A stretch of 64,000 bases of DNA from Arenicola marina (taxonomy: Eukaryota > Annelida > Polychaeta > Arenicolidae). Location of the stretch: NCBI GenBank assembly GCA_964019135.1, contig OZ025261.1:35578820-35642819 (forward strand), written 5' to 3'. Each line of letters opens with the position of its first letter. The stretch's first letter is position 1. A program made the position numbers and the translations under genes. The notes under the pieces were generated by a model, which was not told the DNA's origin, searched no databases, and saw nothing but the letters and a program-made list of their open reading frames with translations. This document shows positions 1-64,000 of this stretch, in pieces.

Positions 1-2181
1 TTGGTATAGCGATCGCCAAGAAATCTACAAAAAGAAGAAACAAGAAATGTGACACCCACAAAGTTGACCATTTCATTTATAAAATTTGTATTCGTATTGA
101 TAGCGTCATATGCAATACAGTTTCACCGAATTTCCGTGACGTCGACACATTCACTCGTATCCAATGGTCACCGTAATCCCTACCTTATATCGTCGCTGAT
201 CTGCTCGCCAACCTACTACATGTACAAACAACTACTTAGTTCTTCTAATAGTAGAAGAAAATACTTTTCCACTTGTTTTCGCACCTACTAATTTAAATTC
301 TGAGAGGTGACGTCAAAGAGGAATACAATCTCATGTGCTTTTCCATTTAGATTCTCTCTGCTCATTGGCCCAAACTCAACGAAAAGCACTCAATCATGCG
401 AACAAGACACGCCCTAGACAACCGATGTCTACGCACTCCATCAAAGCTCACCTGTCAATTTGTGACATCATGAGGGGAATTTCGAAATAATGCTCAGATG
501 CAATAGTACGACAGAAAAAGGTTCGATTTTCAGAACAGGGATCCAAATCGTTACCTCCCCCATAAATCGATAGTTAATTACGTTCAACGACACGGAAAAA
601 AAGAATATCACAAAGCAATATTAATGGAAGTATACATGTACCAGTAACCTATACCTTAAGCATTTGTTTCTTCGCTCCCTAACCACAAATTGTGAACGAA
701 AGAAACCTGTATCTTGATGGACGGTCATAACCCATTAAGGGAGGGGGTGGGTATCTTACTTTGGTTTTTTCGTGTCAATCCAACGACTTGGCTCTGAGTC
801 TTTGAAGCGATGGATTGCCAATCACGCCAGGCGTTCATTGAGCCCAGCGACTCCTGAGTTGGAAGAAATTATGTGCTCACTTAACATTAAATAGCTTGGA
901 TAAAGACTTCGAGACATCATTTAATTAGGTGCATCTTTTTCACTATTGATATCACTATTGCACATTCTAATGTTGGGATTAAACACTAACTTTGCTGAGT
1001 TTTTTTTTTATTCCCTTGTTCTGTGAATAGAAGTTATTGCATGTATACTAGTATTAATACCTAAAAAAAGCTCTTTTTTGGTGATGAATGACTAATACTT
1101 TGTTATGAATACACAATTGTTGAAAAAGTTCTAGTATAAATTTATAGTTTAAACTAAAGAAATCTATTTCAGAACCCTTGCAAGTGATCATGGGAGTATT
1201 CTGACTTAATTACCATGTCAAACTTCACCAGAACTGGCCGCTCACACATCGATGTTCCACCTGCAAATAACCACAGATCGATATAGAATAAATCCCTCTT
1301 ATGGTACCAAATTATAGTCAATAAGAATGAAAACATTTGGGACATGTTAAGCATATAACACTAAAGGTGTATAGCATGCTATACACTATCATGAGTTTTT
1401 ACATGCATAAACCATAAACATGTTATGATACTTCATGACCCGTCAACTTACCTGTAAGCCACTCTGTATTTCCTGTCCAGATAAGCACATTAAGATTCAG
1501 GGTGACTACTGTCACAATCAATAGAGTAATTATCAATGTCCAAGAACGTGTTTGTGTAAACTCCCTCATGGCTGCAGTAACTTCATTCCTTCATGAAATA
1601 ATTGGAACAGCCTCACTCCTTCTTTCAGGACTTCATTGGAGCAACACAATATTTTTCTTGTCCGCCTCTGCAATGGCAAATGGTTGACAGTTTCTACTTT
1701 TTGCGGTAATACTTTGGTCATCTTATACATATACATACCTTTGGCAATTATATAGTTATATTTTATTATATAGTTGCATTTTATTATAGTTATACAATCA
1801 TAGGTTTGATATTGTTAAAATAATTTATTTCCCTCAGTGATTTTCAGAGGGATCGCAGCAAATTCAGGTACAAATATGGGCTGAAATGTCATGCATACTC
1901 ATTGCAGCAAAAGCCACAGTCGATTCCTGACTGGGATCTGAGGAATTTAGCATTCTTTAATCATAGCCATGGATTTATGGCTAGTTGTGCCCCTAGAGAA
2001 GCTGGCTTGCCTGGGGGCACTAGCCCCATTGTGCAATGTCAAGTTTCATATAATTAAACTGGTTTTGTATTGCTTACCCACCTGAGTAACTTTCAGAGTG
2101 ATCGGGCAAATATTGGTCGAAACCCCACTCTACAGCATTTAGCATTTATTAATTTTATGTAAGTCAGCCCTGAATAAAAGG
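1..2181. other. Intergenic, no gene seen
   Basis: AT-rich sequence with only short chance frames. A perfect CRE (TGACGTCA) occurs at about 308. The phrases cagcccatt / cactagccccattgtg and small repeats suggest old transposon debris, but nothing could be assigned. Confidence 0.6.
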
Positions 2182-2700
2182 GGTGTATAGACAAGATGGC
2201 TATACTACCAGAACGGTGTGTTAGGATAGGTGGGGTAGGAGTCTATGGGTGTAGGGAGGGACTGTTAGGGGAGGGGGGGGGGGGGGGGGGAGTTTTATAG
2301 GCGTGGGGAGGGACTGTTGTGGGGGAGCTAGGAAGGATGCATGAAGCTAGCTAGTCCAGCCACACTAGCCTCCGTGTAGCCACGGAGGTGCGCGACACGT
2401 TGGGAGTGGACCGCATTTAATTTGTTGAACTAGAAGCTAGCAGGCTGGTCAATTGACAGGCTATATGCATAATGGGGGTTAAGGTACGGGAGGCTCTCAC
2501 TGGGGTCAGGTGTGAAACAGATTAATTGATATTCTTTGATAACAACAAAACTGAAAAAGATGTTTCAATGCAATATTTTATTTTTACAAGTCACACCTCT
2601 CTGGGATCTGATGATTCTAATTCCAAGCTCTCCCCCTATACTAAGGGGTGGGGAGACCATTCGGCCACTCTGGTAGTACGGCCATTCTGTCTATAGACCA
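2182..2700. mobile_element. TIR DNA element (MITE), about 520 bp
   Basis: The left end (ggtgtatagacaagatggct, then atactaccagaac) is the imperfect reverse complement of the right end (gttctgg-like actctggtagtacggcc, then attctgtctatagacc). The interior holds a poly-G tract (2270-2290) and no coding sequence. A truncated relative lies at 38660-38862. Superfamily not determined. Confidence 0.7.
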
Positions 2701-3345
2701 TAAAAGGTACCGAATAAAACAGCAAACACTTCCACTTCCAGAAGCTGCATCCATGTAGACACTGGTACAGGTTTTGGGACACAATTAAACCATAGGCATA
2801 GCCAAGTTTATCCTATTCCTACCCCGTTTGATGGCAAACCGTCCATCCATATTCTATCCTCTATTCTGGTAACCTGATAACTTATATATTATACCTACGA
2901 GCTCTATCGCTCTATCAACACTGATCTGCTGATCAATCCATATTGACAGAGGTAAAAGGGTAAAACACGTCCCGCCGCTGATAATACAACGGTTGCAAAG
3001 TGGTTGAAATTAAATAACGAAATCTATATAAAGAAAGCTTCTATTTTACCGAAGAACCTCGTTTAAATTGAGTTCTTTATTGCAGTAGAAAAACACGTTA
3101 GACAACAGATCCACCAGATATCTTGGCGACAGCCCACTAGCCACTGGCCAAGGTTACACATGACGCCATCACATGCCGACGAAAACAGTGTACAGCCATA
3201 AACTGAGGCCGTGATGACGTGATCCACGACAGGCTATGTCCGTATCTGAAGCTGCAAAGCCGAAAATAACTGCCCCCACCCCCTCCTCTCGACCCGCCAC
3301 CCACATCTTTCGTCCCCACCACCGGCCCCCAAACTTTCGCGCGTC

Positions 3346-6300
3346 CCATACATCGCGCGGCCCTATCAGGGGGGTATATACGTCGCTCGGCCCTATACGT
3401 CGCGCGGCCCTTAGGTGAGCATATACGTCGCACGGCCCTCAGGTGGGTATATACGTCGCGCGGCCCTTAGGTGGGTATATACGTCGCGCGGCCCTTAGGT
3501 GGGTATATACGTCGCACGGCCCTCAGGTAGGTATATACGTCGCACAGCCCTCAGGTGGGTATATACGTCGCGCGGCCCTTAGGTGGGTATATACGTCGCG
3601 CGGCCCTTAGGTGGGTATATACGTCGCGCGGCCCTTAGGTGGGTATATACGTCGCGGCACGGCCCTTAGGTGGGCATAGACGTCGCGCGGCCCTCAAGTG
3701 GGTATATACGACGCACACCCCTCAGGTGGGTATATACGTCGCGCGGCCCTTAGGTGGGTATATACGTCGCACGGCCCTCAGGTGGGTATATACGTCGCGC
3801 GGCCCTTAGGTGGGTATATACGTCGCGCGGCCCTTAGGTGGGTATATACGTCGCGGTACGGCCCTTAGGTGGGTATATACGTCGCACGGCCCTCAGGTGG
3901 GTATATACGTCGCGCGGCCTTTAGGTGGGTATATACGTCGCGGCACGGCCCTTAGGTGGGTATATACGTCGCGCGGCCCTTAGGTGGGTATATACGTCGC
4001 GCGGCCCTTAGGTGAGTATATACGTCGCGCGGCCCTTAGGTGGGTATATGCGTCGCGCGGCCCTTAGGTGGGTATATACGTCGCGCGGCCCTTAGGTGGG
4101 TATATACGTCGCGGCACGGCCCTTAGGTGGGTATATGCGTCGCGCGGCCCTTAGGTGGGTATATACGTCGCGCGGCCCTTAGGTGGGTATATACGTCGCG
4201 GCACGGCCCTTAGGTGGGTATATACGTCGCGGCACGGCCCTTAGGTGGGTATATACGTCGCGCGGCCATTAGGTGGGTATATACGTCGCGCGGCCATTAG
4301 GTGGGTATATACGTCGCGGGACGGCCCTTAGGTGGGTATATACGTCGCGCGGCCCTTAGGTGGGTATGTACGTCGCCGCACGGCCCTTAGGTGGGTATAT
4401 ACGTCGCGCGGCCCTTAGGTGGGTATATACGTCGCACGGCCCTCAGGTGGGTATATACGTCGCGCGGCCCTTAGGTGGGTATATACGTCGCGGCACGGCC
4501 CTTAGGTGGGTATATACGTCGCGCGGCCCTTAGGTGTGTATATACGTCGCGCGGCCCTTAGGTGGTTATATATACGTCGCGGCACGGCCATTAGGTTGGT
4601 ATATACGTCGCGCGGCCCTTAGGTGGGTATATACGTCGCGGCACGGCCCTTAGGTGGATATATATGTCGCGGCACGGCCCTTAGGTGGGTATATACGTCG
4701 CGGCACGGCCCTTAGGTGGGTATATACGTCGCGCGGCCCTTAGGTGGGTGTATTCGTCGCGCGGCCCTTAGGTGGGTATATACGTCGCGGCACGGCCCTT
4801 AGGTGGATATATATGTCGCGGCACGGCCCTTAGGTGGGTATATACGTCGCGGCACGGCCCTTAGGTGGGTGTATTCGTCGCGCGGCCCTTAGGTGGGTAT
4901 ATACGTCGCGGCACGGCCCTTAGGTGGGTATATACGTCGCGGCACGGCCCTTAGGTGGGTATATACGTCGCGCGGCCCTTAGGTGGGTGTATTCGTCGCG
5001 CGGCCCTTAGGTGGGTATATACGTCGCGGCACGGCCCTTAGGTGGGTATATACGTCGCGCGGCCCTTAGGTGGGTATATACGTCGCGCGGCCCTTAGGTG
5101 GGTATATACGTCGCGCGGCCCTTAGGTGGGAATATACGTCGCGGTACGGCCCTTAGTGGGTATATACGTCGCGCGGCCCTTAGGTGGGTATATACGTCGC
5201 GCGGCCCTTAGGTGAGTATATACGTCGCGCGGCCCTTAGGTGGGTATATACGTCGCGCGGCCCTTAGGTGGGTATATACGTCGCGGCACGGCCCTTAGGT
5301 GGGTATATACGTCGCGGCACGGCCCTTAGCTGGGTATATACGTCGCGCGGCCCTTAGGTGGGTATATACGTCGCGCGGCCCTTAGGTGGGGATATACGTC
5401 GCGGTACGGCCCTTAGTGGGTATATACGTCGCACGGCCCTCAGGTGGGTATATTCGTCGCAGCACGGCCCTTAGGTGGGTATATACGTCGCGGCACGGCC
5501 CTTAGGTGGGTATAGACGTCGCGGCACGGCCCTTAGGTGGGTATATACGTCGCGGCACGGCCCTTAGGTGGGTATATACGTCGCGCGGCATTTAGGTGGG
5601 TATATACGTCGCGCGGCCATTAGGTGAGTATATACGTCGCGGCACGGCCCTTAGGTGGGTATATACGTCGCGCGGCCCTTAGGTGGGTATATACGTCGCG
5701 CGGCCCTTAGGTGGGTATATACGTCGCGGCACGGCCATTAGGTTGGTATATACGTCGCGGCACGGCCCTTAGGTGGATATATATGTCGCGGCACGGCCCT
5801 TAGGTGGGTATATACGTCGCGGCACGGCCCTTAGGTGGGTATATACGTCGCGCGGCCCTTAGGTGGGTGTATTCGTCGCGCGGCCCTTAGGTGAGTATAT
5901 ACGTCGCGGCACGGCCCTTAGGTGGGTATATACGTCGCGCGGCCCTTAGGTGGGTATATACGTCGCGCGGCCCTTAGGTGGGTATATACGTCGCGGCTCG
6001 GCCCTTAGGTGGGTATATACGTCGCGGCACGGCCCTTAGGTGGGTATATACGTCGCGCGGCCCTTAGGTGGGTATATACGTCGCGCGGCCCTTAGGTGGG
6101 TATATACGTCGCGGCACGGCCCTAAGGTGGGTATATACGTCGCGCGGCCCTTAGGTGGGTATATACGTCGCACGGCCCTTAGGTGGGTATATACGTCGCG
6201 CGGCCCTTAGGTGGGTATATACGTCGCGGCACGGCCCTAAGGTGGGTATATACGTCGCGCGGCCCTTAGGTGGGTATATACGTCGCACGGCCCTTAGGTG

Positions 6301-7735
6301 GGTATATACGTCGCGCGGCCCTTAGGTGGGTATATACGTCGCGCGGCCCTTATGTGGGTATATACGTCGCGCGGCCCTTAGGTGGGGATATACGTCGCGG
6401 TACGGCCCTTAGTGGGTATATACGTCGCACGGCCCTCAGGTGGGTATATACGTCGCAGCACGGCCCTTAGGTGGGTATATACGTCGCGGCACGGCCCTTA
6501 GGTGGGTATATACGTCGCGGCACGGCCCTTAGGTGGGTATATACGTCGCGCGGCATTTAGGTGGGTATATACGTCGCGCGGCCCTTAGGTGGGTATATAC
6601 GTCGCGGCACGGCCCTTAGGTGGGTATATACGTCGCGCGGCCCTTAAGTGGGTATATACGTCGCGCGGCCCTTAGGTGGGTATATACGTCGCGGCACGGC
6701 CATTAGGTTGGTATATACGTCGCGCGGCCCTTAGGTGGGTATATACGTCGCGGCACGGCCCTTAGGTGGATATATATGTCGCGGCACGGCCCTTAGGTGG
6801 GTATATACGTCGCGGCACGGCCCTTAGGTGGGTATATACGTCGCGCGGCCCTTAGGTGGGTGTATTCGTCGCGCGGCCCTTAGGTGGGTATATACGTCGC
6901 GGCACGGCCCTTAGGTGGGTATATACGTCGCGCGGCCCTTAGGTGGGTATATACGTCGCGGCACGGCCCTTAGGTGGGTATATACGTCGCGGCACGGCCC
7001 TTAGGTGGATATATATGTCGCGGAACGGCCCTTAGGTGGGTATATACGTCGCGGCACGGCCCTTAGGTGGGTATATACGTCGCGCGGCCCTTAGGTGGGT
7101 GTATTCGTCGCGCGGCCCTTAGGTGGGTATATACGTCGCGGCACGGCCCTTAGGTGGGTATATACGTCGCGCGGCCCTTAGGTGGGTATATACGTCGCGG
7201 CACGGCCCTTAGGTGGGTATATACATCGCGGCACGGCCCTTAAGTGGGTATATACGTCGCGCGGCCCTTAGGTGGGTATATACGTCGCGCGGCCCTTAGG
7301 TGGGTATATACGTCGCGGCACGGCCCTTAGGTGGGTATATACGTCGCGCGGCCCTTAGGTGGGTATATACGTCGCACGGCCCTTAGGTGGGTATATACGT
7401 CGCGCGGCCCTTAGGTGGGTATATACGTCGCGCGGCCCTTAGGTGGGTATATACGTCGCGCGGCCCTTAGGTGGGTATAGACGTCGCGCGGCCATATACG
7501 TCGCGGCACGGCCCTTAGGTAGGTATATACGTCGCGGCACGGCCCTTAGGTGGGTATATACGTCGCACGGCCCTTAAGTGGGTATATACGTCGCACGGCC
7601 CTTAGGTGGGGATATACGTCGCGCGGCCCTTAGGTGGGTATAGACGTCGCGCGGCCTTTAGGTGGATATATATGTCGCGCGGCCCTTAGGTGGGTATAGA
7701 CGTCGCGCGGCCCTTAGGTGGGTATATATGTCGCT
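3346..7735 (+). repeat. 4.4 kb minisatellite, 28/31 bp CpG-rich unit, about 150 copies
   Basis: The base unit is ggtgggtatatacgtcgc followed by gcggccctta (28 bp) or ggcacggccctta (31 bp). Both forms and rarer ones (gtgtattcgtcgcgcgg; ggatatatatgtcgcgg) recur in the same order at about 4.7, 4.85, 5.8, 6.8 and 7.0 kb, showing higher-order block duplication. No gene flanks it within 3 kb. The unit is CpG dense (acgtcgcgcgg) and alternates an AT-rich tatata core with GC-rich sequence. Confidence 0.96.
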
Positions 7736-7739
7736 AGCC

Positions 7740-8910
7740 CGCCTTGATATAATTATCGCCCAATTTAACAGACACATCATCACAACTAATAATCTTGTTA
7801 TTGTGACTGACCTGGTAATCAGACCTGATTCATGATAAGTCAGCTATGGTGAACCAATATTTCTCGAGCAATTTTACAACAAATGAGGTCATAATGAGAA
7901 ATTGCCACCGTTATAATTAGTTTTGCGAAATCGAACCCATGCTTGTAGAAGACGTTCGGCTATGATCACACGACACGTATGCATCACCCATAGCATGGGT
8001 GTGTCAAGGAGGGGGAGGGAGGGGGGGCATAGGGGGCACGCGCTCCCCCTTTCAGACCCTAAAGTATATCTGCGCCCCCCCCGAGGCGACAGCCGCGACG
8101 AATTGTCCAACTGGGGGGGGCATTATCCGAAGGGCGGTGTCAGGGGGGAGGGGTAGTTGCGGGGGGGGGGAGGGGTTGTCCGGGGGGGGGGTCTGGGGGG
8201 ATTGTCTGGAGTCATTGTCTGCAGAAATTGCCTGGGAGGAATGGTATGGGAAATTGTCTGGCGGTAACTATCTGGGAGAAAGTGTCTGTTGTCTGGGATG
8301 GAGTGCTCCTGGGGGGAGGGGGGGGGGTGGTCTGGGGGGATTGTCTGGGGGAATTGTCTGGGTGGAATGGTATGGGGAATTGTCTGGCGGCAATTATCTG
8401 GGAGGAATTGTCTGTTGTCTGGGATGGAGTTGTCCGGGGGATAAATGAAATTGTCTGGGGGCGACTTGTCCTGTCCTGGGGGGCAGGAGGGAATTGTCCG
8501 GGGGATATTGTCCGTGGGGAAATTATCTGAGGGGCATTGTCCGCAATGCGAAGTGTCCTGCTCCGATAAGGCACCCGGAGGCAAGATGCCCTCGCTAAGA
8601 CGAGGTATACCAGTCACAGTTTGGTGCCGCCCTCTAGTGAGCCATGGCGAAGTTAACCGATGAAGGGGTTGCCATTTACATGTAGTAGACTTCTAGTGAG
8701 CGTAACAATACTGCCACGTACGGTGCCACGCGAAGTTAAAAAGTCGCAGACAGGATACAGCCGCTGTTACCACCACATCCCGCCTTCATTGGTTGTTACA
8801 TATAGTTGCGTCCTGTAAAACATAGTAGTACACCATATCTTTGGTTTTGCTGTGTATCTATCCACTGTGCACAAGAAGCTCACGGTTGGGTTGGTGATCT
8901 ATAGTAGTGC
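7740..8910. repeat. Intergenic stretch with a G-rich degenerate array (about 8100-8560)
   Basis: Runs of 5-9 G alternate with attgtctggg or aattgtccgg in units of roughly 13-15 bp, with larger blocks repeated (compare 8225-8330 with 8365-8450). The G runs make G-quadruplex formation plausible on the plus strand. The flanks contain no gene I can support. Confidence 0.7.
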
Positions 8911-8962
8911 AGCCTGAAAATCAGACGTTAATGTCGTGACAGTCACGTCTGATTTTCAGGCT
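8911..8962. repeat. Hairpin: 18 bp perfect arms, 16 nt loop
   Basis: AGCCTGAAAATCAGACGT is followed after 16 nt by its exact reverse complement. The structure stands alone in a non-genic region; it may be the remnant of a DNA element end or a cruciform-prone site. Confidence 0.8.
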
Positions 8963-9269
8963 AATATTAGTGTTGAAAATCGATGTTGTGGCCACGACAG
9001 GAAATGCGTCACAGAGACGGTCGAAAGGGTAAAGTGGCGATTTTGTTGCTTTACTTATGTCCCCTTTGTAGTATGTGTAGTTTGAGTTGTATTGCTCACT
9101 GTCCGGCCCGGCATCGTTTTAGACTTGCTCGCTGGTCCCGCTGCCAGGGAGTGGCCTGAGTTGTAGTCCGGCTACATAAGAGCTGGTGTCGACGTGTGTC
9201 TGAGGGATCTAATAGACCGTTCCAGATACCCCAGGCGACATCTATGGTAAAAATTATACACTGCGTGTT

Positions 9270-10016
9270 AAGCCGAGTACACACCTAAAACGTTTTCGAA
9301 ACTTTGTTTCCAAAACTTTGTGCCCGAAACCGACCCGTACACATCTAAAAGTTTCTGCGACACAAAGTTTCCGAAACGTTTCTTGAGTTGTATTTAGCTT
9401 TTTTTTAAGTTGTAAGTCCACTTACCGGATTTCTGCGACACATTGTATCAGCATTTTTATTTAGGTCACTTCTTTGGCCAATGGACATTAGCATCAAATG
9501 GCTGACAATCGCGGACCAGTCGCTGCCTGCGGAGCTGCTGTTGTTTATTGAATATGCGACGAAGGCGGCGACGACTACGTACATCGTCAAACATGGGTCC
9601 GTGAGTGGATTCGTGATCGTCCTCAGCAAGGGGCATATACAAAACTTCTGGAAGAGCTACTGCTCAACCACTCCTCAACCGATTCATCAATCCACTTAAA
9701 TGTCAGACGTCGCATCGGCAACCCCATAACATTGCGTCTCTGAATTCATTTTCACGTTGCAGGATGGTGTTAGTCTGCGTATTAATCTGGTGTTGTCACG
9801 TGATCCCACTCGCTGCCACGTGACAGTGAGTAGAGTACTCATTGGTTGTAAGCTGAATACTAATGATGTGGAAACTTTGTTTCCCAAATTCAAACATGCC
9901 AGAACTTCGGGAACAATGTTTCGAACACAAAGTTTCGGGAACATCCGGGTACACACCAGCGTGTTTCGGCGGAAACAAAGTTTCGGAAACTTTATTAAGT
10001 GTGTACTGGGCTTTAC
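9270..10016. mobile_element. TIR DNA element (MITE), about 745 bp
   Basis: The left end (aagccgagtacacacc, then taaaacgttttcgaaac) mirrors the right end (gaaactttattaagtg, then tgtactgggctttac). Sub-terminal motifs of the type gtttcggaaactttgtttcc are scattered in both orientations inside, as in binding-site arrays of non-autonomous elements. A TA or TTA target duplication is possible, but its borders are uncertain. No transposase frame. Confidence 0.72.
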
Positions 10017-11480
10017 GGGTTAGAAAGCAGATTATCGCATGCGTTTAGCATGCATACATATGAAGTTAGTTCAGGTGCCCGGCTTTAACGTTTCTTTTGC
10101 TCGATATGCAACTTTCAGTTTAACTGTCTTATCAGTATATATGTTCGGCTCTCCTTTCGACATTCCTGGTTGCTACGTAACAAGGCCACTTCAGTGCACT
10201 CGGATTCGTATTGGAAAGACAGTGCATACCGGTCCATATAATCGCTTTATAACAAGTTATAATCGGTACCCATCTGGTACCAAGTAAGTGATGTATTCTG
10301 TACCACATACATTCCTGAATCAGATTTGTAATCTAGACAAAATGGACGCCAGAAGTATAATTATTTTCGCACTGAAGAACAGCAGCAAACCGAGAATATG
10401 GCCGCTTTCCTGCCACGCGCAGCGTTGTGACAGTCATTACGTTCGCCGGTTGGCGTTTATATCAGCTGTTTTCTTTGCTTTTATGCCCCCGTTCTTAAAA
10501 TGGTATTATTTGATAGTCAAGATATTTATCTGTACAAAGTGGGTTTTTGTTTTTTTGTTCACCTATGATAAACTGTTGAAAATTATGCAGCTATAAGTCC
10601 GTACTCACCTTTTGCATGTTATGCAGCACAGAGCGAGCCAGAGCTACCCGAAACACGCGCCTGCCAGAATTTCCCCTGGAACGGTCTGTTGTGAGAGTCG
10701 GTGGTGACGGACGCAGAAATAAAAAGACCAGTGTGGTCAATGGTACCGAACTTCTTTAGTTTTATTCGCTCGAGCCACGATACCACTACAATTATTTGCG
10801 ACTTCACGTCTTTAGAATCATGAAAGAGAATGCAAAGGAGGTGAGATTTCTAATTCCGTCATGGCTTTGGCATTCCATGCGATACAACATCGGTCCGACC
10901 ATGTGCTTTCATGATGTGAAATTCAACAAGCGGGAGGTGCTATACATTTAATACTAGCTTCCTGGTTGGCCTAAACATGTACACGGCCTAGCTGAAAACA
11001 CCGTTTTTCTATATGAACAAACAAGTATAAGGCCCCAGCTCTGGACGATACAAACGGCCGACTTGAGTGATGTAGACATTTTGATGTGGACGTCAACAGC
11101 GGTCGCGGTTGACCAATTCCGGGATGCACAGAAACGGCATGCAGCGCGACCACTTGGCGTATGTACAAGACTGCAACGAGGAAGTTTTAAGGCGCCAGCC
11201 AGCCAGCCGCGTTGAGGTAAAGGTACTTATATATGTATATATACGCCAAGGCGGACCCGAGCCCTGTATCACTGCCGTGGCGCCATAGGCAGGTTGTCGC
11301 TCTCGCAGCGACCGATAGAGTTAAAGAGTATAACAAAGACACCAAGGATAATAAAGATCACAAGTGGCATGTCACGTCGGGATCAATTCCAGGTATACGT
11401 CCTACCAACCAAAGGAATGGCTGTAGATGCTGGACTTTAGTCAATCATTCAAATACTGTTGCCATCAGACGGCTACACAC
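10017..11480. other. Intergenic, no gene seen
   Basis: This stretch between the 745 bp MITE and the candidate promoter of the FYB-like gene has no long frame, array or element end. A tata-rich run lies at about 11225-11245. Confidence 0.5.
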
Positions 11481-11483
11481 CAC

Positions 11484-11516
11484 TGACGTCATATATATGT
11501 ACACATGTATATAAAG
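11484..11516 (+). promoter_or_regulatory. Candidate core promoter: CRE plus TATA box
   Basis: A perfect CRE palindrome TGACGTCA (11484-11491) lies just upstream of TATATAAAG (11508-11516). It is about 560 bp before the ATG of the FYB-like gene, in the right orientation, implying a 5' leader of about 540 nt that may be spliced. No transcript evidence is available, and TATA-like strings are common in this AT-rich stretch. Confidence 0.35.
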
Positions 11517-12078
11517 TGCAGTGACGGACCCGTGCGGCCCCAGCGGGTAGTCAAGATACACCTATCGCGTCTCAAGTGGCTCGACTGGCCGTGTGCGTGC
11601 TCGCCAGAGAGAAGGAAGTAGTTGCGCAAGGGTCCGGACGGGAGCAATGTGCTGTATGCGTTCATAGGTTGTGTCGACAGGTGAACACTTGACTTACTGC
11701 GCAACGCTCGGGGAGATACTACAGTTACTGAACAGGCGAGCTACCATCATATGGCCGTTATTGGATTATTGTGTCAAAGCCATTGTTTAGCCATATATGT
11801 GGAGATGGTATAATGCCTTAAAGTGTTTATCTGTTGCGGAGAATTGCGCCGAAAGACGACGATAAGGGAGGGATGTGCTGACGCGGCCGTGACCAGGAAG
11901 CCGAAGTACGTGCGTGGCCGTCTGGCCTCTGGGATACACGTAATATGGGATACTGATTGCGGTCTGTTAGGGTCTCATGCCTGTTCTCCCCTTTGGGACA
12001 CGTTACCGTAACCGTTGGATATATTCGGCCCTATATTGAGAAACATTAGCGCTACTGCGTGGCTGCCCACCAGACAAC

Positions 12079-12978
12079 ATGGATATGGACGATATCTATG
12101 ACAATCCCATGGAGATGGAAAAGCCGTTGACTCTCAAAGAAAAGATGAAGATGTTTGAGAAATCCGGTCCGTTTCGTCTAAACCCCAACGCGGCACCTGC
12201 CGTCGCGCCTAAGCCCGGTATTAATGGCGTCCCGTCACAGCAAGCTTCCGTGCGACCCAAGGGCAAAGCCCCACCCGGGGCAGTGTCGGTGTTTCCGGGC
12301 GAAAACACCCCGCGTTCCCCGCTCAGTCCAGTGGCGGCACGAAAGCAGTTTAACAAGGAACTGCCTCCGAAGCGAAGCGCCACGGCGAAGCCGCAAGTCC
12401 GAAGTCCACCGAACAGCCCAGGGTTCGGCAACGGCGCATCGCCAACGAGCCTTAGGAATAGCAGAGAGTCGATCTTCCCGCCGACGAAAAGCGATTCTGT
12501 GGACAGCTCCGGAGAGAAGCCGCTTGCCGTGCTGACAGGACCCAGTGGCTGTAGGTACCGCACCAAGCCGCTGGGGCCGGCCAGCGGGCCCGCCCCACCC
12601 AAGCCGGGGAAGCTACCGGAAAGCGTGGATCTGGCCGAGTTCACGGGGGCAGGGCCGGACGATGATGAGATATATGACGACATTGACCCTGGCGGTCGAC
12701 CTTTCTCGACGGTGTCGTTGATTCCTGTCATGACGGAGGAGGACGAGACCAAACATCCGCTGCCCCCTCGAGGTAACCGCTCGGGGGCGGGTCTACCGCC
12801 CCCTATCGCCATCACCTCCGCCAAGGATGAGATGCCTCGGCCACCGTCTGAGTTATATGATGACGTGGAAGGGCTGTCGGCGCTGCAAGCGCCCGTTCCC
12901 GCCCGCTCGCCGTCGTCACGCGCCGCCAGCACCGGCGGTGACGTATACGAGTGTGTGGATGACGTCATACAGAAGTGA
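12079..12978 (+). CDS. FYB/PRAM1-like tyrosine-motif adaptor protein, single exon, 299 aa
   Basis: FYB1 (ADAP), FYB2 and PRAM1 are scaffold proteins that link Src-kinase signalling to integrin and actin control in blood cells. The protein is low-complexity and proline/serine rich. Residues 163-188 read KPLGP, then PAPPKPGKLP and VDLAEF, matching the family signature PLGP-PPPKP-RPP-V(D/N)L-F (recalled from human FYB1/FYB2/PRAM1). Acidic tyrosine motifs that suit SH2 docking follow: Y199 (DDEIYDDI), Y260 (ELYDDV) and Y290 (DVYECV). Y7 (DDIYDNP) lies at the N terminus beside a short basic helix-like stretch (LKEKMKMFEKSGPF, 19-32). An in-frame TGA 42 nt upstream fixes the ATG as first. The helically extended SH3 domains of FYB1 are absent and the frame closes in TGA, so it is either a short relative or the 5' part of an alternatively spliced gene. 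Confidence 0.72.
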   Translation: MDMDDIYDNPMEMEKPLTLKEKMKMFEKSGPFRLNPNAAPAVAPKPGINGVPSQQASVRPKGKAPPGAVSVFPGENTPRSPLSPVAARKQFNKELPPKRSATAKPQVRSPPNSPGFGNGASPTSLRNSRESIFPPTKSDSVDSSGEKPLAVLTGPSGCRYRTKPLGPASGPAPPKPGKLPESVDLAEFTGAGPDDDEIYDDIDPGGRPFSTVSLIPVMTEEDETKHPLPPRGNRSGAGLPPPIAITSAKDEMPRPPSELYDDVEGLSALQAPVPARSPSSRAASTGGDVYECVDDVIQK

Positions 12979-14714
12979 ATCCTGAAACATTGGTGTCGAT
13001 ATCCCGGAACTGAAACCCTGCATGAAAGAAGTGATGCAGGTTTTTGGCAACTGTAAAAAGACTTCACTGCGCCTTCTACATATGACATAATATATCTGGA
13101 TTTCACGATATTTGGCGTGCAATTATGAAACGTTGTCGTTGTCGATAGAAGGACTATTGAGCTGTGTCATTGCTTTAAGCGTATGATATTCGCCGTGGCC
13201 CTGCCCCAGCGTCAGTCCGTCGCAGGGAAGGGCTATATTGATATGATCTTTCAAGTTGTAAACGCATGCTCGTTAGGTTACCTTGTTATAAGAGGCTAAT
13301 TAAACGCCGTCAGTGGATTGTGGTAATTGAGGCCCACGTGATTACATACCTTTAAGTTACTTTCACAGGTAATTCCCTTCAATTTTAGAAAATAGAGCTA
13401 CTGAACTAAAGTTAAAGATCAACATTCATATTTGAAATTCAACTCAAACATGTCCATCGAATTGTACTGAGCTTCACAGTATACTTTTAAATTGGATTAC
13501 ATATCAAGAATATATATATTTCGTGGACACTTTGGTTACCACTGATGAGTGTTCAGCTGATTTGTGGGTACAGCGATTACATAATGTGAAGGTCGTGGGT
13601 TCAGATGGAAAGAACTGCTAACTAGATATATATAAAAATGTATTTATACAAGCTTCAAGAAAAAGTCGATGATATATTATTACCTATGTTTATTAAAGGC
13701 AAAATCAGTATTGCCTGCGTGTATATTTTATGCAAGCTCCTCGCAGAGTGGCACTCTTACTATTTCAACAAAGACTAAATGTTGGACGAGCGGGAACGCA
13801 CATACTCGTGTAGTGACGTCAGATACTCGTGTAGTGACGTCAGCACACTGACGCATGCAGAACATCTCTCGATGGAGGACGCAACAACTTCTCACTTGCC
13901 GTATATTCACCGTCTGTAAAGCCGCCTTGCAGGAGAGTGTTATATAGTGTTTACGGGTGTTCCAGCCGCGAAGGCGCCTCCTTCCGATCTGACTGAACCT
14001 TATCCCGCAAATTTGTTGAAATGGTGACTTTAACATTCGGGTATCTTACAGCAGTGGAGCTTGGCGAAGGCAGTGTCTTTTACAATTTGCAGTCCCTCCG
14101 TTAGGTGGCAATACTTTTTACATTGCGCCGCCAGCTAACGTTTTGGAATGATGTCCTGACACGACAAAAAGTGACTGCATGTACACACTCGATTTTTTTC
14201 TTCCGTTAAGCGATGCTGGCAAAGAATCGGTTCATAGAAGTGAACATTTGGGTTTCTGCGTCCGCCATTTTATGACCTTTCACATTGGTATACATATACA
14301 AGTTAGTCTACACCGGCCAATAAAGTACGTGTACCCTTCGCTGTGCACAAGGTGACGTAAGTAGATAATAAAATTGCAAAGTAGCAGTCTTTGTGAGTCC
14401 TTGTCTGACTCAACCGGATTGCTAGTGAGCAGCTCACGTTCGCAAACAACTTTAATAGTCGATACACTATAACATGTCTTTCTTTTTCGTATAGTGCAGT
14501 AGTTATTCACCGAGTCGCGTAGTTACATTCCGGGGATTACCCCAGAAACACGTCATCATGCCGGAACTCCCATAGTCCCTATTGTGCATGGTGTCCTGGC
14601 TATGATACAAGATACCGATGTTTTTCACATAAAATAAACATCTTTCGTATATAAAACGGGTGTAAAGTTGGGGACGCAGAAGGGGGTACGTGGGTCCGCT
14701 TCTACATATATATA
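12979..14714. other. 3' flank of the FYB-like gene, non-coding
   Basis: No SH3-coding exon or strong AATAAA signal was found after the stop codon. The stretch contains the CRE pair (separate entry) and no long frame. Confidence 0.5.
13800..13842 (+). promoter_or_regulatory. Two perfect CRE sites in a 21 bp tandem duplication
   Basis: TGACGTCA occurs at 13814-13821 and 13835-13842 within a duplicated 21 bp segment (actcgtgtagtgacgtcag). The spacing of 21 bp is two helical turns, so both sites face the same side of the helix. The neighbouring genes end (FYB-like) about 0.8 kb upstream and about 3 kb downstream, so the target is unclear. Confidence 0.4.
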
Positions 14715-14900
14715 GTACTCGCCACTTAATCGCACTTCGGTGAATTGCAACTTCCGCCTAATCGCAGCAAATCTCAAAACGCCATTTCCCTTACATTTAC
14801 ATGTTAACAAATTCAGTTAATCGCAAATTCCGCTTAATCGCAACACAAATTTACTTGAAAACGGTCGAGAACTTCGGATAATTGCAACATTCGAGGCCAA
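14715..14900. mobile_element. Fragment resembling a pogo/Tigger transposon end
   Basis: Repeated phrases cttaatcgca, cctaatcgca, gttaatcgcaaattccgc and cggataattgcaa recall the sub-terminal repeats of Tigger/pogo DNA transposons. Only one end is visible and there is no transposase frame. Confidence 0.4.
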
Positions 14901-16340
14901 AGGCATGTGTTGTTAACGGGCATATTGAGACCATGCGCTATCAGCTGACACTTTTAACGTTTTGTTGTTATAGCCGGATTAACAGTCTGCACTAACAAAT
15001 TGACAGGTTTGGTCGGGCTAAACATGCGTAAGGGCGGCATATTTATTGTCTCGGCGTCCTAATACTATTTTTTCATAGACGTTGAACATTTTCTGAAGTG
15101 TTGAATGAAATATGCTATGTTCGTAGGTATTGAAATTGCATAACATTATTGCGGGAGTTTTTTCTGTCTACATTGTAAGTTGCGAGGGGTTAATTGAATT
15201 GTGTGTAGTTACCTTGCGTGTGCGTTTTTCATATACAACAAATTAATCCTCCCTCTAGAGATCATAGAGATCAGTGGGTGGGGGGGGGGGGGGGACTTAA
15301 TCGTGAACTGGGCATTACAATATTTAATAACCGTGAAATCGGCAAATCGTCAAGTTGGTATCGTGTATCCTTCCTTCCATTGCATGCGGAGAGTTCTGCT
15401 GTTATATCATCGTGACCTGGGAATGAGAAATTTATCCCCCCCCCCAACCCGCATCAGTGTATGGGCTCTTCGCATTCGGGGTTCAATTTGTCGTTTAGTA
15501 ATTTTCGAATTCGCATTATCTAGAGATAAATCACTCAAGGGCAAACAACTAAAGCCTACAAATCAAAGGAATTTTCAATTAGAAACTGCTGGAAAACTGG
15601 ATCGAACCCTACCCCATCGAACCCTACCCATGTCGTGTGTTGTGGGTGAAGACTTTGATTACTATCAACCCACGGACGCGGTGTTGCCGTATTATATTTA
15701 TATAGGCAATTCATCAGAAGATAAGAGAAGAGAAACAATACGACGTAAGAGTGATGATTCCTTTCGATGAGCGTTTTATTTTAACACACTACTCTTCATG
15801 ACCCATCGAGCCACATAGATCGACTGGTTGGTTCTGTATATAACATATACTATCGATCCGTGTATTGAAAAAATAATTATTTATACAGATGTTATTATTA
15901 TATCTCTGAATGTCTATGCCATAGCAACTGGGCTCAATATGAAAACGTTAGTTTGAATAAAATTGTCCCTATATATGTGACTATAGCTGGGCGTTATATA
16001 TATTATATACCACAATGGTGTAATGCTACCATTAGTCTACATGAGAGAACGCAGACACAAGTCACACGGCTGTATACATCTTTACAATAATGAGCCATAA
16101 AGAACAAGTATATATACATATAGACAACAATATCTGGAACATTTGCAAAGGTTATAGTTCAACATCATGCAATTAAATTGATAACAGCATAAGAACATAC
16201 AAATTTAACACTTTCTTGGTCGCAGTTACGTCTGATTATTTGGCACATTTACATAATGTAACTATAAAAACAAACAATAACAATAAAGCCACAGCAATAA
16301 TAATTGAATTGCAAAATGTACCTTGCACTACGAACTTGAA
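14900..16340. other. Intergenic, no gene seen
   Basis: Contains a G run at 15280-15294 and tatata-rich sequence at 15980-16010. A frame at 15201-15770 has no recognisable content and atypical composition, and is not called. Confidence 0.5.
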
Positions 16341-16642
16341 TTGGCACAATTTATGAAGAACACTATTAATTGGCACACTTATAAAGGACGCTATTAATTG
16401 GCACAATTTATGAAGGATGCTATTAATTGGCATAATTTCTGAAGGACACTATTAATTAGCACAATTTATGAAGGACACTATTAATTGGCACAATTTATGA
16501 AGGACACTTTTAATTGGCACAATTTATGAAGGACACTATTAATTGGCACAATTTATGAAGGACACTATTAATTGGCACAATTTATGAAGGACACTATTAA
16601 TTAGCACAATTTATGAAGGACACTATTAATTGGCACAATTTA
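16340..16642. repeat. 29 bp minisatellite, about 10 copies
   Basis: The unit is ttggcacaatttatgaaggacactattaa (given here as ttggcacaatttatg then aaggacactattaa). It ends about 200 bp before the stop codon of the 289 aa gene, that is, in that gene's 3' flank. Confidence 0.92.
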
Positions 16643-16786
16643 CGCGGCCTCTGCTGGGAGAGTGGTATCTATAATTTCAATTATCCGTGTAGTTATAACT
16701 ATGTATTCAATCGATCAGTGTTCTTTTTGGCAATTGAGTCATCTTGCTACAGAAAACCTACTGCATGTCTGCTCTTAAGTTATGTC

Positions 16787-16792
16787 TTTATT
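16787..16792 (-). terminator. Polyadenylation signal AATAAA for the 289 aa gene
   Basis: AATAAA on the minus strand lies 54 nt beyond the stop codon of the two-exon gene. It supports 16846 as the true end of the coding region. Confidence 0.65.
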
Positions 16793-16845
16793 TTTTACAT
16801 CGATCACCACATATATCTATATACACTCTCTGACGGCAGAGGCCA

Positions 16846-18136
16846 TTATAGCCTTGTCGTTGCCAGGGACGACGGCTGTTCGGCCACCGTTGGTTTGCCT
16901 CTCGTCGCTCCCTCTTGAACCTTTGAGTAGTCGGGGTGGTTGTTTTTGTAGGATAGTTTCCATTGGTAGGGAGTGCGCTTTGACTCGGGCACTTCACGAC
17001 CAAACATGTCCACACGGGTAGGTCCGCTGGGTGGTTCCTCAGTCGTAGGCTGGGCTGGCGTTTCGTAATGTAAATACTTCTTGTAGCTTTCTGGAGGAAC
17101 GATTTCACCTGAAAGTGAAATGAAATTGTTGTGTTTTAGGCCACCTTTGTACACACGAATGCCAAATTGCAGACACAGGGACACCTTCGTGGCATCACTC
17201 CGCGTTCTTCTAGCTGCGTCAGAAATTCATGTTTTTGAATTCGTGATCTACTATTCCTGCCGTGCAAACAATACCAAACGTAGTGCAAACAAGGGTTCAC
17301 GAAATAAAATGTTGGTTTCACGTCGTATCCTGTTGTGTCGTAGAGCAGAGAGCTACATATATACCTACATGCACATCTAGTTACGTTTGTGTCATTTAGC
17401 AATAACAAGATTGGATTGAGGTAGTTCAGGCAATAGTTGACCCTTAGGCCAACCGTTAATCACAACGAGGGTTTTATCAATGGGCGTTACCATTAACAAC
17501 AATCAAGGCTGTTATACAGACGAACATACCGGTGTTGTCCAGAGGAGGGTATCGCATGTCGCTTCGCAGCTTCATCTTCCGGAATTCCTCCTCCTCCCTC
17601 TCGACCCTGGAGAGGGCCAGTCGTTTAAACTTGGCGGTCTGGATCACCGGTGTCTCCTTCAGGAACTTGCGATAGGTGCATTCCCCGACCTTGGACGGCG
17701 GCGGGATGTTCATAGGGTACATGGAGGCGATCATATCGCTGATCTGACGCCCGTTCCTGTCCGTATAGAAGCCGCACTGCTTACGAAAATTACGCCACAT
17801 GTTGCTGTCATAGTCCGGATCTGGCCGCTCCTGCTGGGTCGGTTGGACCCTCCCGGCCTCCAGCCACATCCTGTAGGCCACCGCGGGTTCACCGACCCCG
17901 ATCCCGCGCCCGCGTCCTCCCGCGCTGTTGAAGTCCCCGCCCAGCACGCTGCCGATGCCGTTACCGCTGCTGCAGCGGAGGAAGTGGTTGCACTCCACGT
18001 TGAGCATGGTGCGAGGCTTGCGCTGCGTGGCCAGTCTCTGTACGGGTCGCGGGGTAAACCCGCTCAGCGGCGGACTCGAGGATTTGATCAGATTCTCGCG
18101 CTCCTCAAGGCTTGGCATGGTGGCGACCACGGCCAT
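16846..18136 (-). CDS. Uncharacterised 289 aa protein, two exons, complete
   Basis: Minus-strand exons are 18136-17530 and 17108-16846. The donor is CACCG|GTATGT, the acceptor TTTCACTTTCAG, phase 1, joining as LDNTG-EIVPPESYKKY. An in-frame TAG directly precedes the ATG, and TTRL is followed by the stop. A second Met (residue 7, MPSLEERENL) could also start it. The protein is soluble with no signal peptide or membrane segment. Residues 1-95 are basic and Gly-rich, with GGRGRGIGVGEP. A conserved-looking core follows: SNMWRNFRKQCGF, IASMYPMNIPPPSKVGE, a short charged helix (ALSRVEREEEEFRKMKL), then RYPPLDNTGEIVPPESYKKY. Short Pro/Tyr-rich blocks like these are typical of ciliary or sperm microtubule-inner proteins, but I could not name the family. 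Confidence 0.8.
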
Positions 18137-18303
18137 CTATAATCTCATTCAGTGGAACGTTGATGGTCGATCTGGCGACAGCCAGGAGGGACGAAGCGTC
18201 TAGGTAGTGCAAGTCATCTACAATGGCGCATTACCATCCGTCGGGCATCAAACGATCTATCGTAGCAAATGACTAAAAATAAATAAGAGGAATAGCATGT
18301 ATT

Positions 18304-18526
18304 CAGGGGCGGATCTTGGGGGGGGGGGGGTAACGGGGTTTGCACCCCCCCACCCTTGGGAACTTGAACATACAATTTTAAAGTCGGCTTCTCCGAGCAT
18401 CTCCCCCCTCCCCGCCCCACGGTCGCAAGTTTTTCAGATAGCACCCGCCCCACCCCCCGGTCGCAAGTTTTCAGAGAAACCCCCCCCCCCCGCGCCCTCC
18501 TTGGCAAATTCATGGATCCGCCCCTG
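18304..18526. mobile_element. hAT-type MITE, 223 bp
   Basis: The terminal inverted repeats are CAGGGGCGGATC and GATCCGCCCCTG. The flanking octamers CATGTATT and AATGTATC agree at 6 of 8 positions, as expected for an aged 8 bp hAT target duplication. The interior is G/C homopolymer-rich with no frame. It lies 170 bp upstream of the start of the minus-strand 289 aa gene, so it may sit in that gene's promoter. Confidence 0.75.
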
Positions 18527-18629
18527 AATGTATCGTTTTAGTTTTAAGCAGCCTTTGAGCACACAAGGGCTATATTATTGGGCCAAGGAACTTAACGGGA
18601 CGACGAAGGAAAAAACATGCCCTAGATTA

Positions 18630-18715
18630 CCTAGGTGCCTGGGCCTGGATTTGAACCCAGGACCTATTGATCTGATCTACTCAGTCATCGTGTTGGGGGG
18701 GTGGGGGTCTATCAT
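18630..18715 (-). mobile_element. tRNA-derived SINE head or tRNA pseudogene fragment
   Basis: On the minus strand a Box B GGTTCAAATCC (18657-18647) sits in a perfect T-arm (CCTGG stem, CCAGG partner). An A-box-like TGACTGAGTAG (18687-18677) lies upstream at a short but acceptable distance. No acceptor stem pairs with it, so it is not a functional tRNA. A tRNA-derived SINE is the best reading. Confidence 0.45.
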
Positions 18716-21002
18716 GGGTAACGGGGTTTCAGGAGGGCCACTCATGCTGGGGATCGAGGGTTGGCGTCATGAGGCCTGATGGGGGTCAGCCACGGACCAC
18801 AGGTTGGGAGACGGGGGCGTGATGTAGGCCTATATATAAATTCCAGTGGTGGAGCGGTGTAATTAGTACCAAGGGACCAATTCCGGGAGCCAAATTAATG
18901 AATATAATGATATATATAGATATTTAATTTGACCGTACATACTTGAGACTCTCACTGTTAATAATTAATTATTACCACACTTCATTTCCAACACCCTTCT
19001 CGTCAGCACTCAACAAAACTGACAAACACTAGATCACTTACCTGTCTCTCTAGACTAGGCCAAATATAGTTATTAACTGGGCACCGGGCGCACTCTCATC
19101 AGAAAAACGAGGTCTCCATATCTGCAGTACGTACATCCAAAGGCCCACAGACTGTGACCACGAAACTAGATGGAATTAACTCCAAGCTATTGTTATTGAA
19201 ATCTCGCCAAAACTGGCTTTGTCAGGCAGTCCACCCAATGTACCCAGGTACCGTGTTGCTAAGCGTGTGTCAACTCGCTGGGCGAACAACACGCACTGAG
19301 AGTTACTATGGAGCGCCGATACGTGCATTTAATCCGTCCCACGCCTTGTGTGTGTGAACCTTTTTTATTTCGAGGGGTTATCAATAACGAATACACAATC
19401 ATGTGAATGACTTAACCTTGTCTACCGGTAAATAACACATAAGAGGTTCAAAATACAAACACTACAGTCCGAAATAAGATCGAGGCATAGGATTGTTTAT
19501 TAGGGTTTGTACACTTTCGCATTATGTTAAACTATTTTTCAAAACCTCCCCTTTTCAAAACCCCGGGTCCCCCTTTGGAATGTTTGATCTCATTTCAGTT
19601 CGTGTTCCGTGACTCCCTGGGTGACTTATAATTAACTCATACGATCAACGACTTTATGCGCATGCATCAGTCAAGGTGCCGAAGTTAAAGATTTAATCTT
19701 TCGGTCGTTTCGTTCTGGCCCCGTTATATTAGTGAATGATCACTTACGACTAACCATGCACGAACTTCATTATTTTCTAGATATTTTCGCACCGCGTACG
19801 CTCGGACCGTGTGCTAGCGAATACCAAACGTTGAGCTAATACACTGATACAGGCTTCGCTTTCCATCCGCCGTGCAGTCTGGCTTTGCCATCTAATGGCA
19901 CCCTCCCTTCGAAGGTAACGTTATGATCGTGTCAATACCGGGAGAACGCTTGATAGATGGAACAGCGGCGGTTGCCAACAACAAGCGCCGGGCATGTTCG
20001 ATCCTCCAAAGATAAAATTACGCTCTGTTACGTCCCAGGAAAGTCAGATCGAATAACAACCACAACAGGTGCTCACCTTTGTCTCGATAAGAAAACATAT
20101 GGATAATGACAGAGAGAAAGTATATGGTGTCACCGTCGAAACTGCACGCACCTTCAACCAAAAGATTCGGTATCCAGGTAATGACATGCCAGCTAAGCTG
20201 GCATATACTATATACATAGCACCAGTGAGCACTATAGAGAGGTCTATAGTATAGATTATGCGTTAAAAACTATAAACTTAGTATCTGAGTATAGCAGACT
20301 ATATTATATACCACACTGTCACCGGGCCCTTATACATACGGTATAACATTATTGTCGAAGGTTAATTCATCGATTGGTTGACGACTGGTAAGTATTGTTG
20401 CCGAAAATGTCGCACCATGTATGAAGAAATAGATTCTAAAAATAGCACAATGCAGGCATACATACGTAGCACCAGGTCGGAAGGGTCATGCACGTCAGCC
20501 CTCCGCCACACGTCAAATAAAGTAATTTTAACCATCAGAATTATCCTTCATACGCGAAAAGTCAGAATGATTCTAATAGCGGTTTGGCATCAAGTACGAA
20601 AGTGACGTGAGTAATAAACTCCCTCTCCTAGGAGAGTGGCACCGCAGGTGGTTTGTGGTGTTCGTCAGACGACGGTCTGGAACACAGGTGCTTTGATCCG
20701 TAGCTTAGAATCTCCAAGCAAAGTAGCTGGTGCTTGCTTAGGCGATGTGTGGAATGTCCCGCCGAGAATAAAGAGGGTGGAGGGTGTGAAGGCCAACCCT
20801 CGGCACCACATGCCTCGAACAAATTGGTAACTATAAGTACGTCAGAACAGGTTACCAAAATCTTTACAGAGATTTCATGTCGGATTTATTTATGGCTACA
20901 AAATGAGAATAAAAGACATGTTGGAAAATTACAATGTGTAACCTTTGTTTGTCTCCGCAGATTAGACAAGTGGCAGCCAATCGGTAAGCGTGTCCGAACC
21001 AG
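18716..21002. other. 5' flank of the coiled-coil gene, no exon supported
   Basis: A good acceptor-like string (tttgtctccgcag, about 20959) lies 43 bp upstream of the ATG at 21003, so the ATG may be in a second exon following an untranslated one. No upstream coding exon could be supported. Confidence 0.5.
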
Positions 21003-24000
21003 ATGGCTTTGCTCAGGACTATTTTAAGGGATGGTTCGGCCTCCAGCAGCCCGGATGACCAGGCAAACTGTACGGATGTGGACCGTTCAGAGTGTCCAGG
21101 GCTGGAGGGGGCACATGGCGGGGATAGTCCGTATGTCGAGGAGACAGGACCGCTGCGAGATGAAGAAGCTCCCGCCCGGAGAGCGTCCAGAGATGTTGAT
21201 GACGACGGCGACCAACCGGACCATCAATCCTCGACATTGGGATCAGCCCAGCGATCTGGTAGAAGTGCGAGGATTGGATCCGCGAAACATGGGTCTCGGA
21301 GTAGATTCAGACATAAAACGTCGGTTAATGCGCGATACGTTGAGGAACGAAACACGAGTGAAGACCGTATCGGTGTTGAATCAAACCATCGAGACTACGC
21401 TATATCCCAGACGGCTGCGATGACTACCACTTCGAGGCGCCGCGTCAAAGTATCAAGCGCATCAAGTCGCGCGAGACCTCGCAGCGCGAGATCTAAGGAG
21501 GCGGCCCCGAACGGTGATCGCCTACAGCAGAAGTACCTGGAGCTGAAGCAGATGCTGGAGGAGACGTACGTGGACCACAGGCGAGATTTGAACCGTCACG
21601 TTACCCGCCAGGCGAGGTCGCTGATGAGGCAGTACCAGATGACGCAAGAAGGTCTTGTGGCTCCCGCCGCACATCCGGGTCCCCCACAGGCGCTGCTGGT
21701 ACGTGACCGCGCGGGGCTGGCCCTACAGAGGCAGACCTCCAGCGGCACGCAGACTCAGACCGAGGCGAGGAGGATCAGGGCTGCTGGGGACACGTGGGCG
21801 GAGGGTAAGGCACGCATTTTGGGTGAAAGGTGGGGAAGGGGAGTGTGCAGTGAGCTATATTGGTCGATTATAGAGGGTGGCGCCTTGTCTCGTCAATGCG
21901 AGCGATAAATTGGAGATCGAATTGTAGGAATACTTTTACAATGAGATATTATATGAATATAATATATTGTGAATTTTTGACATGATTTAATGACATTTAC
22001 AAGCTATAAAGTGAAGCTGGCGCTTTGATAATTTATCTGGTAAGTATTATAGTTCGTTGTGCGTTATTTACGCATTAAATGACAAGATGACAATATTAGT
22101 TAGGCGTTTATTTTGATGCAGGTGACGAGGGAATGCTGTTGATAGACACGACAGACCCACAGACCACCTCTCGCCATGTCACCTTTGCAGATGACAGCGG
22201 CACAAATGATCACAGTGACGATGCTGACACTGCTCACTTCCTTGGTCACCAAGGTCGTATCCATGACGACGAGACGAACTGCGGAGTCCTCGGTAGCTTT
22301 GATGTTTCTCCTCAGAGAGCCACCACCACGCCGCGATGTCAGAGCGCGCGGATATCTCGCACAAAAGGTCGTCGTCGCCGAGGCAGAAATAAACTGCAAG
22401 CAAAATCCTCGTCCGGACTGACCAGGAGTTGTTCCGATCACGAAGATGATGACGTGTCGACAAGCTGCAGTTCTTTGTCTCCCAGTCCACGGCGCCAGCT
22501 CGGTGAGTCTGAGAGCTCATGCAGCGAATCGTCGCCGTCGCGAAGCCGGAGCCGAGAGGACGTAACGCAACGGCACTCTGATCATACGCTCAAGACTACT
22601 TCAAATCCAAAGATCAAGCAGTGGCTGAAGGAAAAAAATCGGTTGCTGAGACAACAGAAGAGAGTCGAGAGGAAAAAGAGGAAACAAGAAAAATTGGAAG
22701 CGGAAAAGGCACAAAAAGAAAAAGAGGACGCCAAGATTTTAAGTCAAGAAAAAGTTAAGTTATGGATGGCGCAAAAGGGGAAAGAGAACAGACTTCTCAC
22801 GAAAAGAGAACGGAAAAAGTCCACAACGGAATCGCGCAGCGGCGATTTCCAGCAGAGCGAAAGTGTCGTTGTTGACGAAACCGTTGACCTGCAGAGTGGG
22901 GAGGTAATGGAGGTTGTTGATGGCAACGAAAATGCCGCCGAGCCATTGTCGTCCTCACACGAGACGAATGGATCACGACCAGAAAATCCGGCGAGCGGCG
23001 ACGAAAACGTGTCCGCGGAAACACATCACTCGTGTACCTGTGGTTACGTTGACCACATGAAGAAAAAAGACATGGGTGGTGGAGACAATGAAACCAACAA
23101 TCACGATACTAGTAAGGATGAAAGTGCCAAAGGCTCGCGCAGCAGAGCGCGTCCAAAGTACAAACCACGGCCTCCGAGCGCTAAAAAGTCCGAGCATCCG
23201 CCACGCAAATCAAGGACCGTGAAGGTCATCGAGGGGAACGCTCAAGGTGACAGCCACGTGGCTGCAGAGTCCGCTGATCTTGAGTTTGCAGAATCCGAAG
23301 TTCCCAGCCGAGAGTCGTACGACGTCTGGTTAAAAAAGAAGCGGAAGGAATCCCTGCGGAAAAAGAAACGTGAACGCCGACAGAAAGCTGCCGAAGGAGC
23401 CGCCCGATCTGATCCGGAAACGACCGATCTCGTGTCAGCCGAAGCCAGGCGAAGAATGGACAATATACTGAAAAATCGGAAGCGGGTAGACACGGGAATC
23501 AGGGAGATAGACGAAATGTCGAACCAGACGCTGGAGGACAAATGCCAAACCAAAACGTTTAGGTCAAAGTCTAGGGAGAGGCCTTCGACGGCGACATCAT
23601 CGAAGGACACAGGCGATGAGAGAGCGCCATCATTGAAGGACACAGGCGTTGAGAGGGCACCATCATTGAAGGACACAGGCGTTGAGCGGGCGAGATACAA
23701 ATTGCGCGCACCGGAACAGCGACGCCCAGTGAGCGCGACTCCCGTGACGTACCAAGCCCCCCCGACCAGCGGTATGACGCGTAGGCCGCTCAGCGCACAA
23801 CCCCTGTCACTGACTGTAAACAAGGCGAACAACATCCATGACAACAACGCCTTCAATCCTTTCCGAGGAACCAGAACCCTCCCCGTTCGCGCCAAGTCCC
23901 CTAAGCCTCCCACGAAGGTCACTGCGCCATATAAGAAGGTCAAGTATCAGAGAAGGTCCTGGGACCAGTTCTCTGACTACGTGTGGGACAAGCTAAACGG

Positions 24001-25243
24001 GGAGGAACCGCCAGAGGACAAAGCGGTCGATGCGCTAGGGGTGATAGGGGAGAGCAAAGGCCTGCAGCAGCGTCCCGAGCCCCAGGGTGCTGACAGTCCC
24101 GATTTGACTAGCTTCGGGGAGGCTCACATCGTGCAGGGTAAGGCCAACGCCCCACTGGACTGCAGCACCAAAACCACCGACGTTCGAGAAGGAAACCATC
24201 CGCCAGATTCTAAAACGCGACCCGAACGAACACGTGACGTCGATGTGACGGCTGGTGACGTCACTGCCCAAGAGGACGTCACCAACACCGACGAACGCCA
24301 AAGCGACGAGAGCGATGACGCAACCAGTAAGAGTGGCAGCCAAGGTGATGACGAGGATATTGCCTCAGACAAGGTGTCCGATGCGGCAGGTGAAGAGCAA
24401 GATGCCATCCAGACTGAGAAGGATGAGTCGTCTCCGACGACGTCTCCGGGGCCAGAGGACCGTCCATCTCTCCGCATCGATGACTCCTTCATTGCCGAGC
24501 TGCGAAGTCAGGTGGACTCTCTGATGGGATATACGTCACAAAAAGACACAGATATCAGAGCCGAAGATGCGAATGTCGTCCGTACAGAACAAACAGCTGT
24601 AGACCTTAACCAAAATGACATGGAGCCGAAACCACCATCTGAGCCCCTCACGGAAAGAACCCCTGGGCTAAGCCCTGGTGAACAGACTCTAAATCCCATC
24701 CAAACGTTGCGCGGTGACCTCATTCAATCCCCGCCGACAGTCATTACGTCACAAGACCAGGCGGTCTCTGAAGTAAGTGACGTCAGCTGTCCCGAGAGCA
24801 TTGAGGAGGAGGTCGAGGAACAGCTTGATGAGGTCCCAGAGGACCTCGACGATGAAGTGCGAAATGACCACAATACTGAGGTACGAAATGACGTCCAAGT
24901 TGACCGCCAAGCCGAGGTACGATGTGACCAGGATGTCGATGGATGTCCACAAGATGATTACCACGAGAATTCTAAACAGGCTGTTGGTCACTCCGACGAG
25001 GCACTGCCGACTGACAACGACCCGGAAGTGGGCAATACTCGTCATGTGATACCCGCACATGAAGAAGCCACCGGGGACCTGGTTCTAGCGGAGCCTGGAC
25101 CAGAGATGGAGGGGGACGGGGCGCCCAAGGCTGACTTCCTGCACACTCTCCTCGCCGAGAGCACAGCGGAGGAGGGCGAAGAGCAGAGGGCGGCTGTAGG
25201 GGCGCTGGAGACGGTCGTGGAAGAGGAAGAGGTCTCCCAGTGA
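21003..25243 (+). CDS. Large coiled-coil protein, CCDC181/MAP9-like, 1307 aa, two exons, complete
   Basis: Exons are 21003-21804 and 22122-25243. The donor is GCGGAGG|GTAAGG, the acceptor TTTTGATGCAG, phase 1, joining as TWAEG-DEGMLLID. Residues 170-212 form a coiled coil (LQQKYLELKQMLEETY then a basic helix). SGTQTQTE at 247-254 is a good dynein light chain LC8 (TQT) docking motif. Three lysine-rich helices each centre on a Trp: KIKQWLKEKNR (W435), KVKLWMAQKGK (W482) and SYDVWLKKKRK (W670). This W-L-x-K-K pattern is seen in CCDC181, CCDC34 and MAP9, which bind microtubules in cilia, manchette or spindle. Residues 760-790 repeat SLKDTGVERAP. SWDQFSDYVWDKLN (880-893) is compact and may be a conserved motif. 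The last 400 residues are acidic. The family call is a pattern judgement, not an alignment. A CDS in an upstream exon cannot be excluded. Confidence 0.8.
23597..23692 (+). repeat. In-frame 33 bp coding repeat (11 aa), three copies
   Basis: Three tandem copies encode SSKDTGDERAP, SLKDTGVERAP and SLKDTGVERAR within exon 2 of the coiled-coil gene. The unit is a multiple of three and the last two copies are almost identical, indicating a recent in-frame expansion that may be polymorphic. Confidence 0.85.
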
Positions 25244-25464
25244 AGGCATATTATTTTTTTTTCTCGAGAAATCAGTGCCGCAGATGCTTTAAAAGCAAGA
25301 TAAACATAAACACATGCTATATCTGTGATATGTACATTTACAACTTTGCATGCATATGTGCGATTATATATATATTATTATAGAATACGCTAAAGTTATG
25401 TTATGTTATCTATATTATTATTATGCCTGCTTGGGTAATTGAAGTCATTTTGTACAAATGCTAA

Positions 25465-25470
25465 AATAAA
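25465..25470 (+). terminator. Polyadenylation signal AATAAA for the coiled-coil gene
   Basis: AATAAA lies 222 nt after the stop codon at 25243, in an AT-rich 3' region. It is the first canonical signal downstream. Confidence 0.6.
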
Positions 25471-26275
25471 TCCGTAATAACATATTTTGATGTTGTTTTT
25501 AACCCGTAATGACATCTTTGGATGTTGTTTTGCCAAGCATTGTTTGACCTTTCATGAAATCACTATTTAATATCACTCTCAAAACACTTTTCGGAACAAA
25601 CTTGGTAGGAGTACGCTTGGTTGCATGTACCAAAACATATAAGCGCAATACAGTGTCAAATGAATATTCGTGGAATATGTTCCGAATATCGGAACTCGGG
25701 CGCAGTCTTCCTTTCCGCATGAATCGAGCCCCCCCCCCCCCCCACCACCGACCCCCAACAGCACCACCATCACTTAACGATGTCCTGCATTCGCCTACCG
25801 TACTCGTCATTGGAGATACAGTATTCATTAATGTGTTACGGAAACGTGATGAGAAAGGTAGTTGTAATTGAATATATAGTTTATTCATTCATTTAGGCAG
25901 GCCACGTTAATACATAATAGATACAGCCACGGTAACAATGTATTGTTATTCAATATTAATCTTGTACAAACTTAACAAAGAACAGGACCTGGTCTTGAAC
26001 AAATCATGCGACGAAGTGGAGGCCTTACAAAATTAAATGACCTTATTATTTACATTTTGATTAATGTTTAAAAAAAATACAATCTAGCATAAGGTGTAAT
26101 AATACATTGCAGCAACATATGTAAGAGGTTCTTTCAAATCCGCAACTGTCACATAGAAAGTTTGTAGGTTGTAGTTCAAAATAAACTTAAAATGTAGAAT
26201 ACAGATATAAGCTTATATACCGAACGCAGGCTTCCTGTGGTCGCCCTAAATCTTTCCAGTGAGGTAATATCGACT

Positions 26276-26281
26276 TTTAAT
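26276..26281 (-). terminator. Candidate polyadenylation signal ATTAAA for phytochelatin synthase
   Basis: The variant hexamer ATTAAA on the minus strand lies 57 nt past the stop codon. A canonical AATAAA occurs only farther away (minus strand, 25880-25885). Confidence 0.4.
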
Positions 26282-26337
26282 TAATGGGAAAACTACCCAT
26301 TCGTAGAGTTGTGTTTGTTTTTCCAGACATGGACTAT

Positions 26338-27006
26338 CTAGAAGGGAATGATGCAATACCCCCTGTATTTGTCAGAAGCATCGTCCACAGTGTTCATCGC
26401 GGCGAACAGGCTGGCCGTCGTCGCCCAACACTCCTCAGTGGCTCCCCATACATCCATCACCAGAAATCGGTCAGTGTCCTTATGGTACGCAGCCAGTGGA
26501 CTGTGATGACCATAGGTTGGAGATTGGCCAAGAGTGGCCATATGGTAGTTCACAATAACAGCCGTCGTGGAATCCACATGGGACAAAGCATCCATGGCTT
26601 TCTGTCTGAAGACGTCAACTGAGCTTTCATTGCAGTGATATTTCTCAGTTTTCTTGTTATGACGGATCAGTATGTCATATAGTTGATCCAATGTAAGCCC
26701 ATCCATTTTGTGCACTTGGTCTTGATCTGCCACTGACAAGGTCTCTTGAAAGTCAAACATTTTTGCTTCTGTATACTTCAGGTTGGCTTTATCAATTACT
26801 ATTTCTTTCTCAACAGAGATGGGTTCTTTCTGCCCTATATCCCAAGCACCAAGAACCAGAGCTGCGCTTTGGATGCCACAGTTAACCATGCCAGTCTGCT
26901 TACAGAAGACCGCCATCAGCAAAGGCTGGCATACACCACCTCCTCCCCTAACCTGCTGCAGAAGCCTTTGTCCTTCAGGAGATTTTAACTCAATCAAAGA
27001 ACTCAT
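26338..27006 (-). CDS. Phytochelatin synthase, catalytic domain only, 222 aa
   Basis: The family's enzymes are gamma-glutamylcysteine dipeptidyl transpeptidases. They cleave glutathione and, with metal bound, build phytochelatins that chelate cadmium, zinc and arsenic in the cytosol. The papain-like triad is complete: C43 (MVNCGIQSAALVL), H167 (YGHHSPLAAYH) and D185 (LVMDVWG). The H-to-D spacing of 18 equals that of plant PCS (recalled Arabidopsis C56/H162/D180). SPEGQRLL (9-16) matches the N-terminal SS-EGK motif, and MNTVDDASDKYRGYCIIPF matches the domain's last strand. The protein stops there, so the Cys-rich C-terminal metal-sensing half of plant and nematode PCS is missing, as in cyanobacterial short forms. 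The frame is intact. A good acceptor (TTTAATTTCAG) 10 nt upstream of the ATG implies an unlocated upstream exon, probably leader. Confidence 0.88.
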   Translation of the reverse strand: MSSLIELKSPEGQRLLQQVRGGGGVCQPLLMAVFCKQTGMVNCGIQSAALVLGAWDIGQKEPISVEKEIVIDKANLKYTEAKMFDFQETLSVADQDQVHKMDGLTLDQLYDILIRHNKKTEKYHCNESSVDVFRQKAMDALSHVDSTTAVIVNYHMATLGQSPTYGHHSPLAAYHKDTDRFLVMDVWGATEECWATTASLFAAMNTVDDASDKYRGYCIIPF

Positions 27007-27241
27007 GTCTGCTTCTCTGAAATTAAAATGCCATACATATGTTAGCTGTTATGCAGATATATGTCAGCCAAGGCAAAAATATTTATTGATTTCAGTAATA
27101 GCATAAGATTTATTACATATGTGATATTTCTTTAGGGTTGAGTTCATTCAAAATATTGTAGCGTATAGACGGTTCGGCTCGAAGATAGACATTTCTCTGG
27201 AGTGCAGCAACAAACCAATTAAGTCCTTCACTTGAATGTAT

Positions 27242-28650
27242 TGTAACGGATTGCGTGGGTGGGTGAGCACAAAATAACTCGAGATGGCCAAAGTACAGTT
27301 TTTCTATTTATTCAGTTATATACACACATCGGTTACTTAAATATTATGGGATGTCAGGTCCCCAGGCTCGAGTTTTGTTCACCAGCTTCCAGTGGTGGTC
27401 CCACTTTCCTACTGGAATTTCTTACAACCCCAAAGCTGGAGGATTCACCCCCTTGCTTCGAACAATCACGCCTCAGGTTTGCATGGACTCACCATGTATA
27501 CCTGGATCACGCATGCACACAGTCACACTGGCCTGTAGTTAGCTGGTAATAACACAGACTTAATTACTACCTTAGTTATCCCCAATACTGACTCCTGTAC
27601 ATATAAACATGGATTCTTCAACTCAAGCTATAACCAAGCATGGTAAGAGCAAAACGCTAAAATTGTCTAAATCCACTAGCATCAACTATGTGCCTATACC
27701 CTCATATATACTGTATAGCACTTCTCAAATATCTAATCTTGTCCTATGCCGATACCCCAGGAATGTAGCATCTGTTGTAGATAAAGGCTGCACAAAGATA
27801 GTATTTAAATTATAACCTCAGTCTTGTTCCTCACTGTGATAATAAATAATTGATAAAAAGGGGTTCTCTAGCTTAAACACGATCCCAGGAATGTCTCGTC
27901 TGTTATGGACCGTCTAAGCGTATGGAGAATAAAAGAATCAGACCCCAAGCTTGCCACTAACTTCACCCCAACTAACCCCAGGAATGGGTCATCTGTTGTA
28001 GGTCAAATCGAGTCACATTAGTGAAACCCGGGAATAAATCATAGATAAAACAGAAGATAGACCAGAGAATCACTCTGTCATGTCTATTTCCCAACAAAAA
28101 GATCCCGAAAGCTTAAACTACCGTAGACCTAGGGAGTAACCCATCGGCATCTGGTCCGGAGAGAGCAAAAGAGGTGAGTACCTGTGTGAATCCAGCACTT
28201 GAGCACTCCCGAATGCCCGGCACGTCTCCCTTTTATAGGGGAATCGGCCCCACGGCATCGGGTCACATGACCCAACTATTGTTGGGTCCCTTCATGCGCG
28301 TGCATGTGGAAATTCTACAAATCCCGACGAGACATTTGCATGGTCGGGTCACCTGACCCCACCACGTTTAATACTTACCTGGACACGCCCACCTAATTTG
28401 CATACTGTCAAAATGGTTATAACGGTAGAATTCTATCGTAACTCCTATCTAATCTTAGTTTTGGATTAAAAGTTAATCCTCTAACTTACCGCACGTGTAA
28501 TTACAATAAAGGCTTGATAAAAATAGCTACTCTAGCGCTAAATTCGCGAATAATACATGCACAGCTCGCGTCTCTCATCTGCTAACCAGACGTGACCTTT
28601 AACCTGTACTTGGCCTTGACCGTCTAACTGGGTCGCTTCGCTGTTTCCGG
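27242..28650 (-). mobile_element. Possible solitary LTR-like repeat (fossil), boundaries uncertain
   Basis: On the minus strand a TATAAAAGGGAGACG promoter-like box (about 28233) is followed downstream by an AATAAA signal (about 27315) and an end reading CGTTACA (27242). This order resembles an LTR. Three short repeats of the type ccaggaatg...catctgttgtag occur inside. No coding part, no second LTR and no convincing target duplication were seen; the right border is a guess. If real, it is an old, broken, non-coding remnant. Confidence 0.3.
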
Positions 28651-29309
28651 TTCCGTCGTCTCTGTCTGCAGGTTGTCTCGAAGTTTTTTTCTTAAAATTG
28701 GATGGTTTTCAATCTTTCACTGTGTTGATGTGATGTCTTTAGTACTACAGTTCAGGAACTTGATTTATAGGTAGGTCAGCATTGAATTATCTTTGTTTGA
28801 CGCATCGCCAGTGTATATTTTAAGGAGCAGCTGGTCAAACGTCTTGAATGTTTTCGCCATGTGGTGTCGCTGTCACAGTGTCAGTGCATCGGGGTCAGAT
28901 CGGGTGCATCTGGGTTCATTACAAAGCAAAAGCGTCATAATTTAGCGAGTAAACAAATGAGTAAAACTCATTTCGTTTCAGTATGCAGCTTTATTGTACG
29001 GCACTGTCACGAAGGTACTTACAGCTAAGTCTTTTTCCCCGGAATCAAATCAAACTGTCAATCTCCCCTCTATTTATACCCAATTTCCCCAGCGATAATA
29101 ATAATAGTAACCCATGAGAAAATTAGCAGTTGTCACACAAATCATAACATTAAGCTTTCGTTACCTGGTTTCTCACCTGTATATGACGACATACGTAATA
29201 ACATAACCTAACATGCATGCCCTAGCAACACGCCCTAGCAATGTAATAAATTAAACGACATCAACTGTTTATAACCACCTTTCCGCAATTTCCGTAAGTT
29301 ATCCATCGC
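28651..29309. other. Intergenic, no gene seen
   Basis: Unique-looking sequence with no long frame; contains only the short direct phrase ccctagcaa(t/c) repeated at 29220-29240. Confidence 0.5.
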
Positions 29310-29575
29310 CAAGTATTCCCCCTCCCTCAAGCCCAAGCCTACCATCTCCAAGTCCTCCCCCATCCCAAAATCTACTCTGATGCAAGTCTTCACCCTCCCT
29401 AAGTCGACCCCATTCCCCCTTCCCCATCCCCAAGCCTCCCCTCCCATATCCCTATGTATTCCCCTTCCCTCAAGCCCACCCCCTCCCCCCATCCTCAAGT
29501 CCTACCCCATCCCCAATCCCCCCCCCCCATGCAAGTCCTCCCCCTCCCTAAGTCCACCCTATTCCCTAGTTCCAT
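29310..29575. repeat. C/T-rich degenerate minisatellite
   Basis: Units of about 26-32 bp of the type cctccccatccctaagtcc are repeated irregularly. Similar units return at 30405-30730, on the other side of the fold-back element, suggesting that the element inserted into, or was copied with, this array. Confidence 0.75.
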
Positions 29576-29721
29576 ATATGTAACGCAGCTCGCTCCGATA
29601 TGGGTCCAGTCGCGGATCTACTGTTGGCGAGCCACAGCGGCTTGCTTGTAGGACTACCCTATTCCCTAGCCCTGTTGCATGCCCCTCCCTGGCTTATCCG
29701 CTCTGGGGAGCGGGCCGGAGG

Positions 29722-30354
29722 GCCATGAAGCCAGTGTCGGTTGCGATTGTTGATTTAAAAATCAGCGCCCTTCGACCGTCGATTGCAGAAAGTACAGAAA
29801 CAAACGGTCCTTATTAATTTGTCAAGTTGTTCTTCATACCTTTATAGTTCCAAGGGCAATGAGATTGAAAACAAACAAAATCCACCACTTTTTGTACTGG
29901 TGAAAGTTTTCAACAACAATTTTCAACAACTCTCCCCGCCGCCGTGTCGCTGTTACGTCACAGTTCTCGTCGATCTCCCGGCAGAGGGCGTGTCGCTGTT
30001 ACGTCACAGTTCTCGTCGATCTCCCGGCAGAGGGCGTTACGCGTACGCCATAGTCCTAGGAAAAATTGTGATGCGAGGAACGAGCTCCGTCTGTCGGGAG
30101 ATCGACGAGAACTGTGACGTAACAGCGACATGGCGGCGGGGAGAGTTCTTGAAAATTGTTGTTGAAAACTTTCACCAGTACAAAACGTGGTGGATTTTGT
30201 TTGTTTTCAATCTCATTGCCCTTGGAACTATAAAGGTATGAAGAACAACTTGACAAATTGATAATCGACCGTTTATTTCTGTACTTTCTGCAATCGACGG
30301 CCGAAGGGCGCTGATTTTTAAATCAACGCTCACAACCGAAACTGGCTTCATGGC
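29722..30354. mobile_element. Large fold-back element, about 633 bp
   Basis: The whole element is a near-palindrome. The left arm starts gccatgaagccagtgtcgg and the right arm ends with its complement cgaaactggcttcatggc. The arms are about 270 bp each, with only a few per cent mismatch. The left arm holds a tandem copy of a 47 bp segment (gtgtcgctgttacgtcacag onward). Open frames here are mirror images of each other and are not genes. Confidence 0.85.
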
Positions 30355-30404
30355 TCTCTCTCGTCTCCTTTAGGTGCGAGGTCAAGAGAGCCATGTGTCA
30401 AGGC

Positions 30405-30730
30405 TACCTATTCCCCCATTCAATCCCACCCCCTTTCCCATCCCTAAGTCATCCCCCGTCCACAATTCCAGCCCCATGCAAGTCCTCCCCCTCCCTAAGT
30501 CCACCCTATTCCCCCATTCAATTCCACCCCCTTTACCATCCCTAAGTCATCCCCCGTCCACAATTCCAGCCCCAGGCAAGTCTTTCCCCCATCCTCAAGT
30601 CCTCCCCCATCCCCAGTCTTCCCCTAGCCCTATATTCTATAACATGGCCCACCGGCCGCAGGGCGGATCGGAGGGCCATGTTACAGGGCTAAGTCTTCCC
30701 CCATCCCTAAGTCCTTCACCATCCCTAAGT
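30405..30730. repeat. C/T-rich minisatellite, second block
   Basis: These are the same kind of unit (ccccatccctaagtc, ccaccctattcccccattcaa) as at 29310-29575. A short inverted repeat (taacatggccc / gggccatgtta) sits at 30640-30690. Confidence 0.7.
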
Positions 30731-30944
30731 CTTGGGGAGTACCTACCACACAGGCCTCGTCGAGAGGATCGGTCGTAAAGAATTAAAGAAGGAAGGGCAC
30801 ATCAAAAATATAATATATCTAAGTGTGGTAGGAAGAGGTCATCTAGTATCTACTGTCCTGAGGCACTGATATAGGTACGTCTAATTACCGAAGGGGGCTG
30901 GAGGGGGCCGTGATTTACCGAAGGGGGCTCGATGGAGGGGGTAT

Positions 30945-31000
30945 TGCTAAATCACCCTGGCCACTGTTGTGTACACAACAGTGGCCAGGGTGATTTAGCA
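30945..31000. repeat. Perfect 56 bp palindrome without spacer
   Basis: TGCTAAATCACCCTGGCC continues to ...TTGTGT and is followed immediately by its exact complement. The centre lies between 30972 and 30973. The flanks share atggagggggt on both sides. A perfect spacer-free palindrome of this size should form a cruciform and is unstable in cloning. Confidence 0.95.
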
Positions 31001-31331
31001 CTATGGAGGGGGTTGATGATTAAATGGAAGTGGCGTGCGGGCATCTTGGATTACCTGTCAACGTCACTTTACCGGAAGATGGCGAATTCCTACAAAGTAG
31101 GCCAAATCAGCTCTACTGCGACCGGAGGCGTCGACAAGTGGGTCCAGAGTTCTCATACAACCAATACAAGGGAGGGCGGAGAATATATTCGTGGACGCAC
31201 CGCATTTGTTTGTCAGAAGGTGCCCGGCGTTGTTATTGGTGTGCGTTCGTCTTTGTGAACCAACTCGTCCACGGCTCCGAACGCAGGATAACATAGGCTG
31301 GGAACCGGCCTAGAGCTGCTCGCTCGCAAGG

Positions 31332-31792
31332 CCGGTGTCACGGTCTGAAATTGTCACCGTGCTGAAATTACCGAGGCCTCTTCTGCGCATGCGCGACTTC
31401 GGGCTGGTAAATTCAGACCGTTGCGGTCACAGTCTGAAATTGTAACCGTGCCGAAATTGTTTTCATGCTTTTAACCGTAGTATGGCCACCCAGGGGGACA
31501 ATTTCAGACTGGGGTAATCTCAGACCGCCACCAGCCGTGCTGGAATTGTACCGTGCCGAAATTGTTTCATGCTTTTAACCGTAGTATGGCCGCCCAGGGG
31601 GACAATTGACTGGGGTAATCTCAGACCTCTACCAGCCGTGCTGGAATTGCCAACCGGTCACAAGCGCTCACACCGACATTGCGCAATCTCTCGGACAAAA
31701 CGAGCACGCCGGAAGTTGGCTACATAAAACGAATCTAATGCGCATGCGCCGAGGTAATTCCAGCACGGTACAATCTCAGACCGTGACACCGG
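31332..31792. mobile_element. TIR DNA element (MITE), 461 bp
   Basis: The ends are CCGGTGTCACGGTCTGAAAT and its counterpart ATCTCAGACCGTGACACCGG. Inverted similarity extends to about 60 bp (caccgtgctgaaattaccgagg, read in two parts). The interior has a duplicated block of about 115 bp (gccgtgctggaattg / ttaaccgtagtatggcc). No transposase frame, and no clear target duplication. Confidence 0.8.
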
Positions 31793-31818
31793 TAACTAGT
31801 AATTTTTACATTAACTGA

Positions 31819-32226
31819 TTAAAGTTGCATGTGGAGCTCTTTCCCGCCAAAACTAAAGAGGTCAAAATACAAATAAGAACCAGTCCTTGAATCATTCAAG
31901 ATTGGTTTTGTCTATACTTCACCCATGCCAGACTGCCAAATAGTGTCTCTTAGCCTTGCCCGTGATATCAATTTACCACAAATTTTTATTTCAGTGGTAA
32001 ACGTCATCAGTTTGAGTGCTTCGCGATGCTTTGTTATAAGTAGCAGTGCCGCGACAGAGTGCTGTGGTGTCGCGGGATAGACACGTTTGCCACACCACAG
32101 CTGAAACGGCGAGGTTTATCAGGTTTCTGAATTTATGGAATGGAACAATCGAGTTTTCTGCAAATTTTGATATACATTTCGCCTGGGCTTAGTTTTGGCG
32201 GGAAAGAACTCGACATGCAACTTTAA
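31819..32226 (+). mobile_element. TTAA-flanked MITE (piggyBac-like), copy 1, 408 bp
   Basis: The ends are TTAAAGTTGCATGTGGAGCT and, inverted, GAACTCGACATGCAACTTTAA (given without its first base). The inner ends share CTTTCCCGCCAAAACTAA. TTAA at both borders fits piggyBac-type insertion. No coding sequence. A related copy in the opposite orientation lies at 35438-35843. Confidence 0.8.
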
Positions 32227-33936
32227 GCCTCCGTGATTGGTCGAGCGCCAGTGGTCGTGCAGATGCTATGGCAAGCCAAAATGATTTTTGATATCTTCAA
32301 GAAATTAACCGTAAAATTGTCTTTACATGAGTTGGACATATGTTCTATTATTTAAAAACGTATTACAATGTGAAGTAAATTGAATAATAATTTGGATTTC
32401 ACATAGCATATGAAAGATAGAGATTAGGAATAGAGAGACATTGAATTTGTTTGCCGGGAGGAGGATATTTTGGCAAATATTATACGAAAAATTATACGAA
32501 ATATTATACGATTATACGTCCTCGTCGTCATTACTGGTTATAATTGTGTTGACGAAACGGAAACATTGCCTATATTCCGTGATAGTTCAGTGGCTAAACG
32601 ACAAATTAGGTCGAGTTGTGTGCATTTGGTGGTAAAAGCATGAAAGTTAGCACACTTGTCCTTAATATCCTTGTATTTAAATTTGGCTAATGTCAAGTCG
32701 ACTTTACCCCTGGCGGCTTTGGACGGGCAAAAACTACCCCAAAAAAGCTCAATATCTCGCAAATCGACGATCGAACTAATATTTTATGTTTGGGCATAGG
32801 TTTTCGGGGTCGCTGAATTAAACAGAAGATATTTGTGTGTATCTAGGTGCAACGCATCATCTAGTTCCACGATGGCGGACAAAGGCCAGCAAACATGCTC
32901 AATATCTTAAAAACTAAGAGGCGCAGGGTCCTTATATAGGGAAATGGCTGATCGGTTGTTCTTGAATATCCAGTGAGGACTTATTTTACCTTTGCTTACA
33001 CAAAAACCTATGGACAGACATCAAAATAACAGTTTTATCCTTCTTATTGTCGAAGATATCGCTTATAATTGGTGACAGTGTTCAACATTTAAAAACATGG
33101 CCGCCATGGCCGTCAGGAATCAAATCTGACTCCACGGTTAACTAAATTCGATTAGACATGAATTTCTAACATGTGAGCCAAATTTCATCCTTTTACCACA
33201 AATTGACATGACATCCTGTAGTACAATTCGGTAATACTCCATGTGTTTATTGGTCAGCTAGAAAAGATCTAAAACACACGTTCATTATTGAAATGTAGTA
33301 AGCATTGCAAAGGAGGGAAGACGGACGCGCACGCACGTACAAACGTATGTAACTGTTTTCTTTCTTTTTCATAATTTAAAACACGTGGTTAGGCGTCTGA
33401 CACCTACCCGCAATCCCGAACTTTATCATGTTCATACTGTCTCCTCTCCGCAAGGTCTCACGATCGGTTGCATTCATCAGTCGATTAAATTCCACTTTGG
33501 CTTTCCATGGTTTCGAGGGCAGACCCCCGTCTTATAAGTCAGCATATGTCGTAATTAGATATTTCCTTAGATAAATTACAATGCGAGGTTTCGTGAAGGT
33601 ATGTAGAAACACTTATGCAGTATGGAAACATCAGTTATGTTTTTTAAATTTGGCGACTAAGGAAAAAGGCCGGAATTCCGGCCCTTTCTAAAATGGAGGA
33701 TACCCGTTACCAGCGGTCTGTTTCGGAGCTTCCATATAGAGGCCGGCTGGTTCCCAGCGAAAGGATAACACCCCACTCCCCCCCAAATGTAGTCTCCTCA
33801 GCCCCCCGCTGCGTGGCCTGGGGTCCGTTGCTTATGGGTGTCGACCGCGTGCGCACGCCATCGGCAACGACTAATAAGGATTTGAACTTGGCGGATTGGT
33901 CAAGGACGCGTACAATTTTGAACCGGAAGTGGGGTA
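32227..33936. other. Intergenic, no gene seen
   Basis: AT-rich, with a short tandem of ttatacgaa-type units at 32475-32520. The motif ggccggctggttcccagc at about 33741 is shared with 31296-31312 and 43893-43912 (see findings). Confidence 0.5.
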
Positions 33937-34600
33937 TGGTTCGCCGCGATCAAGAGCAGCACCGCATGATAATATTAAACTCTGGACGACGATTCTTCTC
34001 AAATAAGTGGGGATAACCCGTAAATATCGATGCTTTATAGTTATCTTATATTTATCAATATTTACACTATTTAGATTGTGCTGCTATTTTCTAAGTAAGA
34101 CATTTATTTAGTAGATATCCCCGCAACAAATGGAAATAGTTCGATGTGACCAATGTCGTTGCATAGCAAGCGCCGAGTGACCAAAAATGTTCGCGGCGGT
34201 CGAGCGTGCTCCGCAACTCAACCCAGCTCACTCAGGCGTATGCCAATGTGTGTGGACAGAGCCTACCCCAAATGCACTCTCTGCCTTCGACTCACTTGCG
34301 TAGCGCCACCGTGCGGGGAGCTTTCCCCGAATGGTCCTCAAAACCCTGGGTTGAGTTGCGGAGCACGATCGACCACCGCGAACAATTTGTTGCGGGCATA
34401 TCCACTAAATAATTAACCCTAATTGGAAATAACAGCACACTCTAAATAGCGTAAAATATTGATTAATAATCGATAATTATTATGCAACGATATTTACAGG
34501 TTATCCCCACGTATTTTAGAAGAATGGTCGTCCAGAATATATTGAATATTATAATGCGGGACTACTCTCGCTGAGGCGGTCGAACGCGGTCGACACTACT
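33937..34600. mobile_element. Second large fold-back element, about 660 bp
   Basis: The outer arms pair tcgccgcgat, ccgcatgataatatta and ctctggacgacgattcttc with aagaatggtcgtccagaat and attataatgcggg. The inner arms pair ttcgcggcggtcgagcg and tgctccgcaactcaaccc (about 34190-34228) with gggttgagttgcggagca and cgaccaccgcgaa (about 34345-34385). The loop is about 115 bp. No coding sequence. Confidence 0.75.
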
Positions 34601-34665
34601 CTCGCTGAGGCGGTCGATCGCGGTCGACACTACTCTCGCTGAGGCGGTCGATCGCGGCCGACCGT
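34563..34665. repeat. 34 bp tandem repeat, three copies
   Basis: Three copies of gacactactctcgctgagg then cggtcgatcgcggtc form the right edge of the fold-back element. They are followed by another cgtgctccgcaactcaaccc, which also occurs in the element's arms. Confidence 0.8.
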
Positions 34666-35437
34666 GCTCCGCAACTCAACCCTGTCAGAGATAATATATC
34701 CTGCAGTACGTCTGGGGTTCCAAGGGAACATGTTATAAGTCGCTATTTATGACAAGCTATGTAGACCATATTGTGAAAATGCGCTACAATTCGTGTCGGA
34801 ACCGCGGTGACAAGTACACGGCAGTTTCTTATCCAGATATAAGATTCGCGTTACTAACGACTTGCCATAAACCGAATTTAAAAATCTTTAAAAAAAATGT
34901 GTGCCAACTAAGCTTACTATGCTGGTAATGCAGCTTAATTGTAGAGCTCTACTCTGCGACGGAGTTTGTTTGGTATGTAATTTATTTCCTCCTCGTTTCG
35001 TTAAGAGAGCAAAAGTATTCGAAAAACAATATTTAAGGCATTAAAACACCTACTGTGGCCCATAAGTGTGCTTTCGGCCGGCACTTACGTGAGCTGGACT
35101 ACCCATGTGCATCAACCAATTAGAAACAATGTCAATTACATATGTCACGGGGCACGACGGCCTTTTTTCTATCACACGGACATTTTCTATCACACCGGGT
35201 GACCGACCAAAGAATCGAAACTCGTGTTCGGACAGAACACCCACATAACACCGATGACTGGCTAGAAGGGGGGGGGGGATGTAAGGGGGTGGGGTGTCAT
35301 AACGTGAATCACAGTCAGTGCGCTGTTTTTGAACTGGAGGGGCAAAAGGGTGAGGGGTGTTGAGCGGGCGGGCGAGCTATGTGCCGAGAACATGTTATTG
35401 CCGTTATCACTCGGCGCGGCTACGGTTGGGGTTACAA

Positions 35438-35843
35438 TTAAAGAGCTGCTTGTCGAGCTTTTCCCGCCAAATCAAAGCCCGATTAAGCGACATATATATA
35501 TATCACAATTTGAGGAAAACTAAATGGTTTCATTCTATAAATTCAAAACCCTAATAAACATCGCCGGGCCGTTTCGGTAGCTGTGATATGGCAAAAGTGT
35601 CTATCCTGGGTCACCGCATAACACCGCATAACTCTAACTCTATATCGCGGCTACTTATAACAAAGCATCGCGAAGAACAAACACCGATGACGTTTACGAC
35701 TAAGTTGACTAACCTGTGAATTAATTGATATCACGAGCAAGGCTAAGAATATAGACAAAAGATATGTTGGGTGATTCAAGGACTGATTCTTATTTGTGTT
35801 TGATCTCTTTAGTCTTAATAAAGAGCTCGATATGCAACTTTAA
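35438..35843 (-). mobile_element. TTAA-flanked MITE (piggyBac-like), copy 2, 406 bp, inverted
   Basis: The ends are TTAAAGAGCTGCTTGTCGAG and GAGCTCGATATGCAACTTTAA (given less its last base in other copies). Interior landmarks (aacaaagcatcgcgaag, gactgattcttatttgtg) are reverse complements of those in copy 1. It is similar in length but clearly diverged, so the two insertions are not recent. Confidence 0.78.
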
Positions 35844-37041
35844 TGTATTACGTGACAATTACTATTACTATAAAAGGTTCACGAATCGCTCGAATGTCGG
35901 TGCCGCCGTGACCTCATCACCGGCTGGGGTGCGCTATATACCTCGATCTTTGACTGGGCCAGGTGTTTGATGTCAGTTCATTATTACACTCCATGATGGC
36001 GTTAATGAATACAATTTTTTTTGGGAGACTCCTTAGGCTTTATAAGTTCAGTGGATACTGAATAGCGCATCGCTATTCCCGTTTTTTTCTTTAATTTATT
36101 AACGTGAGTCTCGACTTTTTCTTTCTTCGACCGGGTAATTGTTTCTTGATATTTTTTTTTTCTTTCTTTCTTCTTTCCTCGACCGCTTTATTTCTTAGAC
36201 GTATATGTGGTAGAGATCGTCATGTGAGTTTAACCACTGGTCATGCAAAGGCAGAAGCCTGAACTCGTAATAGGCATGGCATGGTCCCATGGCGAACCTA
36301 GCACTGACTGATCTGCTGATTATGAGCCAGCCTATATACGTACCTGTAAGTACATCATGGGCTTGCCATATCAAAACACCAAACGATTCTAAATTCTCAT
36401 GAATTTTGCTTGACTTGAATAAGAAAAAAAAAAATGCTCAGATAAATACTGTTTAATTACGGTATAAATTATAATACGCTGTCTGTGCAATATGTAGCTC
36501 ACCAGGCCGCGCTTGTTCTGGCGAATTGAATGTCGCTGAAATAATAAATACTCCCTACCGATCGGCCGAGCGCCACTGCAGGACGTTAGATAACCACTAT
36601 CGTATTTCAACTTGTTAGCCGTGATGACTTCGTCGGCCGATTTAGTGAGTATTTTTGTCCAACGTAAATGTTGAAAAAGTTTCCTCTATTCCGTTCGTCA
36701 GTAATCAAGATTACTGTCAGTAACAACACTAGCACCCTGTTGTTTAATATTTGTGTATTTCAGTACCGCTTTCTCTTTTGAGACGATGAAAACATGTGAT
36801 GGACTTTGACGTTTTTCAAGTCGCAACATCTGAACATTCTCCAGTCAAATTCGGCCCCAGGCCATGGCAATCACCGCCACTTGGCCGACCAACATGGCCA
36901 AACGATTGTGCTTTATAGCTTAAAGACACGTTAAATGCCATGATATATAAGAACCTTATTTGAAGTTACTGAACAGGCTGATACTAAAAGTGATAGCAAG
37001 TACAAAGTCTAATGGTTGACTTGAGAGAGTGAAAAAGAATA
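35844..37041. other. Intergenic, no gene seen
   Basis: Contains a T/C-rich tract (36110-36190). No frame or element end recognised. Confidence 0.5.
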
Positions 37042-38085
37042 TAAGGCAAAGTGGGCTAATCTCGACACCTTAAGACAAAAAAACGTCTATTTTCTTTAAT
37101 AATGTGAAATGAACTTATTTTTTCTTCAAACAGTAAACCATGGTATTCAAATAATATGATTTTATAGAAAAAATGAAAACCTAGGCAGATTGTGGGGAGT
37201 GCTCATTTTCTGAAAGGCAGTAGGGGCCATGGTCAAACCTCGACCCCTGTGGTCTAACCTCGACCCCCTGGGATAGGTGGGTGATTTAATCTGCATATTG
37301 TGATTCTTAGTGTGCGAAAGCAACAATATTAATTCACATAACTGTGCCTCATATGCTCAATGATAGATAAAGCAATCCTTTGAAACAATATTTATTAGTC
37401 TTATTACACGGGTAGTCATAACGCAAAGTTAGAATACTTCATAAGCCATTACACCAACGGAATGCCATTTGGAACAGCTGCGTTACGATACCAAAATAAC
37501 TCATTTATGTTACAACACATTTAAATATTAGTCAACGTCAGAATATGCGGAAGCAGGGCCGGACAGTTATTGTTGCATGTAATTGTGACCATACACCATG
37601 CAACATACAACATATTGTTAGAAAATGACGTTAAATTAAAGAGGGGATCGAGGTTAGACCACGGCCGTAAGAAAGGTGGGGTAAACTCGATCTCTGACAA
37701 GGTCAAGGTCGATTTAGGGAAGAACTGTCATGATGTCACACCTGTTGTAAACATCGTCTGCTGTCACTCTTTTTGATTTAATAAATTATCATCCTCAGTG
37801 TTAATCAGTCATACTGCTTGCTTTTGAAACTCATGTATTCTAACTTTTGAGATAAACTGCAAAAGCACGTGTTAATGTAGGGTTGCATGACTTATTTAAT
37901 TCAAGTTGGATAAAAAATTACATATCTATAATCCAGCTTCTCTGTGTCTAGTTACCAGGGGCATCTCTAAGATTGTTATGGAAAAATCAAATCGGCGAAA
38001 AAATATGGAATGGTGACATCATCAATAAAAATAGCACATGGGGGTCGAGGTTACCCAAGGATCGAGATTAGCCCACTTTGCCTTA
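37042..38085. mobile_element. TIR DNA element, about 1.04 kb
   Basis: AAGGCAAAGTGGGCTAATCT at the left is matched by its exact inverted counterpart AGATTAGCCCACTTTGCCTT at the right. A TA dinucleotide at each border fits a Tc1/mariner-type target site. Inside, cctcgacccctgtggtc-type motifs repeat near both ends. There is no transposase frame, so it is a non-autonomous derivative. Confidence 0.82.
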
Positions 38086-38659
38086 GATCTATTTTGTAGC
38101 TGTCTATGTTTTGTGTAGGCCTACTTCTGCACAGCTTCCAGCGATTGGGTGGGTGGCTGCCATGTTTGAAATGTCGATGTCATGATGTCACTAGATGGCA
38201 CCTCATATACCAAAACCGCCTAGCTTGTTAGATGGTGTCACCAATCGCTACAACTTTATACGACGTTTGCATTATGATATGACAGCTGCAAAATCTGGAA
38301 ACTCTGCTATCCGATAGTTTCGACCTGTAACAGATTTCCACAATGTTATTTGCCCTCTTTAATCCGATATTTGCTTAGCGACACCTACCCAGCTTTCACT
38401 CCATTCTTTTGTTCTAATAATACATAAAGGAATAATAATTGGAAAAAACTAAGAGTTTGCTTACTTAAAATAATTTGGTTATATCTTATGATTTGTTACT
38501 GTAGCATTCATTATATATTTATTTATTACTCTCTTGTCCCTAAACAAATATAATAAATTACAAACATATCCCTTCACATAATTACAATGGATGCGTTCAA
38601 TCTGTGATGTCATGTGGAAAGAAAGGTGGTTTCGATGTGTGAGGTACCATCTAGTGACA

Positions 38660-38862
38660 ACACTTTTCAACTAACTTGATTGGCTGGCCATATGCATATT
38701 GGGCAGCCTGGGTGGAGGCAAAGGCCTGCCTTTCTGGAAAATCTGATGATTCCAATTCAAAGCTCTCCTCCCTCATCCCCCAGCCACCTTGTTCCCCCAT
38801 CTATACTTAGTGGTGGGGAGACCATACAGCCATTCTCGTAGAACTGCTGTCCTGTCTATAGA
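38660..38862. mobile_element. Truncated copy of the 2.2 kb MITE family
   Basis: This copy shares tatgcatattggg, gatgattccaattcaaagctc, acttagtggtggggagaccat and the terminal ctgtctatagacca with the right half of the element at 2182-2700. The left terminal repeat is missing. Confidence 0.6.
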
Positions 38863-41135
38863 CCAATTAAAAGACAAACATTGATATTGACATTATCTTA
38901 AAGTTATTTATGTGACAGATGATTGAGAATGAGATGGCTTCATGTCATGGTGGGAGAGAAAACACTTGGTTTCTGGGAAATCTTTAAATTTTAATTAATT
39001 TGGCAATAACAAAGTGAGATGTCAGTGCTGGCTTACTATTGGTGTAATCCCTGTGCACAATCTGCTGTATTAAATATAGGCAGTGGATATCAGCAGCGAG
39101 AAGCAGCAAAATAACCCCACACAATTGGTAGCCAGTCACAGTCAAATATCTACTGCCTCAAATAGATATATATGCCATAATCCTAGCAGTTATAAATAAA
39201 TTACGATACAAAATATATTGACAAGAACCATGGTTACATTATTAATGAAATAGCAAATAATTAGGTATAAATGTTACCTGTAATAATAGAATGAGTTGGC
39301 AATGCTTGTTAAAAAATATGTGTTGTATATTGCTGACAGTGAATATAAGGCAACAGAAGAAAAGCACTGTTTTGATAAGGTAAGCATGGTAAGCATTGTT
39401 TTGATAAGGGTCAATATCTATACTATGAGTAGACACCCCAACCAATTCCTGGTGTCATGTGGGTTGAACTTCATAGCTAGTATGTTGGGTACTACGTATG
39501 CATAAGAGTGTCATGTGTCTGGGCTAGATAATTTATGTACTATGTATGTATAAGAGTCATGTGTCAGGGCTAGATAATTTATGTACTATGTATGTATAAG
39601 AGTCATGTGTCAGGGCTAGATAATTTATGTACTATGTATGTATAAGAGTCATGTGTTGGGGCTAGATAATTTTGTGACCTGTGTTTTAGTATATTTGGAC
39701 AGAACATCTGCTGCCAATAAAACTCCACTATGAATACAAGTGCACCCCTTTGACAACAGCCAAAAAATTCACTCTTTGATATTAGAATGCATAAGATATC
39801 CCACAATTTTTCAAGTACAGATTAATCCCTGTAAACAATGATATGACTTAAGGGATTGCTGGCTGATTTTAGCCATACATTTGACTTAAATAACTGGGAA
39901 TTATGTTGTTTTTACTGGGATAACACACAGAGAATTGTGCTGATACTATAATGATTGTAGAACAGCTCTGTATTGATCTACAAAACAAGGTATGCTTGTT
40001 CTTCGATATATTCTTACAGTATGAAATTGTGCCAACAATAAGTACTTCCGGTTTTGTGACAAGCCTATGACTGGTTGAGCTGTTGAAGCATAGAGAGTAG
40101 AAAAGGTTATGATGTTGATTTGATAGACTCCACTGGTATTGCAGCTTGATGACTGATCACTATTGAGTGAACTGAGACGAATACAGCTGTCTACAAGGCT
40201 GTACTGTTATAGAGAGGAGTCTCTCACATCCTGCCTAACACAGCTTTACAGAATGGTGTCAACTCTGTGGAAGGTTAGGACTCTGTAGATGTGTTGTGTT
40301 CCTGCATGATTCCTAATGCCTCAGGCCTTTCTGTACTAACCCCTTCAGCTGCCGATAGTGCTCTGCAGAATTATGGCCATTGGTGTCCAGTATCTTCTTT
40401 GACACAAGGACTTTAATATGATTTGTAGTCTTTGGAAGGTTAGGCTTTATTTTGGTTGAAGTTTCACTCTATGATTTCCACTTCAACGACACCTTTCTGT
40501 ACTAATGCTGCTATCTGCTTAAGTACTTGTATCCAAATATGGCTGGCTGTCTATCACCTAAAATAATTGTTTGCTTTTAAGATCCAGGTACAGGCGATAT
40601 TAAACAAGACTTGGCTATTCCAACAATACTGATGGGTTGTATGTCTTACTCAATAGCCCTGAGGTGTCTTGAGAGTGCCTTGGGCAGCATATTGTATCAG
40701 TTGTTGTTCAATAATTATTCAGTAATTTTTCGATTTGCATCATAATTTTAAGGTTTTTGTAGAATAACTGTTTGAACAAACATAACCAGGCCAAGTAATT
40801 ACATTTACTAAAATTGTGAAGACACAATGATCGTTTCCCTTCCCAATCGTTGAGCATATTACATGAAGCTTGCTGTCACCCGTTAGCGCATGAGGTATTG
40901 AGTTCCTTATTTGTTCATATATACCAGTAACATACAATGACTAAAAAGGGCTTGTTATTTAAGACACTAGGTAGTTTGTTTTGTATAGACAAGTGCAACA
41001 TTCTTGTGCTCTATCACATCAACATTTCTGACATTGTTGTGTTTGCCTTTATAACATGAAGTTAAAAATGAAAACTAATTTATAGAAAAATGTAGTCGCT
41101 GAACACCACCGGGTTTGTAATAATGGCTTTATTGC
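38863..41135. other. Intergenic, no gene seen
   Basis: AT-rich sequence apart from the 46 bp repeat listed separately. Short frames only, none with recognisable content. Confidence 0.5.
39512..39673. repeat. 46 bp tandem repeat, 3.5 copies
   Basis: The unit contains catgtgtcagggctagataa, tttatgtactatgtatgt and ataagagt. The copies are almost identical. No gene nearby. Confidence 0.92.
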
Positions 41136-41605
41136 TGTAAAATACAGATGACAATAACAGCTCCGGTCTGGAGGCTGGCTGTGAAGGGTATGTGTCTATT
41201 GACGTCCGCTTCATCACATCGTCACAATAACGGCTGTATGACAATATTGGAATGTTATTCACATTTCATATACATAAGGACGATGTCAATGACCTCACAT
41301 AAATATATTAGTGGGAGTAGAGAATTCCTAAACTATATTCAGACATTAAACGCTAAATCTAACCTCATATAAATGATGTCAGTAAATTAAACACATCAAT
41401 CAAACACATCTTACATATTACTTCAGTACAAGTGTCGTGAAATGTTATTCATTCATACACATTATCTGACCGAGCGATAAAATACTGACGAGATCCATCA
41501 AGTTAAATTCCCCTTAAATCCCACTTCCTACTTCCACTTACCTGTAAAATACAGATGACAATAACAGCTCCGGTCTGGAGGCTGGCTGTGAAGGGTATGT
41601 CTTGA
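41136..41605 (+). repeat. Direct repeat of about 63 bp, copies 406 bp apart
   Basis: The stretch ctgtaaaatacagatgacaa (continuing through cagctccggtctggagg, ctggctgtgaagggtatgt) occurs at 41136-41198 and again at 41543-41605, nearly identical. The first copy contains an added cttgctgtaaaatac context. This could be the duplicated end of a broken element; nothing else supports a family. Confidence 0.75.
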
Positions 41606-42669
41606 CCACCCAAGAGCAGCGCTTTATATTACCCATGAAAAAATGGGATGGACATACTCGGCACAGGAGTGGCACAGGAGTGGAACATTGGACCAATGAG
41701 AAATAAGTACAGCGGAATAAAGGGTGGGGGGGGGGATAGAAAGAGATATCGACAACAGATACGAGAATGATCAAGAAAGGGATGGGGTCCGCTATAGTGA
41801 AATCGATCACCACGTGTCGGAACTGACCGCAGCAAGAAATATACACGAAACTCACAAAATCTGGACCGGCGAACAGCGGCCCGCAAAGAACTCGACCGTA
41901 AAGCTCACACATCACCCACACAGGCATTTTCACGCCTTCTACAAAAATATTATTATTAATGAGAAAACAATGTGCCCTTTAAATTGTTAACTAGTAGGTA
42001 TATTGAAAGTTATTGTATTGGTAGAAACTTGCTGTGAAGCTTTAGAGTATACATGATATCTGCCTACATTTGTGATATATAACATATTGTCCTTCTGTTC
42101 TTATACACTCTGATTCTGATCTGAACTTTCTTTCTTGTTACTGTTATTGTTGTACTTACTGCATCTATAATACTGGTGTTTAAGAGCATCTGGTTCTGCT
42201 TCTCACTGTAGCAACTATTGTGGCATGTCTGTCAATTTGCAGCTTGCTGAATAAATCACTGCAGTATCTACCCCAAGACACAGTGTTACATGTTATATGT
42301 ATGGTCGAAGGATGCTTGGTTCGGTAGGCATGATCAGCTTCCGAAAAATGCAGGGAACAAGAGGTCCTCGATATTGTGTATAGTAATCTTTCTTTAGTAG
42401 TTTTGTGGATTGCTTGTCGATTCTCTTTTGTCGCGTTGATGCTGGTTTCACTACATTATGATTGGCCCAATAATTCTCATCTGACTATCTGTCTAGACAA
42501 AGACTATTGACCGTTGACCGCAGGATGAGGATGATCAAATGATGTGATGTATGTGTGGTCTGTCACGTGCGTGACCCGCGCTGGGTGAGACTGGGGGGTT
42601 ACGTCACGGCAACATCACATATAGCCTATATAAATGAGATATATACAGGCAGCGTTTAATCTAATGGCC
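41606..42669. other. Intergenic, no gene seen
   Basis: A G run lies at 41727-41736. No frame with recognisable content. Confidence 0.5.
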
Positions 42670-42992
42670 GTGGCTATTTCTATGGGTCCGTGTGAATAAG
42701 CTGGTTTGCTATTCGTACGGCACCGATCACGTGACCGCTACTCCACCAATAACACAGCAGACTATTCATATGGCATTCGGCTCTATATAGATAGAGATGA
42801 ATATAATTCTTCACGTAGACCAATAAATCGCGCCAAACAATTCATACGGCACTTGGCTCCAATTCCTCACTACGAATATTACGGCAGACTATTCATACGG
42901 CACTCGACTCCGCGATAATCAGTTCGTCATGTGACCATGTGCCCTACGAATAGTCACATGGTTACTTCATACGGACCCGTAAGAATAGCCAC
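42670..42992. mobile_element. TIR DNA element (MITE), about 323 bp
   Basis: The left end gtggctatttctatgggtcc, gtgtgaata pairs with the right end tacttcatacggacccg, taagaatagccac. Internal motifs (actattcatacggcac) occur in several copies. No frame. Confidence 0.72.
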
Positions 42993-44487
42993 TACCTAAT
43001 CTAATTGCGTGGCCCGGCACATTGCCGTATAATATAGATGCTAGGTTAGATGTAAAGGCCTCAGCTCAATAGAGATTTTTTAAGTTAACTACGGGGCAAC
43101 AGATGCTGAACCTTTCGTGCCTTGTGGTATGTCAATTGTCTGATTATATATATACCATGCCGGTATAAGCCTTTGTCCCTGTTGTCACTGTCCTGGTGAC
43201 ACCTGTCTTTATACAGAGAGTGTATGGGGACCAACAATATCCGGGCTATGTGCCTGTCTGTCTGTTATATTATCTTTGCCATCTTCCCCCCTCTCCCTCT
43301 CTCTCCCACCCTCTCTCTCTGCCTACTTTGTGGTTCTCGATGGTCCCCTCACCCCCCCCCCTTCTTTGTCGTACTCCACCACCCCCCCCTTCTCTCTCTC
43401 CATACGGACATGTATATATGCATTGGATCCCGCTACAGAAAACGAAAATATGCTGGGTTCGTTCCAATGCAAATACAACGGCCGTGTTTGTATCTTGCTT
43501 CGGAAGAAGGTACGGCAGGGGCGGAGGGATCGGGGGGGGGGGGTCATGGGTCATAGAAATGGTACCCGGTTATTGGCAAGCGCGCAGCGATCCAGCTAGG
43601 ATGCGTCGCTACATTACATGCCGGTAGTGTGTTACAAACTGCCGGGGCACGGTTGTTGAGGTCACGTGGTTTGCGGCGTCGCCGCTGTTCTGTTTTCCTC
43701 GGCACTGGGACCCGAGGCCGCCGCCCACACAGGTTTGAGGCGAGGAGGCCTCACCGCCAGGTAGATCGAGGTCTCTCAGTTGTTCACATAGAAGCCCAGC
43801 GGCTTAATGTGGGCGCCTTGTTTGGAGCTTCTCACGATGTTCAGTTTAGCCCCGTAGTTGGCTGGGAACCAGCTTACCTGTGCGAACAGCCATAGGCCGG
43901 TTCCCAGCCCGGTAGATGTAGTGACCGTGGAGAATCAACGCCTATAATGTCTCCAGATCAATTCTTTACTTTAATTAGCATAACTGGTGTAAAAAGGAAG
44001 CTTGCTGTCTTGTATTAGTCGTGGATCGCCCAGTTGTTGATAGCTGTTCACTTTAACGGATTGTCCTAATTACCGTGTGCATGGTTGATAAGTGTTTAAT
44101 GCACAATTGCATGACTCGGAACTTAGTCTTTCTGAAGCTCTTATCGGATCACATGTGGTCCGAAACGCACGTTCATTCCTTGATTCATTTATTCATTTCA
44201 ATCAATTTGTGTGGTCTGAAAAGAGCAGTCGTACCCGGGTCATGCCAACGTCACAGACTAGGACTGTACAGCCGTATGTCCTGAATACCTTACGGATTTT
44301 GCTCTGTGTGTATCAGCGGACAGGTTGTGTAATGACGAACGATCACGGACGGCATATAGAATCGATCTGGGTGGAGATGAAAAACTCTATTTATTCTATA
44401 GATCGAACTTCCGCCAATCACCTAAGATTTTTATATACAAGAGCTGGGGCCTGGTTCAATGGAGCGCCTGGAGCCCTCTAACGGGGC
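42993..44487. other. Intergenic, no gene supported
   Basis: Holds the C/T tract listed separately and a GC-rich block (43620-43912). That block contains a 12 bp inverted repeat (ggctgggaacc / ggttcccagcc). Frames over 100 codons here (43196-43627, 44092-44481) lack recognisable features. Confidence 0.5.
43265..43400. repeat. Polypyrimidine (C/T) tract
   Basis: About 130 bp are almost wholly C and T (ctccctctctctcccacc and the like). No intron or gene context is evident. Confidence 0.85.
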
Positions 44488-45075
44488 GCTTGTAGCAGTC
44501 TGGGGGTGTTGGAGCAGTTTTTTTGTGGGGGCGTTTGTAGCAATCTGGGACGCTTGTAGCAATTTGTGGGGCGTGTGTAGCAGTGTGTGGGGCGTTTGTA
44601 GCAATTAGTGGGACATCTGTTACAATATGTTGAGCATCTGTAGCTTGTAGCAGTCTGGGGGGGTTGGAGCAATTTTTTTGTGGGGGCGTTTGTAGCAATC
44701 TGGGACGCTTGTAGCAATTTGTGGGGCGTGTGTAGCAGTGTGTGGGGCGTTTGTAGCAATTAGTGGGGCATCTGTTACAATATGTTGAGCATCTGTAGCT
44801 TGTAGCAGTCTGGGGGGGTTGGAGCAGCTTTTTGTGGGGGCGTTTGTAGCAATCTGGGACGCTTGTAGCAATTTGTGGGGCGTGTGTAGCAGTGTGTGGG
44901 GCGTTTGTAGCAATTAGTGGGGCATCTGTTACAATATGTTGAGCATCTGTAGCAGTGTGTGAAGATTGTAGCAATATGCAGGGTGTTTGTAGCAGTCTGG
45001 GGCCCTTGTAGCTATCTGTGGACGATTGTAGCAGTTTGGGGCCCTTGAAGCAATCTGTGGGGCGTTTGTAGTAAT
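44488..45075. repeat. Nested minisatellite: about 157 bp unit (3 copies) built of about 20 bp sub-units
   Basis: Three long units (starting near 44489, 44648 and 44802) each contain sub-units of the type ggggcgtttgtagcaat or ggggcgtgtgtagcagt. The array then degenerates to 45075. Its open minus-strand frames (CYKRP-type repeats) are a by-product and not a gene. Confidence 0.88.
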
Positions 45076-47230
45076 GTGGGGGATTCTTGCAGAGAAGAGT
45101 ACTGTAGCGGGTACTGTGTCAATTCAGCGGTTTCGCATATCGGATCTGTCGCATTAGGTCTAGCATTTAATGCAGTCTGCACGTTGAGTGATATATATTC
45201 TTTTTATTGGTGTTTTTCGTATCAAATAGAGGTTAATGCCACCGTGGCGAGATATGGTGATGCGACGGTATTGTCAATACCAGTGGCGAGATAATTAGTT
45301 ACTTAAAGGTCGCATAATACAATGAGCTGATAGCATAAAGTGATAAACAAGATGCGATGTCTCCCATTTGCAGAATTCATTTTCATCATTCAAGGTTGCT
45401 CATCAATCAATACAGATACTGAATTAGATGGAACAGTGGTCTTAGCTCTGTACTAGTACACTGTGTAGTACAGGTATAATAGTAGCATCACCCCGGTGGG
45501 TGGGTAGTGCGCTCGATTGCTTGGTATCAATCATTCATTTTGCAATTTAGCGGCGGAGGATAAAAAAAAGTAGTCCCGGCGCTGGTTGCATGGCTCACGC
45601 CCGGGCCAGACAACATGTCGACGTATTTGCCAATGATAGACGGTGAGTCATGGCGGAGGAATTAGACAGTTGCTCGACCAGATGGCGGCCATATTGTGGC
45701 GTTAATAGGCTATTGCAGAGCGTCTGTTTGTCTGACATTGGCTTCTTATCTCCCTGATACAGCTCTGCATAGCCTGACGCGATCCACCATTAAGACTGTG
45801 ACAAGGCCATCTGGAAAAGCGCTCTTGTGATTGGTCCTCTCCCGTGGCCCTGTCGCTGTTCTCGCCGTTGATTGGCCAGTGGCAATCATGTTGTGCTGTT
45901 GGATTAATTATGCATGGGCTCAGTTGGCCACCCTTCAGGTATAATATGCTATAGTGTTATATGTTGTGTGAACGATGGGTATTTGGTCATATTATTTTCT
46001 CATCATTATAGTTTAAAACGATTTTGGCGTGATGTTTGAGGTCCTTGCGATTGTGGGGTCGTGGTCTGAAGGTGTTGCTGCTGCAATAGTTTTTAGCCGG
46101 TCTAGAGTCCAACGCCCTCATTCCCCCGACCCCCCGCCCCCTTGCCCCCACCTCCACCGACCCCCCCACCCCCCTCGTATGACAATGTCGGCGTTCTTCG
46201 ACTTCTTTTACAACTGATCTTTATACAATACTAAAATTTTATTTTCATCTGTTTGTGCGTCTTTGTCAGCTTCCTTGGCGGTGGAGGCAGACGCTTTATT
46301 TCGAATGTTCGTGGGCATATATGCTTCAAATTCCACGTCTTCTATTCGCTGGTGTTCTTAAAAAGTAGACAGATGTTTCTATCTCGATTTCCGCGTGACG
46401 ATAACGAATGGGCGAAAACCTTGTGTCGATTTTCATGTCTGATGCTAGTGGTCATTCAAAATAGGATTGTAAGATAACAGGGTGACCGTTTTTATGGAAT
46501 AAACCTATGACCTTATTTCATGCTTTTCGTATTATTTTCTATAGTTAGCTTCCATGTATATATCCCGTGACCTTTGTTGTCGCGGTTCATCACTTGAGTA
46601 CACAACATTGGTCTTTAATCGTTAATCTATTGTCTGATGCTTGCGTTATTGCGACTTATTTCCGTTATACGTTAATTTCGGAGCTAACACAACACAATCA
46701 CAATCAACATGTCAACACAATGTACAACATGTCAACACAATGTACAACATGTCAACACAATGTACAACATGTCGTGACAACAATACTAGTATCGACAACC
46801 TGCGAGAGCCATTGGTGTGATCTCTGGTGTCAATAAGTCATGTCGTCTTATTAGCTTTTCCGCCATCAGTGTTCCACGCAATCCTCTGATGACTATCGTT
46901 GCTACGCTCTCTTTGTAGTTTCCAGAGATTTTTATTCAAACATTTTCAGGTGTCTTTTTACATAATGTCGTTTATAATTAGAATCACTCTGTACGCTATA
47001 ACAAACACATATATATAAACAATCAATAGCTTTGTTATTATTATTACATAAAATTGGACACAAGAATCTTAATTTACCATAAAAAAAAGTATTTGATTAA
47101 TTGTTAGCATCTGAAGTCAGTTAACCTCTGTAAAAACGTACCGATGGGCAAAATACAAAGTACGCCGGCCATGCAGGGTCACATCTGACCTCCTGACCCC
47201 TGACCTTTGACCTGTGGGTGTCGCTTGCAG
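45076..47230. other. Upstream flank of the CYB5R exons; first exon not located
   Basis: The initiator exon of CYB5R should lie upstream of 47231 and end in phase 0. I examined ATG...GT combinations here and found none that fits well. The stretch is otherwise non-coding, with a 20 bp repeat listed separately. Confidence 0.5.
46705..46773. repeat. 20 bp tandem repeat, about 3.4 copies
   Basis: The unit is caacatgtcaacacaatgta. The copies are identical. Non-coding. Confidence 0.93.
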
Positions 47231-47377
47231 ACGATTCCCGTGCTGGTCGGTGTGGGGGTGGTGGCAGTGACCGCCATCTTGGCCAAGGTGTTCCTGTTCA
47301 GCGGCAAGAAGAAGCAGTCGCCGTTAACGCTGAAGGACGCCACCGTCAAGTACCCACTCAAGCTGGTTGACAAGGAG
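47231..47377 (+). CDS. CYB5R exon: membrane anchor and start of FAD domain
   Basis: This is 49 codons in phase 0 to 0. The acceptor is cgcttgcag and the donor AAGGAG|GTGAGG. It encodes a single hydrophobic segment, a GKKK basic stop-transfer patch, then [18 protein letters not shown]. There is no ATG in frame at its start, so the initiator must sit in an upstream exon. Its last 25 nt are copied into the tandem array of the following intron. Confidence 0.93.
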
Positions 47378-50300
47378 GTGAGGCGTCCACTGTTTTACTG
47401 TTAATCCTCGCTGTTAGTCCAGTCAGTCCCACTCACAAGCTGGTCGACAAGGAGGTGAGGCGTCCACTGTTTTACTGTTTATCCTCGCTGTTAGTCTAGT
47501 CAGTCCCACTGACAAGCTGGTCGACAAGGAGGTGAGGCGTCCACTGCATTACTGGTAATCCTCGCTGTTAGTCCAGTCAGTCCCACTCACAAGCTGGTCG
47601 ACAAGGAGGTGAGGCGTCCACTGTTTTACTGTTAATCCTCGCTGTTAGTCCAGTCAGTCCCACTCACAAGTTGGTCGACAAGGAGGTGAGGCGTCCACTG
47701 TTTTACTGTTAATCCTCGCTGTTAGTCCAGTCAGTCCCACTCACAAGCTGGTCGACAAGGAGGTGAGGCGTCCACTGTTTTACTGTTAATCCTCGCTGTT
47801 AGTCCAGTCAGTCCCACTCACAAGCTGGTCGACAAGGAGGTGAGGCGTCCACTGCATTACTGTTAATCCTCGCTGTTAGTCCAGTCTGTCCCACTCACAA
47901 GCTGGTCGACAAGGAGGTGAGGCGTCCACTGTTTTACTGTTAATCCTCGCTGTTAGTCCAGTCAGTCCCACTCACAAGCTGGTCTACAAGGAGGTATTTC
48001 TAAAGCTTATACTCTCTTTGGGCTACAGCGCTCGCACTGAGTGCTCGGCCACCTGAGCCAATCGATCCCATGTCCTTCTTCGCAAAGATTAGCCCCCCCC
48101 CCAGGTGCATGGCTCCACTCCCCATTCTTCCTTCTCCCATTGACGCGATATGACCCAAAGTGGTTAAAGCGACCTGAATATACAACCAACCAACCAAGGC
48201 TAATACTGGGTTTTGAAATATGTCTGTCCAACGGGTCATCAAGCAAACCCGTTGCTTGCACCCCCAACTGACCCCCTGGTACCTTCATCTGGGGCAGGTC
48301 ACATCCAGCCCCATGTCATTGTTCCTTAGGCTTTATTGGCCAAGAGGACGGATATTAGCTTGTGAACCAAGGCATACCTGAGTTACACAGGACTCGGCGC
48401 TAACATCATACACAAGGACCAATTGTACCACCTCTTATATATATATATTTACGCAGCAGCTTTTCGTCGTTAACATTGTTAGCATATGACATATGTTAAA
48501 ATCTATGATGGGCTGGTTGGTGGCTTAGCTGCCTGTCATTATACACGCTGTCTCCTTCCACTGCCAGGTGATCAGCCATGACACGAGGAGGTTCCGCTTC
48601 GCTCTGCCCTCCCCTGAACACATCCTGGGGCTCCCTGTAGGTAAGTCACCCTCGCTGTTCTATGTACTACCCCCACCCCCCCTCCACGTCTCACCGCTCT
48701 TCCCTCCCCTGAACACATCCTGGGGCTCCCTGTAGGTAAGTCACCCTCGCTGTTCTATGTACTACCCCCACCCCCCCTCCACGTCTCACCGCTCTGCCCT
48801 CCCCTGAACACATCCTGGGGCTCCCTGTCGGTAAGTCACCCTCGCTGTTCTATGTACTACCCCCACCCCCCCTCAACGTCTCACCGCTCTGCCCTCCCCT
48901 GAACACATCCTGGGGCTCCCTGTCGGTAAGTCACCCTCGCTGTTCTATGTACTACCCCCACCCCCCCCCCCCCCTCCACGTCTCACCGCTCTGCCCTCCC
49001 CTGAACACATCCTGGGGCTCCCTGTCGGTAAGTCACCCTCGCTGTTCTATGTACTACCCCCACCCCCCCCCCCTTCACGTCTCACCGCTCTGCCCTCCCC
49101 TGAACACATCCTGGGGCTCCCTGTCGGTAAGTCACCCTCGCTGTTCTATGTACTACCCCCACCCACCCCCCCCCCTTCACGTCTCACCGCTCTGCCCTCC
49201 CCTGAACACATCCTGGGGCTCCCTGTCGGTAAGTCACCCTCGCTGTTCTATGTACTACCCCCACCCCCCCCCCCCTTCACGTCTCACCGCTCTGCCCTCC
49301 CCTGAACACATCCTGGGACTCCCTGTCGGTAAGTCACCCTCGCTGTTCTATGTACTACCCCCACCCCCCCTCCACGTCTCACCGCTCTTCCCTCCCCCGA
49401 ACACATCCTGGGACTCCCTGTCGGTAAGTCACCCGCGCTGTTCTATGTACTCACCCCCCTCCTCCAGGCCTCACCGCTCTGCCCTTTCAAGAAACGCGTC
49501 TCGCCCCAATATTAGTTACATGTATATATTTCACCTTCACATCGACTGTAGATTGTTTTTTTGATAACGAGTTTGAATGATATCACTCTTTCTATCTGTT
49601 TTATTAAATAAGTGATTACCGTTATCATTTCTTTATTAAATGCACCTCTAAGCGTCATAGATTCTGCATCCTGTGACGTGTTTGTGAGTAGTGCTCAGAA
49701 CTGATGGCCGGATACGCGAAACCACGTGGTTTATGTCTTATGGTCTGCATTTTCATAGCCTTTACTCACACTGCCTGCAATGTTTCAATTGTATAAAATG
49801 GTTTATATAGTTGCTTGTATCTTATCCACAAGGCCAATAACACACGAACGTTTGCTTGTAAGCGATGTATAATAATACGAACACATTCCTCAGCTAAAGC
49901 AACGCAGCACAATAGTCATATGATTTGCGGTGTGTCCACTTATCTCGTGTAAGTCGTTCTCCGTGTTGTCAATGGTAACCTTGCTCGTGACGCAGGTCAG
50001 CACATCTACCTGAGCTGTAAGGTGAACAACGAGCTGGTCATCAGACCTTACACACCCGTCTCCAGCGACGACGACAAGGGATTCGTCGACCTCGTCGTCA
50101 AGGTAACGAATACTGTGCTTTAGGAGCATCCTCTCTAGCGCAAAGGAAAACGTGACATTCATTGGTCTCGCAATACGTTATCAAACTAGTATGGCACTTT
50201 CCTGAGTCAGCGGATGCTATCTTAAAGATGATGTATATATATGTATATATGTAAAAAAACTACATCTAGATGTTTTTGAAGAACTGCTGTATCATGCTCT

Positions 50301-53300
50301 GGCGGTTCTACGGTCCTGCGATGGCCGGTCTCCTGTGGCCTCCGACTGTACATCGCGTCATCACGCCCTGGCGGTTCTACGGTCCTGCGGTGGCCGGTCT
50401 CCCGTGACCTGCGACTGTAAATGACGTCATCACGCCCTGGCGGTTTTACGGTCCTGCGGTGGCCGGTCTCCCGTGGCCTGCGACTGTACATCGCGTCATC
50501 ACGCTCTGGCGGATCTACGGTTCTGCGGTGGCCGGTCTCCCGTGGCCTCCGACTGTACATCGCGTCATCACGCTCTGGCGGATCTACGGTTCTGCGGTGG
50601 CCGGTCTCCCGTGGCCTGCGACTGTACATCGCGTCATCACGCTCTGGCGGATCTACGGTCCTGCGGTGGCCGGTCTCCCGTGGCCTCCGACTCTACATTG
50701 CGTCATCACGCTCTGGCGGTTCTACGGTCCTGCCATGGCCGGTCTCCCGTGGCCTCCGACTGTACATCGCGTCATCACGCTCTGGCGGATCTACGGTCCT
50801 GCGGTGGCCGGTCTCCCGTGGCCTCCGAATCTACATTGCGTCATCACGCTCTGGCGGTTCTACGGTCCTGCCATGGCCGGTCTCCCGTGGCCTCCGACTG
50901 TACATCGCGTCATCACGCTCTGGCGGATCTACGGTCCTGCGGTGGCCGGTCTCCCGTGGCCTGCGACTGTACATCGCGTCATCACGCTCTGGCGGATCTA
51001 CGGTCCTGCGGTGGCCGGTCTCCCGTGGCCTCCGACTGTACATCGCGTCATCACGCTCTGGCGGATCTACGGTCCTGCGGTGGCCGGTCTCCCGTGGCCT
51101 CCGAATCTACATTGCGTCATCACGCTCTGGCGGATCTACGGTCCTGCGGTGGCCGGTCTCCCGTGGCCTCCGAATCTACATTGCGTCATCACGCTCTGGC
51201 GGATCTACGGTCCTGCGGTGGCCGGTCTCCCGTGGCCTCCGACTGTACATCGCGTCATCACGCTCTGGCGGATCTACGGTCCTGCGGTGGCCGGTCTCCC
51301 GTGGCCTCCGAATCTACATTGCGTCATCACGCTCTGGCGGTTCTACGGTCCTGCCATGGCCGGTCTCCCGTGGCCTCCGACTGTACATCGCGTCATCACG
51401 CTCTGGCGGATCTACGGTCCTGCGGTGGCCGGTCTCCCGTGGCCTCCGACTCTACATTGCGTCATCACGCTCTGGCGGTTCTACGGTCCTGCCATGGCCG
51501 GTCTCCCGTGGCCTCCGACTGTACATCGCGTCATCACGCTCTGGCGGATCTACGGTCCTGCGGTGGCCGGTCTCCCGTAGCCTCCGACTCTACATTGCGT
51601 CATCACGCTCTGGCGGTTCTACGGTCCTGCCATGGCCGGTCTCCCGTGGCCTCCGACTATACATCGCGTCATCACGCTCTGGCGGATCTACGGTCCTGCG
51701 GTGGCCGGTCTCCCGTGGCCTCCGACTCTACATTGCGTCATCACGCTCTGGCGGTTCTACGGTCCTGTCATGGCCGGTCTCCCGTGGCCTCCGACTCTAC
51801 ATCGCGTCATCACGCTCTGGCGGTTCTACGGTCCTGCGGTGGCCGGTCTCCCGTGGCCTCCGACTGTACATCGCGTCATCACGCTCTGGCGGTTCTACGG
51901 TCCTGCCATGGCCGGTCTCCCGTGGCCTCCGACTGTACATCGCGTCATCACGCTCTGGCGGTACTACGGTCCTGCGGTGGCCGGTCTCCCGTGGCCTCCG
52001 ACTCTACATTGCGTCATCACGCTCTGGCGGTTCTACGGTCCTGCCATGGCCGGTCTCCCGTGGCCTCCGACTGTACATCGCGTCATCACGCTCTGGCGGT
52101 ACTACGGTCCTGCGGTGGCCGGTCTCCCGTGGCCTCCGACTCTACATTGCGTCATCACGCTCTGGCGGTTCTACGGTCCTGCCATGGCCGGTCTCCCGTG
52201 GCCTCCGACTGTACATCGCGTCAGCACGCAAAGGCGTTTCTACGGGTTACAGATTCCGAACGTCCTGACTCTCACGGGATTTATTTTCAAAGCAAGACTT
52301 TCAAACAGTTTTAGCGACACCTCCGTGATATAACAGTAGCAATGATCTGCCTCGAGCAGTGCGGTGTAAGCTCTCAAACAGTGTTAGCGAAACCTCCGTG
52401 ATATAACAGTGGCAATGATCTGCCTCGAGCAGTGCGGTGTAAGCTCTCCAACAGTGCTGGCGACACCTCTGTGATATAACAGTGGCAATGATCTGCCTCG
52501 AGCAGTGCGGTGTAAGCTCTCAAACAGTGTTGGCGACACCTCCGTGATACAACTATGGCAATGATCTGCCTCGAGCAGTGCGGTGTAAGCTCTCAAACAG
52601 TGCTGGCGACACCTCCGTGATATAACAGTGGCAATGATCTGCCTCGAGCAGTGCGGTGTAAGCTCTCAAACAGTGTTAGCGACACCTCCGTGATATAACA
52701 GTGGCAATGATCTGCCTCGAGCAGTGCGGTGTAAGCTCTCCAACAGTGCTGGCGACACCTCCGTGATATAACAGTGGCAATGATCTGCCTCGAGCAGTGC
52801 GGTGTGAGCTCTCAAACAGTGTTAGCGACACCTCCGTGATATAACAGTGGCAATGATCTGCCTCGAGCAGTGCGGTGTAAGCTCTCCAACAGCGTTGGCG
52901 ACACCTCCGTGATATAACAGTGGCAATGATCTGCCTCGAGCAGTGCGGTGTAAGCTCTCCAACAGTGCTGGCGACACCTCCGTGATATAACAGTGGCAAT
53001 GATCTGCCTCGAGCAGTGCGGTGTAAGCTCTCAAACAGTGTTAGCGAAACCTCCGTGATATAACAGTGGCAATGATCTGCCTCGAGCAGTGCGGTGTAAG
53101 CTCTCAAACAGTGTTAGCGACACCTCTGTGATATAACAGTGGCAATGATATGCCTCGAGCAGTGCGGTGTAAGCTCTCCAACAGTGTTAGCGACACCTCC
53201 GTGATATAACAGTGGCAATGATCTGCCTCGAGCAGTGCGGTGTAAGCTCTCAAACAGTTTTAGCGACACCTCCGTGATATAACAGTGGCAATGATCTGCC

Positions 53301-56300
53301 TCGAGCAGTGCGGTGTAAGCTCTCCAACAGTGCTGGCGACACCTCCGTGATATAACAGTGGCAATGATCTGCCTCGAGCAGTGCGGTGTAAGCTCTCAAA
53401 CAGTTTTAGCGACACCTCCGTGATATAACAGTGGCAATGATCTGCCTCGAGCAGTGCGGTGTAAGCTCTCAAACAGTGTTAGCGACACCTCCGTGATATA
53501 ACAGTGGCAATGATCTGCCTCGAGCAGTGCGGTGTAAGCTCTCAAACAGTGTTAGCGAAACCTCCGTGATATAACAGTGGCAATGATCTGCCTCGTGCAG
53601 TGCGGTGTAAGCTCTCAAACAGTGTTGGCGACACCTCCGTGATATAACAGTGGCAATGATCTGCCTCGAGCAGTGCGGTGTAAGCTCTCCAACAGTGCTG
53701 GCGACACCTCCGTGATATAACAGTGGCAATGATCTGCCTCGAGCAGTGCGGTGTAAGCTCTCAAACAGTGTTAGCGACACCTCCGTGATATAACAGTGGC
53801 AATGATCTGCCTCGAGCAGTGCGGTGTAAGCTCTCAAACAGTGTTGGCGACACCTCCGTGATATAACAGTGGCAATGATCTGCCTCGAGCAGTGCGGTGT
53901 AAGCTCTCCAACAGTGCTGGCGACACCTCCGTGATATAACAGTGGCAATGATCTGCCTCGAGCAGTGCGGTGTAAGCTCTCAAACAGTGTTAGCGACACC
54001 TCCGTATATCGTCCCTCTCTCTTTCTCCCCTCTTTCACAGATCTACTTCAAGAACGTGCACCCCAAGTTCCCGGATGGAGGCAAGATGTCTCAGTACCTG
54101 GAGGGCATGGAGATCGGCGACTACATCGACTTCCGCGGACCCAACGGACTGCTCGTCTACCAGGGCCAGGGTCAGTGCCGCCATCATGGCTCTTACTATC
54201 ATAATGATAACAATAATAATATAAATTACTATGCTAATGGTAGAAATAGGAATTAGGATGATAATAATAAGAACTATACTCCTTATAAGGGATTATAATA
54301 ATGTAAATTATAATGATAGTAAAATGAACTATAATAATAGGAAGCATAATAAAAGGAATTATAAAAATAAGAATTATGATGATAATCAAAGTTATGGGTT
54401 AATAGTTTCATTATAGAAGTAGAATATCATAATTATGTAAATAAATTAATAATTGTACTAATTATATTAATTGTGCCAATATCTAAGTTTCGTAAGGATC
54501 CCTTGACGCGTTCTTTCACGCAGGATTTGTTTGCCAGACTCTCAGACATCAGATCGTTTACTCAATCAGTCTGTTTGGCGTTATATCTCGTGGTAGATCT
54601 AGTAGATACAAATAATATTATTATGTACATTTTTTAGGAACTTTCGCCATCCGTCCGGACAAGAAGACTCCCCCAGTGAAGAAGTCAGCGAAGAAGCTGG
54701 GCATGATCGCCGGGGGCACTGGTAAGGCAGGGATGGGTGGGGTGGTAGCTGGGCATGATCGCCGGCGGCACTGGTAAGGCAGGGACGGGTGGGGTGGTAG
54801 CTGGGCATGATCGCCGGCGGCACTGGTAAGGCAGGGATGGGTGGGGTGGTAGCTGGGCATGATCGCCGGCGGCACTGGTAAGGCAGGGATGGGTGGGGTG
54901 GTAGCTGGGCATGGTCGCCGGCGGCACTGGTAAGGCAGGGATGGGTGGGGTGGTAGCTGGGCATGATCGCCGGCGGCACTGGTAAGGCAGGGATGGGTGG
55001 GGTGGTAGCTGGGCATGATCGCCGGCGGCACTGGTAAGGCAGGGATGGGTGGGGTGGTAGCTGGGCATGATCGCCGGCGGCACTGGTAAGGCAGGGATGG
55101 GTGGGGTGGTAGCTGGGCATGATCGCCGGCGGCACTGGTAAGGCAGGGATGGGTGGGGTGGTAGCTGGGCATGATCGCCGGGGGCACTGGTAAGGCAGGG
55201 ATGGGTGGGGTGGTAGCTGGGCATGATCGCCGGCGGCACTGGTAAGGCAGGGATGGGTGGGGTGGTAGCTGGGCATGATCGCCGGCGGCACTGGTAAGGC
55301 AGGGATGGGTGGGGTGGTAGCTGGGCATGATCGCCGGCGGCACTGGTAAGGCAGGGATGGGTGGGGTGGTAGCTGGGCATGATCGCCGGGGGCACTGGTA
55401 AGGCAGGGATGGGTGGGGTGGTAGCTGGGCATGATCGCCGGCGGCACTGGTAAGGCAGGGATGGGTGGGGTGGTAGCTGGGCATGATCGCCGGGGGCACT
55501 GGTAAGGCAGGGATGGGTGGGGTGGTAGCTGGGCATGATCGCCGGCGGCACTGGTAAGGCAGGGATGGGTGGGGTGGAGCTGGGCATGATCGCCGGCGGC
55601 ACTGGTAAGGCAGGGATGGGTGGGGTGGTAGCTGGGCATGATCGCCGGCGGCACTGGTAAGGCAGGGATGGGTGGGGTGGTAGCTGGGCATGATCGCCGG
55701 CGGCACTGGTAAGGCAGGGATGGGTGGGGTGGTAGCTGGGCATGATCGCCGGCGGCACTGGTAAGGCAGGGATGGGTGGGGTGGTAGCTGGGCATGATCG
55801 CCGGCGGCACTGGTAAGGCAGGGATGGGTGGGGTGGTAGCTGGGCATGATCGCCGGCGGCACTGGTAAGGCAGGGATGGGTGGGGTGGTAGCTGGGCATG
55901 ATCGCCGGCGGCACTGGTAAGGCAGGGATGGGTGGGGTGGTAGCTGGGCATGATCGCCAGCGGCACTGGTAAGGCAGGGATGGGTGGGGTGGTAGCTGGG
56001 CATGATCGCCGGCGGCACTGGTAAGGCAGGGATGGGTGGGGTGGTAGCTGGGCATGATCGCCGGCGGCACTGGTAAGGCAGGGATGGGTAGGGTGGTAGC
56101 TGGGCATGATCGCCGGCGGCACTGGTAAGGCAGGGATGGGTGGGGTGGTGGCTGGGCATGATCGCCGGCGGCACTGGTAAGGCAGGGATGGGTGGGGTGG
56201 TAGCTGGGCATGATCGCCGGCGGCACTGGTAAGGCAGGGATGGGTGGGGTGGTAGCTGGGCATGATCGCCGGCGGCACTGGTAAGGCAGGGATGGGTGGG

Positions 56301-59300
56301 GTGGTAGCTGGGCATGATCGCCGGCGGCACTGGTAAGGCAGGGATGGGTGGGGTGGTAGCTGGGCATGATCGCCGGCGGCACTGGTAAGGCAGGGATGGG
56401 TGGGGTGGTAGCTGGGCATGATCGCCGGCGGCACTGGTAAGGCAGGGATGGGTGGGGTGGTAGCTGGGCATGATCGCCGGCGGCACTGGTAAGGCAGGGA
56501 TGGGTGGGGTGGTAGCTGGGCATGATCGCCGGCGGCACTGGTAAGGCAGGGATGGGTGGGGTGGTAGCTGGGCATGATCGCCGGCGGCACTGGTAAGGCA
56601 GGGATGGGTGGAGTGGTAGCTGGGCATGATCGCCGGCGGCACTGGTAAGGCAGGGATGGGTGAGGTGGTAGCTGGGCATGATCGCCGGCGGCACTGGTAA
56701 GGCAGGGATGGGTGGGGTGGTAGCTGGGCATGATCGCCGGCGGCACTGGTAAGGCAGGGATGGGTGGGGTGGTAGCTGGGCATGATCGCCGGCGGCACTG
56801 GTAAGGCAGGGATGGGTGGGGTGGTAGCTGGGCATGATCGCCGGCGGCACTGGTAAGACAGGGATGGGTGGGGTGGTAGCTGGGCATGATCGCCGGCGGC
56901 ACTGGTAAGGCAGGGATGGGTGGGGTGGTAGCTGGGCATGATCGCCGGCGGCACTGGTAAGGCAGGGATGGGTGGGGTGGTAGCTGGGCATGATCGCCGG
57001 CGGCACTGGTAAGGCAGGGATGGGTGGGGTGGTAGCTGGGCATGATCGCCGGCGGCACTGGTAAGGCAGGGATGGGTGGGGTGGTAGCTGGGCATGATCG
57101 CCGGCGGCACTGGTAAGGCAGGGATGGGTGGGGTGGTAGCTGGGCATGATCGCCGGCGGCACTGGTAAGGCAGGGATGGGTGGGGTGGTAGCTGGGCATG
57201 ATCGCCGGCGGCACTGGTAAGGCAGGGATGGGTGAGGTGGTAGCTGGGCATGATCGCCGGCGGCACTGGTAAGGCAGGGATGGGTGGGGTGGTAGCTGGG
57301 CATGATCGCCGGCGGCACTGGTAAGGCAGGGATGGGTGGGGTGGTAGCTGGGCATGATCGCCGGCGGCACTGGTAAGGCAGGGATGGGTGGGGTGGTAGC
57401 TGGGCATGATCGCCGGCGGCACTGGTAAGGCAGGGATGGGTGGAGTGGTAGCTGGGCATGATCGCCGGCGGCACTGGTAAGGCAGGGATGGGTGAGGTGG
57501 TAGCTGGGCATGATCGCCGGCGGCACTGGTAAGGCAGGGATGGGTGGGAGTGGTAGCTGGGCATGATCGCCGGCGGCACTGGTAAGGCAGGGATGGGTGG
57601 GGTGGTAGCTGGGCATGATCGCCGGCGGCACTGGTAAGGCAGGGATGGGTGGGTGGTAGCTGGGCATGATCGCCGGCGGCACTGGTAAGGCAGGGATGGG
57701 TGAGGTGGTAGCTGGGCATGATCGCCGGCGGCACTGGTAAGGCAGGGATGGGTGGGGTGGTAGCTGGGCATGATCGCCGGCGGCACTGGTAAGGCAGGGA
57801 TGGGTGAGGTGGTAGCTGGGCATGATCGCCGGCGGCACTGGTAAGGCAGGGATGGGTGGGGTGGTAGCTGGGCATGATCGCCGGCGGCACTGGTAAGGCA
57901 GGGATGGGTGGGGTGGTAGCTGGGCATGATCGCCGGCGGCACTGGTAAGGCAGGATGGGTGGGGCGGTAGCTGGGCATGATCGCCGGCGGCACTGGTAAG
58001 GCAGGGATGGGTGGGGTGGTAGCTGGGCATGATCGCCGGCGGCACTGGTAAGGCAGGGATGGGTGGGGTGGTAGCTGGGCATGATCGCCGGCGGCACTGG
58101 TAAGGCAGGGATGGGTGAGGGTGGTAGCTGGGCATGATCGCCGGCGGCACTGGTAAGGCAGGGATGGGTGGGGTGGTAGCTGGGCATGATCGCCGGCGGC
58201 ACTGGTAAGGCAGGGATGGGTGGGGTGGTAGCTGGGCATGATCGCCGGCGGCACTGGTAAGGCAGGGATGGGTGGGGTGGTAGCTGGGCATGATCGCCGG
58301 CGGCACTGGTAAGGCAGGGATGGGTGAGGTGGTAGCTGGGCATGATCGCCGGCGGCACTGGTAAGGCAGGGATGGGGTGGTGGTGGTAGCTGGGCATGAT
58401 CGCCGGCGGCACTGGTAAGGCAGGGATGGGTGGGGTGGTAGCTGGGCATGATCGCCGGCGGCACTGGTAAGGCAGGGATGGGTGGGGTGGTAGCTGGGCA
58501 TGATCGCCGGCGGCACTGGTAAGGCAGGGATGGGTGGGGTGGTAGCTGGGCATGATCGCCGGCGGCACTGGTAAGGCAGGATGGGTGGGGTGGTAGCTGG
58601 GCATGATCGCCGGCGGCACTGGTAAGGCAGGGATGGGTGGGGTGGTAGCTGGGCATGATCGCCGGCGGCACTGGTAAGGCAGGGATGGGTGGGGTGGTAG
58701 CTGGGCATGATCGCCGGCGGCACTGGTAAGGCAGGGATGGGTGGGGTGGTAGCTGGGCATGATCGCCGGCGGCACTGGTAAGGCAGGGATGGGTGGGGTG
58801 GTAGCTGGGCATGATCGCCGGCGGCACTGGTAAGGCAGGGATGGGTGGGGTGGTAGCTGGGCATGATCGCCGGCGGCACTGGTAAGGCAGGGATGGGTGG
58901 GGTGGTAGCTGGGCATGATCGCCGGCGGCACTGGTAAGGCAGGGATGGGTGGGGTGGTAGCTGGGCATGATCGCCGGCGGCACTGGTAAGGCAGGGATGG
59001 GTGGGGTGGTAGCTGGGCATGATCGCCGGCGGCACTGGTAAGGCAGGGATGGGTGGGGTGGTAGCTGGGCATGATCGCCGGCGGCACTGGTAAGGCAGGG
59101 ATGGGTGGGGTGGTAGCTGGGCATGATCGCCGGCGGCACTGGTAAGGCAGGGATGGGTGGGGTGGTAGCTGGGCATGATCGCCGGCGGCACTGGTAAGGC
59201 AGGGATGGGTGGGGTGGTAGCTGGGCATGATCGCCGGCGGCACTGGTAAGGCAGGGATGGGTGGGGTGGTAGCTGGGCATGATCGCCGGCGGCACTGGTA

Positions 59301-62080
59301 AGGCAGGGATGGGTGGGGTGGTAGCTGGGCATGATCGCCGGCGGCACTGGTAAGGCAGGGATGGGTGAGGTGGTAGCTGGGCATGATCGCCGGCGGCACT
59401 GGTAAGGCAGGGATGGGTGAGGTGGTAGCTGGGCATGATCGCCGGCGGCACTGGTAAGGCAGGGATGGGTGGAGGGTGGTAGCTGGGCATGATCGCCGGC
59501 GGCACTGGTAAGGCAGGGATGGGTGGGGTGGTAGCTGGGCATGATCGCCGGCGGCACTGGTAAGGCAGGGATGGGTGGGGTGGTAGCTGGGCATGATCGC
59601 CGGCGGCACTGGTAAGGCAGGGATGGGTGGGGTGGTAGCTGGGCATGATCGCCGGCGGCACTGGTAAGGCAGGGATGGGTGGGGTGGTAGCTGGGCATGA
59701 TCGCCGGCGGCACTGGTAAGGCAGGGATGGGTGGGGTGGTAGCTGGGCATGATCGCCGGCGGCACTGGTAAGGCAGGGATGGGTGAGGTGGTAGCTGGGC
59801 ATGATCGCCGGCGGCACTGGTAAGGCAGGGATGGGTGGGGTGGTAGCTGGGCATGATCGCCGGCGGCACTGGTAAGGCAGGGATGGGTGGGGTGGTAGCT
59901 GGGCATGATCGCCGGCGGCACTGGTAAGGCAGGGATGGGTGGGGTGGTAGCTGGGCATGATCGCCGGCGGCACTGGTAAGGCAGGGATGGGTGGGGTGGT
60001 AGCTGGGCATGATCGCCGGCGGCACTGGTAAGGCAGGGATGGGTGGGGTGGTAGCTGGGCATGATCGCCGGCGGCACTGGTAAGGCAGGGATGGGTGGGG
60101 TGGTAGCTGGGCATGATCGCCGGCGGCACTGGTAAGGCAGGGATGGGTGGGGTGGTAGCTGGGCATGATCGCCGGCGGCACTGGTAAGGCAGGGATGGGT
60201 GGGGTGGTAGCTGGGCATGATCGCCGGCGGCACTGGTAAGGCAGGGATGGGTGGGGTGGTAGCTGGGCATGATCGCCGGCGGCACTGGTAAGGCAGGGAT
60301 GGGTGGGGTGGTAGCTGGGCATGATCGCCGGGCGGCACTGGTAAGGCAGGGATGGGTGGGGTGGTAGCTGGGCATGATCGCCGGCGGCACTGGTAAGGCA
60401 GGGATGGGTGGGGTGGTAGCTGGGCATGATCGCCGGCGGCACTGGTAAGGCAGGGATGGGTGGGGTGGTAGCTGGGCATGATCGCCGGCGGCACTGGTAA
60501 GGCAGGGATGGGTGGGGTGGTAGCTGGGCATGATCGCCGGCGGCACTGGTAAGGCAGGGATGGGTGGGGTGGTAGCTGGGCATGATCGCCGGCGGGCACT
60601 GGTAAGGCAGGGATGGGTGGGGTGGTAGCTGGGCATGATCGCCGGCGGCACTGGTAAGGCAGGGATGGGTGGAGGTGGGTAGCTGGGCATGATCGCCGGC
60701 GGCACTGGTAAGGCAGGGATGGGTGGGGTGGTAGCTGGCATGATCGCCGGCGGGCACTGGTAAGGCAGGGATGGGTGGGGTGGTAGCTGGGCATGATCGC
60801 CGGCGGCACTGGTAAGGCAGGGATGGGTGGGGTGGTAGCTGGGCATGATCGCCGGCGGCACTGGTAAGGCAGGGATGGGTGGGGTGGTAGCTGGGCATGA
60901 TCGCCGGCGGCACTGGTAAGGCAGGGATGGGTGGGGTGGTAGCTGGGCATGATCGCCGGCGGCACTGGTAAGGCAGGGATGGGTGGGGTGGTAGCTGGGC
61001 ATGATCGCCGGCGGCACTGGTAACGGCCAGGGATGGGTGAGGTGGTAGCTGGGCATGATCGCCGGCGGCACTGGTAAGGCAGGGATGGGTGAGGGTGGTA
61101 GCTGGGCATGATCGCCGGCGGCACTGGTAAGGCAGGGATGGGTGAGGTGGTAGCTGGGCATGATCGCCGGCGGCACTGGTAAGGCAGGGATGGGTGGGGT
61201 GGTAGCTGGGCATGATCGCCGGCGGCACTGNNNNNNNNNNNNNNNNNNNNNNNNNNNNNNNNNNNNNNNNNNNNNNNNNNNNNNNNNNNNNNNNNNNNNN
61301 NNNNNNNNNNNNNNNNNNNNNNNNNNNNNNNNNNNNNNNNNNNNNNNNNNNNNNNNNNNNNNNNNNNNNNNNNNNNNNNNNNNNNNNNNNNNNNNNNNNN
61401 NNNNNNNNNNNNNNNNNNNNNNNNNNNNNNGGTGGGGTGGTAGCTTGCCATTATAGCCGTGGCCGTGTATGGATATGTCGCCTCTCGCCACCCTAACACA
61501 AATGGATTTCTCTTCATCCATGTTACCACATGGACGTTCCCTCACCCCCTGTTGCCACGTTCCCTCCCCTAATACCCCCTGTTGCCAGGTTCCCTCTATT
61601 TACCCCCTGTTGCCACGTTCCCTCCCCTAATAACTCCTGTTGCCACGTTCCCTCCCGTCACCCCCTGTTGCCACGTTCCCTCCCGTCACCCCCTGTTGCC
61701 ACGTTCCCTCCCCTAATACCCCCTGTTGCCACGTTCCCTCCCCTAATACCCCTGTCGCTACGTTCCGTCTATTCACCCCCTGTGGCTACGTTCCCTCCAC
61801 TCACCCCCTGTTGCCACGTCTCCCCTCTGTTACCACGTTCCCCTACCCCCCGTTGCCACGTCTCCCCTCTGTTGTCATGTTCCCCTTACCGCCCATTGCC
61901 ACGTCTCCCTCATACTGTTGCCACGACCCCCGCACTTTATTGCCTACCCCCCCCCCTGTTGCCACGGTAACATACGGACGGCGTTCGGCTGCAGGAATCA
62001 CGCCGATGCTGCAGCTGGTGCGCCAGGCTCTGAAGGATCCAGAAGACAAGACCGAGATGTGGCTTCTCTTCGCCAACCAG
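47231..62080 (+). CDS. CYB5R3-like: NADH-cytochrome b5 reductase (CYB5R2/CYB5R3-like), six internal exons, 5' and 3' ends missing
   Basis: The product is a membrane-anchored FAD flavoprotein that passes electrons from NADH to cytochrome b5, serving fatty-acid desaturation, sterol synthesis and methaemoglobin reduction. Exons: 47231-47377, 48568-48640, 49996-50102, 54041-54170, 54638-54721 and 61995-62080. All have AG/GT borders and compatible phases (0,1,0,1,1,0), giving about 209 codons. The first exon encodes a hydrophobic anchor ([19 protein letters not shown]) and YPLKLVDKE. Next come [28 protein letters not shown], the FAD motif [48 protein letters not shown], and the NADH motif [14 protein letters not shown], ending in LLFANQ. 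The order and wording match human CYB5R3 almost block for block (recalled, not aligned). Family members are about 300 residues, so roughly 90 C-terminal residues lie beyond the window. An initiating exon upstream was not found. Every intron except intron 4 carries a large minisatellite. Confidence 0.95.
47353..47995 (+). repeat. CYB5R intron 1 minisatellite, about 77 bp unit spanning the 5' splice junction
   Basis: The unit contains the last 25 nt of the exon plus the donor and about 50 nt of intron. The exon copy is followed by seven full copies and one degenerate final copy (tacaaggaggtattt). Each full copy repeats AAGGAG|GTGAGG unchanged. The array copies read GGTCGACAAG where the exon reads GGTTGACAAG, a silent Val change, and carry a 2 nt insertion before AAGCTGG. 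The rest of intron 1 (48000-48567) holds no repeat or gene I recognise. Confidence 0.93.
48568..48640 (+). CDS. CYB5R exon: HDTRRFRF / [14 protein letters not shown]
   Basis: This 73 nt exon has the acceptor ccactgccag and the donor CTGTAG|GTAAGT, leaving phase 1. The peptide [19 protein letters not shown] is diagnostic for CYB5R1/2/3. Its last 37 nt (48604-48640) are the exonic part of the about 95 bp repeat unit in the next intron. Confidence 0.95.
48604..49490 (+). repeat. CYB5R intron 2 minisatellite, about 95 bp unit spanning the 5' splice junction
   Basis: The unit comprises 37 exonic nt (from CTGCCCTCCCCTG to the exon end), the donor GTAAGT and about 50 nt of intron with a C-run of variable length. 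The authentic exon end is followed by eight further copies of the GTAAGT junction. The nearest copy keeps the exon's CTGTAG, whereas later copies read CTGTCG, a silent Val change. The array decays at a degenerate last copy near 49480; 49500-49995 is ordinary intron. Confidence 0.93.
49996..50102 (+). CDS. CYB5R exon: FAD-binding RPYTP motif
   Basis: This 107 nt exon has the acceptor cgtgacgcag and the donor GTCAAG|GTAACG, ending in phase 0. It encodes QHIYLSCKV, then [16 protein letters not shown] and VDLVVK. RxYT is the isoalloxazine-contact motif of the ferredoxin-reductase fold. This donor is not copied into the arrays that fill the following intron. Confidence 0.95.
50285..52240 (+). repeat. 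CYB5R intron 3 minisatellite A, 69 bp unit, about 28 copies
   Basis: The unit contains cgtcatcacgctctggcgg, tctacggtcctgc, ggccggtctcccgtgg and cctccgactgtacatcg. Alternating variants (gcggtggcc with tgtacatcg; gccatggcc with ctctacattg) suggest a 138 bp dimer as the amplified unit over part of the array. Because 69 is divisible by three, stop-free frames run through the whole array; they are artefacts. No splice donor is present in the unit. Confidence 0.92.
52296..54003 (+). repeat. CYB5R intron 3 minisatellite B, 73 bp unit, about 23 copies
   Basis: The unit contains agcgacacctccgtgatata, acagtggcaatgatctgcc, tcgagcagtgcggtg and taagctctcaaacagtg. The array directly follows array A and stops about 40 bp before the polypyrimidine tract of the next exon. 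It has no exon-derived sequence and is unrelated in sequence to array A. Confidence 0.92.
54041..54170 (+). CDS. CYB5R exon: [11 protein letters not shown]-pyrophosphate segment
   Basis: This 130 nt exon has a strong polypyrimidine tract and acceptor (ctctttcacag) and the donor GGCCAGG|GTCAGT, ending in phase 1. It encodes [20 protein letters not shown] and [20 protein letters not shown] is the FAD pyrophosphate-binding stretch of the family. Confidence 0.95.
54172..54637 (+). other. CYB5R intron 4, AT-rich, no minisatellite
   Basis: This 467 bp intron is rich in irregular aataata / ataataat simple sequence (54200-54480). It is the only complete intron of the gene in this window without a tandem array, and it is also by far the shortest. 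Confidence 0.8.
54638..54721 (+). CDS. CYB5R exon: FAIRPDKK to GMIAGGTG
   Basis: This 84 nt exon has the acceptor acattttttag and the donor GGCACTG|GTAAGG, ending in phase 1. It encodes [15 protein letters not shown] and [10 protein letters not shown], the first half of the NADH-binding GGTGITP loop. The last 27 nt (54695-54721) form the exonic part of the 52 bp repeat that is copied about 125 times downstream. Confidence 0.95.
54695..61445 (+). repeat. CYB5R intron 5 minisatellite, 52 bp unit spanning the 5' splice junction, about 125 copies
   Basis: The unit comprises 27 exonic nt (AGCTGGGCATGATCGCC to GGCACTG) followed by 25 intronic nt (GTAAGGCAGGGATGGGTGG, then ggtggt). It runs almost uninterrupted for 6.5 kb, with a few 1-3 bp indels and single-base variants clustered between 57 and 61 kb. 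The exon has GCCGGGGGC where nearly all copies have GCCGGCGGC (silent Gly). Exon-type copies occur only near the exon (about 55180, 55390, 55490). Since 52 is not a multiple of three, all three minus-strand frames stay open for about 2200 codons. The array is interrupted by an assembly gap. Confidence 0.95.
61231..61430. other. Assembly gap of 200 N inside the intron 5 array
   Basis: Exactly 200 N interrupt the 52 bp array, and array sequence resumes for only about 20 bp afterwards (ggtggggtggtagct). A round-number gap within a near-identical tandem repeat implies the real array length is unknown and probably greater. Confidence 0.97.
61535..61965 (+). repeat. CYB5R intron 5 distal C/T-rich degenerate array
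   Basis: Degenerate units of about 20-32 bp are built on ccccctgttgccacgttccc, with taatacccc or gtcacccc spacers. The array lies between the 52 bp minisatellite and the acceptor of the ITPMLQ exon, and may extend the polypyrimidine tract used for 3' splice-site choice. Confidence 0.85.
61995..62080 (+). CDS. CYB5R exon: ITPMLQ NADH-binding segment
   Basis: This 86 nt exon has the acceptor ttcggctgcag and the donor AACCAG|GTCAGT, ending in phase 0. It encodes [20 protein letters not shown] then MWLLFANQ, completing the GGTGITP loop begun in the previous exon 7.3 kb upstream. The remaining C-terminal exons are outside the window. Confidence 0.95.
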
Positions 62081-64000
62081 GTCAGTGCCGGGACTCTCTA
62101 AATCAGTGCTGGGGCAGGGACTCTCTAGGTCAGTGCCGGGTCAGGGACTCTGTAGGTCAGTGCCGGGTCAGGGACTCTGTAGGTCAGTGCCGGGACAGGA
62201 GCTCTGTAGGTCAGTGCCGGGACAGGGAGTCTGTAGGTCAGTGCCGGGACAGGGAGTCTGTAGGTCAGTGCCGGGTCAGGGACTCTGTAGGTCAGTGCCG
62301 GGACAGGGACTCTGTAGGTCAGTGCCGGGACAGGGACTCTGTAGGTCAGTGCCGGGACAGGGACTCTGTAGGTCAGTGCCGGGACAGGGACTCTGTAGGT
62401 CAGTGCCGGGACAGAGACTCTGTAGGTCAGTGCCGGGACAGGGACTCTGTAGGTCAGTGCCGGGACAGGGACTCTGTAGGTCAGTGCCGGGACAGGGACT
62501 CTCTAGGTCAGTGCCGGGTCAGGGACTCTGTAGGTCAGTGCCGGGACAGGGACTCTGTAGGTCAGTGCCGGGACAGGGACTCTGTAGGTCAGTGCCGGGA
62601 CAGGGACTCTGTAGGTCAGTGCCGGGACAGAGACTCTGTAGGTCAGTGCCGGGACAGGGACTCTGTAGGTCAGTGCCGGGACAGGGACTCTGTAGGTCAG
62701 TGCCGGGACAGGGACTCTGTAGGTCAGTGCCGGGACAGGGACTCTGTAGGTCAGTGCCGGGTCAGGGACTCTGCAGGTCAGTGCCGGGACAGGGACTCTG
62801 TAGGTCAGTGCCGGGTCAGGGACTCTGTAGGTCAGTGCCGGGTCAGGGACTCTGTAGGTCAGTGCCGGGTCAGGGACTCTGTAGGTCAGTGCCGGGTCAG
62901 GGACTCTGTAGGTCAGTGCCGGGACAGGGAGTCTGTAGGTCAGTGTCGGGTCAGGGACTCTGTAGGTCAGTGCCGGGTCAGGGACTCTGTAGGTCAGTGC
63001 CGGGACAGGGACTCTGTAGGTCAGTGCCGGGTCAGGGACTCTGTAGGTCAGTGCCGGGTCAGAGACTCTGTAGGTCAGTGCCGGGACAGGGACTCTGTAG
63101 GTCAGTGCCGGGACAGGGACTCAGTAGGTCAGTGCCGGGACAGGGACTCTGTAGGTCAGTGCCGGGACAGGGACTCTGTAGGTCAGTGCCGGGTCAGGGA
63201 CTCTGTAGGTCAGTGCCGGGTCAGAGACTCTGTAGGTCAGTGCCGGGACAGGGACTCTGTAGGTCAGTGCCGGGACAGGGACTCTGTAGGTCAGTGCCGG
63301 GACAGGGACTCTGTAGGTCAGTGCCGGGACAGGGACTCTGTAGGTCAGTGCCGGGACAGGGACTCTGTAGGTCAGTGCCGGGACAGGGACTCTGTAGGTC
63401 AGTGCCGGGACAGGGACTCTGTAGGTCAGTGCCGGGACAGGGAGTCTGTAGGTCAGTGCCGGGACAGGGACTCTGTAGGTCAGTGCCGGGTCAGGGACTC
63501 TGTAGGTCAGTGCCGGGACTCTCTAAATCAGTGCTGGGGCAGGAACTCTGTAGGTCAGTGCCGGGACAGAGACTCTGTAGGTCAGTGCCGGGACAGGGAC
63601 TCTGTAGGTCAGTGCCGGGTCAGGGACTCTGTAGGTCAGTGCTGGGGCAGGGACTCTCTAGGTCAGTGCCGGGTCAGGGACTCTGTAGGTCAGTGCCGGG
63701 TCAGGGACTCTGTAGGTCTGTGCCGGGTCAGGGACTCTGTAGGTCAGTGCCGGGTCAGGGACTCTGTAGGTCAGTGCCGGGACAGGGAGTCTGTAGGTCA
63801 GTGTCGGGTCAGGGACTCTGTAGGTCAGTGCCGGGACAGGGACGCTGTAGGTCAGTGCCGGGTCAGGGACTCTGTAGGTCAGTGCCGGGACAGGGACTCT
63901 GTAGGTCAGTGCCGGGACAGGGACTCTGTAGGTCAGTGCCGGGTCAGGGACTCTGTAGGTCAGTGCCGGGACAGGGACTCTGTAGGTCAGTGCCGGGACA
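62081..64000 (+). repeat. CYB5R intron 6 minisatellite, 27 bp unit starting at the donor, about 71 copies to window end
   Basis: The unit is GTCAGTGCCGGGACAGG followed by GACTCTGTAG. The array starts at the first intronic base: the exon ends AACCAG and the intron opens GTCAGTGCCGGGAC. Every unit therefore re-creates a junction of the form TAG|GTCAGTG. Two main variants alternate (gggacaggg and gggtcaggg), and blocks of them recur. Read on from the exon in phase 0, every unit ends in an in-frame TAG, so use of a distal donor would truncate the protein. The array runs off the window. Confidence 0.94.

Follow-up and report, generated by a model that had tools for sequence, protein, structure and literature searches.

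Minisatellite arrays spanning the exon-intron border at four 5' splice sites of one CYB5R3 gene

The window analyzed here, a stretch of 64,000 nucleotides of Arenicola marina DNA, carries a gene for NADH-cytochrome b5 reductase 3 (CYB5R3), recognized from a match with an E value of 3e-92. The six exons in the window join into an open frame of 209 amino acids, of which residues 31-209 align to mammalian CYB5R3 without a gap, and with the joins placed at the first donors the protein is likewise ungapped against bovine CYB5R3, residues 31-209 containing no insertion. We keep the exon numbers of the first-pass annotation; since an acceptor-like ...ttgcag precedes the exon at 47231, that exon is probably not the first of CYB5R3, and the "intron 1" of that annotation, which does open with a donor array, probably has at least one intron of the gene before it. 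The exons are as follows (a slash marks the splice junction):

47231..47377, + strand: exon 1, GAG/gtgagg, phase 0 end (open frame and CYB5R3 match)
48568..48640, + strand: exon 2, TAG/gtaagt, phase 1 end (open frame and CYB5R3 match)
49996..50102, + strand: exon 3, donor AAG/gtaacg, without donor array
54041..54170, + strand: exon 4, donor AGG/gtcagt, without donor array
54638..54721, + strand: exon 5, CTG/gtaagg, phase 1 end
61995..62080, + strand: exon 6, CAG/gtcagt, phase 0 end

Four of the six donors in the window (exon ends at 47377, 48640, 54721 and 62080) open tandem arrays, which we refer to by their introns as I1, I2, I5 and I6, and three further arrays lie within introns 3 and 5:

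47359..47995, + strand: donor array I1, 77-bp unit, 8 donors GAG/gtgaggcg at 77-bp spacing (TRF and donor scan)
48600..49485, + strand: donor array I2, 95-bp unit with 9 donors spaced 95-102 apart
54695..61230, + strand: donor array I5, 52-bp unit, 125 donors, 123 of them exactly CTG/gtaaggca
62079..64000, + strand: donor array I6, 27-bp unit repeated at 72 positions, GT kept in 70
50291..52245, + strand: intron 3 array, 69-bp unit × 28, no splice site covered (TRF)
52301..54009, + strand: intron 3 array, 73-bp unit × 23, stopping 31 nt before the intron's last base, no splice site covered
61538..61909, + strand: second array of intron 5, 28-bp-type unit, acceptor not covered

The earlier claim that four introns open with donor-containing arrays, with units of 77, 95, 52 and 27 bp, is borne out by the agreement of the donor scan with TRF (47359-47995, 77 bp × 8.3; 48600-49485, 95 bp × 9.1; 54695-61230, 52 bp × 125.5; 62090-64000, 27 bp × 71); for I6 our start is 62079 and that of TRF 62090, and the window ends inside the array. 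The GT dinucleotide is kept in 8/8 unit positions of I1, 9/9 of I2, 125/125 of I5 and 70/72 of I6. The I1 array ends in a ninth exon-tail copy followed by gtattt, and the I2 donors read TAG/gtaagt in copies 1 and 2 and TCG/gtaagt in the remaining seven. The arrays thus span the exon-intron border at four of six donors, and three of the four units hold both exonic and intronic sequence, the exonic part being 19 nt ungapped (33 nt gapped) in I1, 41 nt in I2 and 27 nt in I5; the I6 unit shares only 2 nt (AG) with its exon. An exon share in three units had been noted previously, correctly as to the units but not as to its length of 25-37 nt. The "about 125 copies" given for I5 holds for the copies written out, but not as a total: the array runs into 200 N at 61231-61430, so that the count hinges on the assembly and gives a minimum.

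In a shuffle test of unit relatedness (fractions uncorrected, 21 pairs tested in all), the lowest fraction among the donor units was 0.010, for a short match between I2 and I6, and the other five of the six pairs gave at least 0.065. This agrees with the earlier reading that the units are unrelated and supports an independent origin of the four. The 69-, 73- and 28-bp arrays, three of the seven counted in the gene, are ordinary intronic minisatellites, to which the donor units are similar in length, and unlike the donor arrays they cover no splice site. The array counts exclude weaker TRF rows, including AT-rich rows in intron 4 (54292-54377, scores 50-81). Exact 12-mers in common with the CYB5R3 exons plus 20 nt were found neither in the three non-donor intron arrays nor in the arrays at 3337-7734 and 44488-45082. 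Six of the eleven counted arrays outside the gene were viewed by eye, and no overlapped exon was recognized. A 37-nt stretch taken from the 52-bp array had 0 exact matches in genome_contigs and viral_contigs, as expected for animal sequence.

Over the ungapped exon piece, three arrays each have a single position at which the exon departs from the array consensus (GTT in the exon against GTC, GTA against GTC and GGG against GGC), and by reading of the frame all three differences are synonymous. The exon-state variant occurs in copies 1, 10, 14 and 16 of the 125 in I5, where 35/124 copies are non-consensus; the chance that all three later copies fall within copies 2-16 is 0.0015 (post hoc). In I2 the variant occurs in copies 1 and 2 of 9, and a reading through the I1 array found the exon's GTT in none of the later copies. 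The exon-state variants thus lie near the exon, as if the arrays had grown from the exon end; for I6, with only 2 exon nucleotides in common, the sequence does not show such an origin.

Whether the downstream donors are equal to the first, as the first-pass annotation held, depends on the array. Measured as predicted pairing with the U1 5' end, the duplex energy equals that of the first donor in 8/8 copies of I1 and 123/125 of I5, but 7/9 copies of I2 are weaker than the first donor, as are all other GT unit copies of I6 except one. The donors that open arrays have predicted duplexes of -8.5 to -10.5 kcal/mol and the array-free donors -6.5 and -7.0 kcal/mol (n = 4 vs. 2). There are 210 downstream unit positions, 208 of them with GT, in a count that leaves out the terminal I1 site (gtattt) and 24 second-register GT sites of I6. 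None of the 210 yields an in-frame, stop-free exon extension: at 209 of them the extension runs into a stop, and the remaining position, I5 copy 2, brings a frameshift. The enzyme therefore needs the first donor, which alone among the positions tested gives it; judging from the protein, the first donor is presumably also the one used in the animal. The I5 donor columns show no higher conservation than other rotations of the unit (25/52 rotations as low, own block included), and selection on the downstream donors is thus not seen in I5 by this test. The I6 donor columns, in contrast, rank near the top in conservation (2/27 rotations as low or lower, own block included), which hints at constraint in this one array.

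We then ask how unusual the placement of the arrays is, with the caveat that all enrichment P values are post hoc, the gene having been picked for showing the pattern. For four of the six donors an array edge is found within 45 nt, compared with a mean of 0.30 under a circular-shift null (P = 0.0019 for 4), 0.29 for points drawn at random over the window (4 reached in 0 of 20000 draws) and 0.43 for points drawn at random within the gene (P = 0.0004). Two of the six acceptors (48567 and 54040) are also within 45 nt of an edge, and none of the six in CYB5R3 is covered by an array (4/6 donors vs. 0/6 acceptors, Fisher P = 0.06). Once the arrays are collapsed, the introns that bear them and lie wholly inside the window measure just 262-649 bp, and therefore 0.81-0.99 of seven arrays would be expected across a donor by chance; the four seen correspond to a post hoc P of 0.004-0.009. 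Since the chance of no array at any of the acceptors is 0.34-0.42 under uniform seeding, the absence of arrays there says little.

Arrays of this architecture are known from amphioxus, where minisatellite-like copies across an exon-intron border, termed "mirages", are described in globin and PGBD5 genes (PMC3087553, PMC3902484), in papers that also cite mirages in Adh3 and TnC. These two sources give unit lengths of 10-72 bp for Adh3, 60 and 108 bp for PGBD5 and 150-160 bp for the globins, with the splice signal retained in many, though not all, globin copies, and the globin authors take their own RT-PCR and the Adh3 data to suggest normal splicing. Length and somatic instability also characterize mirages; the CYB5R3 sequence represents a single haplotype. 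The resemblance proposed in the first-pass annotation is supported: like the mirages of Adh3, BflGb6, BflGb9, TnC and PGBD5, the CYB5R3 arrays span the border, combine exonic and intronic sequence and have units of similar order. What sets CYB5R3 apart from the amphioxus mirages is that a single gene bears four arrays on the donor side and none on the acceptor side, with as many as 125 copies written out. By this analogy the CYB5R3 arrays fit the known mirage kind and would be extreme with respect to the globin and PGBD5 cases specifically; no genome-wide mirage survey stood out among the titles and opening abstract lines of the open-licence literature searched. Tandem duplication across an intron-exon border is also described in PMC4974935 as copying splice signals in the course of intron gain (the potato RdRp case), but CYB5R3 shows no added protein segment and the copies appear intronic.

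We regard as the likely explanation that these are mirage-type minisatellites, born by border duplication, expanded afterwards and tolerated at a donor. At each of the four junctions, a local replication or repair error would have tandemly duplicated, once, a stretch running from the exon end into the intron, and slippage, unequal exchange or gene conversion may then have expanded and homogenized the copies. An array at a donor would be tolerated because its first copy preserves the exon and the donor while later copies stay intronic, which would require that the splicing machinery settle on the donor next to the exon, through exon definition and/or co-transcriptional order. Both the duplication mechanism and the neutrality are inferred. 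The presence of exon end, donor and intron start inside the units counts for the mirage explanation, as do the position of the exon-state variants, the gap-free protein, the failure of all 210 downstream positions to extend the frame, the lack of extra conservation of the I5 donor columns, the amphioxus precedents and the exon-centric rule of donor choice, which predicts the exon-proximal site. Counting against it are the intron-centric rule, which predicts the opposite donor, the conservation of the I6 donor columns, the exon share of only 2 nt in the I6 unit, and the fact that chance placement alone accounts for the donor excess only at the P of 0.004-0.009 given above.

An unlikely alternative to mirage-type duplication with tolerance is that donors are hot spots of array birth, in that the duplications are seeded by some process coupled to 5' splice sites of transcribed chromatin, such as a transcription-linked DNA break where U1 is bound to the exon end. 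The coverage of donors and not acceptors, the excess of four arrays over the 0.81-0.99 expected and the stronger predicted U1 duplexes of the array donors (on four vs. two donors only) all speak for it. The Fisher P of 0.06 in a gene selected for its pattern, the sizeable chance of finding no acceptor array, and the three of seven arrays that cover no splice site speak against it, and one published mirage, in globin Gb6 (BflGb6; 6 units in one haplotype and 3 in another), sits at the acceptor. The GC skews of the four donor units (-0.05, -0.52, +0.44 and +0.29) differ in sign, which does not support R-loops or G-skew as a common cause. The earlier proposal that amplification is favored "exactly at exon-intron borders" thus keeps some weak support from the excess at donors and is weakened by the acceptor comparison and the acceptor-side array; a special process at donors is weakly supported.

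It seems considerably less probable that the donor arrays are functional, with their U1 sites guarding long introns from premature polyadenylation or with poison extensions tuning the CYB5R3 level. The stops at 209/210 downstream positions, the frameshift at I5 copy 2 and the well-conserved I6 columns would suit such a role, but the I5 columns and the weaker donors of I2 (7/9) do not; on the + strand after 46500 only four AATAAA/ATTAAA sites occur (49603, 49635, 54348 and 54440), with none in the seven counted arrays and that at 54348 inside a weak AT-rich TRF row. We give least credit to an assembly artefact in which short repeats were inflated by the assembler. The 52-bp array does end at the 200-N gap, and the 2010 globin paper reports one mirage misassembled in the genome draft and the PGBD5 paper repeat numbers that differ between two assemblies. 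But the copies are individually variant (the non-consensus copies of I5 and the 95-102 spacings of I2), and four unrelated arrays each start at a donor. The copy number is more doubtful than the existence of the arrays.

There is a slim chance that in this genome minisatellites are seeded again and again at 5' splice sites by a process tied to those sites, and that the resulting banks of near-identical donors constitute a natural experiment. The window holds 208 surplus in-register GT donors, which in I1 and I5 are near-identical to the authentic ones. Under the classical intron-centric proximity rule, by which the donor nearest the acceptor is used, splicing would take the last donor; under the exon-centric rule, by which the exon-proximal site is used, it would take the first (both rules from the review PMC10228655), over distances that reach at least 6.4 kb in one intron. 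Junction counts on the surplus donors would directly test which proximity rule governs the choice of donor in vivo, and counts over the whole genome would tell donor hot spots of minisatellite birth from mere tolerance.

The last partial copy ends within the exon-derived part in I1, I2 and possibly I5, and the right ends are compatible with slippage between short repeats, although this is too weak to count. Recursive splicing is ruled out for I5 (CTG/gt in 125/125 copies) and for 7/9 copies of I2 (TCG/gt), where no AG precedes the GT; an AG directly precedes it in I1 (GAG/gt) and in the GT-bearing unit positions of I6 (TAG/gt or CAG/gt).

Six exons of the CYB5R3 gene lie in the window and join into one open frame:

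47231-47377, plus strand, CYB5R3 exon
48568-48640, plus strand, CYB5R3 exon
49996-50102, plus strand, CYB5R3 exon
54041-54170, plus strand, CYB5R3 exon
54638-54721, plus strand, CYB5R3 exon
61995-62080, plus strand, CYB5R3 exon

The joined frame encodes 209 aa (phases 0,1,0,1,1,0), and its best protein match is chain 1ndh, NADH-cytochrome b5 reductase 3 (E 3.1e-92; residues 31-209, ungapped), which we take to be bovine CYB5R3. Since the match is ungapped and GT and AG stand at all six donors and all six acceptors, the exon ends seem well supported by the protein match. No first coding exon was located, and the gene extends 3' past the end of the window.

Introns 1, 2, 5 and 6 do open with tandem arrays (I1, I2, I5 and I6) whose units of 77, 95, 52 and 27 bp all carry the donor, as had been claimed; introns 3 and 4 have donors free of arrays, and no array covers any of the six acceptors, an array edge lying ≤45 nt away at two of these. 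I1 holds 8 donors (GAG/gtgaggcg) spaced by exactly 77 bp, and I2 holds 9, spaced by 95-102 bp, with TAG/gtaagtca in copies 1-2 and TCG/gtaagtca in the remaining seven. The noted figure of about 125 copies is matched by I5, with 125 donors (123/125 CTG/gtaaggca; 111/124 spacings of 52 bp) ending at 200 N. I6 has 72 unit positions (GT in 70/72; spacings of 27 bp in 69/71 and 21 bp in two), holds 24 more GT sites in a second register, and continues past the window end. An exon tail is indeed part of the unit in I1, I2 and I5, with lengths (claimed: 25-37 nt) of 19 nt without gaps or 33 nt with gaps, 41 nt and 27 nt, respectively; in I6 the shared tail is 2 nt. Arrays make up 85% of 47231-64000 vs. 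14% of 1-47230 (counted over 18 merged TRF arrays after removal of weaker rows, with the N gap included as array). At the end of I1 (47988-47999), one more exon-tail copy runs into gtattt; this donor-like site is weaker (predicted U1 duplex -5.8 vs. -10.2) and might be the original start of intron 1.

At none of the 210 downstream unit positions (7+8+124+71 in I1, I2, I5 and I6; GT in 208) would the exon be extended in frame without a stop: the extension contains a stop at 209 and shifts the frame at the remaining one, I5 copy 2. As far as these positions go, the enzyme therefore depends on the first donor, the exon's own 5' splice site. We infer that splicing would also choose it. The description of the donors as equal holds for I1 (8/8) and I5 (123/125), where the predicted U1 duplex energy matches that of the first donor, but most copies are weaker in I2 (first donor -10.5 vs. 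-9.3 in 7/9 copies) and I6 (-9.1 vs. -7.5 at 65 positions). A section of the review PMC10228655 has an intron-centric proximity rule choosing the last donor and an exon-centric rule the first, a contrast for which this gene offers a sharp natural case. The nine donor columns of I5 contain 0.33 non-consensus cells per column vs. 0.84 elsewhere and show no sign of selection, since 25/52 rotated blocks are equally low. The corresponding I6 values (0.44 vs. 2.78; 2/27 rotations as low, the block itself included) are only suggestive of constraint.

The proposal that the units are mutually unrelated stands: when seven units, four at donors and three elsewhere in the introns, were locally aligned in pairs (21 pairs, 200 shuffles each), every shuffle fraction was at least 0.010, the lowest being I2/I6 (0.010) and I1/I3b (0.020; I3b is one of two intron 3 units), neither of which would survive correction for 21 tests, and these alignments give no sign of spread from one repeat. 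In each of I1, I2 and I5, a single position separates the ungapped exon piece from the array consensus, and the difference is synonymous in all three as the frame was read. Further copies with the exon's variant lie close to the exon only: I5 copies 10, 14 and 16 out of 125, and the second of nine copies in I2, with none among the later I1 copies. This is as expected if the arrays were copied off the exon end, with homogenisation farther away. The 2 nt that exon and unit have in common in I6 carry no information on growth direction.

That something recurrently favours amplification at exon-intron borders, as had been suggested, is weakly supported. With each array reduced to one unit, introns 1, 2, 3 and 5 measure 649, 606, 416 and 262 bp, and uniform seeding predicts 0.81-0.99 donor-straddling arrays of 7, depending on an assumed intron 6 length of 100-1000 bp, against 4 seen (post hoc P 0.004-0.009). 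The same model gives a probability of 0.34-0.42 for zero arrays at acceptors, so their absence there is unremarkable; donors against acceptors (4/6 vs. 0/6) gives a likewise post hoc Fisher P = 0.06. Donor-to-array-edge proximity, also assessed post hoc, yields P = 0.0019 under a circular-shift null, P = 0.0004 for points inside the gene and 0/20000 for independent points across the window. Donor-directed amplification is a candidate general process.

The suggested likeness to amphioxus is apt. The excerpted text of PMC3087553 gives the name "mirages" to tandem copies of intron-exon boundaries in globin genes of amphioxus (on the acceptor side for Gb6 and at the 3' border of exon 2 for Gb9), cites Adh3 mirages with somatic instability, and takes the Adh3 data and its authors' RT-PCR to suggest undisturbed splicing; that of PMC3902484 adds PGBD5 and cites TnC. 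The CYB5R3 donor arrays are genuine, agree with the structural definition in these excerpts, and are an extreme case of this already described type beside the globin and PGBD5 mirages as presented there.

Other repeats and open frames were seen in the window. In intron 3, a 69-bp array (50291-52245) has long stretches open in all three plus-strand frames (ORFs of 615, 613, 373 and 233 aa), which probably results from the unit length being a multiple of three. A large array at 3337-7734 (28-bp unit, ~149 copies) has the donor-like AG/GTGGGTA in its unit, with no exon recognised by eye beside it. A 1036-aa open frame at 22133-25243 matches CCDC34 weakly (22.6 bits, below the curated cut-off of 35) and includes an in-frame 33-bp coding repeat (23591-23686). 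On the minus strand are a Phytochelatin synthase domain in animal-like surroundings (26338-27006; PF05023, E 1.2e-33), an open frame matching DUF4532 (17480-18136; PF15046, E 1.8e-19), and the open frame 16846-17184, which is followed by AATAAA and, beyond it, a 29-bp array (16339-16642).
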